64,000 bases of DNA, from positions 1 to 64,000 of the forward strand of contig CANLOV010000004.1 of NCBI GenBank assembly GCA_947492955.1, given 5' to 3'. Every line of letters begins with the position of its first letter. Position 1 is the first letter of the stretch. A program made the position numbers and the translations under genes. The stretch comes from an uncultured Cellulophaga sp. (lineage in GTDB: Bacteria; Bacteroidota; Bacteroidia; Flavobacteriales; Flavobacteriaceae). Under the pieces are notes generated by a model. That model worked only from the letters and a program-made list of their open reading frames with translations. It had not been told where the DNA came from and did no database searches. Below are positions 1-64,000 of this stretch, in pieces.

Positions 1-274
1 AGTATGACTGAGTCGTATGATCCATATCAAAACGCAATAGTTGAGCGTATTAATGGTATCTTAAAGCAAGAGTTCTTGATCAACTCTCAAAAAAACAGAT
101 ATAACTATAATGAAGAAAATAGTTAAGCAAAGCATTGATATTTATAACTCTAAGAGGCCACACTTATTATGTAATATGCTAACACCTGTACAAATGCATA
201 AACAAAGTGATATTAAAACAAAAACATATAAAAAGAAAATCTCTGAACAAACTCTCGTTTGTTCAGAGATTTAA
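1..274 (+). pseudogene. IS3-family transposase (orfB), C-terminal fragment, frameshifted
   Basis: Frame 1 gives the NAIVERINGILKQEF segment typical of the integrase core of IS3 transposases; the Glu of VERING (residue 15 here) fits the last acid of the DDE triad. Frame 1 then stops at 124-126. The family-typical continuation, with IYNSKRPHL and the LTPVQMH ending, is in frame 2 and stops at 272-274. Removing one A from the A4 run at 116-119 joins the two parts exactly. The gene is therefore inactive, or the base is a sequencing error. The N-terminal part lies outside the window. Confidence 0.8.
238..271. repeat. Perfect 15-bp inverted repeat at the transposase 3' end
   Basis: AATCTCTGAACAAAC (238-252) and its exact reverse complement (257-271) are separated by TCTC. 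The hairpin overlaps the last codons of the transposase. It could act as a terminator protecting against or ending IS transcription, although the following T run is short and interrupted (TTTAATATATTT). Confidence 0.6.
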
Positions 275-361
275 TATATTTAATCCTAATTAAAACTGTA
301 ACGGTTTTTTAGGGCTAGTCAAAATAAATAATATTATTTTTGATTAATATCAAGTTTTGTT

Positions 362-1153
362 ATGAGTAAAGATAAAATAGATTTAAAATCTACCTATAAT
401 GTTCCTAATTTAGAAAGAGGTTTAATGGTTATAGAGTTATTGGCAACAAAAAATAAAGGGCTTACGTTAGCAGAAATAACAGAAACTTTATCATTAACAA
501 AAACAACTACTTTTAGGGTTGTTAGTACGTTGATTTTTAAAAATTACCTTCAAAAAAATGAAACTACTAAAAAAATAACATTATCAAGAAAAATGTTAAC
601 ATTGGGTATTTCTTCTATGAACGAACAGAGTATAGTAGAAATATCTATAGATGTTATGAGGGCCTTAAGAGATGAGCTAAAAGAATCTGTAATGTTAGGA
701 GTTTTGTTAGATTCTAAAGGGACAATTTTAGAACAAGTATCTTCATCTTATCCAGTAAAATTGTCTGTAGAACAGGGTACGCAATTTAATATACATAGCT
801 CTGTTGGAGGTAAGTGTATTTTAGCAAATTTAACTTCTAAAGAAACAGATGATATTTTAGATAGTATTAGTTTAACTAAGTTTACCAAAAATACAATTAC
901 TTCTAAAAGAGAATTTAAGAAACAATTAAAAGAAGTAAAAGAAAAAGGATATGCTATTGATAATGGTGAAGATATACAAGGCATACATTGTATTGGTGCG
1001 CCAATTTTTAATGAGCAAGGATATCCTGTAGCGGCTTTATGGATAACTGCTCCTCACGGAAGATTACCTCACGAAGATTTTGATAAAAAAGGGCAAATAG
1101 TGGCAAAATATGCAATGGATGTGTCTGTAAAACTAGGGTATTTGTACAGTTAA
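362..1153 (+). CDS. IclR-family transcriptional regulator
   Basis: The 263-aa protein has a winged helix-turn-helix at about residues 14-80 (NVPNLERGLMVIELL start, LTLAEITETLSLTKTTTFRVV recognition region) and an IclR effector-binding domain at about 90-260 with the late conserved GIHCIGAPIF segment. IclR proteins of the KdgR branch commonly control sugar-acid genes and sense keto-deoxy sugar acids. This gene stands directly upstream of the anhydrogalactose operon and in the same direction, so it is probably the local regulator; a 34-bp palindrome lies between them at 1271-1304. The effector is unknown. The ATG at 362 is the first start after the IS end. Confidence 0.9.
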   Translation: MSKDKIDLKSTYNVPNLERGLMVIELLATKNKGLTLAEITETLSLTKTTTFRVVSTLIFKNYLQKNETTKKITLSRKMLTLGISSMNEQSIVEISIDVMRALRDELKESVMLGVLLDSKGTILEQVSSSYPVKLSVEQGTQFNIHSSVGGKCILANLTSKETDDILDSISLTKFTKNTITSKREFKKQLKEVKEKGYAIDNGEDIQGIHCIGAPIFNEQGYPVAALWITAPHGRLPHEDFDKKGQIVAKYAMDVSVKLGYLYS

Positions 1154-1263
1154 TCTTTTAATTTTCTTTTTAAGCATATTTATTTGGTTAGGAACAACTT
1201 TTAGGTCTTGATTTTCTGAGTGTTAACATCATATATTTTATTATTTTTTTTGATAAAAAAGTG

Positions 1264-1271
1264 TATATTTG
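1264..1271 (+). promoter_or_regulatory. Candidate -7 promoter element TATATTTG of the anhydrogalactose operon
   Basis: TATATTTG matches the Bacteroidota -7 consensus TAnnTTTG and lies 43 bp before the ATG of the first operon gene. No good -33 TTTG is found at the usual spacing, which would fit a regulated promoter. Confidence 0.45.
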
Positions 1272-1304
1272 TTTCAAATAAGAAACTAGTTTATTATTTG
1301 AAAC
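1271..1304. promoter_or_regulatory. 34-bp near-perfect palindrome, candidate operator
   Basis: The outer arms GTTTCAAATAA (1271-1281) and TTATTTGAAAC (1294-1304) are exact reverse complements. The centre AAACTAGTTT (1283-1292) is itself a palindrome on the same axis, so only the 1282/1293 pair is mismatched. It begins at the last base of the putative -7 box and ends 9 bp before the start codon, which is an ideal repressor position. The IclR protein encoded just upstream is the obvious candidate to bind it; that link is inferred. Confidence 0.65.
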
Positions 1305-1313
1305 TAACAACAA

Positions 1314-2330
1314 ATGAAAGCAACAAGGTACGAGGGTAATAAAACCTTCAGTGTAGTAGAAAAAGAAATTGAAGCACCAAAAGAAGGTGAAGTACGTATT
1401 AAAGTAGCCTATTCTGGTGTATGTGGTACAGATGTACATATCTATCATGGAATGATGGATAAAAGGGTAAGTATGCCTCAGACCATAGGTCATGAAATGT
1501 CTGGAACAATAGATGCTATTGGAGCGGGTGTTTCAGGTTATGCAGTTGGAGATAAAGTTGTAGTTCGTCCATTAGACGATACTAAAGCAAAACCATCTGA
1601 TAAAGGATTTAATCATATATGTGAAGAGTTAAACTTCATAGGAATAGATAGTCCAGGTTCTATGCAACAATACTGGAATGTTCCTGCTTTTACTTTACAC
1701 AAATTAAAAGAGAATACAGATTTAAAATTAGCGGCATTAATAGAGCCTTTATCTGTAGCAACTCATGATGTTCGTTTAAGTGGTTTGGTTGCAGGAGAAA
1801 CTGCTGTTGTTTTAGGTGGCGGCCCAATTGGTTTATTAGTAGCAATGGTGGCTAAAGATGCTGGTGCTAATGTTATTATCTCAGAAGTAAATGAGAATAG
1901 AATAGCAAAAGCAAAAGAATTAGGTTTTGATGCTGTAAACCCAATTAAAGTAGATTTGGTTTCTTATGTTAAAGAACAAACAGAAGGTCGTTTGGCAGAT
2001 GTTGTTTTTGAAGTAGCAGGAGTACAACCAGCTCTAGATGTTATGACAGAAGTGGCAGGTATTAGAGGTCGTATTTTAATGGTAGCTATTCATGGAGAGC
2101 CAAAACCAGTGAATTTATTTAAATTCTTTTGGAAAGAGTTAAAGTTAATAGGGGCTCGTGTTTATGAGAAAGAAGATTATGAAAAGTCTATTGCATTAAT
2201 TACAGCAAATGAATTGCCATTTGAGGAAATGATTACAGATGTGCAACCATTATCGAACATTCAGCAAGTATTTGAAAACATAGACAATAATCCTGATGGG
2301 TTAAAAGTCTTAATGGATTGTCAATTATAA
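1314..2330 (+). CDS. Zinc-dependent medium-chain dehydrogenase, probable 2-keto-3-deoxy-L-galactonate 5-dehydrogenase
   Basis: The 338-aa MDR/zinc alcohol dehydrogenase has catalytic zinc residues C37, H60 and E61 (SGVCGTD, IGHEMSG) and a Rossmann motif GGGPIG. The acidic residue ending the second strand (ISEVNENR) favours NAD. The structural-zinc lobe, which normally carries four Cys, is replaced by a loop with a single Cys (about residues 86-112). In the known anhydro-L-galactose route, 2-keto-3-deoxy-L-galactonate is oxidised at C5 and then re-reduced to KDG. This dehydrogenase followed by a KduD-like SDR in the same operon fits that pair. Other sugar or polyol substrates cannot be excluded. 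Confidence 0.75.
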   Translation: MKATRYEGNKTFSVVEKEIEAPKEGEVRIKVAYSGVCGTDVHIYHGMMDKRVSMPQTIGHEMSGTIDAIGAGVSGYAVGDKVVVRPLDDTKAKPSDKGFNHICEELNFIGIDSPGSMQQYWNVPAFTLHKLKENTDLKLAALIEPLSVATHDVRLSGLVAGETAVVLGGGPIGLLVAMVAKDAGANVIISEVNENRIAKAKELGFDAVNPIKVDLVSYVKEQTEGRLADVVFEVAGVQPALDVMTEVAGIRGRILMVAIHGEPKPVNLFKFFWKELKLIGARVYEKEDYEKSIALITANELPFEEMITDVQPLSNIQQVFENIDNNPDGLKVLMDCQL

Positions 2331-2386
2331 AATAATATAGAATAATTACTATTAGCTAAGTATTTAATAGTTATAATAACAACACA

Positions 2387-3157
2387 ATGAGTATATTAAA
2401 CAGTTTTAGTTTAGAAGGAAAAGTAGCAATAGTTACTGGTTGTAAACGAGGAATAGGAAAAGGAATGGCTATTGCTTTAGCCGAAGCAGGAGCAGATATT
2501 ATAGGTGTTTCTGCATCTTTAGAATTATCTGGTAGTGCTATTGAAAAAGAAGTAACTGCTTTAGGTAAAAAATTTACTGCTTACCAATGTGATTTTTCGG
2601 ACAGAAAATCATTGTATGCATTTATTAAAGAAGTAAAAGCAAATCATTCTCAGATAGATATCTTAATAAACAATGCAGGTACTATTTTAAGAACACCAGC
2701 TGCTGAACACCCAGATGATATGTGGGATAAAGTAATAGAGGTGAATCAGAATGCACAGTTTATTTTAACACGTGAAATAGGTAAAGATATGATTGCTCGT
2801 GGATCTGGTAAAATTGTATTTACAGCATCATTATTAACATACCAAGGAGGAATTACTGTTCCAGGTTATGCTGCAAGTAAAGGGGCTATAGGTCAAATGA
2901 TTATGGCATTTGCTAACGAATGGGCAGGAAAAGGAGTAAATGTAAATGGTATAGCTCCAGGTTATATCGCTACAGATAACACAGAAGCATTACGTAATAA
3001 CCCAGAAAGAGCAGATTCTATTTTAGCTCGTATACCAGCGGGTAGGTGGGGAGAACCTACAGATTTTGCTGGACCAGTAGTTTTCTTAAGTTCTAAAGCT
3101 TCTGACTACATGCACGGATCTATTACACTAGTAGACGGTGGATGGATGGGTCGCTAA
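2387..3157 (+). CDS. Short-chain dehydrogenase/reductase, KduD-like, probable 2,5-diketo-3-deoxygalactonate 5-reductase
   Basis: The 256-aa classical SDR has the cofactor motif TGCKRGIG near the N-terminus, NNAG, and catalytic S148, Y161 and K165 (YAASK). The sequence resembles KduD / 2-deoxy-gluconate 3-dehydrogenases, including the YIATDNTEALR region. In pectin pathways KduD makes KDG from a 2,5-diketo acid. By analogy this enzyme could reduce the diketo product of the preceding dehydrogenase to KDG. It starts 56 bp after that gene and 32 bp before the aldehyde dehydrogenase. The exact substrate is inferred from context. Confidence 0.78.
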   Translation: MSILNSFSLEGKVAIVTGCKRGIGKGMAIALAEAGADIIGVSASLELSGSAIEKEVTALGKKFTAYQCDFSDRKSLYAFIKEVKANHSQIDILINNAGTILRTPAAEHPDDMWDKVIEVNQNAQFILTREIGKDMIARGSGKIVFTASLLTYQGGITVPGYAASKGAIGQMIMAFANEWAGKGVNVNGIAPGYIATDNTEALRNNPERADSILARIPAGRWGEPTDFAGPVVFLSSKASDYMHGSITLVDGGWMGR

Positions 3158-3189
3158 AATAAAATTTCAATAAAAAAAACAGTAAAACC

Positions 3190-4644
3190 ATGGCTGAAAT
3201 AAAAGAATATAAATTATTTATCAATGGAGAATGGGTAAAATCTACTTCAGGAGAAACTATTGATATCATTAGTCCATCTACAGAAGAAGTAGTGGCAAGA
3301 GTTCAAAACGGTACAGCAGAAGAAGCATTACAAACTTTAGAAGCGGCAGATAAGGCTCAAAAAGAATGGAAGAAATTACCTGCAAGAACTCGTGCAGATT
3401 TATTATACAAACTAGCAGACGAAATAGATGCTAATACAGAAGAGTTAGCTCAGTTATTAGTAAAAGAGCAAGGAAAGCTTCTAAAAGTAGCTCGTTTTGA
3501 GGTAGCTGTAGGAGCTTCATTTATTAGATACGCATGTGAAGGAGCAAGAAGAATAGAAGGAGATATTATTCCTTCTGATAATGCTAATGAGCAAATTTGG
3601 ATTCAGAAAGTACCAAGAGGAGTTGTTGTTGCAATTACTGCATGGAACTTCCCTTTTGCTTTAGCTGGTCGTAAATTAGGCCCTGCTTTAGTTGCTGGTA
3701 ACACTATTGTTATTAAGCCTACATCAGAAACTCCATTAGCTACATTAGAGTTAGGTAACCTAGCTCAAAAAGTTGGTATCCCAGCAGGTGTTATTAATAT
3801 TTTAACAGGACCTGGTAGAGCTATGGGTAATGCATTAGTAGAGAGTCCAATTTGTAAAATGGTTACAATGACAGGATCTACACCAGTAGGACAGCAAATT
3901 GCTCGTAATGCAGCAACAAACTTAACACATGTGCAATTAGAATTAGGTGGTAAAGCTCCTTTTATTGTTTTTGAAGATGCAGATATCGATGCAGCTGTAG
4001 ATGCAGCATTACATTCTCGTTTTGATAACTGTGGACAAGTTTGTACTTGTAATGAGCGTATGTACATTCACGAAGGTATATATGATACTTTCATGGAAAA
4101 ATTCCTAGCAAAAGTTGCCGAGATAAAAGTTGGTGATCCAATGTTAGAGGAAACAGATATGGGACCTAAAGTAAATGGTTCTGAGTTAAAACACATGGAG
4201 CATTTAGTAGAAGTTTCTGTAAAAGAAGGAGCTACAATTGCAGCAGGTGGTAAACGTCCTGAGGGAGCACAATTTGAAAAAGGATTTTGGTTTGAACCTA
4301 CTGTTTTAACAGGTGTAACTCAAGATATGACAATCGTTCACGAAGAGTCTTTCGGTCCAATTTTACCAGTATTAAAATTCAAAACTTTTGAAGAGGTTAT
4401 TGGCTATGCTAACGATTGTGAATATGGTTTAGCAGCAATGGTATTCACTAATGATATGAATACGATTATGAAATGTAACGATGAGTTAGAGTACGGTGAA
4501 ATCTATGTAAATAGAGGACATGGTGAGCAACATCAAGGTTTCCATAACGGATATAAATTATCTGGTTCTGGAGGAGAAGATGGAAAATATGGTTTTGAGC
4601 AATACATGGAGAAGAAAACTTTCTATGTAAGACATAAAGCATAA
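3190..4644 (+). CDS. 3,6-anhydro-alpha-L-galactose dehydrogenase (aldehyde dehydrogenase family)
   Basis: The 484-aa ALDH has general base E251 (QLELGGKAPF) and catalytic C285 (FDNCGQVCTCNER), with the cofactor loop KPTSETPLATLE. The C-terminal region with NRGHGEQHQGFHNGYKLSG and the GGEDGKYGFEQY ending closely resembles, as I remember it, the characterised Vibrio anhydro-L-galactose dehydrogenase, and more generally lactaldehyde-type ALDHs. It would oxidise the aldehyde of anhydrogalactose to anhydrogalactonate with NAD(P). The cycloisomerase for that product is the next gene, separated by a hairpin terminator at 4659-4696. Lactaldehyde dehydrogenase would be the alternative call. Confidence 0.85.
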   Translation: MAEIKEYKLFINGEWVKSTSGETIDIISPSTEEVVARVQNGTAEEALQTLEAADKAQKEWKKLPARTRADLLYKLADEIDANTEELAQLLVKEQGKLLKVARFEVAVGASFIRYACEGARRIEGDIIPSDNANEQIWIQKVPRGVVVAITAWNFPFALAGRKLGPALVAGNTIVIKPTSETPLATLELGNLAQKVGIPAGVINILTGPGRAMGNALVESPICKMVTMTGSTPVGQQIARNAATNLTHVQLELGGKAPFIVFEDADIDAAVDAALHSRFDNCGQVCTCNERMYIHEGIYDTFMEKFLAKVAEIKVGDPMLEETDMGPKVNGSELKHMEHLVEVSVKEGATIAAGGKRPEGAQFEKGFWFEPTVLTGVTQDMTIVHEESFGPILPVLKFKTFEEVIGYANDCEYGLAAMVFTNDMNTIMKCNDELEYGEIYVNRGHGEQHQGFHNGYKLSGSGGEDGKYGFEQYMEKKTFYVRHKA

Positions 4645-4658
4645 TAATAATAATTTAG

Positions 4659-4696
4659 AGCAGCCTTTGATGTAATGTCACTGGCTGCTTTTTTTA
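4659..4696 (+). terminator. Intrinsic terminator inside the operon
   Basis: AGCAGCC (4659-4665) pairs with GGCTGCT (4683-4689) across a 17-nt loop and is followed by a run of T. It lies in the 69-bp gap between the dehydrogenase and the cycloisomerase genes, so it may lower or regulate expression of the distal genes. Confidence 0.6.
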
Positions 4697-4713
4697 TAAC
4701 TTATATTTATTAG

Positions 4714-5808
4714 ATGAGTACAAAAATTTCAAAAGTAGAAGCTAAATTATTTAAAGTTCCTTTGCCAGAGGTTTTAAATGATGCTAAGCACGGAGATCAC
4801 ACACATTTCGAATTAGTAACAACAACAGTTACTCTAGAAGATGGTAGTGAAGGTACAGGGTATACTTATACAGGAGGTAAAGGGGGGCATTCTATTAAAG
4901 CAATGTTAGAACACGATTTTGCTCCTGCATTGATAGGTCAAGATGGTACTGATGTTGATGGTCTTTACGATTTTATGGAATGGCACATACACTATGTAGG
5001 GCGTGGAGGAATAGCTTCTTTCGCTATTTCTACTATAGATATTGCTTTATGGGATATTAAGTGTAAAAAGGCTGGTTTACCGTTATGGAAAATGGCAGGC
5101 GGACAAGGTAATACATGTAAAGCATACTGTGGAGGTATAGATTTGCAATTCCCAATTCCTAAGTTATTAAAGAATATGGAAGGCTATTTAGCGGCAGGTT
5201 TTAATGCTGTTAAAATTAAAATTGGTCGTGAAAATTTAGAAGAAGATTTAGAAAGAATAAAAGCAGTAAGAGAATTTATAGGACCAGATGTAACTTTTAT
5301 GGTAGATGCTAATTACTCTATGAGTAAAGAAAAAGCAATTAAAGCTATAGAAGGATTTAAAGATCAGAATATTACTTGGTTCGAAGAGCCAATTATTCCA
5401 GATGATTATAAAGGTTTTGGAGAAATAGTAGATAAAACAGGTTTTCCTTTAGCAATGGGAGAAAATTTACACACTATTCATGAATTTGAATATGCTTTTG
5501 ATCAAGCAAAATTATCTTTTATACAACCAGATGCATCTAACTGTGGCGGAATTACAGGTTGGTTAAAAGCAGCAAGATTGGCAGATGAGCATGGTATACC
5601 TGCTTGCTCTCATGGAATGCAAGAATTACATGTAAGTTTAGTATCTTCACAACCAAACTCTGGATGGTTAGAAGTACATAGTTTTCCAATAGATGAATAT
5701 ACGACTAGACCATTGGTGGTAGAAAATCACAGAGCAGTAGCTCCAGATTATCCAGGAACAGGAGTAATATTTGATTGGGATAAATTAAACCAATACCAAG
5801 TAAAATAA
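4714..5808 (+). CDS. 3,6-anhydro-alpha-L-galactonate cycloisomerase (enolase superfamily)
   Basis: The 364-aa muconate-lactonising/mandelate-racemase-type enzyme has K167/K169 (AVKIKIG), metal ligands D198 (VDANYS), E224 (EEP) and E250 (GEN), and H300 ([10 protein letters not shown]). The segments [28 protein letters not shown] and [16 protein letters not shown] match what I recall of the Vibrio anhydrogalactonate cycloisomerase very closely, and length is the same. The reaction opens the anhydro ring of anhydrogalactonate to 2-keto-3-deoxygalactonate in the cytoplasm. It is the most diagnostic gene of the operon. The enzyme for D-anhydrogalactonate (carrageenan) is the main alternative. Confidence 0.87.
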
Positions 5809-5836
5809 TATATTAACTAGAAAAATAAATAATCGC

Positions 5837-6874
5837 ATGAGTATCAATACTTCAGAATTTGGCATTTTTGATAACGAAAAAATAGAATTATACACTTTAA
5901 CCAATAGCAATGGAGTAGAGCTTCAAATAACAAATTATGGAGCTACAATAACTACATTAAAAGTTCCTAATTCTAAAGGAGTTGTAGAAAACATAGCTTG
6001 TGGTTTTGATACTCTTGATGGTTATTTTAAGAAAGAATACGTAGAGAACTCTCCTTATTTTGGAGGAACTATAGGAAGATATTGTTCTCAGATAAAAGAT
6101 TCAAAATTTACACTTAATGGCAAAGAATATAATTTAGCCAAGAATTGCGGAGAAAATAATTTGCATGGAGGGGTAACTGGTTTTGATAAAAAAATATGGA
6201 AAGCGGAAGTTGTAAGTGATAATGCAATAAAAATGTCGCTTTATAGTAAAGATTTAGAAGAAGGCTTTCCAGGGAATGTAAAAGTAGAAGTTGTTTTTAC
6301 ATTAACAAATACTAATGAAGTAAAAATTGACTACACAGCAACTCCTGACCAAGATACACCAATAGCATTAACGAATCATACATATTTTAATTTAGATGCA
6401 TTCTCGTCTACCGTTGAGGGCTTTATAGCAAGAGTGAATACAGCTAAGAGACAAGCTATGGATGATACAGGAACTGGTACAGGAGAAATTGTTGATGTAA
6501 CAGGGAAATCTGATGACTTAACAAAAGGGAAGAAAATAGGTGATGTGCATGCGGAGATGGGAGATGGTTTTGAGCATTTTTATGTGTTTGACAACCCTAA
6601 ATTTGAGTTACAAGAAGTAGCAAATATTAAGTCTGAAATATCAGGTAGATCACTATCAGTATTAAGTACAGAGCCTTGTATGTTATTATACACAGGTAAA
6701 TATACTTCAGATGAAATTAAAAGAGAAAACGGAGAACAATATGGTAAATACAGAGGTTTCTGCTGTGAAACTCATCGTTACCAAAATGGACCTAATATAG
6801 AAAATTCTCCAAAGTCAATAACCAAGGCAGGAGAAGAATTTAAAAGTACAACCATCTTTAAATTAGGGTGGTAA
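5837..6874 (+). CDS. Aldose 1-epimerase (mutarotase, GalM family)
   Basis: The 345-aa GalM-type protein has H110 (NNLHGG), H181 (NHTYFNL) and catalytic E279 (STEPCMLLYTGKY), at the family's usual positions and length. It interconverts alpha and beta anomers of a free aldose before oxidation or phosphorylation. No signal peptide is evident, so it should act in the cytoplasm. It starts 28 bp after the cycloisomerase gene and precedes the transporter. The substrate is probably galactose or a related monosaccharide released from the same polysaccharide. Confidence 0.85.
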   Translation: MSINTSEFGIFDNEKIELYTLTNSNGVELQITNYGATITTLKVPNSKGVVENIACGFDTLDGYFKKEYVENSPYFGGTIGRYCSQIKDSKFTLNGKEYNLAKNCGENNLHGGVTGFDKKIWKAEVVSDNAIKMSLYSKDLEEGFPGNVKVEVVFTLTNTNEVKIDYTATPDQDTPIALTNHTYFNLDAFSSTVEGFIARVNTAKRQAMDDTGTGTGEIVDVTGKSDDLTKGKKIGDVHAEMGDGFEHFYVFDNPKFELQEVANIKSEISGRSLSVLSTEPCMLLYTGKYTSDEIKRENGEQYGKYRGFCCETHRYQNGPNIENSPKSITKAGEEFKSTTIFKLGW

Positions 6875-6910
6875 AATAATAACAATTAATAACCAAAAAA
6901 CTAAAAAATT

Positions 6911-7930
6911 ATGATAACAGGTGTTTTATTTGCAATCCTTGCAGGATTATTATTAGGGCTTTATGCCTTGCCAGAGAAATTTACCAAAGATTATGAGTTT
7001 GAAAATACGTGGAGTATGTTCTTTGCTATTAACACATTTGTAGTTCCTAACGTAGCCGCTTTTTTATTAATTGATGGCTTCTCAGATGTTTTAGCAGCAA
7101 TACCAACAAAAGCCCTAATGATTATGATTATATGTAGTGTCCTTTGGGGTATAGGAGCTATGATGTGGGGAAAAGCAATTAACTATATAGGTTTATCTCT
7201 AGGTTTTTCTATTTTCATTGGAACAATTATTTTAGTAGGTTCTCTTTTACCTTTTATACAAGTAGGTTTGCCTAAAACAAATGTCTTATTAACTATTTTA
7301 GCAGGTTTAGCAGTTGTTTTAGTAGGAGTAATGGCTAATGGTAAAGCTGGTATTATAAGACAGAAAGATGAAGAAGGAGCAAGCGATTCAGAAACAAAGA
7401 AAAGCGGATCGGTAATTACAGGAATTTTAATTGCAATTATTGGAGGTTTATTAGCTACTGGTTTTAGCTATGCATATGCTGCAGGAGGAGAAATAATTGA
7501 TGCAGCTTCGCAAGCTCAAGGTAACGAACCATGGAAGAGTGCTATAGCAGTTATGTATGTTATATACATGGCAGGAGGTGTAGCTATTGCTATTTATTTT
7601 GCACAGCAGTTATCTGCTAAAAAATTATGGGGTAAGTTTAAAACCCCTCATTTGGGTAAAAATATAATGCTTACTACTGTTATGGGAGTATTTAACTTTG
7701 CAGCATCTGTAGTATTTGCATATGCAGGTTTTAAACTAGGAAAAGAATTAGGAGGAACAGTTGGTTATGCTATTTTTAATACTGCTTGTGTAGTAACAGC
7801 AATTGTTAGTGGTTTAGTAACTAAAGAATGGGTAAAAGCATCATCTAAAGCTAAAAACTTTTTATATTTTGGTTTAACATGTATGGTTGTGGGTATTGTA
7901 ATTATAGCTTACAGTAATGGAATAAATTAG
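6911..7930 (+). CDS. RhaT-family sugar transporter (DMT superfamily)
   Basis: The 339-aa membrane protein has about ten hydrophobic segments and starts MITGVLFAILAGLLLGLYALPEKF, the pattern of L-rhamnose-H+ symporters. E. coli RhaT is about the same length. It is the last gene of the operon, 36 bp after the epimerase, and a terminator follows at 7951-7999. No rhamnose genes (RhaA/B/D) are near, so it more likely imports anhydrogalactose or galactose released by the upstream catabolic cascade. That substrate is an inference. Confidence 0.8.
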   Translation: MITGVLFAILAGLLLGLYALPEKFTKDYEFENTWSMFFAINTFVVPNVAAFLLIDGFSDVLAAIPTKALMIMIICSVLWGIGAMMWGKAINYIGLSLGFSIFIGTIILVGSLLPFIQVGLPKTNVLLTILAGLAVVLVGVMANGKAGIIRQKDEEGASDSETKKSGSVITGILIAIIGGLLATGFSYAYAAGGEIIDAASQAQGNEPWKSAIAVMYVIYMAGGVAIAIYFAQQLSAKKLWGKFKTPHLGKNIMLTTVMGVFNFAASVVFAYAGFKLGKELGGTVGYAIFNTACVVTAIVSGLVTKEWVKASSKAKNFLYFGLTCMVVGIVIIAYSNGIN

Positions 7931-7950
7931 AATAAAACATTTTATATAAG

Positions 7951-7999
7951 AAAGTTCTTAGAACATACAGTAAAAACGTACGTTTTAGGAACTTTTTTA
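7951..7999 (+). terminator. Terminator after the anhydrogalactose operon
   Basis: AAAGTTCTTA (7951-7960) pairs with TAGGAACTTT (7986-7995) with one G-T wobble and is followed by more T. It lies 20 bp after the transporter stop codon. Confidence 0.6.
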
Positions 8000-8098
8000 C
8001 TTTTTATTTGAAGAATAGTGGGTGAAATGTGTTATTTATTAACAAATAGGGTTATTTTAATTAAAATTTATTAGATTCTCTTAAAATAGTTTTAAATT

Positions 8099-8106
8099 TA
8101 TATTTG
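8099..8106 (+). promoter_or_regulatory. Candidate -7 promoter element TATATTTG
   Basis: The box matches TAnnTTTG and lies 45 bp before the start of the truncated hybrid regulator gene, after the preceding terminator. Confidence 0.4.
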
Positions 8107-8150
8107 AATGAAGTTACATAAATTATAAACTAATAATAGGATTGTAAGAT

Positions 8151-9656
8151 ATGGTATCAGATAATAATATTTTTAGGTTAGTAAATAAAATTACTCTTAT
8201 CTTTTTATTTGTAATGTTTTTTGGTATTGTTTCTGCAAATGAAATAAATGATAATAATATTATAAGTGATAATAGTATAAATGAATTCTTAAAAGAAGAA
8301 GTAAGTTTTTTTTCTAAGAAATTAGTTCCTACAGTATTAGCGGTTCAGGAAGGAGATAATCAAGGAACAGTATTTCCTTTGGCTATTAATTTAGAAACTA
8401 AATCTCCTTATGGACCTGGAGGCTGGCCTTTTTTGTTTTTAGGAACATTGTTATTTAGTGTTATGGTAGCTACTTGGTATTACCACCAGTTAACCTATAT
8501 TGAAAAAAACTCTAGAGAGTTTTATAATAGTTTAAATGAGCTTAATAGTTTAAAATTAAAGTTTTTCACGACTATTGATAATGATTTAAAATTGCCCTTA
8601 ACTTTAATTTTAAATCCATTAGAAGAAATTTTGTCTACTTATCATGGCGATACAATTATAAAATCTAAATTAAGATTTGTAGAGCAAAATGTTAAGCATT
8701 TAATAGGTGTAGTAAATAAATTTACGGAATATAAAAATTTAGATATTAATGATGTAGAATTACCAAATTCTAACAATCAAAAACCAAGTGTTTATCCGAT
8801 ATCAAATTCTTATGTGGATACTACTATACAAGAAGAACTTGTTACAGTTTCTGACACAGAAATAGATAAAAAGATATTATCTATATTAATCGTTGATCAA
8901 GATGTTGATAGTAGGTTAGTTATAAAGAAGAGTTTTAAAGATAATTATAGTTTATTGGAAACGGATAATTGTAAAGAAGCGCTTAGTATTGCTTTTAAGA
9001 AATTACCAGATTTAATTATATGTGACTTTTCTGTTGAAGAAATGAATGGCATAGAACTTTGTAAACAATTAAAGACTAATATTAGAACTAGTCATATCCC
9101 TTTTATATTAACATCTTCATCAGATTTAATAGAATATCAAATAGAAGGTTTAAAATCGGGAGCTGATTTTTATATCATAAAACCGTTAAAGATAGAGCTA
9201 TTTAAAGTACGAGTTGAAAAATTGCTTGAGTCTCGAAAAATGATGAAAAAATATTTTCATATACAAGAGCACTTCAATTTGAAAAGGGAAAATTTAACAT
9301 CTTCTGATGATGTATTTATAGATAAAGTATTAAAACTATTAAATGCTAATATAAGTGATGAGTCATATGATATAAAATTGTTAGTGTCTGATATGAATAC
9401 TAGTAGATCAACTTTTTATAGAAAGTTAAAAGAGGTAACAGGTCAAGCTCCTAATGATTTTATTCAAATGATTCGTTTAAATAGGGCAGCCGAATTATTA
9501 CTTCAAAATCAAAATACAATTTCTGAGATTAGTTTTATGGTAGGTTACAAAGACCCGAATTATTTTGGAAAATGCTTTCGTAAGATGTATGGTGTGGCTC
9601 CTTCCCAATATTTAGAAAAGCATGGTGCTAGTATGGGTGAATTAGCAGGAAGTTAA
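8151..9656 (+). CDS. Degenerate hybrid two-component regulator (vestigial kinase, receiver, AraC domain)
   Basis: The 501-aa protein resembles the C-terminal half of a hybrid two-component system. It has an N-terminal hydrophobic segment, a second membrane segment (about 87-104), a vestigial dimerisation helix, a receiver (about 246-355) and an AraC-type HTH (about 395-495). The usual phosphoacceptor motif SHEFRTP reads DNDLKLP, with His replaced by N144. No ATPase domain and no large periplasmic sensor are present. The receiver keeps D249, the phosphoacceptor D292 and K344, while the second acidic-pocket residue is Q250. It cannot autophosphorylate, so it may be driven by another kinase or by direct ligand sensing. 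It precedes an MFS gene. Confidence 0.85.
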   Translation: MVSDNNIFRLVNKITLIFLFVMFFGIVSANEINDNNIISDNSINEFLKEEVSFFSKKLVPTVLAVQEGDNQGTVFPLAINLETKSPYGPGGWPFLFLGTLLFSVMVATWYYHQLTYIEKNSREFYNSLNELNSLKLKFFTTIDNDLKLPLTLILNPLEEILSTYHGDTIIKSKLRFVEQNVKHLIGVVNKFTEYKNLDINDVELPNSNNQKPSVYPISNSYVDTTIQEELVTVSDTEIDKKILSILIVDQDVDSRLVIKKSFKDNYSLLETDNCKEALSIAFKKLPDLIICDFSVEEMNGIELCKQLKTNIRTSHIPFILTSSSDLIEYQIEGLKSGADFYIIKPLKIELFKVRVEKLLESRKMMKKYFHIQEHFNLKRENLTSSDDVFIDKVLKLLNANISDESYDIKLLVSDMNTSRSTFYRKLKEVTGQAPNDFIQMIRLNRAAELLLQNQNTISEISFMVGYKDPNYFGKCFRKMYGVAPSQYLEKHGASMGELAGS

Positions 9657-9730
9657 TGGTTATTCTTATAATCTACTTTAGATAACCTATTTTGTAGTTA
9701 AAATTCTTTCATTTACATTATTATTGATAA

Positions 9731-11038
9731 ATGGTTAATAAAAAGTCATTAGGTATTATTACACATAAGCGTTTTAATATATTAGCTTTAGTTTTCGTTA
9801 GTGTTGTTATTAATTATCTAGATAGGAGTAGTATATCTATTGTTGCTTATGAATTAAGTAAGTCACTCGAATTAGATTCAGTACAAATGGGTTTAATTTT
9901 CTCAGCTTTTGGATGGACATACGCAATTATGCAAATTCCTGGAGGTATACTGGTAGATAGGATAAGATCTAGAGTTCTATATTCATGTATGATTTTTTTA
10001 TGGTCTTTAACAACACTTGTACAGGCTTTTGTTAATTCTTTTGTTGTTTTGTTTGGTTTAAGAGCTTTAATAGGTGTTTTTGAAGCGCCATCATTCCCTA
10101 TAAATAATTCTGTTATTACTAATTGGTTTCCTGAAAATGAGAGAGCTTCAGCAATTGCTATATATACTTCGGGGCAATATATGGGGTTAGCTTTTCTTAC
10201 GCCTGTATTAGTTGTGATTCAGAATTATATTGGTTGGCAAGGAGTTTTTATTGTTTTAGGTGTAGTAGGAATTTTATGGTCATTAGTTTGGTACTTCTTT
10301 TATAGAGATCCTTTTAAACATAAAAAAGTTAGTAAGATTGAATTAGATTATATTCGTAGAGGAGAAGGTTTAATTATAGAAAAAGTAGAAAAAAAAGACA
10401 AATTAAGTTGGAAAGACTTTAAGCAGGTTTTTATGTATAGAAAGCTTTGGGGTTTATATATTGGCCAGTTTTGTTTGGGGTCCTTATTTATTTTTTTTCT
10501 TACCTGGTTCCCTACTTATTTAGTGAAATATAGAGGCTTAGATTTTTTAGAATCTGGTTTTTTAGCTTCTATACCTTTTTTGGCAGCATTCATAGGTGTC
10601 TTATTATCTGGTTTTACATCTGATTTTTTAATTAAAAAAGGGTATTCAAGTGAAATAGCAAGAAAAACACCAGTTATTATTGGTATGTTACTTTCTGTTG
10701 TAATTATTGGAGCTAATTATACTAATAATACTTTTTTTGTAATAATGTTTTTAGCTATTTCATTTTTCGGAAATGGTTTAGCTGGTATTGCGTGGATATT
10801 TGTATCCCTGATAGCTCCGAAGCATTTAATAGGTTTAATAGGAGGTGTATTTAATTTAATGGGAGCTTTATCTGCTGTAGTTATACCTATATTTATAGGG
10901 TTTTTAGTAAAAGGAGGAGATTTTAAGCCTGCTTTGTTTTTTATTGGAGCTATAGCATTAATAGGTTTTTTTTCCTATGTTTTTTTAGTAGGTAAAGTAG
11001 AACGTATTAAGTGTAGCGATACTGAAGATAATTTTTAA
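9731..11038 (+). CDS. MFS transporter, ACS family (hexuronate/galactonate type)
   Basis: The 435-aa permease has twelve predicted membrane segments and the family signature VVINYLDRSSISIVA at the N-terminus, as in ExuT/DgoT-type anion:cation symporters. The FEAPSFPINNSVITNWFPENERA segment is typical of this family. It is closely paralogous to the permease at 21984-23273, sharing long identical stretches. It probably imports a sugar acid such as galactonate or a uronate. It is 74 bp after the degenerate regulator. Its stop overlaps the 3' end of the convergent VCBS gene by 4 bp. Confidence 0.85.
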   Translation: MVNKKSLGIITHKRFNILALVFVSVVINYLDRSSISIVAYELSKSLELDSVQMGLIFSAFGWTYAIMQIPGGILVDRIRSRVLYSCMIFLWSLTTLVQAFVNSFVVLFGLRALIGVFEAPSFPINNSVITNWFPENERASAIAIYTSGQYMGLAFLTPVLVVIQNYIGWQGVFIVLGVVGILWSLVWYFFYRDPFKHKKVSKIELDYIRRGEGLIIEKVEKKDKLSWKDFKQVFMYRKLWGLYIGQFCLGSLFIFFLTWFPTYLVKYRGLDFLESGFLASIPFLAAFIGVLLSGFTSDFLIKKGYSSEIARKTPVIIGMLLSVVIIGANYTNNTFFVIMFLAISFFGNGLAGIAWIFVSLIAPKHLIGLIGGVFNLMGALSAVVIPIFIGFLVKGGDFKPALFFIGAIALIGFFSYVFLVGKVERIKCSDTEDNF

Positions 11039-12915
11039 TGCCTAAAAAGTAACTTCCCATTCCATGTATCTTTGCCAAGACTTAATTTATATACATACAT
11101 GCCAGATGGTAATATTAAACCATTTGAGTCCTTACCATCCCAGTAACTTATCCAATTATCTATTGGCTGCGATATTTCTTCTTTATAATTAAAGACTTTT
11201 AAGCCAGTTACAGAATATATATCTATAGTTAAGAGTCCGGCTTCCTTTATTTCCATATTAAATGCTATGGACTTAGTTTCATTAAAAGGATTAGGGTAAG
11301 TAATTATATCTACTATATCCGTAGAAGTATCTGAAGGTTGTGATATTTCTTCTTCTTCTTCTTCTTCTTCTTCTCCTTCTTCTTCTATTGGCTCAGATGA
11401 TTCGATATAATATTGTCCTTCTATCATACCATTGTTTTGCTTTACTTTTATTTTTTGATTTGTAGCAAGGTTGTATATTTTTTCTATTTGTTTATTTGGC
11501 CATGAAATAATTAAACTATCAATCTTTTTTATATCTCCCATTCCAAAATGTAAGGGCTTAATACTTTGTCCCATAATGGTAGCTCCATGTAAAAGACGAT
11601 GAACTGCTTTACCATTTGTATACGCACTTGCTTTAGTTCCGTATGCGTTTCTGTTAATTGTTGTTCCTTCTAAATTAACTTGTAACCATTCATTCCCATT
11701 TGCAGTGGTATTTTTATATAAATACGGAGCATCATTTGTATTACTTACTAATATATCCAAATCACCATCATTGTCATAATCAAAAACCTCTGCACCCATA
11801 CCATTAGCAAAACCGTTGGCAGAAGATTGCTCTGTCCAGTCTACAAATCGTTCTTCTCCTTCACTTCTTAAATTTTTAAAGAAATTGTTGTTATAATTAA
11901 GGTCATTATTTCCGTTTACTACATATATATCTTGGTCACCATCGTTATCAGCATCTAAAAAACGAGTTCCCCATCCAAAATGACCATTTTCCACTCCTTC
12001 TTCTACAGTCTTATTTATAAAAGGACCTTCTTCTGTACCCATGAATAGAGGATTGCTTTTAGATTCGGCAATATTAGTTACATAAATATCAAAATAACCA
12101 TCATTATTATAGTCTCCTATGGTAGATCCCATTCCGCAACCTGTATTTTTTAAATTATATTCTATTGTAGCATCTGTAAAAGAAAGCCCGTTATTATTAA
12201 TATAAAAATTACTAAGTCCAAAATCGTTAATAACATATAAATCCATCCATCCATCTCTATTTGCATCTATAGGTAAACAAGACCATGTTCTGTTGGAATC
12301 ATTTAAATTAAGCGCCCCATTTATTTCTTCAAAAGTGCCATCTCCTTTATTATGATACAATCTGTTAGGTTGTCCTAAATAATAGAGGTAAAGGTCTAAA
12401 TTGCCATCATTATCATAATCCCACCATAAACTACCAATATTATTACAATCATTACACGAAACTATATTTGTACTTTCAGTAACATCTGTAAAAGTACCAT
12501 CTTTCATATTATGATATAACTGAGTGCCATTCTGGTGAGCCAATAGTAAATCAGGATAGTCATCATTATCATAATCACCCCAAGAAGCTCCTAGTTTTAA
12601 ACCTTGAAGTCCGTTAGAATATTGTTGAGAAAAACCAGCTTTTACAGTAGCGTCTTCAAACCTAAAACCTTTGTTGTTTAATAGTCGACTCCATGTTGTA
12701 GGATCGCTTGGATTAAATGCATTATAACCAACAATGAACATATCTAAATCACCATCTAAATCATAATCAGCAACTGCATTTCCATAATTAATTTCCATAT
12801 TATTAAAAGTGGAAACTGTAGTTTCTGTAAACTGTTGAGCATTAATGATACTAGATGCTACAATTAATGAAAGTGTTAATATAAATTTTCTTATATTTTT
12901 TATTTGGTAATACAT
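11035..12915 (-). CDS. Secreted VCBS/FG-GAP repeat protein with UnbV domain and T9SS sorting signal
   Basis: The 626-aa protein has a signal peptide ending near SIINAQQ. About 30-400 is filled with FG-GAP/VCBS repeats of the DYDNDGDLD calcium-binding kind, followed by an ASPIC/UnbV-like domain (about 410-490). A glutamate-rich linker (about 508-521) encoded by a TTC-type microsatellite leads to a C-terminal type IX secretion sorting domain (about 540-626; YPNPFNETKS, GMYVYKLSLG). It should be exported and surface-attached or released. Such proteins often accompany SusC/SusD pairs in marine Bacteroidota; their exact role is not established. Confidence 0.85.
   Translation of the reverse strand: MYYQIKNIRKFILTLSLIVASSIINAQQFTETTVSTFNNMEINYGNAVADYDLDGDLDMFIVGYNAFNPSDPTTWSRLLNNKGFRFEDATVKAGFSQQYSNGLQGLKLGASWGDYDNDDYPDLLLAHQNGTQLYHNMKDGTFTDVTESTNIVSCNDCNNIGSLWWDYDNDGNLDLYLYYLGQPNRLYHNKGDGTFEEINGALNLNDSNRTWSCLPIDANRDGWMDLYVINDFGLSNFYINNNGLSFTDATIEYNLKNTGCGMGSTIGDYNNDGYFDIYVTNIAESKSNPLFMGTEEGPFINKTVEEGVENGHFGWGTRFLDADNDGDQDIYVVNGNNDLNYNNNFFKNLRSEGEERFVDWTEQSSANGFANGMGAEVFDYDNDGDLDILVSNTNDAPYLYKNTTANGNEWLQVNLEGTTINRNAYGTKASAYTNGKAVHRLLHGATIMGQSIKPLHFGMGDIKKIDSLIISWPNKQIEKIYNLATNQKIKVKQNNGMIEGQYYIESSEPIEEEGEEEEEEEEEISQPSDTSTDIVDIITYPNPFNETKSIAFNMEIKEAGLLTIDIYSVTGLKVFNYKEEISQPIDNWISYWDGKDSNGLILPSGMYVYKLSLGKDTWNGKLLFRH
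11347..11388. repeat. TTC/CTT microsatellite coding a poly-Glu linker
   Basis: A run of about thirteen near-identical trinucleotides, broken by one TCC, lies inside the VCBS gene just before its sorting domain. On the coding strand it gives a run of Glu codons with one Gly. Length change by slippage in steps of three would keep the frame and only vary linker length. Confidence 0.85.
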
Positions 12916-13040
12916 CTATTTAAGTATTCTGTTTTTTTTTAATAACTTACTTGTTTGTAGTGTAAATTATTATATTAATAATTTGAATTTATATAAATAT
13001 CGGTCAAAAACAAGTGTAATTTGGTCAAAATATGTAAACC

Positions 13041-16000
13041 TTATTCAATTGATTTTAAAAAAGAGATTGCTTGAAGCTTATTTTTGTTGTTACCAATAAG
13101 TATTGCATTTTGTGTTCCTATTTTAATTTTCTTCATATCTTTTGCATCATGTGGAGCAAAAAATCCACTTTCAGAGGTTGATATACTATTAAAATTACCC
13201 GTTCCATCTCCTTTTAGATATAAACCAATACTTGCATCATTTCGTGGAGTTTCAATTTCTGAAGCATAAAGATTACCTGATATTAGTAAATCTTTATGCC
13301 CATCTAGATTATAATCATCTACAAGGATATTATTTATACTAGATACTTGTGCTAATTGTGGTAATTTATGCATTTTAAAAGATTTTCCATTAATGTTTTC
13401 TATATAATATGATGCAAACGTTTTGGCTTTTAAGTGATAGGCATTATTTAAATCTTCTCCATATATGTTTTTTAGATTAGAGGAACCAAAGGCTTCAAAA
13501 GTTGGGAATTTCTTATCTAATTCTGGTACTTGTTCAATAGAGCAAGATCTACCTCTTACAGGGAAAACTTCACCGTGTTCATAATAACTTAATATGATGT
13601 CTAGTGTTCCGTTTTTATCAAAATCATGACTGTGTACTTGAAATGGAGTATCCTTAGAGGCTTTGTATTTGTAATTTAGCCCTAAATTACCAACAATAAG
13701 ATCGTTGTCTCCATCATTATCAATATCTGAACTTACAACTTTATAATACCATCCATTACTATCTTTGAGTTCATCAAATTCCGTTTTTATAAATTCTCCT
13801 TTATCGTTTTGCAAGAATATAGTGATTGGCATCCATTCTCCAACAATAACAATATCTAGTTTATTGTCGTTATTAATATCTGTCCATGTAGCAGAGGTAA
13901 CTAAGCCAAGAGAGTTAAATTCTGGAGCTTTTTCTTTAGTAACATCTATTAGATATCCATTAATGTTTTCTAATAGTTTACTATTGGCAGCATAAGGATA
14001 TTTACCAGGCGTTAATCTTCCGCCAATGAAAACATCTAAATCACCATCTAAATCATAATCTATAGTTTCTATTGCACTTCCGCTGGTTAAATATTTGGGT
14101 ATTCTCTTTAAATCTTTTTTAAATATTCCTGTTCCATCATTTATGTATAGTCTATCCTGAAGTTTTTGGCTATTCTCATTAAATTCATTGCCACCACTTA
14201 CAATAAGTAAATCTTGGTCCCCATCAGAATCAATATCGAAAAAAGCACAACCTAGATCTTCCGAGTCTTTATCAACAGACCAAGCTCCCTCTTTTAGTTC
14301 GGTAAAGCTGTTATCTTCTTTTTGTATGAATAAAGAACCAGAGAAACCAGCGGATCCACCAATAAAGAAGTCATCTAAGCCATCGCTATTAACATCTGAA
14401 ACAGCTATGCAAGGCCCAAATTCAGACATTTTATGAGGTAGTAATATTTCCTTTTTAAAATCATTATACTCATTTTCTTTATGAGTGTAGTTGAGTTTTA
14501 TTTTTTGTGAGATATCTTTAAAAATAGGAGTGTTTATATTATTTGTTTTATTGTTTATGGATTCTCTTTTTGTTTTTTTCTGATTAATTTCTAATAGCTG
14601 ATTTGCTTTAACATTTTTAAGAGTTGTTATATCGCCATTTAACCATTTAATCTCAATCTTATCTATGCTTTTTTCGTTATTTAATCCAAAATGAGCTATA
14701 TCTTCACTTTTAGACATGTAGCCTCTATTGTTTGTGAATTCAAACATTTGCCATAATGAATCATTTTTAAAAAGTTTTACTCTTGTTCCGTAAAAATTAT
14801 TTTTGTGAAGAGGCTTAAGTTTTATTCTTAAATAATTACCTATATTTTTTTCGATAGTATTATTTCTGTAAATAAAAGCTTTTTCATCAACGTTATTTAT
14901 AATTAAATCTAAATCACCATCTAAATCTAAATCTGCATAAGATGCTCCATTGGATAAGGTTTTTGTGTTAAATCCCCAATCTTTAATTTTTTTAGAAAAG
15001 GTTAAATTTCCATTGTTTTTATACATATAGTTTATTAGCTTATCTTCAGGAGCCATTTTTGCTAAAGCTAACACATCAACAATATCTTGAAACCGCTTGC
15101 CTTGTTTTTTAGCAATAATTTGAATGCTATCAAGAATTTTTTCATATTTAATATTTATGTCACTATAACGCATGTTTCTTTTAATACCATTAGTAACGAA
15201 AATATCTTTAAGACCATCATTATCAAAATCAGCAATTAACGGGCCCCAGCTCCAATCGGTATTAGATACTCCTCCCAATTGGGCTAAATCACTAAAAGTA
15301 CCATTACCATTATTTCTTTGTAGTGTATTAAACATGTATTGGTAATGCCAACCTCTGTCTACTATAGCCCAAAAATCTTCAGGTTGCATTCCGCCCATAT
15401 TCGTTTTAATACGTTTATGGTCTTCAGCAACCATATCTACTACCATTATATCTAAATTTCCATCATTATCATAATCAGCGATATCGCTTCCCATACTAAA
15501 ATTTGAAGTATGTTTAAATGTTTTTTTTATAACCTCTCTAAAAGTTTCATTTCCATTATTAAGGTACATGTAATCCGGTTTGTCGTAATCGTTAGAGACA
15601 TAAATATCTAACCAATCATCATTATTTACGTCTCCTGTTGAAGCAGATAATCCATGAGCTAAGTTTTTCGTTTTTGCTAAATAAGATACATCGGCAAAAC
15701 CTTTATTTTTTCCTAGATTTTTAAATAACTTATCGCTATATCTAGGATTAGGGTATTGATTAGGATTTACCCCTCCTTTTCTGCTCCCATAACCAGGTGG
15801 TTGGTTAACTAAATAAAGGTCTATAAGGCCATCTTTATTGTAATCAAAAAAATTTGCTTGAACAGAAAATCCTTTGTCGTTAAGTCTATATTCTTTTGCT
15901 TTTTCTGTAAAGGTTAAGTCGCCATTATTAATAAATAGAAGGTTGTCACTAGTTTTATTTTTCTCTCTAATGTTTTTACAAACATAAATATCTAGATACC

Positions 16001-16394
16001 CATCAGAATTAACGTCTGCAAATGTAATTCCGGTAGACCAAGTGCTATCCTTGTTGATATTAGCCTTTTCTGAAATATTTTCAAATTTTAAATTTCCTTT
16101 ATTTAAATATAATTGATCTTTTACTTGGTTTCCAGAGAAATATATATCAGGTAGCCCATCATTGTTAATATCTCCTATGGCTACACCAGCTCCAGTAACA
16201 AAAATCTCGTTTATTAAATGGTTGTTTTTGTCACTTTCAATTAATGTATTTGAAAAATTAATATTACTGTAGTCAGAATCAATTAAGGAGAAAAGTGTTT
16301 TAGCCTTTTTTGCTTCTAAATTATTTTTTTGATTACAAGAATAAAATTGCACTATAGCTAATATATATGCTATTAATTTAATCGTTTTTTTCAT
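13041..16394 (-). CDS. Large VCBS/UnbV repeat lipoprotein
   Basis: The 1117-aa protein starts with a lipoprotein signal (lipobox YSCNQK, C20). It carries many FG-GAP/VCBS repeats with DxDxDG-type calcium loops in two blocks (about 65-500 and 660-1050), separated by an ASPIC/UnbV-like domain (about 520-610). It is probably anchored at the outer membrane and surface-exposed. It is transcribed away from susC, with which it shares a 383-bp intergenic region, and 125 bp upstream of the smaller VCBS gene on the same strand. No catalytic motif of a hydrolase or sulfatase was found, so a binding or scaffold role is more likely. Confidence 0.85.
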   Translation of the reverse strand: MKKTIKLIAYILAIVQFYSCNQKNNLEAKKAKTLFSLIDSDYSNINFSNTLIESDKNNHLINEIFVTGAGVAIGDINNDGLPDIYFSGNQVKDQLYLNKGNLKFENISEKANINKDSTWSTGITFADVNSDGYLDIYVCKNIREKNKTSDNLLFINNGDLTFTEKAKEYRLNDKGFSVQANFFDYNKDGLIDLYLVNQPPGYGSRKGGVNPNQYPNPRYSDKLFKNLGKNKGFADVSYLAKTKNLAHGLSASTGDVNNDDWLDIYVSNDYDKPDYMYLNNGNETFREVIKKTFKHTSNFSMGSDIADYDNDGNLDIMVVDMVAEDHKRIKTNMGGMQPEDFWAIVDRGWHYQYMFNTLQRNNGNGTFSDLAQLGGVSNTDWSWGPLIADFDNDGLKDIFVTNGIKRNMRYSDINIKYEKILDSIQIIAKKQGKRFQDIVDVLALAKMAPEDKLINYMYKNNGNLTFSKKIKDWGFNTKTLSNGASYADLDLDGDLDLIINNVDEKAFIYRNNTIEKNIGNYLRIKLKPLHKNNFYGTRVKLFKNDSLWQMFEFTNNRGYMSKSEDIAHFGLNNEKSIDKIEIKWLNGDITTLKNVKANQLLEINQKKTKRESINNKTNNINTPIFKDISQKIKLNYTHKENEYNDFKKEILLPHKMSEFGPCIAVSDVNSDGLDDFFIGGSAGFSGSLFIQKEDNSFTELKEGAWSVDKDSEDLGCAFFDIDSDGDQDLLIVSGGNEFNENSQKLQDRLYINDGTGIFKKDLKRIPKYLTSGSAIETIDYDLDGDLDVFIGGRLTPGKYPYAANSKLLENINGYLIDVTKEKAPEFNSLGLVTSATWTDINNDNKLDIVIVGEWMPITIFLQNDKGEFIKTEFDELKDSNGWYYKVVSSDIDNDGDNDLIVGNLGLNYKYKASKDTPFQVHSHDFDKNGTLDIILSYYEHGEVFPVRGRSCSIEQVPELDKKFPTFEAFGSSNLKNIYGEDLNNAYHLKAKTFASYYIENINGKSFKMHKLPQLAQVSSINNILVDDYNLDGHKDLLISGNLYASEIETPRNDASIGLYLKGDGTGNFNSISTSESGFFAPHDAKDMKKIKIGTQNAILIGNNKNKLQAISFLKSIE

Positions 16395-16777
16395 AAAATA
16401 TTCACTCTTTTAAACATATAAATTAAACTAACATAATTACTTGTTTATATGATTAGTATAATTTATCAATATACATTTTATAGCTTTATTAATGCATATT
16501 AATAAATATATGTCAATTAATTTAACACTAAAATAAAAAACAACCTTAGTAGTAAGAATATGTTAATAAAACCTTTAAATAAATAGGTTTTACCTAATCT
16601 TGATCATATTTTACCAATACAAATTTAAGCAAAATGGTTCTTTTGGTATAGTCTTAAATAATTGTTAAATCAATAATTTTAAAGTGGTGTTTGTTGCAAA
16701 TATTTAACAGCATTATATAGAAAATATTGATTAATCATTTTTTAGGGTGAACTAAATTCTAACTAAAATTAACTAAC
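16395..16777. other. 383-bp divergent intergenic region between the VCBS lipoprotein and susC
   Basis: The region is extremely AT-rich and has no ORF of note and no strong palindrome. It must carry both divergent promoters. A TTTG at 16690-16693 followed about 20 bp later by TATATAGA (16714-16721) is a weak candidate for the susC promoter; no confident operator is visible. Confidence 0.4.
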
Positions 16778-19700
16778 ATGTTGAGAAATTATTTAATTAA
16801 TTACTTAAAAAACAAAACCAAGCTTAAAAAAAGCAAGTTTGGTCTGTTATTATTAACTACTATGTTTTTTACTGCAGCAATGAATGCTCAGTCAGTAAAT
16901 GTAAGTGGTGTAGTAACTGATGAACTTGATCAGCCGATGATTGGGGCAAATGTATTGGTAAAAGGAACAACGAATGGGGCGGTAGCAGATTTTGATGGAA
17001 ATTATGCTATTGGAGCAAACCAAGGAGATGTTTTGGTGTTCTCTTACACTGGATACGAGAGTAAAGAGATTACCGTAGGATCAAGTAACACAATTAATGT
17101 ACAATTAAATCCAGATGCAGAAGCATTAGAGGAAGTTGTATTAATTGGTTATGGTTCTAGAAAAAAGACAGATGTAGTTACTGCTGTAAGTACAGTTGAT
17201 AAAGATTTCTTGAATCAACAGCCATCATCTGATGCTACTAGAGCATTGCAAGGTAGTGCTTCTGGTGTTACTGTAGTTGCGTCTGCAAGACCAGGACAAC
17301 AAGCGCAAGTAAGAATACGTGGTATTGGTAGTATTAATGGTAATAATCCATTGTATATTATTGATGGTTCTATTGGAGGTTCTGTTCCACCACCAGATCA
17401 AATACAAAATATTCAGGTGTTAAAAGATGCATCTTCAACAGCTATTTATGGATCTAGAGGTGCTAATGGTGTAATTTTAATTACTACTAAGACAGGAAGA
17501 AAAAGCCAAAAAGCTCAATTACAATTTAATGTAAAAACAGGTGTAGGAAAGAGTAACGCTAAGATGGATCTAGTTACAGATCCAAATTTAATAGGTCAAA
17601 TGCTTTGGTTAGAACAAACTAATGACGGTATAACTCCAAGTCATCCACATTTTCAGTTTGATCCTAATGATATAAGAGCTACTAGGGTAAACGATTTCTT
17701 ATTTCCAAATGGAGCATCTATAGGTGATGCGTCTACAGATCTTTCTTTATATGAAGAAAGAAACTATCCAATTACACGTACTAATCAAAATGGTACTGAT
17801 TGGTTAGAAGAAATGTATGATAATACTGCTTTATTACAAGAGTACGGTTTATCTGTAACTGGTGGTTCAGAAAAAACTACATATGCTTTAAATGCTAGTT
17901 TTTATGATGAAGAAGGTGTTTTTCAATATAACTCTTTTAATAGATATGCATTTAGATCAAATATAGATTCTGAAGTAACAGATTGGTTAACAGTAGGACA
18001 AAGATTAGGTGCTACTTTTACAGAAAGTAAAGGAAATACAGTTGGTTTTAATGCAATAGTTGAAACAAGCCCATTAATTCCTGTATTTGATGAAGGAGGA
18101 AATTATGCTGGAGGTATAGTAGGAGGAAACTTAAATGATGGTCCAAACCCAGTTGGTAATAATTTCCGTGAGCGTAGAGATTTAAGAAAGGGTCTTAATG
18201 TTACTGGTAATTTTTATGTTCAAATAGAGCCATTACAAGATTTAAAGTTTAAATCATTATTTGGTTATAATATGAATTGGTCAAGTAACCATAATCCAAG
18301 ATTCGGTGATCCAGAAAATACAAATGGTTCTTTCACGAATACGTTAAATGAAACTAGAGATAATAGTTTAACTTGGAACTTCTCTAATACACTTTCTTAT
18401 AATAAAACTATTTCTGATGTTCATAATATAGATTTATTACTTGGTATGGAATCATTCAGAAATACATTTGATAGAGTACAAGCAGGAAGAGCAGGTTTTA
18501 TATCTACTAACGAAGATTTTTATTTCTTACAAGCAGGTGCAGATGCAATTACTAATAATTCTGCTTCAAATGCGGGTTCATTATTTTCTTTATTCTCTAG
18601 AGCCTATTATTCTTATGATAATAAGTATATGATAGAAGGTACCATACGTAGAGATGCTTCATCTATTTTTGCATCAGATAAGCGTGTTGGGTATTTCCCA
18701 GCAGTATCTGCAGGTTGGGTAGTTTCTAAAGAAAATTTTATGGAAAGTACTAGTGGTTGGTTAAACCAATTAAAATTTAGATTTGGTTGGGGACAATCTG
18801 GTAACGACCAAATAGGTAGCAATAGTAATATCTTTAGTACGTTTGGATCTGGTTTAGGAAATTCTTACTACGGTATCGGTGGCGGAGATAACACTATTTC
18901 TCTAGGTTATCAGTCAATAGCATTCGGTAATCCAGATGCTGTATGGGAAACTACAGAATCTACAAACTTTGGAATTGATGCTACTATTGTTGGTGGTTTA
19001 AATTTAAGTGTTGATATCTGGAGAAAGAAAACATCAGATATGTTATTCCCTATTGCTTTACCAGCTGTTGTAGGACAAGGGGCATTCCCAGCAGTAAATA
19101 TAGGAACAATGGATAATAATGGTTTTGATATTGAGCTTAATTATGCGGGTGCTATAGGAGAAGACTTTAACTATAGTATAGGAGCAAATGTTTCTGCATA
19201 TAAAAATGAGGTAACACAATTATCAACTGGTGAAACAGATTTTATAACAGGTATAAGCCAAAGAGGGCAGACGTATACAAGAGCAGAAAATGGACGTTCA
19301 TTTCCTGAATTTTATGGTTACGTTGTAGATGGTATTTTTCAAACGCAACAAGAAGCTGATGATCATGCAACTAACGGAACATATAACCAACCAGGTAATT
19401 TAAAATTTAGAGATGTTAATGGAGATGGAGAAATTACTCCTGACGATCGTACTTCTATAGGAAATCCACATCCAGATTTTACAGCAGGTTTAAATATTGG
19501 TATGCAATATAAAAACTTTGATCTTACTGCGCTTTGGTATGCTAGTGTTGGTAATGATTTAATTAACTATTACAATAGATTTACTAGATACGGTTTATTT
19601 CAAGGACCAAAGGCTGCTGATCGTTTATTCCGTTCATGGGGAAGTCCTTATTTAGATGATAATGCTAATGCTGTATTACCTAAAGCCTCTAGTACAACAA

Positions 19701-19981
19701 GTCAAGAGCAAAATACACATTCTGATTTAATAGAAGACGGTTCGTTTTTACGTTTAAAGTCATTACAAATAGGGTATAATATTCCACAGAATGTTTTAGA
19801 AAAAGTAGGTATATCTAGTATGCGTGTATATGTAATGGGTACTAACCTAATTACTTTATTTGATGATTATTCTGGTTTAGATGTAGAAGTATCACCTGCA
19901 ACTGAGATAAATAGAGGTTTTGATTTAGGTACTTGGCCACAACCAAAACAATTTATTCTTGGATTAAATATTAGTTTATAA
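16778..19981 (+). CDS. SusC-like TonB-dependent outer-membrane transporter
   Basis: The 1067-aa protein has a signal peptide ending near AAMNAQS, a carboxypeptidase-regulatory-like domain (about 42-125, GVVTDELDQPMIGANVLVKG), a plug (about 130-240, with QVRIRGIGSINGNNPLYIIDG) and a large beta-barrel ending NISL. It has no N-terminal STN signalling domain, so no anti-sigma partner is expected. With the SusD encoded 15 bp downstream it forms a TonB-powered glycan importer. Position next to sugar-acid catabolic genes and UnbV proteins suggests an algal oligosaccharide as substrate, which the sequence cannot name. Confidence 0.95.
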   Translation: MLRNYLINYLKNKTKLKKSKFGLLLLTTMFFTAAMNAQSVNVSGVVTDELDQPMIGANVLVKGTTNGAVADFDGNYAIGANQGDVLVFSYTGYESKEITVGSSNTINVQLNPDAEALEEVVLIGYGSRKKTDVVTAVSTVDKDFLNQQPSSDATRALQGSASGVTVVASARPGQQAQVRIRGIGSINGNNPLYIIDGSIGGSVPPPDQIQNIQVLKDASSTAIYGSRGANGVILITTKTGRKSQKAQLQFNVKTGVGKSNAKMDLVTDPNLIGQMLWLEQTNDGITPSHPHFQFDPNDIRATRVNDFLFPNGASIGDASTDLSLYEERNYPITRTNQNGTDWLEEMYDNTALLQEYGLSVTGGSEKTTYALNASFYDEEGVFQYNSFNRYAFRSNIDSEVTDWLTVGQRLGATFTESKGNTVGFNAIVETSPLIPVFDEGGNYAGGIVGGNLNDGPNPVGNNFRERRDLRKGLNVTGNFYVQIEPLQDLKFKSLFGYNMNWSSNHNPRFGDPENTNGSFTNTLNETRDNSLTWNFSNTLSYNKTISDVHNIDLLLGMESFRNTFDRVQAGRAGFISTNEDFYFLQAGADAITNNSASNAGSLFSLFSRAYYSYDNKYMIEGTIRRDASSIFASDKRVGYFPAVSAGWVVSKENFMESTSGWLNQLKFRFGWGQSGNDQIGSNSNIFSTFGSGLGNSYYGIGGGDNTISLGYQSIAFGNPDAVWETTESTNFGIDATIVGGLNLSVDIWRKKTSDMLFPIALPAVVGQGAFPAVNIGTMDNNGFDIELNYAGAIGEDFNYSIGANVSAYKNEVTQLSTGETDFITGISQRGQTYTRAENGRSFPEFYGYVVDGIFQTQQEADDHATNGTYNQPGNLKFRDVNGDGEITPDDRTSIGNPHPDFTAGLNIGMQYKNFDLTALWYASVGNDLINYYNRFTRYGLFQGPKAADRLFRSWGSPYLDDNANAVLPKASSTTSQEQNTHSDLIEDGSFLRLKSLQIGYNIPQNVLEKVGISSMRVYVMGTNLITLFDDYSGLDVEVSPATEINRGFDLGTWPQPKQFILGLNISL

Positions 19982-19996
19982 TTAAAAAAAAGAAAA

Positions 19997-21751
19997 ATGA
20001 AAAGATTATATTACAAATTAAGTCTATTAGCAGTTCTAGGAATTGCTATTAGTTCATGTAAAGAAGAATTTTTAGAAGAGTTTCCAAGGGGAGTAGTAAC
20101 AATAGATACACTTTCTGATGAATCTGGAGCTGATTTATTATTAATAGGTGCTTATTCTGTTATTGATGGTTTTTCTGCAGGAGGACCTGGTGGAGCAGGT
20201 GAAGCTTCCGCAACCAACTGGGTTTGGGGAGATGTACCTTCAGATGATATGCACCGTGGAGATCAAACAGGTGGATGGAGTGCTATAAACTTAATTGAGC
20301 GTTATGAAATAGACCCAACAAATCCATGGGTAGAAGGTTTATGGAACGCAAATTATGATGGTGTAGCAAGAGCTAATGATGTGTTAAATGTAATTAGAAA
20401 TGCAGGTGATGCAATTCCTACAGAGGCTGCAAATCAAATTGAAGCAGAAGCAAGATGGTTAAGAGCTTGGTTTCATTTTCAATTGAGAACAAAAATAGAG
20501 AAAATACCTTATATTACAGAGGATGTAAACCCTGCTGAAGTTACAAATGAAGCAGAAGTTTGGGATATGATTGAAGCAGATATACAATGGGGTATAGATA
20601 ATAATATGGACGAAACTCCTAGTGATGTAGGTAGAGCTTCTCGTTGGGCAGCGAAAGCATTAAAGGCTCGTGTTCATATGTTTCAAAATGAATTTTCTGA
20701 AGCAAAACCTTTATTAGACGATATCATAAATAATGGACCATTTATGTTAATGGAACATTTTTATGACAATCATGATGAGGAAAAGCAGAATAATGCAGAA
20801 AGTATTTTTGAAATACAATATACAGTGAATGATGGTGCTGCAGGTGGAGAAAATGCAGGGTCTGATCATAGAACATTATTTCCTAGAGGAGCTGATGTAG
20901 GACTGTGTTGTGCATATAGTGCACCTAGTTTTGACCTTTTTAATGCATTTAAAGTAGATGCTGATGGTTTACCATTATTAGATACTTTCCAAGATGATTT
21001 ATTGTTAGAAGATTACGGTATACTTGATACAGAGGATTTTACACCAACAAGTGAACTGCTTGATCCTAGAGTAGATTGGACTATAGCAAGACGTGGTATA
21101 CCATTTTTAGATTGGGGACCAATGTCAGGTGGAGATTGGATGTTAGATCAAGCAGGTATGGGACCATTTTTAAATAAGAAAATTATGTTCTATAAGAGAA
21201 ACTTCCAAACAATATCTATTAATACACCAACTTGGTCTGCAGGTTTAAATGGTAATAACTGGCGTTTATTTAGATTATCACATGTTATACTTTGGAGAGC
21301 AGAAGTAGCTATTGAAGAAAATGATTTAGCAACTGCAGTGGATTTAGTAAATCAGATTCGTTTAAGAGCCCAAGATGATATTGTTATGGGTAAAATAAAT
21401 AACACTAATTTTGATAGTGCTACACCTCTAGATATCGATGAAACACAACCAGCAGCAAATTATATGCTAGGATTGTACCCATCTTTTCCTGATCAAGAAT
21501 ATGCTAGAAAAGCTGTAAGACATGAAACACGTTTAGAGTTTGCATTAGAAGGTATGCGTTTTCAAGATTTAGTACGTTGGGGTATAGATGGAGAAACAAT
21601 TAATGCATATTTGGCATCTGAGTTATCTAATAATAAGCTTCCATGGATTCAGGGAGCGGCTTATACACCTGGCAAAAATGATCATTTCCCAATACCACAA
21701 ACACAATTAGATTTACAAAGTGGAGTTCTTACTCAGGATCCAGCTTATTAA
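19997..21751 (+). CDS. SusD-like glycan-binding lipoprotein
   Basis: The 584-aa protein has lipobox ISSCKEE (C21) and the SusD/RagB pattern: an N-terminal part with repeated helices (NANYDGVARANDVLNVI, AEARWLRAWFHFQL) and a C-terminal part ending in the family-typical LEFALEGMRFQDLVRWG and FPIPQTQLD segments. It caps the SusC barrel at the cell surface and captures the glycan. It lies 15 bp after susC, and a strong terminator follows at 21804-21839. Confidence 0.95.
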   Translation: MKRLYYKLSLLAVLGIAISSCKEEFLEEFPRGVVTIDTLSDESGADLLLIGAYSVIDGFSAGGPGGAGEASATNWVWGDVPSDDMHRGDQTGGWSAINLIERYEIDPTNPWVEGLWNANYDGVARANDVLNVIRNAGDAIPTEAANQIEAEARWLRAWFHFQLRTKIEKIPYITEDVNPAEVTNEAEVWDMIEADIQWGIDNNMDETPSDVGRASRWAAKALKARVHMFQNEFSEAKPLLDDIINNGPFMLMEHFYDNHDEEKQNNAESIFEIQYTVNDGAAGGENAGSDHRTLFPRGADVGLCCAYSAPSFDLFNAFKVDADGLPLLDTFQDDLLLEDYGILDTEDFTPTSELLDPRVDWTIARRGIPFLDWGPMSGGDWMLDQAGMGPFLNKKIMFYKRNFQTISINTPTWSAGLNGNNWRLFRLSHVILWRAEVAIEENDLATAVDLVNQIRLRAQDDIVMGKINNTNFDSATPLDIDETQPAANYMLGLYPSFPDQEYARKAVRHETRLEFALEGMRFQDLVRWGIDGETINAYLASELSNNKLPWIQGAAYTPGKNDHFPIPQTQLDLQSGVLTQDPAY

Positions 21752-21803
21752 TTTAAAATTTTAAGTATTAGTTTGGTTTAATTCTTATTTTAATTAGTAG
21801 AGT

Positions 21804-21839
21804 AAAATGGTAGTTAGCAAATGCTAACTACCATTTTTT
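21804..21839 (+). terminator. Strong intrinsic terminator after susD
   Basis: A 16-bp stem (AAAATGGTAGTTAGCA at 21804-21819 and its complement at 21822-21837) with a tiny loop is followed by T. It separates the susCD unit from the downstream catabolic operon. Confidence 0.85.
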
Positions 21840-21983
21840 AGTATTAAAATAGAGATTTAATGAAAATTTTTTTAAAAATTAGAATAAATAAAACATATTT
21901 ACTTTCTTAATTTTAACAACATAGAATACTTACATTCGACTAAAAGGTAAGAATGACAAATTATAACAAAGAAAAAACAAACC

Positions 21984-23273
21984 ATGAAGAAACATACCCG
22001 TAAAAGATATAATATACTTGCTATGGTATTTATTACTGTAGTTATTAATTATTTAGATAGAAGTAATCTTTCTGTTGCCGCTTTTGCCTTAAGTGAAGAA
22101 TTAGAATTAGATTCTGTACAAATGGGATCTATTTTTTCTGCTTTTGGTTTGACTTATGCTTTTTTACAAATCCCAGGTGGGTTAATGGCAGATAAAGTAA
22201 AAACAAGGATTTTGTATCCTATAATAATGGGTTTATGGTCTATTGCTACCTTAATTCAAGGACTTGTTTCTTCTTTTGCAGCACTTATAGGGCTTCGTGC
22301 AAGTATAGGTGTTTTTGAAGCACCGTCTTATCCAATTAATAATTTGATAGTTACAAGGTGGTTTCCAGAAAATGAACGCGCTTCAGCAATTGCTATTTAT
22401 ACTTCCGGTCAATTTTTAGGATTGGCTTTTCTTACACCCGTGTTAACAAGTATTCAAGCTTATATTGGATGGCGTGGCCTTTTTATTGTTTCAGGAATCA
22501 TTGGTTTAGTTTGGGCTGCTGTTTGGTATTTCTTTTATAGAGACCCAAAAAATCATAAAAGAGTAAGTACTTCCGAGTTAGAATACATTTCTAAAGGTGG
22601 TGGTTTAATTGATGTAAAATCTAAAAAGGAAGAAATTAAAGAAGAAGAAAAATTTAATTTATCAGATTTAGTACATGTATTTGCTTATAGAAAATTATGG
22701 GGAATATATATAGCTCAATTTTGTTTAGGAGCAACAGCTATATTTTTCTTAACGTGGTTCCCCACATATTTGGTTAAGTATCGTGGCTTAGACTTTTTAG
22801 AATCAGGCTTTTTGGCTTCTATTCCATTTTTAGCAGCTTTTATAGGAATATTGTTATCTGGTTTTACTTCTGATTTATTAGTAAAAAAAGGATATTCAAA
22901 TGAAATAGCAAGAAAAGGACCAATTATAGTAGGTATGTTATTATCTACTTGTATTATTGGAGCTAATTATACAGATGACACTTTTTTAGTTATTTTATTT
23001 CTAGCAATAGCCTTTTTTGGTAATGGATTAGCAAGTATAGCATGGATATTTGTTTCGTTAATGGCACCAAAAAAATTAATTGGAGTTACAGGAGGTGCGT
23101 TTAATTTTATAGGAGGGCTTTCAGCTGTTGTTGTTCCTATTGTTGTTGGTTATTTGGTAAAAGATGGAGATTTTAAACCAGCGTTATTTTTCATAGGAGG
23201 TGTTGCCTTTTTAGGTTTTTTCTGCTATACTTTTATTGTAGGTAAAGTAGAGAGAATTGTTCCAAAATCTTAA
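21984..23273 (+). CDS. MFS transporter, ACS family (hexuronate/galactonate type), paralogue
   Basis: The 429-aa twelve-segment permease has the signature VVINYLDRSNLSVAA and is clearly paralogous to the product at 9731-11038. It opens an operon in which the next genes encode a galactonate-dehydratase-like enzyme (28 bp gap), KDG kinase, aldolase and lactonase. This makes an aldonate such as D-galactonate the most likely cargo, as for E. coli DgoT. A uronate remains possible. Confidence 0.85.
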   Translation: MKKHTRKRYNILAMVFITVVINYLDRSNLSVAAFALSEELELDSVQMGSIFSAFGLTYAFLQIPGGLMADKVKTRILYPIIMGLWSIATLIQGLVSSFAALIGLRASIGVFEAPSYPINNLIVTRWFPENERASAIAIYTSGQFLGLAFLTPVLTSIQAYIGWRGLFIVSGIIGLVWAAVWYFFYRDPKNHKRVSTSELEYISKGGGLIDVKSKKEEIKEEEKFNLSDLVHVFAYRKLWGIYIAQFCLGATAIFFLTWFPTYLVKYRGLDFLESGFLASIPFLAAFIGILLSGFTSDLLVKKGYSNEIARKGPIIVGMLLSTCIIGANYTDDTFLVILFLAIAFFGNGLASIAWIFVSLMAPKKLIGVTGGAFNFIGGLSAVVVPIVVGYLVKDGDFKPALFFIGGVAFLGFFCYTFIVGKVERIVPKS

Positions 23274-23301
23274 TTTGAATAAAATTACTATAAATATAAA
23301 A

Positions 23302-24459
23302 ATGAAGATAAAAGATATTAAAGCTTTCCCTATTAATGTTGGAAGCGGTAGTCAATTAGTTATAAAAATTGAAACAGATACGGGGATATATGGATGGGGA
23401 GCTTCAGGAATTTCTGGAAGAGAATTAGCGGTAGTTGGAGCAATTAAACATTTTAAGCCATTGCTAATTGGAAAAAATCCAATGCAAATAGAAGCAATTT
23501 GGCAAGATTTATACCGAGGTCAATATTTTGAAGGAGGGCGAGTGTTAACAGCTGCAATATCGGCTATAGATATTGCCCTTTATGATATTAAAGGAAAAGC
23601 ATTAGGCGTTCCTGTTTATGAATTATTAGGAGGTAAACAACGAGATTTTGTAGAATGTTTTGCATCCGTTCGTTTTTCTTCTTTAGAAGAGCTTTTAAGG
23701 TTGTCTAAAGGCTTAATTAAAGAAGGGTGGACAATGCTTCGTTTGGCTCCAGCAGAATTTGAAGCTCAAGAAAATCAGAGTATATTTGAACCTAGAGAGT
23801 CTATATCAATAATTGCGGAATGGTTAATTGCACTTAGAAAAGAAGTAGGAACAAAAATAACAATAGGTATAGATTACCATTCTAGATTAAATCAGGCAGA
23901 AACATATTCATTTATGAAAAGAATGCCAGAAGGAACTATAGATTTTATAGAAGAACCTATACGAGATGAAAATCCAGGGGCATATCAGAATCTAAGAAAG
24001 CTAATAGATGTACCTTTTGCTATTGGTGAAGAGTTTTCTAGTAAGTGGCAGTTTTTACCTTTTATAGAGCAAGATATAACACAGTATGCTAGAGTTGATG
24101 TTTGTAATGTAGGAGGTTTAACAGAGGCAAAAAAGGTAGCTTCTTTAGCAGAAGCACATTATATAGATTTAATGCCACATAATCCTTTAGGACCAATTTG
24201 TACTGCGGCAACGATACATTTAGCAGCTGCATGTTCAAACTTTAGTTGGTTAGAAGAGGTAAATACAGGAGCACATGTAATTACAAATGATCCTAAATTT
24301 TACCCTGTTCAGCATAAGCTACAAGGGTCTCGTTACCCTGTTATAGATACTCCAGGATTAGGTGTGGAAGTTGATGAGGAATATGCTGCAAAAAATGAAT
24401 TTAAACTTGTGGAAATTCCTCGTTTATATAAAAATGATGGATCATTAACAAATTGGTAA
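23302..24459 (+). CDS. Mandelate racemase/enolase-superfamily sugar acid dehydratase, galactonate-dehydratase-like
   Basis: With the ATG at 23302 the protein has 385 aa; an upstream TTG would add 15 residues of poor quality. It belongs to the mandelate-racemase group: D191-x-H193 (GIDYHSR), E217 (EEPI), E243 (GEEF), H293 (MPHNPLGPICTA) and E318 match the residue set of D-galactonate dehydratases. It would dehydrate an aldonate to a 2-keto-3-deoxy acid. KDG kinase follows 4 bp downstream and handles such a product. Galactonate is favoured because the locus otherwise concerns galactans, but gluconate-type acids are possible. Confidence 0.8.
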   Translation: MKIKDIKAFPINVGSGSQLVIKIETDTGIYGWGASGISGRELAVVGAIKHFKPLLIGKNPMQIEAIWQDLYRGQYFEGGRVLTAAISAIDIALYDIKGKALGVPVYELLGGKQRDFVECFASVRFSSLEELLRLSKGLIKEGWTMLRLAPAEFEAQENQSIFEPRESISIIAEWLIALRKEVGTKITIGIDYHSRLNQAETYSFMKRMPEGTIDFIEEPIRDENPGAYQNLRKLIDVPFAIGEEFSSKWQFLPFIEQDITQYARVDVCNVGGLTEAKKVASLAEAHYIDLMPHNPLGPICTAATIHLAAACSNFSWLEEVNTGAHVITNDPKFYPVQHKLQGSRYPVIDTPGLGVEVDEEYAAKNEFKLVEIPRLYKNDGSLTNW

Positions 24460-24463
24460 TAAT

Positions 24464-25471
24464 ATGAGTTTTGTAACTTTTGGAGAAATAATGTTGCGTT
24501 TAACTCCAAGTAATCATGGAGCTAAAATTAACTCAGCAGCAACATTTGGAGTAAATTATGCAGGTTCAGAATCTAATGTGGCTAGCTCGTTAGGAGTGTT
24601 AAAAAATAAGGTAGACTTTGTAACAAAATTACCAGATAACCAACTTGGAGATGCAGCAATAAGTTCATTGCAAGGCTATGGTATAAATACATCACATATA
24701 ATAAAAGGAGGAAAGAGAATAGGAACATATTTTATAGAAATAGGTTCGTCTATTAGACCTTCTAGCGTAATATATGATAGAGCAGATTCTGCAATAAGTC
24801 ATTTAAAAGAAGGAGAGTTAGATTGGGAAGCCATACTTAAAAATAAAGAATGGATATTCTTATCTGGGATAACACCAGTGTTATCTAAGCAATGTGCAGC
24901 AGAAACTATTAAAGCAGCCCAAACGGCACATAAATTAGGAGTTAAAGTTGCTTTTGATATGAATTATAGAAGGTCTTTATGGAAGTCTTCTGATGATGCA
25001 AGAGTAATTTTTGATGAAATATTAAAGTATACAGATTTATTGTTTGGTAATGCAGGGGTTTTAGTAGATGTTTATGGGATGAAATTTTCTGGAAATAATT
25101 CAACAGAGAAAACTTTAGATGCAGCTATTAAAGCACAACAAAAATTTAATATTAAACAATTAGCATTTACAGTAAGAGACCATATTTCTGCCAGTGAAAA
25201 CAAATTATCTGGAATTATTTTATCGGGTGATAAGCATATAATATCAAATACATATAATGTAGAAATAACAGACCGTTTTGGTACTGGAGATTCTTTTGCA
25301 GCAGCATGTTTACATGGTTTAAGTTTAGGTTGGGAAGAAGAAAAAATCATTAATTTTTCTACAGCTGCTTTTGCGTTAAAACACACTATACAAGGCGATC
25401 AGCATACTAGCTCAGAGAAAGAAATTATATCAATAATGGAAGGAAATACTTCCGGACACGTATTAAGGTAA
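24464..25471 (+). CDS. kdgK: 2-keto-3-deoxygluconate kinase (PfkB family)
   Basis: The 335-aa ribokinase/PfkB protein has N-terminal FGEIMLRLTPSNHG and NYAGSESNVA, as in KDG kinases, and the anion-hole motif DRFGTGDSF with base D276. It phosphorylates KDG (and in many bacteria also the C4 epimer 2-keto-3-deoxygalactonate) at C6 with ATP. The gene is packed between the dehydratase (4 bp gap) and the aldolase (1 bp gap). It can serve both the aldonate route encoded here and the anhydrogalactose operon in 1314-7930, which has no kinase of its own. Confidence 0.9.
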   Translation: MSFVTFGEIMLRLTPSNHGAKINSAATFGVNYAGSESNVASSLGVLKNKVDFVTKLPDNQLGDAAISSLQGYGINTSHIIKGGKRIGTYFIEIGSSIRPSSVIYDRADSAISHLKEGELDWEAILKNKEWIFLSGITPVLSKQCAAETIKAAQTAHKLGVKVAFDMNYRRSLWKSSDDARVIFDEILKYTDLLFGNAGVLVDVYGMKFSGNNSTEKTLDAAIKAQQKFNIKQLAFTVRDHISASENKLSGIILSGDKHIISNTYNVEITDRFGTGDSFAAACLHGLSLGWEEEKIINFSTAAFALKHTIQGDQHTSSEKEIISIMEGNTSGHVLR

Positions 25472-25472
25472 A

Positions 25473-26105
25473 ATGGAAAGAAAAGAAATTGTATCAGTAA
25501 TAAAAAAAGAAAAAGTTGTAGCTATTTTAAGGGCAAAAGCTCAAAAAGATGTAGAAAGTGTTGTTGAAGCTGTTTTCTCTGTAGGACTTAATGTTTTAGA
25601 AATAACGTCTAATACACCAGGTTATTTAGAAGAAATTTCTAAAGCCCGTAAAGTATATTCAAATAAATTAGTAGGTGCAGGAACAGTTATTAATGTAAAA
25701 ATTGCTGAAGAAGTAATTAAAGCTGGAGCTCAATTTATAGTTACACCAAATACGAATGCAGATGTTATAAAGTATGCTCATAAGTATGATGTGCCCGTTT
25801 TAGTAGGAGCACTTACGCCTACAGAAGTTTGTGTTGCAGCAGAGAATGGAGCAGATGTTATAAAGTTATTTCCGGCAGGAAATTTAGACACTCCTTATTT
25901 AAAAGCAGTACAGGCACCATTAGATAGTTTAGAGTATTTTGCTGTTGGTGGTATTAATACAAAAAATGTAGATAAATGGTTTAAATCTGGAGCATCTGGT
26001 GTAGGTTATGGTTGTGTTGTTAATAACCCAGATACAGGTCGTATAGATTTAGAAGCAATAAAAGAGACTGCAAAGAAATTTTTAAGTGCAGCACAAAATA
26101 ACTAA
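25473..26105 (+). CDS. eda: KDPG/KDPGal aldolase
   Basis: The 210-aa class I aldolase has Schiff-base K131 (DVIKLFPAG) and general base E43 (VLEITSNTPG), plus VGAGTV and VTPN. It splits 2-keto-3-deoxy-6-phosphogluconate (or the galactonate epimer) to pyruvate and glyceraldehyde 3-phosphate, delivering carbon to lower glycolysis. It follows the kinase by one base, so translation is probably coupled. Confidence 0.92.
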   Translation: MERKEIVSVIKKEKVVAILRAKAQKDVESVVEAVFSVGLNVLEITSNTPGYLEEISKARKVYSNKLVGAGTVINVKIAEEVIKAGAQFIVTPNTNADVIKYAHKYDVPVLVGALTPTEVCVAAENGADVIKLFPAGNLDTPYLKAVQAPLDSLEYFAVGGINTKNVDKWFKSGASGVGYGCVVNNPDTGRIDLEAIKETAKKFLSAAQNN

Positions 26106-26107
26106 TT

Positions 26108-27136
26108 ATGAAAAAATATATATTCTTACTTTTTGTTATAATATTTTTTACTAGCTGTAAAAATGCTAAAAAAGTAGAAAGTAAAGTATTAGATGCAGTA
26201 GAGGCGAATTTTTCTGTTGAAATATTAGACAATGAAGCATTAGATATTATAAACACAGATACTAATATAAAAATATTGGCTAGTGGTTTTACTTGGACAG
26301 AAGGTCCATTATGGGTAGAAGAGGGTAAGTATTTATTGTTTTCAGACATTCCTAATAATAAAGTATATAAATTAAATAAGAATAATGATACTATTACTTA
26401 TTTAACTCCTGCTGGTTGCGATGTAGAAAATTTTACAAAAGAGAAATCGGGATCTAATGGCTTATTACTTAATCCGGAAGGGAAATTAGTATTAATGCAA
26501 CAAGGAGATCGTAGAGTAGGAGTTATGAATGCTCCATTGTCTACACCCAAAGAATCTTATACCAGTTTAGTTAATAATTTTGAAGGTAAAAGATTAAATA
26601 GTCCTAATGATGGAGTTTATGATGCTGCTGGGAATTTGTATTTTACAGACCCACCATACGGATTACCTAATGGAGCAGAAGATGCATCTAAAGAATTAGA
26701 TTATCAAGGAGTATATTGTTTGTTAAAAACAGGAGAATTATTACTCTTAGATAAATTAACAAGGCCAAATGGAATTACTTTGTCCCCGGATGAAAAAGTA
26801 TTATACGTAGCTGTCTCTGATCCCGAACATGCTGTTTGGTATAGGTATGATATTACAACACCTGGTGAGGTGAAAAATAAGGATATATTTTATGATTGTA
26901 CTTCTGATGTTGGTAATGATAAGCATCATGTAGGATTACCAGATGGTATGAAAACAAATAGTAAAGGATATGTTTTTGCTACAGGACCGGGAGGTGTATG
27001 GGTTTTTAATAAGTTGGGAAAACCATTAGCAAGAATTTATACAGGGCAAGCTACGTCTAACTGTGCTTTGTCTACTAATGAAAAAAGACTTTTTATAACA
27101 GCTGATGATTATATTTTAGAAGTTAATTTAAAATAG
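26108..27136 (+). CDS. SMP-30/gluconolactonase-family lipoprotein lactonase
   Basis: The 342-aa protein has a lipobox FFTSCKN (C17) and an SMP-30-type beta-propeller, with the metal-site segments FTWTEGPLW, RLNSPNDGVYD, TRPNGITLS and LPDGMKTNSKG. Family members hydrolyse aldono-lactones. The lipid anchor places it outside the cytoplasm, so it may open a sugar lactone in the periplasm before the free acid enters through the ACS-type permease of the same operon. It is 2 bp after the aldolase gene and ends the operon. Confidence 0.85.
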   Translation: MKKYIFLLFVIIFFTSCKNAKKVESKVLDAVEANFSVEILDNEALDIINTDTNIKILASGFTWTEGPLWVEEGKYLLFSDIPNNKVYKLNKNNDTITYLTPAGCDVENFTKEKSGSNGLLLNPEGKLVLMQQGDRRVGVMNAPLSTPKESYTSLVNNFEGKRLNSPNDGVYDAAGNLYFTDPPYGLPNGAEDASKELDYQGVYCLLKTGELLLLDKLTRPNGITLSPDEKVLYVAVSDPEHAVWYRYDITTPGEVKNKDIFYDCTSDVGNDKHHVGLPDGMKTNSKGYVFATGPGGVWVFNKLGKPLARIYTGQATSNCALSTNEKRLFITADDYILEVNLK

Positions 27137-27154
27137 AAGAGTATTATAATTATT

Positions 27155-27189
27155 AAAAAAGGTGTTACTTAAATAGTAACACCTTTTTT
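27155..27189. terminator. Bidirectional terminator between convergent genes
   Basis: A perfect 15-bp inverted repeat (AAAAAAGGTGTTACT and complement) has a 5-nt loop, A-rich on one side and T-rich on the other. It can end both the lactonase operon and the convergent Ig-like gene. Confidence 0.9.
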
Positions 27190-27207
27190 GTTATGTATAC
27201 TTTTTAA

Positions 27208-29133
27208 TTATTGAATAAATATTTTATCGCTAGGAATTGGATTTTGTTTAGTAGTTCCTTCATTATTAGAAATGATTAAATCAAAACCAGAGATTATCGT
27301 ATTTGGACTAGTTTGAATATTTACAGAAACATCGATTGTAACTTCACCATCACTTGGTATTGTAAAATTAATAGTATAACCAGATGTATCTATAATACTC
27401 ATTCCTGTATTTGGATCCTCGTATATAGAGAATGTAGAGGTTTGGTTTTGAATATCGAGTAGCTCATTACCATTTGTATCTTTTACAGAATAAGATATTT
27501 CTAAAAATACATCATTGGCTTCAGAATTAGGAACTTCTATACGTCCAAATACTTCCATAGTTGCTTTAGAACTAGCATTGGCTTTATATATTCCATTATT
27601 TTCATCGAATGAAACGGGGTCTTCTAGTACAGTATAATTTATAGTTTTAGTTATAGCGTTGTTAGAAGCAGCTGTTATAATAACACTAGCATCACCAGGA
27701 CCTACAGCTCTAACACTTCCTGTGGCGCTTACTGTTATTACATCTGTATTTGTAGAAGTATATATCAATGTTTTATCTGTTGCATCTTCTGGTTCTATAC
27801 TTATTCCTCCACCAGTTCCTCGGTCAGGTTCTACATAAACTGTACGATCTAATGCTCCCCAAATACTTATGTCTGTAACAGGTATAGGGTTACTAACAAT
27901 TCTAAGCATAGCACTTCTTGTAATAGTAGAATCTACTGTAGAAGTTGCAGTTATTGCTACTGTACCTTCAGTTATTCCTGTAACATTACCTTCTGTATCA
28001 ATGGTTGCAATACTCGTATCACTAGAAGAAAAAGTAAAACTATCATCTGAAGAACCATTTTCAATATTAAATTTATTTATTTGAAACTTCTTAGATTCTC
28101 CAATAAGTAAGGAAGATCTTTTGGGTTGTATAGAAATAAATTTTTCATCAAAAGCTAATCGTTGTGTAACATTTAACTCTATAGATTTAGTAATAGTAGC
28201 ATCATTGGAAAAAGTGGCTGTAATAATAGCAGTACCAATATTACGGGTATTTACATAACCAGAGTTATCTACTGTCGCAATATTTTCATCACTACTAGTC
28301 CAAATTAAATCTACTGCATTAGCATCTAAAGGTGAAAATAGAGGTATTAACTGTAGCCAACTACTAGCAGGGAAATTAGTAGATGCCCCTCTATAAAAAA
28401 CAAAGTCTGTTAATAGTATTTCACTAACATCTTCTAATGTTGTAAATTCAAAATTAATAGCAGTAGATTTTAGATTTGTGCTAATAGCTAGTATAACTCC
28501 TTTATATAAAGTTTTTGGTTTTAAATTTTCAAATGTATAAGAATTAGAAGTTAAAGTATTTGCGGTTAAATCTCCTTCTAAATATATATTATAAGAGATG
28601 TCGGAATTATCACTTATAGTAGCTGTTGTCCATGTTAAAGTAGCTTCATTGTTAGTAATATTATTTACATCACTATTGGTAAATTCTGGAGTTGGCGCGT
28701 TGGGGTTAGGAAAACGTTTTGTTTTAAGTGCAAATTTAATAGGAGTTAATTCCTCTGCTTTCTTTGTGTTAGATACTTTATTAGAAATACTACTTTTATT
28801 AGTATTTAGAGTTTTTGGTACTATACGTCCTGTGTATTCTGTATCCGCATCTAATTGGGTTAATGTATAATCTGTATCTTCATTACTGTCTTTAATTTTT
28901 TCATCACCTAAATAAATATCATAAACAACTGTTTCATTATTTGGACCAGTAATGGTAGACCATTTTAAATCTACTAAATTATAAGATATAGCACCTTCAC
29001 TAAATTCTATATCTGAATCTGGATTTTCAGATATTATGTCATCATTATTTTCTTCAGGATTTTTAGGATCGTCTTTATTACAACTTATGGCTAATAATAG
29101 TAAAATAAAAATAGAACGTATTGATGTTTTCAT
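27208..29133 (-). CDS. Ig-like (BIG2) domain lipoprotein
   Basis: The 641-aa protein has lipobox AISCNKDD (C18) and an acidic linker. Two fibronectin-type segments follow (about 45-125 and 150-235; ATLTWTTATISDNSDISYNIY), then three bacterial Ig-like group 2 domains (about 240-505), each with the SSDxxIATVD/GxVTGxxxGTAxITA pattern, and a C-terminal beta-rich part. It should be a surface-anchored binding or adhesive protein. It is convergent with the lactonase operon and has no obvious operon partner. Function is not determined. Confidence 0.8.
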   Translation of the reverse strand: MKTSIRSIFILLLLAISCNKDDPKNPEENNDDIISENPDSDIEFSEGAISYNLVDLKWSTITGPNNETVVYDIYLGDEKIKDSNEDTDYTLTQLDADTEYTGRIVPKTLNTNKSSISNKVSNTKKAEELTPIKFALKTKRFPNPNAPTPEFTNSDVNNITNNEATLTWTTATISDNSDISYNIYLEGDLTANTLTSNSYTFENLKPKTLYKGVILAISTNLKSTAINFEFTTLEDVSEILLTDFVFYRGASTNFPASSWLQLIPLFSPLDANAVDLIWTSSDENIATVDNSGYVNTRNIGTAIITATFSNDATITKSIELNVTQRLAFDEKFISIQPKRSSLLIGESKKFQINKFNIENGSSDDSFTFSSSDTSIATIDTEGNVTGITEGTVAITATSTVDSTITRSAMLRIVSNPIPVTDISIWGALDRTVYVEPDRGTGGGISIEPEDATDKTLIYTSTNTDVITVSATGSVRAVGPGDASVIITAASNNAITKTINYTVLEDPVSFDENNGIYKANASSKATMEVFGRIEVPNSEANDVFLEISYSVKDTNGNELLDIQNQTSTFSIYEDPNTGMSIIDTSGYTINFTIPSDGEVTIDVSVNIQTSPNTIISGFDLIISNNEGTTKQNPIPSDKIFIQ

Positions 29134-29220
29134 GAAAGTAAGTTATTGATTGTTATCTGTATAACAGATAAGTACGTTTTTTATTTCAATTTAGATGTCG
29201 GAATTATATACTAGAAAAAT

Positions 29221-31326
29221 TTAACTAATATACTTCCAAATATTTTTATATTTTACCAGTTGCGCAAAAGTGAAATTTATAATACTATTTTCTTGTTTTT
29301 GTAGTAGGGGGTCGTCTTTAAGTACTTTTAAGGCGTAATACCGAGCTGTTTTTAAAATATCATTATCCTTTATAATATCTGCTATTTTTAAATTAAGCAT
29401 TCCGCTTTGCTGTGTCCCCATCATATCACCAGGGCCGCGGAGTTTTAAATCTACTTCAGAAATTTCAAAACCATCATTGGTTTTTACCATGGTTTCTAAT
29501 CTAGTTTTTGCTTCGGCAGATAATTTAAAACCAGTCATAAGTATACAAAAACTCTGATCAGCACCTCTACCAACTCTACCTCGTAATTGGTGTAGTTGGG
29601 ATAGACCAAAACGTTCTGCACTTTCTATAATCATTACCGATGCATTAGGAACGTTTACACCAACTTCTATTACTGTGGTTGCCACCATAATGTTGGTTTC
29701 TCCTTTTACAAAACGTTCCATTTCATAATCTTTATCTACAGGTTTCATTTGACCATGAACTATAGAGATTTGATACTCTGGCTGGGGAAAATCTCTTGCA
29801 ATACTTTCGTAACCATCCATTAAATCTTTATAATCTAAGGCTTCAGATTCTTGTATTAATGGATATACAATATAAATTTGTCTTCCTTTTTTTATTTCGT
29901 CTCGTATAAACTGAAATACCTTTAATCGGTTAGAATCGTATCTATGTACTGTTTTTATAGCTTTTCTTCCTGGTGGTAATTCATCTATCACAGAAATATC
30001 TAAATCGCCATACAAACTCATGGCTAGTGTTCTAGGGATAGGTGTAGCTGTCATTACCAGAATATGAGGCGGTTTTTCATTTTTATGCCATAGTTTAGAA
30101 CGCTGTGCTACACCAAAACGGTGTTGCTCATCTACAATTGCTAAACCTAAATTTTTGTATTGTACTTTGTCTTCTAAAAGGGCATGAGTACCAATTAAAA
30201 TATGTAGTTCTCCACTTTCTAATTGTTCATGAATAATTTTACGTTTCGATTTCTTTTTAGAACCTGTAAGTATAGCCACATTTATATCTAAGTTTCCTAG
30301 TAACTCTTTTACGCCACTAAAATGCTGATTTGCCAAAATTTCGGTAGGCGCCATTAAACATGCTTGGTATCCGTTATCTATAGCCAAAAGCATAGTCATT
30401 AAAGCAACAATAGTTTTTCCAGAACCTACATCGCCCTGTAATAAACGATTCATTTGTGCATTACTGCCTAAATCGGCTCTAATTTCTTTTAGTACTCTTT
30501 TTTGGGCATTGGTAAGCTCAAAAGGTAAATTATTATTGTAAAATTCGTTAAAAATGATTCCAACTTTATCAAACAAAAAACCTTTTATCTTTTGTTTTCT
30601 AAGAATGTTTTTAGAAATTAATTGTAGTTGTATATAAAATAATTCTTCGAACTTTAATCTAAACTGAGACTTTGCTAAAAGCTCTTGGTTTTTAGGGAAA
30701 TGAATATTAAACATTGCCACACTTTTAGAAACCAAGTTTAATTCAGACAGTAGCGAAGTAGATAAGGTTTCTTTAAAATGTCCTTTAGTTTCAATAAACA
30801 ATTGTTGCATTAGTTTATTAATAACTCTATTGGTAATTCCCTTGTTACTTAATTTTTCGGTGGAAGGATATACAGGTTGCATTGCAATTTGTACTCCTTT
30901 CTCATGTTCCGTAACCAATTCCATTTCTGGATGTGGCATAGAGAAAGTACCGCTATAAAAATTAGTTTTTCCAAAAATAACATAGGGTGTGTTTATTTTT
31001 ACATTTTCTCTAATCCATTTTTGACCCCGAAACCAAACCAGTTCCATTTGTGCTGTACCATCTGTAAATGTGGCTACTAAACGACTTCCTTTTTTTTGCG
31101 CTACAGATTTTAAGTGAATTATTTTACCAATAATCTGTACATCGGAAGAATTACGTTGTAATTCATTTATTTTATAATATTTCGTTTTATCAATATATCT
31201 ATTAGGGAACAGATTAATAAAATCTTGGTAGGTATGTATGCCTAATTCTGTCTTAAGAGTATCGGCTCTATTTGGGCCAACACCTTTAAGATAAACAATA
31301 GAAGTTTGTAGTGAATTAGGATTCAT
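29221..31326 (-). CDS. recG: ATP-dependent DNA helicase RecG
   Basis: The 701-aa protein has an N-terminal wedge/OB part (about 60-190), Walker A GDVGSGKT, the DEQHRFG box, MTATPIPRTLAMSLYGDLD and the C-terminal helicase half with QLHQLRGRVGRG. It remodels stalled replication forks and branched DNA. Length matches the family. It is divergent from the M1 peptidase gene. Confidence 0.96.
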   Translation of the reverse strand: MNPNSLQTSIVYLKGVGPNRADTLKTELGIHTYQDFINLFPNRYIDKTKYYKINELQRNSSDVQIIGKIIHLKSVAQKKGSRLVATFTDGTAQMELVWFRGQKWIRENVKINTPYVIFGKTNFYSGTFSMPHPEMELVTEHEKGVQIAMQPVYPSTEKLSNKGITNRVINKLMQQLFIETKGHFKETLSTSLLSELNLVSKSVAMFNIHFPKNQELLAKSQFRLKFEELFYIQLQLISKNILRKQKIKGFLFDKVGIIFNEFYNNNLPFELTNAQKRVLKEIRADLGSNAQMNRLLQGDVGSGKTIVALMTMLLAIDNGYQACLMAPTEILANQHFSGVKELLGNLDINVAILTGSKKKSKRKIIHEQLESGELHILIGTHALLEDKVQYKNLGLAIVDEQHRFGVAQRSKLWHKNEKPPHILVMTATPIPRTLAMSLYGDLDISVIDELPPGRKAIKTVHRYDSNRLKVFQFIRDEIKKGRQIYIVYPLIQESEALDYKDLMDGYESIARDFPQPEYQISIVHGQMKPVDKDYEMERFVKGETNIMVATTVIEVGVNVPNASVMIIESAERFGLSQLHQLRGRVGRGADQSFCILMTGFKLSAEAKTRLETMVKTNDGFEISEVDLKLRGPGDMMGTQQSGMLNLKIADIIKDNDILKTARYYALKVLKDDPLLQKQENSIINFTFAQLVKYKNIWKYIS

Positions 31327-31408
31327 TATACTAAAATAGTAGTTACTAGATAGAACTGCAACAAACTAAAATTCTTATTTTGGCATAGCATATGAGAATG
31401 AAGTATTT

Positions 31409-33574
31409 ATGAAAAAAGTTTTTTGTATAATAATAGTATTAATATCGTTTTTTTCTTTTGGACAACAACAAGATAAAGTTGACTTTACTAAAGGTGAAGC
31501 TTTTGTAAAATTAATTCCGATAGAAAAACGAATTAAAGGCACTATGGCTTATGAGTTTGATATTTTGCAAGATGTAGACTCTGTCTTCTTAGATGCCAAA
31601 AACATGAAAATTAATTGGATTTATGTAGATGCCAAACAAAGTCCATATTTTTATAATAATGAGACTATTACCATTAAAAAAGCTTTTAAAAAAGGCGAAA
31701 AGCATGAGTTGATTGTTGCATATGAATGTAAACCAAAGCAAGCACTTTATTTTATTGATTGGGCTATAATAAATTATAATGATATTTTTTCAAGCGTTTC
31801 TACTCAAATGAAACCCAGTTTAGTTAATAGTTTAGATAGTCTTAATGTAATTCTTAATAAAGAAAGTCAAATATGGACTCAAGGTCAAGGTAAATACACC
31901 AGTCATTGGTTACCAAGTTTTGATGATATGAATGAAAAGGTGGAGTTTGATTTAAATATAACTTATCATAAAGAATATGAAGTTATAGCCAATGGAAAAC
32001 TTACAAGAACAAAAGGTGAAGGTAGTTTAAAAACATGGTTTTATGATATGGAAAAGCCTATGAGTAGCTATTTGTTGGCTTTTGCTATTGGAAATTTTGA
32101 TAAAAAAACAGCAGTATCTTCTAGTGGAATTCCGTTAGAAATGTATTATTCTAAAAAAGATAGTTTACGAGTAGAACCTACTTATAGATACACAAAGAAA
32201 ATTTTTGATTTTATAGAGGATGAAATTGGAGTTCCCTATCCTTGGCAAAATTACAAACAGATACCTGCTAAAGACTTTTTATACGGAGGTATGGAAAATA
32301 CAGGAACTACTATTTTTTCTGATAGTTATGTAATAGATTCTACAGCATTTATAGATAAAAATTATGTAAATGTAAATGCACATGAGTTAGCACACCAATG
32401 GTTTGGAGATTTGGTAACAGAAGTAGACGGAAATCATCATTGGCTGCATGAGGGTTTTGCTACTTATTATGCTTTATTAGCAGAGAGAGAAATTTTTGGA
32501 GAAGATTATTTTTATTGGAAGTTGTATGATACTGCTAAGCAATTAAATGAATGGTCTAAACAAGGAAAAGGAGAAGCATTAACAAACCCCAAGGCAAGTA
32601 GCTTAACTTTTTATGAAAAAGGAGCATGGGCATTGCTAATGCTAAGAGAGCGTATAGGTACAGAAGTGTTTAGAAAAGGAATTAAAAGTTACTTATTAAA
32701 ACACCAATATAGAAATGTTACGATATCCGATTTTATAACAGAAATGGAAAAAGCTTCAGGTACTGATCTATCAACCTATAAAAAACTATGGTTACAACAA
32801 AAAGAATTTCCTTATTTAGAGGCGTTAGATGTTTTAGAAAAATCGTCAGCCAGTATTTCTAATTTTTTATTGCTTAAAAAGGCATTAACAACAAGTAAAG
32901 AGCCAAATGAAAATATTATTAAAAAATATTGGAATAATAATGCCGGTGTCTATCTAAAAAAAGCAATAATTTCTAATTACTTTTCATCATTATCCAACGA
33001 TTTTATAAAAAGAATATTTAAAGAAGAAGGACTTAAGCTAAGGCAGGTATTAGCTTTTAAAACCAAGCAGATTTCACCTAGTTTAAAATTAGAATACGAA
33101 TCACTCTTAGCGGATAAGAGTTATTATACTATTGAAAATGCACTTTACAAATTATGGGTTCATTTTCCCGAGGATAGAAAAAAGTATTTAGAGAAAACTA
33201 AAGATATATATGGTTTGTCTAATAAAAATGTACGTTTATTATGGCTAACCTTGGCTCGTATCACTAAAGATTATACTAAAGAAAAGCAAGCTAATTATTT
33301 AAACGAACTTAGGAATTATACTAGTAACAATTACTCGTACGAAGTAAGACAAGGAGCTTTTGAGTATTTAGATGAAATAGGAGCTTTGTCTAATCAGAAT
33401 TTAAACGATTTGTTAGAAGCTTCTAACCATCATTCTTGGCAGTTTAAAAAATATGCACGAAATTTAATAGGTGTTCTTTTAGAAAAGAATGGGTATAAAA
33501 AACGACTAACAAAAGTAGCTAGGGAATTAAAAGAAAAAACACCATATATAAAAACTAAATTGTTAATAGAATGA
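31409..33574 (+). CDS. M1-family metallopeptidase
   Basis: The 721-aa protein starts with a signal peptide (MKKVFCIIIVLISFFSFGQ). It has the GGMENTGT substrate-binding motif (canonical GAMEN) and the zinc motif HELAH (H325, E326, H329) followed by the third ligand in WLHEGFATYYA. It is an aminopeptidase-type exported enzyme. Its stop codon overlaps the start of the first patatin gene (ATGA at 33571), so the three genes 31409-35381 probably form an operon. Confidence 0.93.
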   Translation: MKKVFCIIIVLISFFSFGQQQDKVDFTKGEAFVKLIPIEKRIKGTMAYEFDILQDVDSVFLDAKNMKINWIYVDAKQSPYFYNNETITIKKAFKKGEKHELIVAYECKPKQALYFIDWAIINYNDIFSSVSTQMKPSLVNSLDSLNVILNKESQIWTQGQGKYTSHWLPSFDDMNEKVEFDLNITYHKEYEVIANGKLTRTKGEGSLKTWFYDMEKPMSSYLLAFAIGNFDKKTAVSSSGIPLEMYYSKKDSLRVEPTYRYTKKIFDFIEDEIGVPYPWQNYKQIPAKDFLYGGMENTGTTIFSDSYVIDSTAFIDKNYVNVNAHELAHQWFGDLVTEVDGNHHWLHEGFATYYALLAEREIFGEDYFYWKLYDTAKQLNEWSKQGKGEALTNPKASSLTFYEKGAWALLMLRERIGTEVFRKGIKSYLLKHQYRNVTISDFITEMEKASGTDLSTYKKLWLQQKEFPYLEALDVLEKSSASISNFLLLKKALTTSKEPNENIIKKYWNNNAGVYLKKAIISNYFSSLSNDFIKRIFKEEGLKLRQVLAFKTKQISPSLKLEYESLLADKSYYTIENALYKLWVHFPEDRKKYLEKTKDIYGLSNKNVRLLWLTLARITKDYTKEKQANYLNELRNYTSNNYSYEVRQGAFEYLDEIGALSNQNLNDLLEASNHHSWQFKKYARNLIGVLLEKNGYKKRLTKVARELKEKTPYIKTKLLIE

Positions 33575-34476
33575 GAGCATTAGTCATATCAGGAGGAGGA
33601 AGTAAAGGAGCTTTTGCTGGTGGTGTGGCACAATATTTAATGCAAGAAAAACAGAATAAATACAATTTATTTTTAGGTACTTCTACAGGAAGTCTTTTAA
33701 TATCTCATTTAGCTTTACAAAAAATTGAAAAAATAAAGAAGGTATACACCTCTGTTGATCAAGAAAGTATTTTTAGCAATTGCCCCTTTACAATTTCTAA
33801 AAAATATGGAGTGCAAACTATTGGTATAAACCATTGGAATGTTTTTAAGAATTTTTATAGAGGGAGAAAAACATTTGGAGAAAGTTATAATCTTTTAAAG
33901 CTTATTAAAGATACATTTACAGAAGAAGAATTTAGGCTGTTAAAAGACGGACCCAAAAATGTAGTAGTTACCGTATCTAATTTATCATTAAATAAGGTAG
34001 AATATAAATCTATAAAAGAATATACTTATGAGGAATTTTGTGAATGGATATGGATTTCTGGTAATTATACGCCTTTTATGACTCTTGCAAAGAAAAACGG
34101 ATGTGAGTATGCAGATGGTGGTTTAGGAACAATGGCTCCTATAGAAGAAGCCATAAAAAGAGGAGCAACTACAGTTGATGCTATTATTTTGCAAACAGAA
34201 GTAACGTATTATAATAGAATGCCATCTAAAAATGTATTTTCATTATTAACCAATATGTTTAGTTTTATGTTAGACAGAATTGAACATCAAAATATTAGAA
34301 TTGGTAGGTATGTAGCGAATCATAATAATGCAATTATTAACTTTTATTACACACCTACTGTACTTACTACAAATTCCCTTATTTTTGACAAAGAAAAAAT
34401 GACTGCTTGGTGGAAAAGTGGTTATGATTTTGCAAAAGATAAAAATTTAGAAACCAACCAAATAGATATTGCATAA
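33571..34476 (+). CDS. Patatin-like phospholipase
   Basis: The 301-aa protein has oxyanion motif GGGSKGAFAGG, nucleophile S38 (GTSTG) and D182 (ADGGLG), the Ser-Asp dyad of patatins. It lacks a signal peptide and is expected in the cytoplasm, acting on lipid acyl esters. It is a tandem paralogue of the next gene, 2 bp downstream, and overlaps the M1 peptidase gene by 4 bp. Confidence 0.9.
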   Translation: MRALVISGGGSKGAFAGGVAQYLMQEKQNKYNLFLGTSTGSLLISHLALQKIEKIKKVYTSVDQESIFSNCPFTISKKYGVQTIGINHWNVFKNFYRGRKTFGESYNLLKLIKDTFTEEEFRLLKDGPKNVVVTVSNLSLNKVEYKSIKEYTYEEFCEWIWISGNYTPFMTLAKKNGCEYADGGLGTMAPIEEAIKRGATTVDAIILQTEVTYYNRMPSKNVFSLLTNMFSFMLDRIEHQNIRIGRYVANHNNAIINFYYTPTVLTTNSLIFDKEKMTAWWKSGYDFAKDKNLETNQIDIA

Positions 34477-34478
34477 GA

Positions 34479-35381
34479 ATGAAAGCATTAGTAATTAGTG
34501 GTGGAGGCAGTAAAGGAGCTTTTGCTGGAGGTGTAGCGCAATACCTAATGGAAATACAAAAGCATGATTATGATATCCTTGTAGGTACTTCTACAGGCGG
34601 ATTACTTATTCCACATTTGGCATTAAATAATTTAGGAAAGCTTTACGATTTATACACTAACGTTAGTCAGCGTACTATTTTTAGTTTAAATCCTTTTATT
34701 GTAAAAAGAAAAGGAGATAGAGAGTATGTGTCTATAAATTATATAACCACATTTCTTCAGTTTTTAAAAAGAAAGAGAACTTTTGGCGAAAGTAAATCTC
34801 TACAGCGTACCATACGTAGACAATTTACATATGCAGAGTACAAACAAATAAAGGCGTCTGGAAAAGATGTTGTGGTTACAGTATCTAATTTATCTAAAAA
34901 TAGAGTAGAGTATAAGTCTATAAAAGATTATTCTTATGCAGAGTTTTGCGATTGGATATGGATATCTTGTAATTATTTACCTTTTATGTCTTTAGCAACT
35001 AGGAGTGGTTACGAATATGGTGATGGAGGTTTTGGTTGTGTAGTTCCTATACGTGAAGCTATACGTAGAGGAGCAACAGAGATAGATGCTATTATTTTAG
35101 AGTCCGAAAACATGGACCATAATAAGGTGCTAGGTAAAAACCCATTTTCGTTAATGCTCAGTGTATATGGTTTTGCTTTAGATCAAATAGAATATCATGA
35201 TATTTCTGAAGGGAAACTATCAGCAAAACATAATGGAGTTACTTTAAATTTATATTACACTCCCACAAAATTAACAGAGAACTCATTGGTTTTTAATAAA
35301 AAGCGGATGACAGAGTGGTGGCTACAAGGTTTTGAGTATGCAGAAGAAAAATTTGCTGAGCATACTAATAAACTACCATAA
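34479..35381 (+). CDS. Patatin-like phospholipase, tandem paralogue
   Basis: The 300-aa protein shares the first 24 residues almost completely with the preceding patatin. It keeps GGGSKGAFAGG, S38 (GTSTG) and the catalytic Asp in GDGGFG. The pair arose by tandem duplication and has since diverged. Its 3' end overlaps the convergent membrane-protein gene by 9 bp. Confidence 0.9.
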   Translation: MKALVISGGGSKGAFAGGVAQYLMEIQKHDYDILVGTSTGGLLIPHLALNNLGKLYDLYTNVSQRTIFSLNPFIVKRKGDREYVSINYITTFLQFLKRKRTFGESKSLQRTIRRQFTYAEYKQIKASGKDVVVTVSNLSKNRVEYKSIKDYSYAEFCDWIWISCNYLPFMSLATRSGYEYGDGGFGCVVPIREAIRRGATEIDAIILESENMDHNKVLGKNPFSLMLSVYGFALDQIEYHDISEGKLSAKHNGVTLNLYYTPTKLTENSLVFNKKRMTEWWLQGFEYAEEKFAEHTNKLP

Positions 35382-35891
35382 TTCTCCAATCTCTTTCTTT
35401 ACAAAAGATAAAGCAGTTGCAGACGGTGATGGTTTATCCATAGTATCGTTTAAGATATCTTCTCTTAATTTATCTGCCGAATCAGATTCGCTCATAGCAG
35501 CCTTTCTAATAGCTTGTATGGTAGCGCTTTTAGCAGCTTTAATAATATTCCAACATTCATCAGTAATATATATTTGTTGCGATAAATTATGGTCGAACTC
35601 ATTTTCTATATTACGAATTAATAAGTTTTCATAATCACTTTTATCAGCAGATTTTGGAGCAACTCTAACTACTAAGCTAGGAATAGCAATACGCTCTAAA
35701 AATAAAGCCATACGTTCGTATGCTTGTAAACGAATGGGTAGTGTATTACTTTGAGTGTCTTTATGCAAAAGAAATCTTCTTCTACCATCTTCATTCTTGG
35801 TGTGCTCTCTAAAAAAATAAAAGGCAACAATTCCAGTAACTACAGCAGGTAATAAATAGGCAAATAATTGAAAAATTTCGTCTCCACTCAT
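35373..35891 (-). CDS. Small membrane-anchored protein, DUF7935-like
   Basis: The 172-aa protein has one N-terminal membrane segment (LFAYLLPAVVTGIVAFYFF) and a soluble, helical remainder containing RLQAYERMALFLERI. It resembles a conserved flavobacterial family of unknown function (DUF7935). It lies on the reverse strand, converging on the patatin operon with a 9-bp overlap. Confidence 0.7.
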   Translation of the reverse strand: MSGDEIFQLFAYLLPAVVTGIVAFYFFREHTKNEDGRRRFLLHKDTQSNTLPIRLQAYERMALFLERIAIPSLVVRVAPKSADKSDYENLLIRNIENEFDHNLSQQIYITDECWNIIKAAKSATIQAIRKAAMSESDSADKLREDILNDTMDKPSPSATALSFVKKEIGELW

Positions 35892-35954
35892 GATAATTGG
35901 TATTTTGTTCGGTTTACGAACTTAAAACGATAGATTTTAAAAAATAGTATTGAA

Positions 35955-36428
35955 TTATAAAAGTGATTTAATGCTTATACTAGTTTCATTTTTTACTTGC
36001 TTAATAACAAATGAGCTTTGAACATTTGTAATGTACTCTAACTTTGATAGTTTGTGCATTATAAAATTTTGGTATTCGCTAATATCTTTTAGAATAATTT
36101 TTAAAAAATAGTCATAATTCCCTGCTAAAAAAGAAACTTCTAATACTTCGTCTAACGACTGTACAAATTCTTCAAACTTTTTAATGTATATATCTTGATG
36201 CTTAATTAAGGTAACTTGGCAGTGTACAATAAGTTGTTTTCCTAAGAGTTCAGGATTAACAATAGCTACATATTTTTTTATTAAGCCACTGGCTTCAATC
36301 TTTTTTAAACGTTCATGAGTAGGAGTTATAGAAAGGTTTACTTTCTCTGAAAGCTCTTTTATAGATTGTTTACTGTTTTTTTGTAGCTCCTCAATCAATT
36401 TTAAATCAATAGCATCTAGTTGTTGCAT
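35955..36428 (-). CDS. Lrp/AsnC-family transcriptional regulator
   Basis: The 157-aa protein has an N-terminal HTH (LDAIDLKLIEELQKN, with recognition helix near LSITPTHERLKKIEASG) and a C-terminal RAM ligand-binding domain (about 68-145). These regulators sense amino acids. It is divergent from the histidine decarboxylase gene, with 169 bp between the two starts, so control of that gene is likely, with histidine or histamine a possible signal. Confidence 0.9.
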   Translation of the reverse strand: MQQLDAIDLKLIEELQKNSKQSIKELSEKVNLSITPTHERLKKIEASGLIKKYVAIVNPELLGKQLIVHCQVTLIKHQDIYIKKFEEFVQSLDEVLEVSFLAGNYDYFLKIILKDISEYQNFIMHKLSKLEYITNVQSSFVIKQVKNETSISIKSLL

Positions 36429-36597
36429 AGTATATATTTCTTTTTTTTAGAAGATAATGATATCGTAAAAGTAATAAATTCTATTTTAAATAATTATAAT
36501 AGAAATATATTTCAATTTTAATATATTTTATGATTTTTTATGTTTGTTTTTTAATTTTATAATGGTAAAATTTATTAATTAAAGGTAAGTGTTTGTC

Positions 36598-37710
36598 ATG
36601 GATAAAATAAAAGAAACATACAATAGACTTAAAAAAAATAGTGAGACTATTTTAGGGTATCCGGTTGCTAGGGGATTCTCATATCAAGAATTTGCGCCTT
36701 TCTTAGATTTATGTATTAATAATGTTGGTGATCCAGAAATACAATCTACAAGTGCTATGGATACAAAGGAAATAGAAAGAGAGTGTATTGCTTTTTTTGC
36801 AAATATGTTATCTGCAACAATGAAAGATGTTTGGGGCTACATTACAAATGGGGGCACAGAAGGTAATTTATATGGGCTTTATTTAGCCAGAGAAAATTTT
36901 CCTAATGCAGTAGTATATTATAGTGAAGCTACACATTATAGCGTGCACAAAAATTTACATTTACTTAATGTAGATAATATTGTAATTAAAAGCCAAGAAA
37001 ATGGAGAAATGAATTATAATGATTTGGAGCAAGTGCTAATGATGCATAGACACAGACCTGCTATTTTTTTCTTGAATATAGGCACTACAATGACAGAAGC
37101 TATTGATAATTTAGATGAGGTAAAACGAATTATAGATAATTACGCTATAAAGGATTATTATATACACTGTGATGCTGCTTTTTTAGGACTTGTAGCTCCT
37201 TACAGAAACCCAAAGCCTAAATTCGATTTTGCAGAAAATGTAGATAGTATTGCCATTTCTGGACATAAATTTATAGGAAGTCCCATACCTTGTGGTGTAG
37301 TTTTAGCAAAAAGAAAACATAGGAATAGGATAGGAAATGCTATTTCTTATATAGGAACAATGGATACTACTATTACGGGGTCTCGTAATGGGCTTACACC
37401 ATTATTTATGTGGTATTTTATTAAAAAATACGGAAAAGAAGGTTTAAAAAAACAAATAGGAGAGTCACTAGAATTAGCCTCTTATACAGAAAAAAAACTT
37501 TCTGAAATAGGAGTAAAGGCATGGCGTAATAAAGATGCTTTAACAATAGTTTTTAATAAACCTTCAGAATTTTTATGTAAAAAATACCAATTAGCTTCAG
37601 AAAAAAATATAGCTCATATTATATGCGCTCCAGGTGTAAAAAAAGAAGAAATAAATATGTTTTTAAAAGATTTAAAAGCAGAAATAATGCTAAAAGATAT
37701 TGCCTGTTAA
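36598..37710 (+). CDS. hdc: PLP-dependent histidine decarboxylase
   Basis: The ATG at 36598 (370 aa) is preceded by AAAGGTAAG; an upstream GTG would add three residues. The protein is a group II PLP decarboxylase with PLP-Lys K224 (SGHKFIGSPIPCGV), TNGGTEGNLYG and HCDAAF. The SGHKFIGSPIPCG segment and length match bacterial PLP-type histidine decarboxylases, which make histamine. Related serine decarboxylases share much of this, so the substrate is likely but not certain. It is divergent from the AsnC regulator and overlaps the convergent sigma factor gene by 4 bp. Confidence 0.8.
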   Translation: MDKIKETYNRLKKNSETILGYPVARGFSYQEFAPFLDLCINNVGDPEIQSTSAMDTKEIERECIAFFANMLSATMKDVWGYITNGGTEGNLYGLYLARENFPNAVVYYSEATHYSVHKNLHLLNVDNIVIKSQENGEMNYNDLEQVLMMHRHRPAIFFLNIGTTMTEAIDNLDEVKRIIDNYAIKDYYIHCDAAFLGLVAPYRNPKPKFDFAENVDSIAISGHKFIGSPIPCGVVLAKRKHRNRIGNAISYIGTMDTTITGSRNGLTPLFMWYFIKKYGKEGLKKQIGESLELASYTEKKLSEIGVKAWRNKDALTIVFNKPSEFLCKKYQLASEKNIAHIICAPGVKKEEINMFLKDLKAEIMLKDIAC

Positions 37711-38960
37711 TTAGTGTTTTTTATTATTAATAACTGTTCTTTTTTCTTTAATAAATATTTCTTTTCCAAATCATTGTTTACGATAGTTAAAGATTTTTCT
37801 AAAAAAGAAATAGCAAGGTCTATATTTCCTGTTTTTTCGTGGTATTTAGAATAGCATCCGTAGAGTAAATAAGACCGTTGTTCTAAGTTTTTAATATTAA
37901 TATTTTCAAGTATATTATAGGCGCTTACATAATCTTCTAATTGTATTTTTACGATAGCCGTATTTAATAAAGAAGAGGCAGATGGGTAAAATTGGTTTAA
38001 TTGTTTGTACCAATGAAGAATTTTTTTCCAGTTGGTAGTTGCAAATGTTTTAGCCTTTATATGTTCAAAAGCAATAGAAGCTTCGTAATGGTATTTAGAA
38101 ATATCCTTATATTCTGTAGATTTTAATAAAGCATTATTACCAACATTTATAAGCGGTTTGTACCATTTTGTTCTGTCTTGGTGCTCTAAGTCTACAATTT
38201 CATTATGCTCGTTTATTTTACTCTCTAATCTAGAAGCATGAAAACACATTAAAGAAAATAAAGTGTAAATACTTCCTGATCTAAATTGTTCTTTTTTTAA
38301 TAAAAGCTTACAAAGCCTAATAGCTTCTCCACATAAGTCTTTGGAAATTAAATGGTTTTTTTTAGTTGAATGAAAACCTTCATTAAAGGTTAAATATATA
38401 ACGTCTAAAACTCGTTCTATTCGTGTGTTTATTTTATTATTGGGAGGAAAATTAAACTTAATCTTTTTTTCAATAATTGTTTTTCGGGCTCTAGTTAATC
38501 TTTTTTTTATGGTTTCTTCTTTTACAAGTAAAGCAGCAGCAATTTCTTTTGTACTAAAACCAGAAATAGTTTTTAAAGCAAATGCTATTTGTTCGTTGGG
38601 TTTAAGCTTTGGGTGGCAAGCAACAAATATCATTCTAAGCTGGTTGTCCTCTATTTCATGATCTAAAAATAGTTCGTTAAATTGTATCGTAGCAGCACCA
38701 GAAGCAATTTTATTGTACCTAATATTATCAGCTTTAATTTTTCGGAGTAAATCTATTATTCTATTTTTAGCTACTTTAATAAGCCAAGCTTCAGGATTTT
38801 CTGGTATTTGATTGCGCCACTGTATTGTTGCTTTTATAAAAGTATCTTGTACAGCATCTTCTATGGTTTCTATGTGCGATAAGCCAAAGAAATTGGTTAA
38901 AATTGCAACCATCTTTCCATACTGATGTCTAAAAAGATGGTCTACAATTTTACTATTCAT
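37707..38960 (-). CDS. ECF RNA polymerase sigma factor with long C-terminal extension (ECF42 type)
   Basis: The 417-aa protein has sigma region 2 (FGLSHIETIEDAVQDTFIKA) and region 4 (about 105-160, ISGFSTKEIAAALLVKEETIKKRL). About 230 further residues of helical, TPR-like sequence follow, including the family-typical YLTFNEGFHST. ECF42 sigma factors have this layout, lack a classical anti-sigma factor and are paired with DGPF/YCII-like proteins. Such a gene lies 28 bp upstream on the same strand. Confidence 0.9.
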   Translation of the reverse strand: MNSKIVDHLFRHQYGKMVAILTNFFGLSHIETIEDAVQDTFIKATIQWRNQIPENPEAWLIKVAKNRIIDLLRKIKADNIRYNKIASGAATIQFNELFLDHEIEDNQLRMIFVACHPKLKPNEQIAFALKTISGFSTKEIAAALLVKEETIKKRLTRARKTIIEKKIKFNFPPNNKINTRIERVLDVIYLTFNEGFHSTKKNHLISKDLCGEAIRLCKLLLKKEQFRSGSIYTLFSLMCFHASRLESKINEHNEIVDLEHQDRTKWYKPLINVGNNALLKSTEYKDISKYHYEASIAFEHIKAKTFATTNWKKILHWYKQLNQFYPSASSLLNTAIVKIQLEDYVSAYNILENINIKNLEQRSYLLYGCYSKYHEKTGNIDLAISFLEKSLTIVNNDLEKKYLLKKKEQLLIIKNTN

Positions 38961-38988
38961 AGGTATTGGTGTTAACTAAAAATACCAA

Positions 38989-39336
38989 TTATTGATCAAA
39001 TACCATTACTTCTCTTATTTCAACAGTACCATCTAAATCATAATCTGGATAATCTTCTGCAATTTTTACAACCTCATCTGCATCTTTTGCAGAAACAATG
39101 TAATAACCACCAACTAATTCTTTACTCTCAGCAAAAGGCCCATCGGTAATAACTCTATCTTTACCAGAAACTCTTTTAGCGGTGCTTACTAAAGCATTTC
39201 CACCTTTTAGAATACCTTGCGCTTCCATTTTACCATTCCAAGCAAACCACTTGCTCATTCTGTTTTGTAGTTCTTCTTGTGATAATCCTAAATCTTCGTA
39301 GCTAGGTCCAATAAAAATCATCATAAAATCTTTCAT
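38989..39336 (-). CDS. YCII-related (DGPF) protein, partner of the ECF sigma factor
   Basis: The 115-aa protein has TDGPFAESKELVGGYYIV, the signature of DGPF/YCII-related proteins, and a C-terminal EIREVMVFD. It is co-oriented with and 28 bp ahead of the ECF42-type sigma gene, the standard gene pair. Its biochemical role is unknown. Confidence 0.9.
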   Translation of the reverse strand: MKDFMMIFIGPSYEDLGLSQEELQNRMSKWFAWNGKMEAQGILKGGNALVSTAKRVSGKDRVITDGPFAESKELVGGYYIVSAKDADEVVKIAEDYPDYDLDGTVEIREVMVFDQ

Positions 39337-39417
39337 AATTTTTTAGTTTTTAAGTGTTATTAATTTATAGTATAACGAAGCTATTTTTTAGTTAGGGGAC
39401 ATAAAAAGAATAAAATA

Positions 39418-40161
39418 TTATTCTTTTTTCTCAAACATTTTAATCGTATAATCTAAGAGTTCTGTTCCTCCTGTATTACCATGGCCAGGAATTATAACTT
39501 TTAAATTTGGAAACTCTTTTTTTATTTTTTTAACAGTATTAGACCATTCATTTGTATTGGCATCTCCTAAATAGCCTTTGCCTGCATTAACCGATTTAAT
39601 TAAACAGCCGCCAAATAACACTTCTTCTTTAGGGATGTAGCCAACAATGTTATCTATTGTATGACCTTCTCCGTAGAATTGAGTAGTTACAGGTGTTTTA
39701 CCTATTATAAGCTCAATTTTTTTATCAAAACCATGTTTAGGTAACGTATTTATACTATCATTCTTTGCTAATTTAATGGTTAAATTATTAGCGTAAGATT
39801 GTATGTTGTTAGTATGAAACTCTGGTAAACCACCTAAACAATCGTTGTGAAAGTGAGTTATTACAACTGCTTTTATTTTCTTTTTTAAATCCTTTTTAAT
39901 CCAATGTATAAGTTCTTTTGAAGTTTCATTATCTACAGGTGTATCAAAAACAATAGCTTCATTTTCATTAAAATAAACCATTCCGTTACAAGCTACTTTT
40001 CCATAATCATTAGTTTGTAAGTAAGAAATATGAACAAAAGCATTGGCACTAACAGGTTTAATTTTTAATGTTTCAGATTCGTAACTTTTACTAGTAGCCA
40101 CTTGTGTAGAAGAGCATGCACTTATGAATATGGAAAAGAAGAAAATAAGCAGCTTATTCAT
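39418..40161 (-). CDS. Metallo-beta-lactamase-fold lipoprotein, subclass B1-like
   Basis: The 247-aa protein has a lipobox (ISACSST, C16) and a complete B1-type zinc set: H103, H105, D107 (THFHND), H167 (GEGHT), C186 (FGGCLIKS) and H227 (PGHG). FGGCLIKSVNAGKGYLGDANTNEW is characteristic of subclass B1 beta-lactamases rather than glyoxalase II or lactonases. It could hydrolyse beta-lactams from an outer- or inner-membrane anchor, but activity and spectrum cannot be read from sequence. It is 31 bp downstream of an OmpA-like gene on the same strand. Confidence 0.85.
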   Translation of the reverse strand: MNKLLIFFFSIFISACSSTQVATSKSYESETLKIKPVSANAFVHISYLQTNDYGKVACNGMVYFNENEAIVFDTPVDNETSKELIHWIKKDLKKKIKAVVITHFHNDCLGGLPEFHTNNIQSYANNLTIKLAKNDSINTLPKHGFDKKIELIIGKTPVTTQFYGEGHTIDNIVGYIPKEEVLFGGCLIKSVNAGKGYLGDANTNEWSNTVKKIKKEFPNLKVIIPGHGNTGGTELLDYTIKMFEKKE

Positions 40162-40192
40162 TTTTAATATCCTTTAATTTTGTTTGTAAAAC

Positions 40193-41005
40193 TTAATCCG
40201 CATTTTTCATATCTTCCTTAAGTTTTGCATAAAACTTATCGTATTTAGGCGATAGTTTAATTTGTGTTGTAGTTTCTACACCGTTAAAACCAATATCACT
40301 TTTACCAAAAGGAATTAAACGAGCAGGATTTACTGCAAATTTATTTTGAAATAAGCTTGCAATAGCGGCAGCTTGTCTGGCACTTAAATCCCAATTATCT
40401 ATAAGACCATTACTAAAAGTTAAAGCATTACTCGTTGTTTCTATACCAATATTTAAATCGCTATGTGTATTTGCTGCAACAGCTATTTTGTTTAAAAAAG
40501 TTTCTGCTTCTGGAGTTACGGTATATTTAGTATCTACATCGCCAAAAAGTAAAGCATTGTCCAGAGTAATATATATAGCGTTATTACTTGCTGCTATTTT
40601 AGCATCTTCTCCTAGTGTTTTTTTTAAAGAAGTAAAAGCTAACAAGGTTATAGAATCCTGAGTAGCATACATATTGCTAATGGCTTGTAGTTGCTTTTCT
40701 TTTTTTTGTAATGCTTTTAACGTAGCATTAATATTATCTGATCTTTGACTAGATGCAGAAGTGAATTTTTTTATATTTTCTAATAACTGCTTATTAGCTT
40801 CTCTAATATCTATTAATTCTTTTTCAACAGAAGTTACACGAGTTGCGCTTACTCTTGCTTCTTTTTTAGATGCTGTTAAGGCCTCTTTTGTTGTGCTAAC
40901 CTCATCTTTTAAACTAGCTATCTCTGCTAATAATTCCGATTTTTTCTGCGCATGGGCTGTTATTGTTACTATTGTTAATGCTATTAGTGTAATAATTTTT
41001 TTCAT
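40193..41005 (-). CDS. OmpA-like protein with coiled coil, degenerate peptidoglycan motif
   Basis: The 270-aa protein has a signal peptide (ending TAHAQ), a long coiled-coil segment (about 22-115) and an OmpA-like C-terminal domain (about 140-260). It resembles the OmpA lipoprotein at 62164-63018, sharing the NWDLSxRxA segment. However, the usual EGHTDN becomes GIETTSN, and the N..NRR-type ending is TQIKLSPKYDKFY. Peptidoglycan binding may be lost. It precedes the metallo-beta-lactamase gene. Confidence 0.8.
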   Translation of the reverse strand: MKKIITLIALTIVTITAHAQKKSELLAEIASLKDEVSTTKEALTASKKEARVSATRVTSVEKELIDIREANKQLLENIKKFTSASSQRSDNINATLKALQKKEKQLQAISNMYATQDSITLLAFTSLKKTLGEDAKIAASNNAIYITLDNALLFGDVDTKYTVTPEAETFLNKIAVAANTHSDLNIGIETTSNALTFSNGLIDNWDLSARQAAAIASLFQNKFAVNPARLIPFGKSDIGFNGVETTTQIKLSPKYDKFYAKLKEDMKNAD

Positions 41006-41059
41006 ACTATAATTTCTGTTCTATTGTTTTTTGTTTATAAAATTAAAAGTTTCTCTTTA

Positions 41060-41090
41060 ATTCCTAATTCCTAATTCCTAATTCCTAATT
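41060..41090. repeat. Tandem 7-bp repeat (ATTCCTA)x4.4
   Basis: Four full copies of ATTCCTA and a partial fifth lie in the 79-bp gap between the glutamate-synthase-like gene and the OmpA-like gene. The last copy overlaps the stop codon (TAG on the minus strand) of the former. Slippage would change only the 3' untranslated region. Confidence 0.9.
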
Positions 41091-42650
41091 GTTAACCGTT
41101 TTTCCTCCTAAATATTCACAATTATAAAGTGCATCCATAGTAGTAAAAGGAACTTTAGTTTTATCATATTTATAAGAAGATTTTAAGTCTTTATTTAAAT
41201 CATTATCATCTACATTTACATGTATATCTTCCATAGTAAACTGGCAAGGGTGTTCGTAACCAGCAGCATGCGTAATTTCTAAGAATTCTTTACGAAAGGT
41301 TTTAAAATATTGAGCTAATCGGTCCGATTTTAAAGGAATGTTTATTCCGTTTTGTAACCATTTACTTTGTGTTGCAATACCAGCAGGGCAGCGGTTCGTA
41401 TGGCATATTTGAGCTTGTATACATCCAATACTCATCATAGCTTCTCTGGCAACATTAATAACATCTACACCCATAGAAAATGCCATGGCTGCTTTTGCAG
41501 GGAAACCTAATTTGCCACTACCAATAAAAACAATTCTTTGGGTTAAATTTCTTTTTAAAAATACTTTATACAAGCTAGAAAAACCATAAACCCATGGTAA
41601 AGACACATGGTCTGCAAAACTTGGTGGTGCGGCACCTGTACCACCTTCGCCACCATCAACAGCAATAAAATCTGGACCTTTTCCAGATTTAACCATTAAA
41701 TCTGCTAATTTTTCCCATTGGTCTAATTTTCCAATAGCCCCTTTTATACCTACAGGAAGCCCCGTTTCATTGGCAATATTTTCTATTAATTCTAATAATT
41801 CTTCAATAGAGCTAAAAGCTTTATGTGCAGAAGGAGAAAGCACATCTTTACCCACTTCTACACCACGTATTTTGGCTATTTCTGGTGTTATTTTAGCTCC
41901 TGGTAAAACCCCACCTTTTCCTGGTTTAGCACCCTGAGAAAGTTTTATTTCTATAGCTTTAATACACGGGTTTTCATCTACCAATATTTTAAGTTTTTCC
42001 ATAGAAAAACCACCTTCTTTATTTCGTACCCCAAAATACCCAGTACCAAAATGAAAAACTACATCGCCTCCTTGTTTATGATAGGGAGATAAGCCTCCCT
42101 CACCAGTATTATGGTAAGCGCTAGCTATGGCAACTCCTTTGTTTAAAGATGCTACGGCAGCAGCAGAGAGCGAACCAAAACTCATAGCAGAAACATTAAT
42201 TATAGAAGCTGGTCTATATGGTTTTCTACGTTTGTTGTATGCTCCAATAATTTTTGCACATGGTAAAAAAGAAGCATCTGTTTTATTTGGATGTTTTTCT
42301 GGCAATTGGTAAGCCATCATTTGGTTCTTTACAAAAATATGTTGGTGCGCATAAATATCTCTATCGGTACCAAAACCTTCGTAATTATTCTCTTTTTTGG
42401 CAGAAGCGTATATCCAACTTCTTTCAATACGGTTAAAAGGAAGCTCTTCTCTATTATTAGCCACAAAATATTGGCGCATCTCCGGGCCAATACTTTCTAA
42501 CCAATATCTAAAATGTCCAACGATAGGGAAGTTGTGGGTAATCGTATGCGATTTTTGAAAAAAGATATCTCTAAGAGCAACTAAAATAGCTACTACAATT
42601 AGCCATCCCCACCATGGAATATTGGCAGGTATATTTAATAAAGAATCCAT
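41085..42650 (-). CDS. FMN-binding glutamate synthase-like protein (GltB2 family)
   Basis: The 521-aa protein has an N-terminal membrane segment (WWGWLIVVAILVAL) and a glutamate-synthase alpha-subunit-like FMN barrel, with INVSAMSFGSLSAAAV, AIEIKLSQGAKPGKGG, VDGGEGGTGAAP and a Cys cluster CIQAQICHTNRCPAGIATQ resembling the 3Fe-4S motif. The glutaminase and C-terminal beta-helix domains are missing, as is normal for this stand-alone family. The electron donor and true substrate are unknown. Confidence 0.88.
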   Translation of the reverse strand: MDSLLNIPANIPWWGWLIVVAILVALRDIFFQKSHTITHNFPIVGHFRYWLESIGPEMRQYFVANNREELPFNRIERSWIYASAKKENNYEGFGTDRDIYAHQHIFVKNQMMAYQLPEKHPNKTDASFLPCAKIIGAYNKRRKPYRPASIINVSAMSFGSLSAAAVASLNKGVAIASAYHNTGEGGLSPYHKQGGDVVFHFGTGYFGVRNKEGGFSMEKLKILVDENPCIKAIEIKLSQGAKPGKGGVLPGAKITPEIAKIRGVEVGKDVLSPSAHKAFSSIEELLELIENIANETGLPVGIKGAIGKLDQWEKLADLMVKSGKGPDFIAVDGGEGGTGAAPPSFADHVSLPWVYGFSSLYKVFLKRNLTQRIVFIGSGKLGFPAKAAMAFSMGVDVINVAREAMMSIGCIQAQICHTNRCPAGIATQSKWLQNGINIPLKSDRLAQYFKTFRKEFLEITHAAGYEHPCQFTMEDIHVNVDDNDLNKDLKSSYKYDKTKVPFTTMDALYNCEYLGGKTVNN

Positions 42651-42847
42651 ATGTATTATATCAATTTAATAGTTAAAATAACATTCTAACGCAGGAAAGA
42701 AAGTTATAGTGTTTAGTTATAAAGTCTAAAGATATTCAAATTAATAAAACCACGCTCTATTGTTCATAATTATTAAAATCATGGTTTTAAGATGTACGTA
42801 TTTATAGTTAAATTCACACTTTAATTAGATTTTAATCTGCACACGTA

Positions 42848-45169
42848 TTGGAGAAATATATAGAAGAACTAAATGAAGCGCAAAAAGCACCTGTTTTACA
42901 TAAAGATGGGGCTTTAATGGTAATTGCTGGAGCAGGGTCTGGAAAAACCAGAGTACTAACTTATCGTATAGCTTATTTAATGAATCAGGGTATAGATTCG
43001 TTTAATATTCTTGCACTAACATTTACAAATAAAGCCGCACGAGAAATGAAAGTGCGTATTGCTAATATCGTAGGAGCATCAGAAACCAAAAATTTGTGGA
43101 TGGGGACATTCCACTCCGTTTTTGCTAAATTATTACGTTTTGATGGCGATAAATTAGGCTTCCCAAGTAATTTTACAATTTACGATACACAAGATTCTCA
43201 ACGTCTTATTTCTTCTATTATTAAAGAAATGGGGTTAGATAAAGATATATATAAATACAAACAGGTACAAAATAGAATATCGTCTTATAAAAATAGCTTA
43301 ATTACTGTAAAAGCTTATTTTAATGATGCCGATTTACAAGAGGCCGATGCTATGGCAAAGCGACCACGAATGGGGGAGATTTATGAGAATTATGTAGACC
43401 GTTGCTTTAAAGCTGGTGCTATGGATTTTGACGACCTTTTATTACGTACCAATGAATTATTAACACGTTTCCCAGATGTTTTAGCAAAATACCAAAATAG
43501 GTTTAGGTATATATTGGTAGATGAGTACCAAGATACCAACCATTCTCAATATTTAATAGTAAAAGCATTATCAGATAAGTTTCAAAATATATGTGTGGTA
43601 GGAGACGATGCGCAGAGTATATACTCTTTCCGTGGTGCTAATATTAATAACATCTTAAATTTTCAGAAAGATTACGATAATGTTGGTATGTACCGATTAG
43701 AACAAAATTACCGTTCTACCAATAATATTGTAAAAGCTGCAAACTCCATTATCGCTAAAAATAAAAACCAGTTAGAAAAAGTAGTTTGGACCTCTAATGA
43801 TGATGGACCTAAAATAAAAGTACATCGTAGTGATACAGATGCGGAAGAAGGGCGTTTTGTAGCAAGTTCTATTTTTGAACATAAAATGCAGAAGCAAATG
43901 TCTAATGGAGAATTTGCTATTTTATATCGTACCAATTCACAATCTAGGGCTATGGAAGATGCTTTACGTAAGCGAGATATTCCGTACCGTATTTATGGAG
44001 GACTATCATTCTACCAGCGTAAAGAAATTAAAGATTTGCTTTCTTATTTAAGGTTAATAATTAATATTAAAGATGAAGAAGCTTTAAAAAGAGTTATTAA
44101 TTACCCAGCAAGGGGGATAGGACAAACTACAGTAGAGCGTTTATCTGTTGCAGCCAACCATTATGGGCGTTCTATTATAGAAGTAATAGAAAATTTAGAT
44201 AAGATAAACTTAAAAATTAATGCAGGTACAAAAAGAAAGCTCGAAGATTTTGTTACCATGATCAAAAGCTTTCAGATATTAAATGAGACTGCAGATGCTT
44301 TTACACTAGCAGAACACGTTGCTAAGAAAACAGCTATTTTATTAGAGTTAAAAAAAGACGGAACTCCAGAAGGTATTGCCCGTATGGATAATATTGAAGA
44401 GTTATTAAATGGTATACGAGATTTTGTAGAAGGACAACGAGAAGTAGCAGATGCGAAAGGAGATATTGGAGAGTTTTTAGAAGATGTAGCTTTAGCAACA
44501 GATTTAGATAATGATACAGGAGATGATGATAGAGTAGCTTTAATGACTATTCACCTAGCCAAAGGATTAGAGTTTCCATGTGTATATATTGTGGGAATGG
44601 AAGAAGATTTGTTTCCGTCTGGCATGAGTATGAATACACGAAGCGAGCTAGAGGAAGAGCGACGTTTATTTTATGTAGCATTAACCCGTGCAGAACACCA
44701 AGCCTATTTAACGTATACGCAAAGTAGATACCGTTGGGGAAAATTAACAGATGCAGAACCTAGTCGTTTTATAGAAGAAATAGACGAGGAATTTATAGAA
44801 AACCTAACACCAGTAAGTAACTACCGTTATAAATCTCTAATAGATAAAAATATTTTTGGGGAAGTAGATAAAAGTAAGCTACGCCAAACAAAACCTTTAG
44901 CAGGAACGCCGCCAAGTACAGCACGCCCTAACGAAAGTCAATTAAAAAAGTTACGCAAGATAAAACCAGAATTATCGCAACCTATAGGAAATACTAATAG
45001 TATAGACCCTAATTTAAAAGAAGGAGCTTTAGTAAATCATACGCGTTTTGGTCATGGTAAAGTTTTAAAAATAGAAGGTGTTGGGAACGATAAAAAAGCG
45101 GAAATACAATTTCAGGGAAATATTAAAAAATTATTACTACGCTTTGCAAAATTGGAAGTGATAGGTTAA
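42848..45169 (+). CDS. UvrD/PcrA-type DNA helicase
   Basis: The 773-aa SF1 helicase has Walker A GAGSGKTR, LTFTNKAAREM, VDEYQDTN, GDDAQSIYSFRGA, LEQNYRST, TIHLAKGLEF and VALTRAE. The start must be the TTG at 42848, because an in-frame stop lies at 42833-42835, no ATG intervenes and MEKYIEELNEAQK fits family N-termini. It functions in nucleotide excision and mismatch repair and in clearing proteins from DNA. Confidence 0.95.
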   Translation: MEKYIEELNEAQKAPVLHKDGALMVIAGAGSGKTRVLTYRIAYLMNQGIDSFNILALTFTNKAAREMKVRIANIVGASETKNLWMGTFHSVFAKLLRFDGDKLGFPSNFTIYDTQDSQRLISSIIKEMGLDKDIYKYKQVQNRISSYKNSLITVKAYFNDADLQEADAMAKRPRMGEIYENYVDRCFKAGAMDFDDLLLRTNELLTRFPDVLAKYQNRFRYILVDEYQDTNHSQYLIVKALSDKFQNICVVGDDAQSIYSFRGANINNILNFQKDYDNVGMYRLEQNYRSTNNIVKAANSIIAKNKNQLEKVVWTSNDDGPKIKVHRSDTDAEEGRFVASSIFEHKMQKQMSNGEFAILYRTNSQSRAMEDALRKRDIPYRIYGGLSFYQRKEIKDLLSYLRLIINIKDEEALKRVINYPARGIGQTTVERLSVAANHYGRSIIEVIENLDKINLKINAGTKRKLEDFVTMIKSFQILNETADAFTLAEHVAKKTAILLELKKDGTPEGIARMDNIEELLNGIRDFVEGQREVADAKGDIGEFLEDVALATDLDNDTGDDDRVALMTIHLAKGLEFPCVYIVGMEEDLFPSGMSMNTRSELEEERRLFYVALTRAEHQAYLTYTQSRYRWGKLTDAEPSRFIEEIDEEFIENLTPVSNYRYKSLIDKNIFGEVDKSKLRQTKPLAGTPPSTARPNESQLKKLRKIKPELSQPIGNTNSIDPNLKEGALVNHTRFGHGKVLKIEGVGNDKKAEIQFQGNIKKLLLRFAKLEVIG

Positions 45170-45266
45170 TTTTTTTAAATTTAACTCTTTCTTTTTATCT
45201 TTAAGATGTTTATATCTAGTTAGTTATGATTTGTTTTGTAGTTCATTTTTATAAAAGTTATATTGA

Positions 45267-45704
45267 ATGAAAAATAAATTAAGAAAAATAAAAGTTGATA
45301 ACGAAACCTACTTATGGAAACGAGAACATAATCATTTAGAAGATTTTGAATATTCAAAATGTGTTGAGAAAGTCACTATTTATCTTGAAGGGTATAAAAA
45401 TTCACCGATTAATTTATTATTTAGAGAAGAAGATAACCTAAAAATTAAAAATAATTTAAATAAAGAAAAATGGTGTGTTGGTTATCCAGATGCAGGAGTA
45501 ATATGGCTATTTAAGCCTAGAGCAGATAAAAAACCACAAACAGAAAATATTCACATTAATTTAAATAGACCGGCTGTAATAGCAGAACTTATTAAATATT
45601 TTAATAATAACGGATGGAACCCGAAAGAAGTTAAAAAATCGTTTGTAATAGAAGATGCTTTAAAATTTCTTGATGTTATTAAATTACCTTTAGGAATCCA
45701 TTAA
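45267..45704 (+). CDS. Hypothetical protein
   Basis: The 145-aa protein is soluble and charged, with no signal peptide or membrane segment. It contains a repeated aromatic/basic pattern (ETYLWKREHNHL, WLFKPRADKK) and ends KFLDVIKLPLGIH. I do not recognise a family. Codon use is like that of the neighbours. It stands alone after the helicase gene. Confidence 0.6.
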   Translation: MKNKLRKIKVDNETYLWKREHNHLEDFEYSKCVEKVTIYLEGYKNSPINLLFREEDNLKIKNNLNKEKWCVGYPDAGVIWLFKPRADKKPQTENIHINLNRPAVIAELIKYFNNNGWNPKEVKKSFVIEDALKFLDVIKLPLGIH

Positions 45705-45777
45705 AAAATAAAAAGTTAACAAATGCTATTTAATATAGATTTTAGTATTTAACTTCAGTACTAATCATACTCAAAAA

Positions 45778-46411
45778 AATAAGAAAAAGAAAAAAGTATT
45801 TATTGTTTTAATTTGTCTGTTTGCATATCAAACAAGTGTAGCCCAAAATTGTGAATCTATCTCTCAATATAAACAAGGTATGTATATGGAATATACCAAT
45901 TACAATAAAAAAGGAAAATCAAAATCGGTAGAAAAACACATTATAGAAGCTGTAGATAGTAAAGGAGGGAATTTGGTTATACATATTAATACATCTGTAC
46001 TAGAAGGAAAAAAGCAATGCTTCTGCTCAGAAATATGTTTTACAATGTAATAATGGTAATTTTAAAGTAGATATGGCTAATTATGCATCGCATCAGTCAG
46101 AAAATCAAGAAGGGTCAATATCTGTAGAAGCTGTAGGAGATTTTATAGAATTTCCTAGTGGAATGATAGCGGGGATGATGCTTGCTGATGGTAATATTGA
46201 TATACAAATAGGAGAAGGAAACTCTTCTTTAGCTATTGCATATATGTCTGTATTAAATAGAAAAGTATTAGGGAAAGATAACCTAACAACTCCGGAAGGA
46301 ACGTTTAAGGGTTATAAAATAAGCTTTGATTATTTGTTTGATATGGGCATAATAAAGGTAATAGGTTCTGGTATAGAATGGTATTGGAATAATAAGAACA
46401 GAGAGCTATAG
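45778..46411 (+). pseudogene. Decayed exported protein gene (DUF3108/TapB-like), frameshifted and without a start codon
   Basis: The frame beginning near 45778 encodes a signal peptide (VFIVLICLFAYQTSVAQ) and a domain with YKQGMYMEYTNYNKKGKSK and VEKHIIEAVDS, and stops at 46045-46047. The frame that ends at 46411 continues the same domain (ASAQKYVLQCNNGNF, GMMLADGNIDIQ, GTFKGYKISFDY). Removing one A from the A6 run at 46008-46013 joins them. No ATG exists upstream of the signal sequence before an in-frame stop. The whole resembles TapB/DUF3108-type secreted proteins; the ATG at 46073 alone would give a 112-aa remnant. Confidence 0.75.
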
Positions 46412-46617
46412 TAAAAAAGGGAAAATTGCGTTGGTCTAGAGAGCTTACAAAAATGAGCGAGTAATAATAAAGTTATTATACCTTTAAATTTGTAAGTAAA
46501 AGATTTTACAATCTTTTATTTTTTAAGGAATTGATAATAATTAGTTAATAATTTTTAAACCTAAAAAAATGGTTTTGTAATTAATTTTAATGTTGTTAAA
46601 TAGAGCACATTAATATT

Positions 46618-47415
46618 ATGAAACGATTTTTAGTAAGTTTATGTTTAGTATTATTTTTTTCGTGTAATACGGGTGAAGTAGGTGAGCCAGAAGATAATAT
46701 TTTTTTAGAGCTAGAAGGCTTTACATTAGAGATAAACGAAAACCCATCACAGAATTTTGTATTAGGGAAATTAAGTAGTGCAACTAATTCCGAAGAAGAA
46801 ACAACCTACCAAATACTTTCGGAGAGTTCAGCAGGTGCCTTCGGGATTATTCAAAAAACAGGAGAAATAATTGTATTAGATGTTTCTCTTTTTGATTATG
46901 AAATAAATAAAACTTTAACGGCAATTATAGAAGGAAAAGTAGAAGGAAAAAAAGCTATAGCTAATATTCGTATTACGCTATTAGATGTAAATGAAGAAAT
47001 AGATAATACAGGTGAAAATGTATATACTGGTCCTAAAATTACATTTACAAAAGCTAGTAATGCAGACATATCTTTACCAGAAAATCAAGATTGTATTACA
47101 GATAATGTATGGTTAGTTAGAGCATCAACAGAAGGTTTATTCAATATAGCTCAAGAAACTTCATATAACAAACCTGTTTCACCTGCAAATACAGAATGGG
47201 CAAAGGGAACAACTGCTGATATAGATAATTTAACCTTTAATGTATGGCGAGTAGCTTTAGATGCTTCGCCTCCGGGAGAAGTAGGAGTAGATTATGTATT
47301 GCATATTATAGATAAAGATATATACATAGATTTTAAGCTTTTATCATGGAGCAATCCAAGATCAGGTAATGCAGGAGGAGCTTATAGTTATGAAAGATCT
47401 ACACCAACAGAATAA
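46618..47415 (+). CDS. Cadherin-like lipoprotein
   Basis: The 265-aa protein has lipobox FFSCNTG (C16) and a cadherin-type repeat (about 30-125; FTLEINENPSQNFVLGKL, GEIIVLDVSLFDYEINKTL, ITLLDVNEE). A C-terminal domain follows with ITFTKASNADISLPENQDCITDNVWLVRA, which resembles bacterial HmuY-like or other beta-rich modules only loosely. It is probably a surface or periplasmic binding protein. It immediately precedes the truncated dus copy. Function is unknown. Confidence 0.7.
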   Translation: MKRFLVSLCLVLFFSCNTGEVGEPEDNIFLELEGFTLEINENPSQNFVLGKLSSATNSEEETTYQILSESSAGAFGIIQKTGEIIVLDVSLFDYEINKTLTAIIEGKVEGKKAIANIRITLLDVNEEIDNTGENVYTGPKITFTKASNADISLPENQDCITDNVWLVRASTEGLFNIAQETSYNKPVSPANTEWAKGTTADIDNLTFNVWRVALDASPPGEVGVDYVLHIIDKDIYIDFKLLSWSNPRSGNAGGAYSYERSTPTE

Positions 47416-47444
47416 AAATTGAGTTTGTGTAATAAAAAATATGC

Positions 47445-47621
47445 ATGGGCTTTACATTATTATCTTCTCCGTTACAAGGGTTTACCGACTTTCGTTTTAG
47501 AAATGCTTTTCATAAATATTTTGGAGGAATAGATACTTTTTATGCACTTTATATAAGGTTTAATAACAAATTAGTTATAAAATTGTCCTATAAAAGAGAT
47601 TTTCTTTTAGGGTATAAATAA
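47445..47621 (+). pseudogene. Truncated second copy of the 5' end of dus
   Basis: From its ATG the sequence follows the intact dus gene at 60405 base for base with about ten mismatches in roughly 170 bp, then diverges and stops after 58 codons (MGFTLLSSPLQGFTD start). The upstream flanks of the two copies differ. It lacks the catalytic GCP region and cannot be a functional tRNA-dihydrouridine synthase. Together with the intact gene it forms a direct repeat around 47622-60404. Confidence 0.92.
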
Positions 47622-47770
47622 TTTAAAAACTATATTAATTTCTTTCGTATTTACATTGTAGCATTATTTATAATTTAAATAATAAATAATTTATACTATA
47701 TTTATAAAGCTAGGTTTAATAATAAAATATTCCCCTGTATTTAATTTTTATTAAAAATAATCATTTATAA

Positions 47771-50728
47771 ATGGGATATAGATTAACATTATTTTTGTTT
47801 TTAGTATTCCAAAGTGTGTTTTCCCAATTAGACTTTAAGAAAGATTCTATTATTGACTCGCTAAAAAAAAGGCTAATAGAAGTACAACCTAATCAAAAAT
47901 TTGAAATTCTATCCAAGATTTTTGAATCCTACTTATTTACTGATTTAGATTCTGCAAAAATATATAAGAATAAGGTCCTTTTCATAGGAAAAAAAAACCT
48001 TGAACACCAAATAAATTCTTATAGCCTTGCTTCAAAATATCATTATTACAAATATGAAATAGATAGTGCACTTTATTACGCAAAAAAAACCCTTAGCCTT
48101 TCTAAAAATAATAATGATTTAAATTTAGAAGCAGATTCATACAGAAAACTAGCTATACTTTATAGCAGGAAAGCAGATTATATAAATGCTGAAAAATATG
48201 GACTTTTAGCTTTAGAAAGCTCAAAATCTTTGGGTGATTGGAATCTTATTGCCTCTGCATATACAATGCTCGGCAATCAATTTCTTAAAAAGAATAATTA
48301 TGATATAGCTTTAGAATATTACCTAAATGCTGATTCATTATATACTAAAAATAAGGAAAATGGAAGGTTTCTTGCATTGGTATATGATAACATTGCTCAG
48401 ATTTATTCAGATTTTAAAGACAAAAAAGCTTTAGATTATATAAATAAAAGTGCTAATATCTACAAACAACAGAATGATGATGAGGGCTTCAATTATAGTT
48501 ATTTAATGAAAGGAATATATTATCAGAGCATACAGGAACATCAAAATGCAATTGATAATTTAGAAAAATCTAAAGTTTTTTACGAGCAATACGAAAGTAA
48601 TTACAGGAAAAATCAAGTTTATTCAATGCTTATAAATAGCTATTCTGCTATTGGAAATTTTAAAAAAGCTGAAAACTATTTATTATTATCTGAAAATTTA
48701 AATCATAGTTCAGATACGGATGAAAGTATTTTTGATTTTAATATCAATGCAGGGCAGCTTTTTTTAAATCAAAATAAATATGAAAAAGCAATACTTTACT
48801 TCGAAAAAGCAAACAATACAATTCGCAGAGCCAACTGGAAATTTGAGCTGTCAAAAATTGAAAGTATTTATTCTGGACTATCAACTAGTTATGCTGGAAA
48901 GGGTAATTTTAAAAATGCATATTTATACGGACTTAAACAATTAAATATTGTTGATAGTATTTATAATAAAAATAATATTAAGATTACAAATGAAATAGAA
49001 GCAAAATATGAAACAAAGAAAAAAGAACAAGAAATAGCGCTTTTAAAATCCCAAAACGAAATCGTTGGACAAAAACAAAAAAGCCAGCGCAATTTGCTAC
49101 TTGGAGGAATAGGGCTTACCTCGCTTATAGGAATCTTTCTTTTTGTCTTATATAGAAATAGAAAAAAAACCAACAATAAATTATGGGAAATAGACGCCTT
49201 AAAAACAAATTTCTTTACCAACATTTCGCATGAATTTAGAACTCCCTTAACAGTTATAAAAGCTCCGATTACCGAAGCATTGGAAAATACTGAACTTTCT
49301 CCTCAAAAGAAAAAGCACTTTGAACTTGCAAAAAAAAATTCTGAAAGATTGGAAACCTTGGTAGATCAGCTTTTAGAACTTTCAAAAATTGATAGTGGCA
49401 ATAGAAAGCTATTAATCCAAAAAAACACACCCACTCAGTTGATAGCGGCTTGGAGCGAATCTTTTTTATATTTAGCCCAACAAAAGGAAATTAATTTTAA
49501 TACAGAAATTTCAGATAAAGAAGTAGAAGCATGGTTTGATCGTGAGGCTTTGGAAAATATTGTTACGAATCTTCTTGGGAATGCTGTAAAGTATACTCCT
49601 AAAAATGGTATAATAGATCTTAAGGTTTCAATACAAAATGAAACTCTAAATATAACTGTAAAAAATAGCGGAGGAGGACTAACAAGTGACCAAATTAAAA
49701 CCATTTTTAATCGTTTCTATCAAACAGATGGGCAGAACGAAGGCGCTGGAGTAGGATTATCACTTGTAAAAGAGTTGACAGATTTACATGGTGGAAAAAT
49801 TAATGTTTCTAGCCAACTAAATAAATGGACCATATTTCAAGTTTATTTAGCTATAAGTAAGAGCAAACTTAAAAATGTAGAAATCAAAGAAACTACCGAT
49901 GTAATACCAATAGGAACCACTGCTAATTTAGAGATAAATGGGACCCAAGAAGAAGCTGTTCTAAAAGATGAGGATCTTCCCATTCTTCTTATTGTGGAAG
50001 ACAATGAAGATGTAAGAACCTTATTAACAGATGCTTTTAATAAAGATTATGAAATCGTGCAAGCCGTAAACGGAGAAGAGGGGATTTATAAAGGGCTTGA
50101 GATAATTCCAGATATCATTATATCTGATTTAATGATGCCCATAAAAGATGGGATTGAACTTACTAATACCCTTAAAAATGACGAACGTACTAGTCATATT
50201 CCAATTATTCTTTTAACTGCAAAAGCAGGTGATGAAAATGAGTTAATAGGTATAGAAACAGGAGCAGATGATTATATCACTAAACCCTTCAATCAAAAAA
50301 TTCTAAAATCTAAAACTGCTTCACTGATAGCATTACGGAAAAAACTTCAGACTAGGTACAGCCAAGAGGTTATCTTAAAACCAAAAGATATTGCAATTAC
50401 ATCTGTAGATGAAAAATTTCTAGAGCGGGTACAAAAAATCCTCGATGAAAAACTGGTAGAATCTACATTCTCTATTGAACAGTTCAGTAAAGCTACACAT
50501 ATGAGTCGTATGCAATTGCACAGAAAATTAAAAGCACTAACTGGACTTTCAGCTTCTGAATTTATAAGGTCTCAACGTTTAAAGCTAGCAGCGCAGATTC
50601 TAAAAAGTTCTGATATCAATATATCAGAAGTAGGATACAGTGTAGGATTTAATGATCATGCTTATTTCAGTAAATGTTTTAAAGAAGCATATAATTGCAC
50701 CCCTTCAGAGTTTTCAAAAGCAATTTAA
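47771..50728 (+). CDS. Hybrid two-component system protein with TPR sensor (kinase, receiver, AraC)
   Basis: The 985-aa protein has a signal peptide (ending VFSQ), a long TPR-repeat periplasmic region (about 30-415) and a membrane segment (about 441-461). The kinase shows phosphoacceptor His in ISHEFRTPLTV and ATPase N-box NLLGNAVKYTP. The receiver has LLIVEDNED, IISDLMMP and YITKPF, and an AraC HTH ends the protein. All key residues are present, unlike the degenerate homologue at 8151-9656. It senses an unknown signal outside the cytoplasm and probably controls the exported-protein gene run just downstream, whose leader has two direct repeats at 50768-50810. Confidence 0.92.
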   Translation: MGYRLTLFLFLVFQSVFSQLDFKKDSIIDSLKKRLIEVQPNQKFEILSKIFESYLFTDLDSAKIYKNKVLFIGKKNLEHQINSYSLASKYHYYKYEIDSALYYAKKTLSLSKNNNDLNLEADSYRKLAILYSRKADYINAEKYGLLALESSKSLGDWNLIASAYTMLGNQFLKKNNYDIALEYYLNADSLYTKNKENGRFLALVYDNIAQIYSDFKDKKALDYINKSANIYKQQNDDEGFNYSYLMKGIYYQSIQEHQNAIDNLEKSKVFYEQYESNYRKNQVYSMLINSYSAIGNFKKAENYLLLSENLNHSSDTDESIFDFNINAGQLFLNQNKYEKAILYFEKANNTIRRANWKFELSKIESIYSGLSTSYAGKGNFKNAYLYGLKQLNIVDSIYNKNNIKITNEIEAKYETKKKEQEIALLKSQNEIVGQKQKSQRNLLLGGIGLTSLIGIFLFVLYRNRKKTNNKLWEIDALKTNFFTNISHEFRTPLTVIKAPITEALENTELSPQKKKHFELAKKNSERLETLVDQLLELSKIDSGNRKLLIQKNTPTQLIAAWSESFLYLAQQKEINFNTEISDKEVEAWFDREALENIVTNLLGNAVKYTPKNGIIDLKVSIQNETLNITVKNSGGGLTSDQIKTIFNRFYQTDGQNEGAGVGLSLVKELTDLHGGKINVSSQLNKWTIFQVYLAISKSKLKNVEIKETTDVIPIGTTANLEINGTQEEAVLKDEDLPILLIVEDNEDVRTLLTDAFNKDYEIVQAVNGEEGIYKGLEIIPDIIISDLMMPIKDGIELTNTLKNDERTSHIPIILLTAKAGDENELIGIETGADDYITKPFNQKILKSKTASLIALRKKLQTRYSQEVILKPKDIAITSVDEKFLERVQKILDEKLVESTFSIEQFSKATHMSRMQLHRKLKALTGLSASEFIRSQRLKLAAQILKSSDINISEVGYSVGFNDHAYFSKCFKEAYNCTPSEFSKAI

Positions 50729-50767
50729 CACTCTCTAACATCCTATATACATTGTACTTCTGGGCTA

Positions 50768-50810
50768 TGTTACATAGCTTATAGCTCTTGTTACATACTT
50801 CATAACTCTT
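50768..50810 (+). promoter_or_regulatory. Two 22-bp direct repeats, candidate AraC-type operator
   Basis: TGTTACATAGCTTATAGCTC... at 50768-50789 and TGTTACATACTTCATAACTC... at 50789-50810 match at 18 of 22 positions. The 21-bp spacing of their starts equals two helical turns. Paired direct repeats of this spacing are typical targets of AraC-family dimers. The site lies between the hybrid regulator gene and the exported-protein genes, upstream of a -7-like TACATTCG at 50826-50833. Confidence 0.6.
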
Positions 50811-50880
50811 CTAAACAACACCAACTACATTCGCTCTTGAATGAGGTCTTTAGTTTTTATACCTCAAAGTCAAGTTTACC

Positions 50881-51045
50881 ATGAAGCAAAAAGAGAATAG
50901 CCTAAAAGGTACACTTGATAGTTTCTCCGAAAAACAGATTTACCTCAACATTAATCATTTAAAAGACGGTAGTTATATTCTAAAAATTACACACAAAAAC
51001 AAAATAATTAAGGAAGCAAGATTTAATAAAAAACGAGGGAAATGA
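50881..51045 (+). CDS. Small protein (54 aa) translationally coupled to the next gene
   Basis: The ORF starts at the ATG following TTTACC and ends in TGA at 51043-51045, overlapping the next start codon as ATGA. Its C-terminal half (LKDGSYILKITHKNKIIKEARF) resembles the tail of type IX secretion sorting domains, but no signal peptide or cargo domain is present. It may be a leader ORF, a small regulator or the relic of a longer secreted protein. I do not recognise it further. Confidence 0.5.
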   Translation: MKQKENSLKGTLDSFSEKQIYLNINHLKDGSYILKITHKNKIIKEARFNKKRGK

Positions 51046-51857
51046 AAAATATAAAAGTAATAACACTACTAATAGCATTATGCTTTTGCACAACCAGTAA
51101 TGCGCAATTCTGGAAAAAAATAACAAAAAGAGCAGAGCAAGCTGCAGAAGAAGCTGTAGAAAGAAAAATTGAAGAGAAGGCTGCTCGAGAAACAGAAAAA
51201 ACTTTTGATACCGTATTCAATAATAAGGGTAAACTTTTTAAAAAGAAGAAAACATCAAAACTAGACAGTTACTCTTTTACCCATAGGTACGTCATGGAAT
51301 TAATTAGTGAAAATGACACTACAGAAATAACCTACTACCTAACTAACGACCATGAATATATGGCTAGTTCATTTGAAATGAAAAATACCCAAGAATTTAT
51401 TACAGTAATGGATCTTCCTAATTCAGCTGTACACACCTTTATGAATTTAGGTAATAAAAAAAGTATGTCATCCTTTAAAATTGATTTAGAAGAAGTTGAC
51501 GAAGCAGAAATGAATATGGATGAATTTGTCATTGCAATAACAGGTCAAACAAAAGAAATTATAGGCTACCAATGTGAAGAATACCAAGTTACTGGCCCGC
51601 AACTATCAGGCAATGTATGGGTAACACAAGATGCGGGTATTACTGTTCAAAAAGCATTTTCAAGATTGCAATCAAAAAAAATAAAAGGATTAAAAGGTAT
51701 GAACCAATCATGGACGAGTATGGTTGATGGCCTAGTGTTAGAAATGAAAATGATTGACTACTCGCAACGAAATCCTGAGCCTTTACACATGATTTGCACG
51801 TCACTTGAAGAAACTGAATTTAACATTTATACAGCAGACTATGAAAACCAATTTTAA
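51042..51857 (+). CDS. Secreted DUF4412-type protein
   Basis: The 271-aa protein has a signal peptide (ending SNAQF), a basic/acidic helical segment rich in Glu, Lys and Ala (about 25-70) and a DUF4412-like domain (about 75-250; GYQCEEYQVTG, NVWVTQDAGI). It is exported, probably to the periplasm. It overlaps the small ORF before it by 4 bp and the next lipoprotein gene by 17 bp, so the genes are coupled. No biochemical role is known for the domain. Confidence 0.75.
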   Translation: MKNIKVITLLIALCFCTTSNAQFWKKITKRAEQAAEEAVERKIEEKAARETEKTFDTVFNNKGKLFKKKKTSKLDSYSFTHRYVMELISENDTTEITYYLTNDHEYMASSFEMKNTQEFITVMDLPNSAVHTFMNLGNKKSMSSFKIDLEEVDEAEMNMDEFVIAITGQTKEIIGYQCEEYQVTGPQLSGNVWVTQDAGITVQKAFSRLQSKKIKGLKGMNQSWTSMVDGLVLEMKMIDYSQRNPEPLHMICTSLEETEFNIYTADYENQF

Positions 51858-52482
51858 ACCTAATAGCATAAAGCATTTAGTGGTATTATTCTTATTCAGC
51901 TTAATTCTAAGCTGTAATACGGTTTCAAAAAATGAAGCTAGCAAAACTGACGAAGCTTCGCCAGTTATTGTTAAAACTAGCACTAATGAAAAGCAAGTTA
52001 AAGAAACACCTAAGGAAACTTTCTTATGTACAATTAATGGAAAAGACTGGGCCTATACAAAAGCGTCGGGTATTATCTCTAAAGATAGAAAAACCAATAA
52101 GCGCATGGCATTGATGACATTTACAAAAAAGCTTGAAAAGGGAAGCGAGAGCATTCAGTTGCGCTACGACGCAGATTCTTTTGAATTACTTATTGCATCT
52201 ATACAATTGCGATTTAAAAGTAAAGAAGGCAAACACTTTACTTGTTATTACGAACTCTTCCCTGATACCAAAAAGAAAAGCCCTAATGCTATAATAATGG
52301 GTAGTATTGACCTGTCAAATTCAGATTCAGCTTCAGGCACCGCAGAAATTACCAACCTCAATATCAAATATGAAAGTGAAAAGTTAGAAGACCAAGCAAA
52401 CGCAACTATAAGTTTAAGCGATTTAGAATTTTCAAATATTGGCTATTCTGATGTTGATAAGGTTGCGAACACTGTTAAATAG
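51841..52482 (+). CDS. Hypothetical lipoprotein
   Basis: The ATG at 51841 gives 213 aa with a clean lipoprotein signal (LFLFSLILSCNT, C25); an in-frame ATG 36 bp earlier would place extra residues before the signal. A Ser/Thr/Lys-rich linker is followed by a beta-rich domain starting FLCTINGKDWAYTKASGII, a pattern seen in small exported flavobacterial proteins. It overlaps the DUF4412 gene by 17 bp and is 9 bp before the next gene. Function is unknown. Confidence 0.7.
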   Translation: MKTNFKPNSIKHLVVLFLFSLILSCNTVSKNEASKTDEASPVIVKTSTNEKQVKETPKETFLCTINGKDWAYTKASGIISKDRKTNKRMALMTFTKKLEKGSESIQLRYDADSFELLIASIQLRFKSKEGKHFTCYYELFPDTKKKSPNAIIMGSIDLSNSDSASGTAEITNLNIKYESEKLEDQANATISLSDLEFSNIGYSDVDKVANTVK

Positions 52483-52491
52483 AAAACCATT

Positions 52492-53757
52492 ATGATTATG
52501 AAACAAAAAATTGCTTACAGATTATTTATTATCATAGGCTTGTTCAATTTAAGTTTATCAGCTCAACCATTTACTCTCAATGAAGAAATAAAGCCTTTAA
52601 AACTTCAATTAACGAAACACCCCAAATATGAGGGTGCTAAATACGCAGAGGGTGAATTCAGTCTGGTTTCAGGTGAAACAAGTTATCATTATGTAAAAGG
52701 GCATGATGTTTTTCAATATGTTGACATCTTTATATATTCTGATAATGAAAATGCTGATTTACAAGCCGACTTAGTATTTAATACTTGGAATACTATTGAA
52801 GAAACCAAACATACTTCCAAATCTGAAAATGGTATTATAAACTTAAAAGTAAGGAGTTGGCAAGATATAGGGTTTACAGTTAAATCCAAAGATCTCACAA
52901 AAATTGACTATAGTATTATAGTAAATGCTAGTGAGCCAATGATGAATTACTTGGGCTCACCATTTGTTAAAGCCACAGAAGAAAACCTTGTTTCAGCAAC
53001 AGCCATTGAACAACCAATAACCAACTCAAATGATTCGACACAAACAAATTGGTTTATTTATATCTTAATTGGAGTTCTTTTAGTACTTGTTGGTCTAATG
53101 GCAGGAAAACTAAGCAGCAGAAATAAAACCTTACTCTTTATCTTACTCTTCATAGTAATTGGTTTTCAATCAAAAAATTATGGTCAGGAAAGTAGAGATG
53201 AACAAGACGCTGTAATACATGCTAATAGAAGAAGTCAGATTGATTCAAGAATTAATGATGTAAACCAATTAATGGGTACTGGGGATGCTGCTGAAGAACT
53301 GATTAGACAATATAGAAATCTTGGCTCTTGTCTACGCTCAGGACCGCCCCCTGGAAGACCGCGTATACCATCATTTTGCGCCGAAGAATCTACTTGTGCG
53401 GATTGTTTTTATAGAGCACGTGCGCGATTTGATTCATCTCGATATAATTTAGAAAAACTACAAACAATTTATGACTGTTCTACAAGCTATTTAAACGCAG
53501 CTATTGCCTTTGGTGATAATGTCTCAGGTTATCATGGAGTGTCTGGTATAATCTGGCAATCCAAGAAAAGAGAAATTGAAAGAAGCATGAGGAATTTGGA
53601 TAAAGCCTATGATGAAAAACGTGTAGAAATGCTAGCTGCCTTTCAAGATAATCTAAGTTCATTAGACGAGTGTGAACGAGCTCATGGAATGGAAGATTGG
53701 TACGATAGGTTTGGAGTAATGTTCTACAATTTTGCCGAAATGCGATATCACAGATAA
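52492..53757 (+). CDS. Exported membrane-hairpin protein with Cys-rich C-terminus
   Basis: The 421-aa protein has a signal peptide (ending LSLSAQ) and a beta-rich exported part (about 25-180). Two adjacent membrane segments (about 184-203 and 209-226) are followed by a charged helical part with several Cys (SFCAEESTCADC, CSTSYLN, DECERAHG). The second membrane segment looks like an internal signal peptide (NKTLLFILLFIVIGFQSKNYGQ), so the gene may be a fusion of two exported proteins. I recognise no family. It is 18 bp before the OmpA-fusion gene. Confidence 0.65.
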   Translation: MIMKQKIAYRLFIIIGLFNLSLSAQPFTLNEEIKPLKLQLTKHPKYEGAKYAEGEFSLVSGETSYHYVKGHDVFQYVDIFIYSDNENADLQADLVFNTWNTIEETKHTSKSENGIINLKVRSWQDIGFTVKSKDLTKIDYSIIVNASEPMMNYLGSPFVKATEENLVSATAIEQPITNSNDSTQTNWFIYILIGVLLVLVGLMAGKLSSRNKTLLFILLFIVIGFQSKNYGQESRDEQDAVIHANRRSQIDSRINDVNQLMGTGDAAEELIRQYRNLGSCLRSGPPPGRPRIPSFCAEESTCADCFYRARARFDSSRYNLEKLQTIYDCSTSYLNAAIAFGDNVSGYHGVSGIIWQSKKREIERSMRNLDKAYDEKRVEMLAAFQDNLSSLDECERAHGMEDWYDRFGVMFYNFAEMRYHR

Positions 53758-53775
53758 TCAGGAAATTAATTAATC

Positions 53776-55572
53776 ATGAAAAATTATATCCTACTAATTA
53801 TATCGATAGTATTGTTTTATGCCTGTACAGAAACGCCAAAAAAAAATCAGAAGGCAGAAGAGCATACTGAATTTATAAGTAATTCAGATGAAAATCAATC
53901 AAAAGGGTCCTCCGAAGATTTAGAAGGTGCCTTTGAGCAAATGGATGGACTCCTCAATACGAGAAATAAAAAACAAACGAATACTGCAGGTGACAAATTA
54001 TCAGAAGTAGAATCACTTGAAAAATTGCTTCAATTAGCAGGAACTCAAACAGAGGGTAATGACGGTTCTATTCAAGAAATGCTATCGTCTGCTAGCATTT
54101 TAGAAATGCTCCAAGCTAGCGGAGTGACTCAAGAAGAATTAGAAAAACTCTTAAACAACCAAGATAGCTTGGCAATCTTAGCTGCAGAAGTGAAAAAAAA
54201 GAGAGCGGTACAAAAACAAGTAGCCATTGGAGATTTGACCCAAGGCAAGCTATCGGAAGGTCAGCTTAGCTCTAAAACCACAACTACAGGGGTTTCCCTT
54301 CAAGAAGCTATTCTGTTAGTACAGGCAGAATCTGGAATAGCGGCAACCATCGAAAAGTTAAAACAAGTAGACTCTTTGGCCGGCACGAATACCATGGAAC
54401 AACTAGATCTAGAAACCGCCCAACAAGTTTTTAATGCTGTAGAACAAAGAAAGGAAGCCGCGGCTAATTTAGACGAAAAAGAAAAAATGGCTCTTCTAAG
54501 AAAGCGAACAACACAACTACATAACGATAAGGAAGCTATTACGCTTTTAGCTGAATTAGAACAAATAGAGGCAGATATAGCATCAGGCAAGATAAAAGCA
54601 AGCCCTCAATACGAAAGCTTCATAAAAAATAGAATAAAAAGGGCGAAAATTTATGGTAGTGCATTTAAGACAAAATCCAAAAAAGCTATGGATAAGTTCA
54701 GAAAATTAAACCCTGACCTATACTTTGGTGAGGGGGCTGGTGGCACCTATGTGGGTGCAGGTATTGGCGCTACAGCCGTATATCTTCCTCTTGGTAAAAT
54801 GGCGTTTGCAGATAAAGTAATTAGCGCTTACCACCCAAAACAGCAAATCAACAATCTCAATAATGTCATAGGAGAGCCAGATGTACTTTATGGTTATGAA
54901 GTTGACGATGTTACGGGTATTTATAGCCTTGGTGACGGAGGCGATTTAACGGTACAATTTATTGACAATGCCTTAACAGACGTGAACGGTCCTGACCTCT
55001 ATATTTTTGAATATGGCACAGTGGAACCAACAGATCTTGAAATCTCTGAAGACGGTAAAAACTGGATTAGGGTTGGTAAGATTGAAGGAGGAGTAGCCGA
55101 AGTTGATATTTCCCAATTTGTCAAACCTGGAGAATTGTTTTACTACGTTCGTTTAAAAGATTTAATGAAAACCACATCGTTGCCTGGAGCTGACATTGAT
55201 GCTATTGCTGCTATAGGTTCAGCCATGCGCTTAAACCTAGACAGCAAGGTGCTTTTCGAAACAGGCAAAGCTGAATTAAAACCAGAAGGTATTCATGCTT
55301 TAAAAACATTGGCTCAGAGCATTGTTATACTCAAAAGAGGTAATGTAATCATCGAAGGGCATACCGATGATGTCGGCAGTGAAGCATCCAACAAAAAACT
55401 TTCTCTTGCACGCGCCAAAAGCGTATCAACCGAGTTAAAAAAATTAATTCCAGGAACTGGATTTAAATGGAGAGAAAGAGGTTTAGGAGAATCAAAACCC
55501 TTGGTAAAAAATGATAATGATAAAAACAGAGCCAAAAACCGAAGGGTTGAGGTTTTAGTATTACCCAATTAA
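53776..55572 (+). CDS. OmpA-family lipoprotein with large N-terminal region
   Basis: The 598-aa protein has a lipobox (FYACTET, C17) and a helical Glu/Gln/Ala-rich region (about 20-300). A beta-rich module follows (about 350-480; GEPDVLYGYEVDDVTGIYSLG, PDLYIFEYG, DLEISEDGKNW) that looks like a lectin-like surface module. The C-terminal OmpA domain (about 490-598) has EGHTDDVGSE and NRAKNRRVEVLV intact, so peptidoglycan binding is expected. It probably ties an outer-membrane assembly to the cell wall. A 78-bp remnant of a second copy of its 3' end lies at 56241-56318. Confidence 0.85.
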   Translation: MKNYILLIISIVLFYACTETPKKNQKAEEHTEFISNSDENQSKGSSEDLEGAFEQMDGLLNTRNKKQTNTAGDKLSEVESLEKLLQLAGTQTEGNDGSIQEMLSSASILEMLQASGVTQEELEKLLNNQDSLAILAAEVKKKRAVQKQVAIGDLTQGKLSEGQLSSKTTTTGVSLQEAILLVQAESGIAATIEKLKQVDSLAGTNTMEQLDLETAQQVFNAVEQRKEAAANLDEKEKMALLRKRTTQLHNDKEAITLLAELEQIEADIASGKIKASPQYESFIKNRIKRAKIYGSAFKTKSKKAMDKFRKLNPDLYFGEGAGGTYVGAGIGATAVYLPLGKMAFADKVISAYHPKQQINNLNNVIGEPDVLYGYEVDDVTGIYSLGDGGDLTVQFIDNALTDVNGPDLYIFEYGTVEPTDLEISEDGKNWIRVGKIEGGVAEVDISQFVKPGELFYYVRLKDLMKTTSLPGADIDAIAAIGSAMRLNLDSKVLFETGKAELKPEGIHALKTLAQSIVILKRGNVIIEGHTDDVGSEASNKKLSLARAKSVSTELKKLIPGTGFKWRERGLGESKPLVKNDNDKNRAKNRRVEVLVLPN

Positions 55573-55599
55573 ATGTAAATAATAATTAAAATATAGATT

Positions 55600-56196
55600 A
55601 TGAAAACGATTATAAATTTATGTACAATGCTAAGTGTTGTTTTTTTAGTACAAGCTAACCCAACAGAAAAACTGTATGAAAATTCATTGCCTGATCCTCC
55701 AAAAATAGTACTTAATGAGCTATTCAGCCTAGAAAAAATGATAGGTGAGATTTTGAATAGAGAAGACAAATATTATATCAGTGGCACTCTATCTAGAGTC
55801 TTTGAAGCAGGAACTGGTAGTGATAAATTCTCTACAAGTAGTGAAGTTATTTTATCAAGCGAAATAAATGCATACTACGGAAGAAATTATGTGGAAGCAT
55901 ATGGCAGAACACATCATGTCTCACGTTCCCGATATAAATCTAAGGTAATACAAATTTATATTCATGGAGATACTCAAAGATCTGGTGATATTGATAAAAC
56001 CAATGTGAAAATAAATGTGAAATACAAGGATCCCGTAACAAAAAGCAATATAGAGATTTCAGGTAAACTATCACATGTAACTACCGTACGTGGAAAAGAA
56101 AGCTTTTTTATCTCAGGTATTCTTCGAAAACAAGGCATAACCTTGGGTGTAAATCTTATTGTTTCCAAGTTTGCTTTTGGCTATATAAGAAGTTAA
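55600..56196 (+). CDS. Small secreted protein, member of a local paralogous family
   Basis: The 198-aa protein has a signal peptide (ending LVQANP) and a beta-rich body with IYIHGDTQRSGDIDKTNVKI and an ending ITLGVNLIVSKFAFGYI. The same layout is recognisable in the broken gene at 57430-58009, and the N-terminal third resembles the short gene at 56361-56582. I recognise no wider family. It starts 27 bp after the OmpA-fusion gene. Confidence 0.65.
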   Translation: MKTIINLCTMLSVVFLVQANPTEKLYENSLPDPPKIVLNELFSLEKMIGEILNREDKYYISGTLSRVFEAGTGSDKFSTSSEVILSSEINAYYGRNYVEAYGRTHHVSRSRYKSKVIQIYIHGDTQRSGDIDKTNVKINVKYKDPVTKSNIEISGKLSHVTTVRGKESFFISGILRKQGITLGVNLIVSKFAFGYIRS

Positions 56197-56240
56197 TCTG
56201 AAACTTAAACTTCAAAAAGAAGTAAAAAGACTAAGCATCT

Positions 56241-56318
56241 AAACTCTTAGTAAAAAATGATACAGATAAAAATAGAGCCAAAAACCGAAGGGTTGAGGTA
56301 CTGGTATTACCTAATTAA
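56241..56318 (+). pseudogene. Remnant of the 3' end of a second OmpA-type gene
   Basis: These 78 bp match the last 78 bp of the OmpA-fusion gene (55495-55572) at all but about nine positions. They still read in frame as ...LVKNDTDKNRAKNRRVEVLV... up to the TAA at 56316-56318. Nothing similar precedes it. It indicates a former duplicate of the OmpA gene lost by deletion or recombination. Confidence 0.9.
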
Positions 56319-56360
56319 AAAAATGTTCTCCACAATTATTAAATAATTAAACTAAAAATT

Positions 56361-56582
56361 ATGAAAACCATTTTAAGCGCTATTGCACTAGTATGTATAC
56401 TTTTTTCTGTAAAGGGAAATGATATGAAAAACCAAAATCATACTAGTTTAGAAAATTATTGGGAGCAACCATTAACTGACACTATTTATTTAGATCAGAT
56501 TATTAATGATATCGTAAACAATAGAAGAGGCTATTTCATGACAGGTTCTGCAACCATTATAAAAGAGGCGAGAACTATCTAA
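56361..56582 (+). pseudogene. Truncated paralogue of the small secreted protein family
   Basis: The 73-aa reading frame has a signal peptide (ILSAIALVCILFSVKG) and a segment TIYLDQIINDIVNNRRGYFMTGSATIIKEA that lines up with residues about 33-72 of the 55600 product. It then stops at 56580-56582, whereas the paralogue continues for 125 residues. It stands 42 bp after the OmpA tail remnant, repeating the order OmpA then small secreted protein. It could be a real short protein, but truncation is more likely. Confidence 0.55.
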
Positions 56583-56662
56583 AACGCCAGAACTTGAGTG
56601 GAAGTTTTACCAAAAAAAGTGCCGCTTATTCTGCAAAATTGTTTCAATTACAAACAAAAATT

Positions 56663-57394
56663 ATGAAAATCATACCTATTATAACGGCCATTATTCTCGT
56701 GCTTCATGCTAGTAAAGCTTGTGGTCAAAATTTAACTTCAAACGAAGCATTGAAGTTGGTAGACCTTTTGAACAGCACACTAGCTGAAAACATCCAACTA
56801 ACAATACAGGGAAATAAAGCGAACATTCAATGGGATACCATTGGTAGAACATTCGATTTAAGACATGAATTTGAAATTGCTCGAGACAGTATGTCATCAA
56901 AAGAAATTAAAACAAAGTTCTATCATTTAAGGCGATACATAGGGCCTATTTATTGGAAATACAATTTCGAAGATGCCGCAAGTTCTAAAGTGAACTTTAG
57001 GGCAAATAAACGCGGTCAACTATTTATGTCGTTCTCTTTTGAAGAACAAGACACCGTATTCATAAAAAGCAACCTAAATGAGTTTAGCAGCCATCATCGG
57101 ACTTCAGATTCTGGTTTACATCGGGTACTATGGTCTGGTGAAAAATATATAAGCCTATTACTTCAACCAAAAAAAGAAACCAATACTATCCAGTTTTATT
57201 TAAGGGGTGTAACCCAAAGTGGAAAATTTGAAAGAAAAGACCACATACCCATTCGCGAAAATTACGCAAGTACTTTAAGACAATTACTTAAGAGAGAATT
57301 TCAACAGCTTTTTGAGCAAATTATTTTAAATACGAATACTTCTAAAAATGGGTCAAACTATGAAAGCATTGAGGTTATCACAATCTCTAATTAA
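56663..57394 (+). CDS. Hypothetical secreted protein
   Basis: The ATG at 56663 gives 243 aa with a signal peptide (IIPIITAIILVLHASKACG); an upstream in-frame TTG would add 23 residues of non-signal sequence. The body is mixed alpha/beta with no recognised motif (RHEFEIARDSMSSKEIKTKF, FERKDHIPIRENYASTLRQL). It lies within the run of exported-protein genes. Function is unknown. Confidence 0.6.
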   Translation: MKIIPIITAIILVLHASKACGQNLTSNEALKLVDLLNSTLAENIQLTIQGNKANIQWDTIGRTFDLRHEFEIARDSMSSKEIKTKFYHLRRYIGPIYWKYNFEDAASSKVNFRANKRGQLFMSFSFEEQDTVFIKSNLNEFSSHHRTSDSGLHRVLWSGEKYISLLLQPKKETNTIQFYLRGVTQSGKFERKDHIPIRENYASTLRQLLKREFQQLFEQIILNTNTSKNGSNYESIEVITISN

Positions 57395-57429
57395 AATAAT
57401 CTAATACCTAATATTTAAATCTAAGAATT

Positions 57430-58009
57430 ATGAAAAAATTGGTACCAATACTGGTCTTGTCGTTACTCGGAACTATATTTTCAAGCGCACAGATAAAAAA
57501 CAACAAATTAAAAAAACCCATCGCAAGTACAAATTGATCCATCGCTGCTAGATGGCAACTTGAATCTAGAGACCATTAAAAAATATATTAATTCAGGAAA
57601 ATTATGCTATACCATAAATACAAGTATGACAGCAATTTTTTCGCCAAAAAATCCAAAACCCGTAAAAGCAATTGATGCACATTACAAATCGACCCGATAT
57701 GTGCGAGTAGAACGTGAATATTTAAGAACCAATGGTTTATTAGTAAGAAGTGACAGTGACTTCAATAGAAATTTCGGCAACAACTTTGAAGTTCTGATTT
57801 ACCCACAACGTAGAGACTCTAAAAAGGTAGATGAGAACCAAGTAAAACTAACATGGAGCATTCCCGAATCTCGCTTACGGACCTTTCATTTACAAAACGT
57901 TTCGGATAACTATAAACCCCAAGGTATTTTAATTACTAGAGATTATGAAGTAGACGGCATCGTATTTGGAGTTAGTATTGTTCTTATTCCCAACAGTTAT
58001 ATCATTTAA
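57430..58009 (+). pseudogene. Frameshifted small secreted protein gene of the local paralogous family
   Basis: The ATG at 57430 encodes a signal peptide (LVPILVLSLLGTIFSSAQ) but its frame stops at 57535-57537. The body lies in the next frame (PSQVQIDPSLLDGNLNLETIKKY... to 58009), which by itself lacks a signal. One extra A in the A7 run at 57510-57516 explains the break. The C-terminal layout (VKLTWSIPES, FGVSIVLIPNSYII) parallels the 55600 product. It may be a pseudogene, a phase-variable or frameshifting gene, or a sequencing error. Confidence 0.75.
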
Positions 58010-58019
58010 ACAAAACAAG

Positions 58020-58595
58020 ATGAAAAATACAAGATATATTTTTGCCTATTCCATATTATGCATATTGTCGTTAGTGCTGATTTCTTGCAGTGTTGAAAAC
58101 GGACAAGACGGTGCTATTGGCCCACAAGGCCCCGCAGGTAGTAACGGTATTGATGGTCAAGATGGCAATGCCAATGTGATTGCCTCTGATTGGTTAGATA
58201 TCCCAGGCGATGTATTTTCGGGCGTAGCGGAGATGAACATTTCACTTAGCGAAATCACATCTGAAAATATCAATACCAGTGTGCTTTTAGTTTATGCAAG
58301 AACGAGTAGTTTTCCAGAAGACGTATGGCCTCAAGGTCAAACCACATTGCTACCGGTGGTCATTCGGTCCAACATTGATGTAAAGTTACAAATGGACTAT
58401 TTTTTTACAATGGAAAACCTAACCATACGCTATTGGCAAAGTCCTTTTTTGGAATTCATTTCTTTTCCTTCTGACACGCAGTTCAGATATGTTATTATCC
58501 CGTCATTAACTAGTCCCTCAGGTAAAAACAATCGGGTTGATTACCATAAAATGTCTTACGCTGAAGTTATGGATTTTTTTGACTTACCGCTTTAA
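58020..58595 (+). CDS. Lipoprotein with short collagen-like Gly repeat
   Basis: The ATG at 58020 gives 191 aa with lipobox VLISCSVE (C23). It is followed by a short Gly-X-Y run (GQDGAIGPQGPAGSNGIDG) and a beta-rich domain. This layout is common in flavobacterial surface lipoproteins of unknown function. It is 10 bp after the frameshifted gene. Confidence 0.7.
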   Translation: MKNTRYIFAYSILCILSLVLISCSVENGQDGAIGPQGPAGSNGIDGQDGNANVIASDWLDIPGDVFSGVAEMNISLSEITSENINTSVLLVYARTSSFPEDVWPQGQTTLLPVVIRSNIDVKLQMDYFFTMENLTIRYWQSPFLEFISFPSDTQFRYVIIPSLTSPSGKNNRVDYHKMSYAEVMDFFDLPL

Positions 58596-58668
58596 ACAAC
58601 AACTTACAGAAATCAAAATTTACTCATTAAAAAAAATGTTCCCTATAATCATTTAAAATCATAACATT

Positions 58669-59391
58669 ATGAAAATCAAAAAATTATCAATTACACTATT
58701 CGTCTTATTTATGGCAATCAATTGCTTTGCCCAATGTAGAGAAATGAATGTTTCCGATTTAACGGAAACACTAAACAACCTTGTAAAACCCACTATGTCT
58801 ATTAAACTAGACCGTGATGACTCTAGGTTTACGATTTTAGGGTATACCGAAAGATTCTCACTACCTGCCGAAAACATTAGTAAACCAGCAAGAGATTGGA
58901 GATATCATGTAGAAGACATAAAGTCTGATGATTCAAATCTTTGGTTCGACAAAAAGCAAAAGAATTTTGTCTTAGATGTTAGATTTGAAGGAGATGGACC
59001 AGAAATTAAAGGGATATGCCCAGGGTGCTTAAAAAGATTTAGAGATCGAAGAGCTCCAGACGTTAATTGGATTAAATCTAGAATAGCCCGTTTACGATTT
59101 AACCCCATAGTTTATAATAATGGCATAACCCTAGAAATTATTGATGTGGAGCTTTTTGGCGAGTTTGATGTTAACGGTCCTTTGGAATCTTTCTTTCCAA
59201 GAATGATACGAAAAATTGAAGATAGAATAAAAAAATATGTTCAAACTGAAGCCCGAAAATCTCTAAGTAATACTAATATTAAAAGACAAATTGCGGCAAG
59301 AACCCAGCCTCTTGTAACGGCATTGGGGCTAAGGTCTGTAAGAAGTATCCGATTTTCTTCGGATGGTAGTAAAATTCAATTTTGCCAATAA
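58669..59391 (+). CDS. Hypothetical secreted protein
   Basis: The 240-aa protein has a signal peptide (ending NCFAQC), a Cys pair GICPGC near the middle and a basic C-terminal part (IRKIEDRIKKYVQTEARKS). No known family is recognised. The leader before its ATG (ATTAAAAAAAATGTTCCC) resembles that before 56361, again hinting at duplicated units in this gene run. Confidence 0.6.
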   Translation: MKIKKLSITLFVLFMAINCFAQCREMNVSDLTETLNNLVKPTMSIKLDRDDSRFTILGYTERFSLPAENISKPARDWRYHVEDIKSDDSNLWFDKKQKNFVLDVRFEGDGPEIKGICPGCLKRFRDRRAPDVNWIKSRIARLRFNPIVYNNGITLEIIDVELFGEFDVNGPLESFFPRMIRKIEDRIKKYVQTEARKSLSNTNIKRQIAARTQPLVTALGLRSVRSIRFSSDGSKIQFCQ

Positions 59392-59453
59392 GAATTTGAA
59401 TGGGGTGTAAACAACCAATAAAATCCTGAATATTATATCTTAAACAAAGAGAA

Positions 59454-60053
59454 ATGAAAAAAATATTAGTGCTAGGATTTCTAGTTTTGTCAGTGAGTTT
59501 GAACGCCCAGTTGGTCGTTGATGATTTTAAAAGTGGTGATTTAACCAATAAAACTATGGGATTAGGTGAAAGTGACTTTATGTATCAAACGGGAAACTCA
59601 ATCATTGGAAAAACCCGTCAAATTCGTGCCAAAGTCAACCAAAATCCTTTTAACCAAAATTTTCAAGTTGCGGTTAAAAATGGTAAAATAGTTATCTCAG
59701 CAGCATACGATACGCGAGGTACTGTTTATTTAGGTTATGGAAAAGACAGTAATAATAAAGCTGCTCCTATGAACCTTGATCTAAGTAGCTACAAAAATCT
59801 AAAAATAGAATATGATGGTAAGAGTACTGTAAATGGTATATTTATAGCGCTTTTTACCGGAACTTCAAGAGCTACTTACGGTAAACATGTGGAAGCTAAA
59901 GAAGGCAAAATCGTATTTACAATTCCTCTAAAAGACTTCGAAAAAATTAGCCCTAAATACACTCTCAAAGATATTGATTTTATTAGGTTTCAATTCGATT
60001 CCCGAAGTAAAACCGGCTGTAATATGGCTATCAACAAAATCTGGTTTGAATAG
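59454..60053 (+). CDS. Secreted beta-sandwich protein, possibly carbohydrate-binding
   Basis: The 199-aa protein has a signal peptide (ending SLNAQL). Its body starts VVDDFKSGDLTNKTMGLG and ends FIRFQFDSRSKTGCNMAINKIWF, a layout like CIA30 or CBM-type jelly-roll domains. It is the last gene of the exported-protein run, and a terminator follows at 60070-60102. The binding target is unknown. Confidence 0.6.
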   Translation: MKKILVLGFLVLSVSLNAQLVVDDFKSGDLTNKTMGLGESDFMYQTGNSIIGKTRQIRAKVNQNPFNQNFQVAVKNGKIVISAAYDTRGTVYLGYGKDSNNKAAPMNLDLSSYKNLKIEYDGKSTVNGIFIALFTGTSRATYGKHVEAKEGKIVFTIPLKDFEKISPKYTLKDIDFIRFQFDSRSKTGCNMAINKIWFE

Positions 60054-60069
60054 AGTTATTTATACAAAT

Positions 60070-60102
60070 AAAAAACCTCGCTACTAAGCCGAGGTTTTTT
60101 GT
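60070..60102. terminator. Bidirectional terminator at the end of the exported-protein run
   Basis: AAAAAACCTCG (60070-60080) pairs with CGAGGTTTTTT (60090-60100) across a 9-nt loop. It is followed by T on the plus strand and A on the other side, so it can serve both convergent genes; it overlaps the last codons of the minus-strand gene. Confidence 0.85.
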
Positions 60103-60341
60103 TTTATAAATTCTGCTTCAAAGAGTTCCTTTTCTTCTTCATTTACGTGTTTTTGTCCCAATTCTACATTTAAAGAGATAACTGCCTTGTCTTTTATTTC
60201 GCAGGGAATCATCAAATCTAAGTATCTTAAATTTGAATTTAAGTTCAATAAAAACTTTCTTTTTATACTTGGATTATGACTAATGCCAACATAGGGTAAC
60301 ACATTTGTATTTGTAATCTTTATGTATTTTTCTTTTTCCAT
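60084..60341 (-). CDS. Hypothetical small protein
   Basis: The start at 60341 (MEKEKYIKITNTNVLPYVG) gives 85 aa; a further ATG 18 bp upstream is less likely. The protein is soluble and ends in a Glu/Lys-rich tail (EEEKELFEAEFIKQK). I recognise no family. It is divergent from dus and absent beside the truncated dus copy at 47445. Confidence 0.55.
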   Translation of the reverse strand: MEKEKYIKITNTNVLPYVGISHNPSIKRKFLLNLNSNLRYLDLMIPCEIKDKAVISLNVELGQKHVNEEEKELFEAEFIKQKTSA

Positions 60342-60381
60342 AAATATGGAAAGATTCAATTAAAATTACTTTTTTGATTAT

Positions 60382-60389
60382 TATATTTG
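60382..60389 (+). promoter_or_regulatory. Candidate -7 element TATATTTG of dus
   Basis: The box matches TAnnTTTG and lies 15 bp before the ATG of the intact dus gene. It is not found at the truncated copy. Confidence 0.45.
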
Positions 60390-60404
60390 CGCAACTACAA
60401 ACAA

Positions 60405-61358
60405 ATGAGTTTTACATTATTATCTTCTCCGTTACAAGGGTTTACCGACTTTCGTTTTAGGAATGCTTTTCATAAATATTTTGGAGGAATAGATACTTTT
60501 TATGCTCCTTATATAAGATTTAATAACAAATTAGTTATAAAATCGTCCTATAAAAGAGATCTTCTTTTAGAGCATAATAATACCTTAAATGTTATTCCGC
60601 AAATAATGACAAATAAAGCCGAAGAGTTTTTATTTGTGGTAAAACATATTCAAAAATTAGGCTATAAAGAACTTAACTGGAATTTAGGATGCCCATATCC
60701 TATGGTAACTAATAGGGGAATGGGGTCTGGACTTATTTGTAACCCAGCAAAAATAGATGAAATTTTACATCGTGTGCATTCAGAAACAGATATTACAGTA
60801 TCTATGAAAATGCGTATGGGCTACGAGCATAGTAAAGAAATATTAGATGTATTTCCTGTTTTAGAAAAGTATCCCATAAAAAATGTAGCCATACATGCAC
60901 GTATAGGTAAACAGTTGTATAAGGGGGGAGTAGATTTAGAGTCTTTTAAACGTTGTATAGAGAGCACTAAATTAAAACTATATTACAATGGAGATATTAC
61001 TACAGTTGCTGGCTTTAGAGCAATGCAAGAACATTTTCCTACTATAGATCATTGGATGATTGGTAGGGGGCTTATAGCAGATCCTTTTTTACCTAGTATG
61101 ATTAAGAATAATACCGATGAATACCCAAAAGATAGATGGGATATTTTTAATGAATTCCACGATACTATTTATCAGCAATATGATGCTTTTTTATCTGGAC
61201 CAACACCTATAAAAATGAAGATGCAAGGGTTTTGGGAGTTTTTTTCTCAGTCTTGTTCTAACCCACAGAAAACATTTAAGCTTATAAAAAAAGCTAAAAA
61301 TCCTATAGCTTATAAACAGGCGGTAAAAGAGATTATAAACAAAGAAAAGAACAATTAA
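60405..61358 (+). CDS. tRNA-dihydrouridine synthase
   Basis: The ATG at 60405 (317 aa) begins MSFTLLSSPLQGFTDFRFRN; a TTG 18 bp upstream is in frame but unneeded. The FMN-dependent Dus fold shows LSSPLQGFTD, the catalytic segment NLGCPYPMVTNRGMGSGL, SMKMRMGYE, IHARIGKQLYKG and MIGRGLIADPF. It reduces uridine to dihydrouridine in the tRNA D-loop. Its first 177 bp are repeated at 47445-47621. Confidence 0.93.
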   Translation: MSFTLLSSPLQGFTDFRFRNAFHKYFGGIDTFYAPYIRFNNKLVIKSSYKRDLLLEHNNTLNVIPQIMTNKAEEFLFVVKHIQKLGYKELNWNLGCPYPMVTNRGMGSGLICNPAKIDEILHRVHSETDITVSMKMRMGYEHSKEILDVFPVLEKYPIKNVAIHARIGKQLYKGGVDLESFKRCIESTKLKLYYNGDITTVAGFRAMQEHFPTIDHWMIGRGLIADPFLPSMIKNNTDEYPKDRWDIFNEFHDTIYQQYDAFLSGPTPIKMKMQGFWEFFSQSCSNPQKTFKLIKKAKNPIAYKQAVKEIINKEKNN

Positions 61359-61478
61359 TAACCTTAGTTGTATTAAATAAAACTATTGAGTAGGTTTTTT
61401 TTATAGGATATTGCTAAATTGTCCTCATAAACCATATCAAATAATTAATTATAAGAAATAGAATGTTAATTTTTATCA

Positions 61479-62099
61479 ATGGCAGAGTTTATTAAAATAT
61501 ACCCAGATAATCCTAATCCTAAAGAAATTAAAAAGGCGGTAGATGTTCTAAGAAAAGGAGGTTTGGTTATATACCCTACAGATACTGTATATGGTTTGGG
61601 GTGCGATATTACCAATACAAAAGCATTAGAAAAAATAGCGCGTATAAAAGGAGTAAAGCTAGAAAAAGCAAATTGGTCTTTTATCTGCGCAGATTTAAGT
61701 AATTTATCCGATTATGTAAAGCAGATAGATACAGCTACATTTAAAATATTAAAAAGGGCATTGCCAGGGGCTTATACTTTTATTTTACCAGGGAATAATA
61801 AGTTACCTAAAGTATTTAAAAAGAAAAAAACGGTAGGGATACGTGTGCCAGATAATAGTATAGCAAAAGCTATTGTAGAAGAATTAGGAAATCCTATAGT
61901 ATCAACATCTATAAGAGATGAAGACGATTTGTTAGAATACACTACAGACCCAGAGCTAATTTATGAAAAATGGGATAATTTGGTAGATTTAGTTATAGAT
62001 GGTGGCTACGGAGATAATGTAGCTTCTACTGTAATAGATTTATCAGAAGATGAGCCAACGATAATAAGAGAAGGAAAAGGTGATATAAATATCTTTTAA
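61479..62099 (+). CDS. YciO/Sua5/YrdC-family protein (threonylcarbamoyl-AMP synthase family)
   Basis: The 206-aa protein has the YrdC fold with GGLVIYPTDTVYGLGCD, WSFICADLSNLSDY, PGAYTFILPG and VGIRVPDNSIAKAI. Its overall sequence and length follow E. coli YciO more than TsaC, with IDGGYGDNVASTVIDLS and the IREGKGD ending. It may make threonylcarbamoyl-AMP for tRNA t6A or have the less clear YciO role. Confidence 0.88.
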   Translation: MAEFIKIYPDNPNPKEIKKAVDVLRKGGLVIYPTDTVYGLGCDITNTKALEKIARIKGVKLEKANWSFICADLSNLSDYVKQIDTATFKILKRALPGAYTFILPGNNKLPKVFKKKKTVGIRVPDNSIAKAIVEELGNPIVSTSIRDEDDLLEYTTDPELIYEKWDNLVDLVIDGGYGDNVASTVIDLSEDEPTIIREGKGDINIF

Positions 62100-62109
62100 G
62101 AAAACAAAA

Positions 62110-62146
62110 AGCCTGCTATTAAAATATATAATAGCAGGCTCTTTAT
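62110..62146. terminator. Terminator between convergent genes
   Basis: AGCCTGCTATTA (62110-62121) pairs perfectly with TAATAGCAGGCT (62129-62140) around a 7-nt loop, flanked by A and T tracts. It lies between the YciO-family gene and the convergent OmpA gene. Confidence 0.85.
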
Positions 62147-62163
62147 GATGTTATAAAATGTTC

Positions 62164-63018
62164 TTATTTACTAATAGCAGGATCTTTCATACCTTCTTCA
62201 ATCATACTATAAAACTGGTCAATTTTAGGAAGTACTACAATACGAGTTCTTCTGTTTTTAGCCTTATCTGTTGCAGAAACAGGAATATATTCTGATCTAC
62301 CAGCAGCAGTCATACGCTTAGGGTCTACACCATAATCGTTCTGTAAAATACGAACAATAGCAGTAGCACGCTTAACACTTAAATCCCAGTTATCTTTTAT
62401 AACAGAGTTACTTTTGTAAGGTACATTATCTGTATGTCCTTCTACCATAAACTCAAAATCTGGCTTATTGTTAACTACTTTAGCTACTTTTCCTAAAACA
62501 GCTTTTGCTTTTCTATTAACGTTGTAGCTACCACTACTAAATAATAACTTATCAGAAATAGAAACAAAAACAACACCTTTTTCTACGCTAACCTCAATGT
62601 CTTCATCATCTAAATTACCAAGAACACCTTTTAAACTTTGTACTAAAGAAAGGTTTACAGAATCTCTTCTTGTAATTGCATCATTTAACTTTCTAATGGT
62701 AAGGTCTTTTTCCTGAAGACTTTCTAAAGACTTTTCTAAGTTTTCGGCACCTTTTGTTGTTAGGGTAGTTAAGTTACCCATGTTATTAATTAATTCTTGA
62801 TTGTTTGCTTTTAAGAAAGCATTTTGATCTTCTAATGTACTTAATCTAGATTTAGCAGAAGCTTTCTCTTCTAAACAGTCGTTTAACTTTACAGTAGCAG
62901 AGTTTAATAAGTCCTGAGCTTCTTTAGCTTTAGCTTCTAAATCAGCATATTTTTTCTGAGAAACACATGATGATAACAATAAGGTTATCCCTAAACATCC
63001 TAAAATGATTTTTTTCAT
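62164..63018 (-). CDS. OmpA-family lipoprotein
   Basis: The ATG at 63018 gives 284 aa with lipobox LLSSCVSQ (C18); an in-frame start 75 bp upstream would put 25 residues before the signal. A coiled-coil segment (about 22-120) precedes an OmpA domain (about 145-265) with MVEGHTDNVPYKS and DKAKNRRTRIVVLP, so peptidoglycan binding is intact. It should link the outer membrane to the cell wall. The protein at 40193-41005 is a divergent relative. Confidence 0.92.
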   Translation of the reverse strand: MKKIILGCLGITLLLSSCVSQKKYADLEAKAKEAQDLLNSATVKLNDCLEEKASAKSRLSTLEDQNAFLKANNQELINNMGNLTTLTTKGAENLEKSLESLQEKDLTIRKLNDAITRRDSVNLSLVQSLKGVLGNLDDEDIEVSVEKGVVFVSISDKLLFSSGSYNVNRKAKAVLGKVAKVVNNKPDFEFMVEGHTDNVPYKSNSVIKDNWDLSVKRATAIVRILQNDYGVDPKRMTAAGRSEYIPVSATDKAKNRRTRIVVLPKIDQFYSMIEEGMKDPAISK

Positions 63019-63096
63019 AATAATTGGTACTAGAATTGATTTAATTAATGACTTCAAAAATATATAAAATGAACTTCTATAAAAGAAATTCATTAG

Positions 63097-64000
63097 TTAA
63101 TCTTTTACTAAAATGTTAAATTTCTTTATATGATGTACGAAATGCGACCAAACAATAGACTTTGTAGCGTAGTACTTTTGCATAAAATTAACTTTCTCTC
63201 TCTTTTTATACATCTTTCTAAAATTTTTGTAAAAACTAAAATGAGCTTTTACAATTGCAAAGCAATGTTTAAAACGCAATTGAAAAATAAAACGCATACC
63301 CGCTACGGCATCTAATATTAAGCGTATAAATATAATTATAAAGGCCTTTTGTGGAGGTAAGTTTTTAGTGATAGAGAATAGTGAATTCCTAAAATTTAAA
63401 AATGTTTTTTTAGGATTCATGTTACTTAAAGTAGAACCACCTAAATGATAAATGTGTGATGTACCAACATAGTGTACTTTATGCCCTTTGTTTTTTGCTC
63501 GCCAACATAAATCTATTTCTTCTTGGTGTGCAAAATAATCTTCATCAAAACCATTTAAGTCTTTATACACTTCACTTTTTATAAACATACAAGCACCAGT
63601 GGCCCAAAAAATTTCTTTTATATCATTATATTGATGTAAATCTTTTTCTAAAGCTTGAAAAATACGCCCTCTACAAAAAGGATACCCCAATTGATCTATA
63701 TAACCACCTGCTGCACCAGCATATTCAAAATAATCTTTACGTTTTAAATCTAAAATCTTAGGTTGTATAATGGCAGTGTTAGGAAGCTCTTTAAAAGCTT
63801 TTAAAATAGGGTTTAGCCAACCTTGGCTAACTTCTACATCTGAATTTAATAAACAAAAAATATCTGCATCAACAAATTGTAAGGCATCGTTGTACCCTTT
63901 AGCAAAACCACCATTTACACTGTTTTTTATAATTTTTATGGCAGGATAATTTTCTTTAATAAAAGCTATAGAATTATCTGTAGAAGCGTTGTCTGCAACA
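63097..64000 (-). CDS. Family 2 glycosyltransferase (5' end outside the window)
   Basis: The frame stays open to the window edge. It reads VADNASTDNS..., NGGFAKGYNDALQ, LLNSDVEVSQGWL and ATGACMFIKSEVYKDLNGFDEDYFAHQEEIDL, the standard GT2 motifs including the nucleotide-sugar site and the acceptor-side ED pair. A hydrophobic or basic C-terminal tail follows. It is probably a rhamnosyl- or other sugar transferase for envelope polysaccharide. The N-terminal 20 or so residues are missing. Confidence 0.92.
   Translation of the reverse strand, partial: VADNASTDNSIAFIKENYPAIKIIKNSVNGGFAKGYNDALQFVDADIFCLLNSDVEVSQGWLNPILKAFKELPNTAIIQPKILDLKRKDYFEYAGAAGGYIDQLGYPFCRGRIFQALEKDLHQYNDIKEIFWATGACMFIKSEVYKDLNGFDEDYFAHQEEIDLCWRAKNKGHKVHYVGTSHIYHLGGSTLSNMNPKKTFLNFRNSLFSITKNLPPQKAFIIIFIRLILDAVAGMRFIFQLRFKHCFAIVKAHFSFYKNFRKMYKKREKVNFMQKYYATKSIVWSHFVHHIKKFNILVKD

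Follow-up and report, generated by a model that had tools for sequence, protein, structure and literature searches.

How did some 13 kb of DNA come to lie between two copies of the start of one gene, and was an island of the type known at dusA responsible? An earlier note on the 64,000-nucleotide stretch of Cellulophaga DNA analysed here (the window) had placed such an island at 47445..60581, bracketed by a repeat of the 5’ end of dus. A BLASTN self-comparison of the window confirmed this repeat and its differing flanks: 47445-47622 and 60405-60581 form a direct repeat on the same strand, with 93.8% identity over 178 bp (E=1.7e-71), where about 94% had been claimed. In the gapped alignment the copies span 47424-47627 and 60386-60589, the similarity continuing weakly for about 20 bp more upstream and for a few bases more at the right end; outside these limits the flanks are dissimilar. 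A 256-bp repeat probe found only the 47445 and 60405 copies in the organism’s own genome (E <= 0.001), and no short N-terminal dus fragment like the left copy was seen among the matches listed for a Dus protein query in 59 other genomes.

The right repeat copy (60386..60589, + strand; BLASTN, gapped alignment) is the 5’ end of an intact dus gene (60405..61358, + strand), which encodes a tRNA-dihydrouridine synthase of 317 aa, matches Pfam Dus and groups with Cellulophaga dus. Its model scores, 110.5 bits for DusB and 68.7 and 66.2 bits for DusA models, are all below cut-off, and the predicted enzyme is not clearly DusA. The left copy (47424..47627, + strand) is a decayed 5’ fragment, open through codon 58 and closed by a stop at codon 59. 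Six of its residues are replaced, including Pro35, which is kept in 102/102 rows of relatives, a set in which at least two records (C. tyrosinoxydans and C. baltica) were entered twice. In the same 102-row comparison, the 5’ copy of the intact gene has host-like affinities; no row has more than 80% identity to it, and 10 clade mates compare with intact dus at 0.763 in the 5’ part and 0.755 in the remainder. Since the affinities of the 5’ part agree with those of the rest of the gene, and no row exceeds 80%, a distant donor probably did not supply the intact 5’ end.

The site itself lies between a uvrD/pcrA-type helicase gene (42848..45169, + strand; Pfam UvrD models), the conserved left neighbour, and sua5/yrdC (61479..62099, + strand; Pfam and congener comparison), the conserved right neighbour. 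These two genes are close together in 17/17 congeners, with a spacing of 28-2972 bp compared to 16,313 bp here, and the genes of the segment are absent from all 17 short gaps. The earlier impression of a small excess of G and C in the segment is true but modest: G+C in the 12.8 kb separating the copies is 0.329, against 0.309 +/- 0.014 for same-size windows in 884 kb of its own genome (91.6th percentile), and third-position G+C is 0.258, against a mean of 0.205 +/- 0.037 (641 ORFs). No tRNA or Rfam RNA was found within the window.

While the repeat bracket stands as first described, the full extent of the block does not, as lineage-specific DNA begins at about 45.2 kb and takes in the intact dus. 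Three genes, all on the + strand, precede the dus fragment. The first, a lineage-specific gene of 145 aa (45267..45704), is absent from the uvrD-sua5 gaps of the 17 congeners and has no Pfam, NCBIfam, PADLOC or PHROGs match. The second is a broken DUF3108-like gene (45796..46455, ends approximate) with pieces in three frames; Pfam DUF3108_like matches the ORF at 46073-46411, and tblastn gives the pieces at about 23-33% identity. The third, of 265 aa (46618..47415), ends 29 bp before the dus fragment; its product is probably exported, judged from its sequence, and it is without a family match in the same four collections. Relatives of the DUF3108-like gene adjoin lipB or the gene module described below. 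As a pseudogene whose relatives accompany the module is found beyond the repeats here, the block may consist of more than one layer.

The genes between the copies, probable cell-surface genes by their predicted products, form a module that is colinear in other genera from 47.8 to 58.6 kb. On the + strand are a TPR/histidine kinase/receiver/AraC regulator (47771..50728; Pfam), whose best congener match is 46%, over the C-terminal half; a DUF4412 protein (51042..51857; Pfam), colinear in other genera like the regulator; a gene judged lipoprotein-like from its sequence (51841..52482), whose relatives in two other genera adjoin the 421-aa gene; and the module core, namely a 421-aa protein of unknown family (52492..53757) and an OmpA-domain protein (53776..55572; Pfam OmpA). 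There follow a 198-aa protein (55600..56196) with a truncated tandem copy at 56361-56582, four small proteins (56663..59391; starts 56663, 57560, 58014 and 58669), the first three with colinear relatives in other genera, and a 199-aa protein (59454..60053), for which one other genome has a 54% relative close to the module. The 86-bp repeat of the OmpA gene 3’ end (55488-55573 / 56234-56319) was considered as a second bracketing scar and rejected: the similarity continues into the start of both 198-aa copies (tblastx E=4.9e-10), so it is a tandem duplication.

The module is patchily distributed in the family. The 421-aa protein has matches in 25/397 family genomes and residues 1-405 of the OmpA-domain protein in 42/397 (E <= 0.001; 9 of the 42 at E below 1e-30), own genome included in both counts, in a sample certain to include two of the 17 congeners, G007 and G016, both without a match. 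We rejected a phage or plasmid origin, as searches of 72,556 plasmid records with the 421-aa protein, of 50,697 phage records with the N-terminal 405 aa of the OmpA-type protein and of PHROGs with 10 proteins gave no match. A defence system was likewise rejected; PADLOC returned for 10 proteins only OmpA/MotB-type and TPR matches and one weak PD-Lambda-5_A match (E=0.0067, the protein starting at 59454).

Where did the module come from? Between it and the intact dus, on the - strand, an ORF (60084..60359) carries a C-terminal scrap of lipB, with similarity at 60108-60260 to LipB residues 172-231. The organism’s own intact lipB, which matches Pfam LplA-B_cat, is located on contig C10, where its neighbours are a conserved upstream gene and a lysS-type gene; the best stretch shared with the scrap has 69/86 identical bases. 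This 80% identity, against 94% for the dus copies, indicates that the two scars differ in source or age. Complete lipB occurs within the same 20-kb stretch as the module in 5/13 genomes read; the remaining eight have no lipB in the stretch read, and the lipB locus is accordingly one of the module’s homes but not the sole one. In congener G001, lipB adjoins a gene of 446 aa whose product is 33% like the OmpA-type protein. The scrap thus points to an origin of the module at a lipB locus. Together with the uvrD-sua5 distance of less than 3 kb in 17/17 congeners and the patchy distribution of the module, it upholds the earlier claim of an acquired segment, and the segment is DNA foreign to this lineage.

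The idea of dus as a fixed insertion site fared less well. No dus is present between uvrD and sua5 in 17/17 congeners, and dus neighbours vary within the genus. In 10/10 Cellulophaga-clade congeners dus precedes a radical-SAM gene; here that gene is on contig C1 without an adjoining dus, and contig C4 carries recognisable counterparts of two dus neighbourhoods of the congeners, both without dus. We therefore rejected uvrD-sua5 as the ancestral dus site and conclude that dus has moved. Neither a strain of the same species nor an empty dus allele was found, and hence the gene order before insertion is only inferred.

Of the explanations weighed, the one that we favour, at slightly less than an even chance, is that DNA of a close relative, carrying the module and a dus 5’ end, was integrated by one homologous crossover, which duplicated the end of dus. 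The module would have left the lipB locus of another flavobacterium, carrying the last quarter of lipB along, and settled in a close relative of the present strain, upstream of its dus gene. A DNA piece broken inside dus, comprising the module and about 180 bp of dus, would then have been taken up in the present lineage, become circular and integrated through a single crossover in the 5’ end of the dus between uvrD and sua5. In the product, the module would have a complete dus to its right and, to its left, a redundant 5’ fragment of dus that has since decayed by about 6%; no integrase would be required. The locus has the feature expected of such a scar, a partial gene copy in direct orientation that flanks the insert while the other copy is intact. 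A donor in which the module adjoins dus is hypothetical; the 14 module stretches read, from 13 genomes of other genera, contain no dus.

Two rivals appear improbable to a similar degree. Firstly, an illegitimate insertion at a staggered break in dus, with fill-in of the overhangs, would give a target duplication of about 0.2 kb and so the same structure in one step, in agreement with both dus copies being equally host-like; against this, a stagger of 200 bases at a break is unusual. Secondly, a module-dus unit may have been duplicated in tandem, most of the first copy then being deleted, or a second dus copy may have lost its 3’ part. The decayed duplication of the OmpA 3’ end and 198-aa gene is a precedent inside the island, and the DUF3108-like pseudogene to the left of the dus fragment may be a leftover; yet two events are needed, with one breakpoint by chance near the dus start, and on that side of the fragment no further gene of the module could be made out.

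As for an integrase, its absence was noted from the outset and is borne out: the tyrosine integrase family PF00589 has no match on the 325-kb contig C4, and no recombinase family was found in the 19 ORFs scanned between 42.8 and 63.1 kb, to which the scan for classes other than PF00589 was confined. In 15/15 dus-bearing congeners, the contig region up to 20 kb from dus is likewise free of PF00589 matches; the nearest match is at 24 kb (G013), and five congeners have none on the dus contig. A site-specific island that supplied a new dus 5’ end, its integrase lost or acting in trans, is thus the least probable reading: it would leave a similar anatomy, like that of dusA islands (PMC4482086), and five PF00589 matches do exist elsewhere in the genome, off C4, but the repeat is about 180 bp and not 19-28 bp, and the module is unseen at dus elsewhere.

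A similar scar exists in the same genome at a SpoU methyltransferase gene, at a site that is empty in 17/17 congeners. It is conceivable, though we regard it as doubtful, that accessory DNA enters this lineage repeatedly without integrases through a short homologous gene end (90-200 bp), which is duplicated and then decays. Fragments such as those of dus, the SpoU methyltransferase gene and perhaps pbpC would then be readable as scars left by a general route of uptake, and pieces of the cargo’s former neighbours, such as lipB, would tell its origin. Integrases, tRNA genes and short exact repeats are common guides in the search for islands. None of the three was found for this island, whose entry scar (the decayed gene end) and origin scar (the lipB scrap) are both readable; if the pattern is common, integrase-free gene transfer could be found from single genomes.

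How does this locus compare with known systems? In the dusA islands and prophages described by Farrugia et al. (2015), a fragment lies at the far end and the intact gene at the near end, with semiconserved direct repeats of about 21 bp as attL/attR (PMC4482086). Foreign DNA at the dus 5’ end, an extra 5’ end at the far side and an intact gene are shared with them, and to this extent the outcome first proposed, a discarded 5’ end beyond island DNA, fits. The claimed kinship does not: dusA islands have their own integrase and a 21-bp site (PMC4482086), while here none was found and the repeat is about 180 bp (a comparison by repeat size), the enzyme is not of clear DusA type, dus is lineage-specific at its site, and the module is not seen at dus elsewhere. 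By this comparison the segment is not a dusA-type island; acquisition and anatomy stand. A further contrast is offered by a Bacteroidota island that has an integrase and perfect repeats of 53 bp (PMC6764341). We found no literature report of partial duplication at Flavobacterium islands, none of the matches listed fitting by title or the start of the abstract. The modules of other Flavobacteriaceae (G066, G116, G118, G376 and G145) have the regulator, the OmpA-domain protein and, where present, the intervening genes in one order as here; they have a complete lipB in the stretch, whereas here the module is at uvrD-sua5 with a lipB scrap only. Lastly, when DNA homologous to its target at one end entered E. 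coli, 56/60 clones carried a partial duplication of the target, of 109-950 bp in the 14 clones sequenced; this was ascribed to a single crossover of re-closed circles (PMC3240628). That case concerns a laboratory plasmid under selection, and ours 12.8 kb of natural DNA whose history is read from its scar; in both, the insert is flanked by a direct partial duplication of the target, with no integrase (PMC3240628). The dus scar thus looks like the product of a recombination event ordinary in kind and not like a classical integrase-driven island.

The first 178 bp of dus (intact gene at 60405-61358, + strand) occur twice in the window, at 60405-60581 and at 47445-47622, on the same strand and with 93.8% identity, as the earlier note had observed at about 94%; weak likeness of the copies reaches about 20 bp further upstream. 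A search of this genome (3.87 Mb; the window belongs to contig C4, of 325,542 bases) returned no third copy, and no 5' fragment of this kind was present among the matches listed by the Dus search in 59 other genomes. Over codons 1-57, the two copies differ at 10 bases spread over 9 codons, of which 3 are synonymous and 6 residue-changing. At all 6 replaced positions, intact dus retains the residue found in relatives; Pro35 is invariant (102/102 rows) and Glu56 is retained in 95/102. A stop at codon 59 ends the reading frame of the left copy. Together with the six residue changes, this indicates a fragment decaying without protein-level constraint. Judged from its sequence, the left copy is thus a relic, and we infer that the two copies were formerly nearly identical.

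The conserved landmark of the site is the uvrD-sua5 pair (42848-45169 and 61479-62099), not dus. In all 17 congeners the distance between these genes is 28 to 2972 bp, filled by assorted small genes or by none, whereas it is 16,313 bp here; dus lies between them in none of the 17. Thus, the DNA from ~45.2 to 61.4 kb, intact dus included, is lineage-specific, and the earlier claim that the segment is foreign holds. In the congeners the gap (loci L133-L149) is a small variable insertion site, either empty (28 or 125 bp) or occupied by lineage-dependent genes, among them phosphatase-like and hydrolase-like genes, both named from sequence by eye. dus itself is an accessory gene in the genus, present in 15/17 congeners in several contexts. 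It lies upstream of a radical-SAM gene in all 10 Cellulophaga-clade congeners; the radical-SAM gene of this genome is on contig C1, without an adjoining dus. The dus neighbourhoods of two congeners, G014 and G001, are likewise recognisable on C4 without dus, the two flanking genes of the former being 157 bp apart there and the upstream genes of the latter ~2.3 kb apart. Therefore, dus has moved in this lineage.

A circular DNA carrying part of dus would, by a single crossover, leave a partial copy of the gene end on one side of the insert and the complete gene on the other. A staggered break could produce the same structure, as could a duplication followed by a deletion. An integrase that has since been lost could do so too; that none is visible, as first noted, held both for PF00589, none of whose 5 matches in this genome is on C4, and for the 19 ORFs between 42.8 and 63.1 kb, among which Pfam revealed no recombinase (NCBIfam, PADLOC and PHROGs were each run on 10 proteins). 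Nor was PF00589 found within 20 kb of dus on the same contig in any of the 15 dus-bearing congeners, the nearest match being 24 kb away.

Other direct repeats were sought as pairs <40 kb apart in 884 kb of this genome (~23%). C4 has 8 of them; of the 86 that C1 has, many belong to arrays of dispersed repeats. In about five pairs, chosen by eye and hence a lead rather than a rate, one copy is an intact ORF's end and the other is a fragment. They involve dus, a SpoU-type methyltransferase, pbpC, a 237-aa gene and the OmpA-type gene, the last pair being a tandem duplication. The last 64 bp of the SpoU gene, together with the next 25 bases (C1:470796-470884), have a second copy of 90% identity at C1:472934-473022; between the copies lie a regulator of the AraC type and a CAAX-protease-like gene. 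SpoU and the convergent dNK are 98-209 bp apart in 17/17 congeners, where this gap is empty, versus 2775 bp here. This scar lies in locus L281 (C1:470326-474083), the duplicated 3' end being 2.1 kb downstream. At C1:489065-508310 (loci L282 and L283), a pbpC-like 3' end recurs 13 kb downstream, in a cluster resembling, by eye, a polymorphic toxin with immunity-type genes; since pbpC lies elsewhere in congeners, its empty site is not readable. Two window ORFs 11 kb apart, 9775-11001 (435 aa) and 22010-23251 (429 aa), are related (73% DNA identity over 1251 bp). C1:84-114 kb and C1:407-428 kb are dense in dispersed repeats, most of which measure 45-300 bp and are 80-100% alike; nearly all lie outside predicted ORFs of at least 80 aa.

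The gene order at 47.8-58.6 kb recurs in other genera, most clearly in genome G066, where a regulator, a DUF4412 gene, a 421-aa protein and an OmpA-domain protein are followed by small proteins, and partly in others. Residues 1-405 of the OmpA-type protein (53776-55572) have matches in 42/397 family genomes including this one, only 9 with E<1e-30, many weaker matches covering the last 75 residues only; the 421-aa protein has matches in 25/397. At 55488-56582, the OmpA-gene 3' end and the 198-aa gene are tandemly duplicated, the second copy truncated to 73 aa. From its domains, the regulator (47771-50728) is probably a sensor of an envelope signal that acts on the genes downstream, and the cargo proteins appear, by eye, to be exported. 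The composition check showed that the supposed enrichment in G and C is real but modest (0.329 versus 0.309 +/- 0.014 for windows of equal size in 884 kb of the genome).

Among 14 module neighbourhoods from 13 of the matching genomes, the 20-kb stretch includes a complete lipB (our own naming; the intact gene here matches Pfam LplA-B_cat) in 5 genomes (G066, G116, G118, G376, G145) and none in the other 8. An ORF at 60084-60359 (- strand) contains the LipB C-terminal end (residues 172-231), at best 69/86 identical to this genome's lipB. This is far below the mutual identity of the dus copies, so that the scrap is imported or older. It scores best against G005, then G066, ~50 residues being too short to assign a source, and this genome's lipB ranks mid-list among 22. 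We compared lipB loci of nine congeners and this genome: nothing separates a conserved upstream gene from lipB in G006, G008, G010, G017 and here, and a DUF3108-like gene does so in G001, G002, G007, G013 and G014. In G001 (locus L238), the interval also holds a gene of 446 aa whose similarity to the OmpA-domain protein of the window is 33%. A frameshifted DUF3108-like pseudogene lies at ~45796-46455, left of the dus fragment.

Sequence comparison argues against restoration of the 5' end of dus by a remote island. Affinities are host-like in the 5' part, where mean identity is 0.763 to 10 relatives of the Cellulophaga clade and 0.714 to the 92 other rows, with no row above 0.80; they are alike in the remainder (0.755 and 0.737), hence no sign of a chimaera. 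Dus also clusters with the Cellulophaga clade and genome G027 in a tree (91 rows, excluding 11 with a stop near the match end and 2 identical; support 97/92).

The segment is foreign and the repeat observation sound. The suggested likeness to dusA islands is not supported: those islands carry an integrase and 21-bp sites, according to PMC4482086, features not seen in this segment, which is therefore no island of the dusA type. The best reading is an old integrase-free insertion with a duplicated gene end, adjoining a dus that itself moved. In E. coli, linearised DNA with one homologous end gave products of this form, with a partial gene-end copy, insert and complete gene, in 56 of 60 selected clones, and the 14 that were sequenced had duplications of 109-950 bp (PMC3240628).
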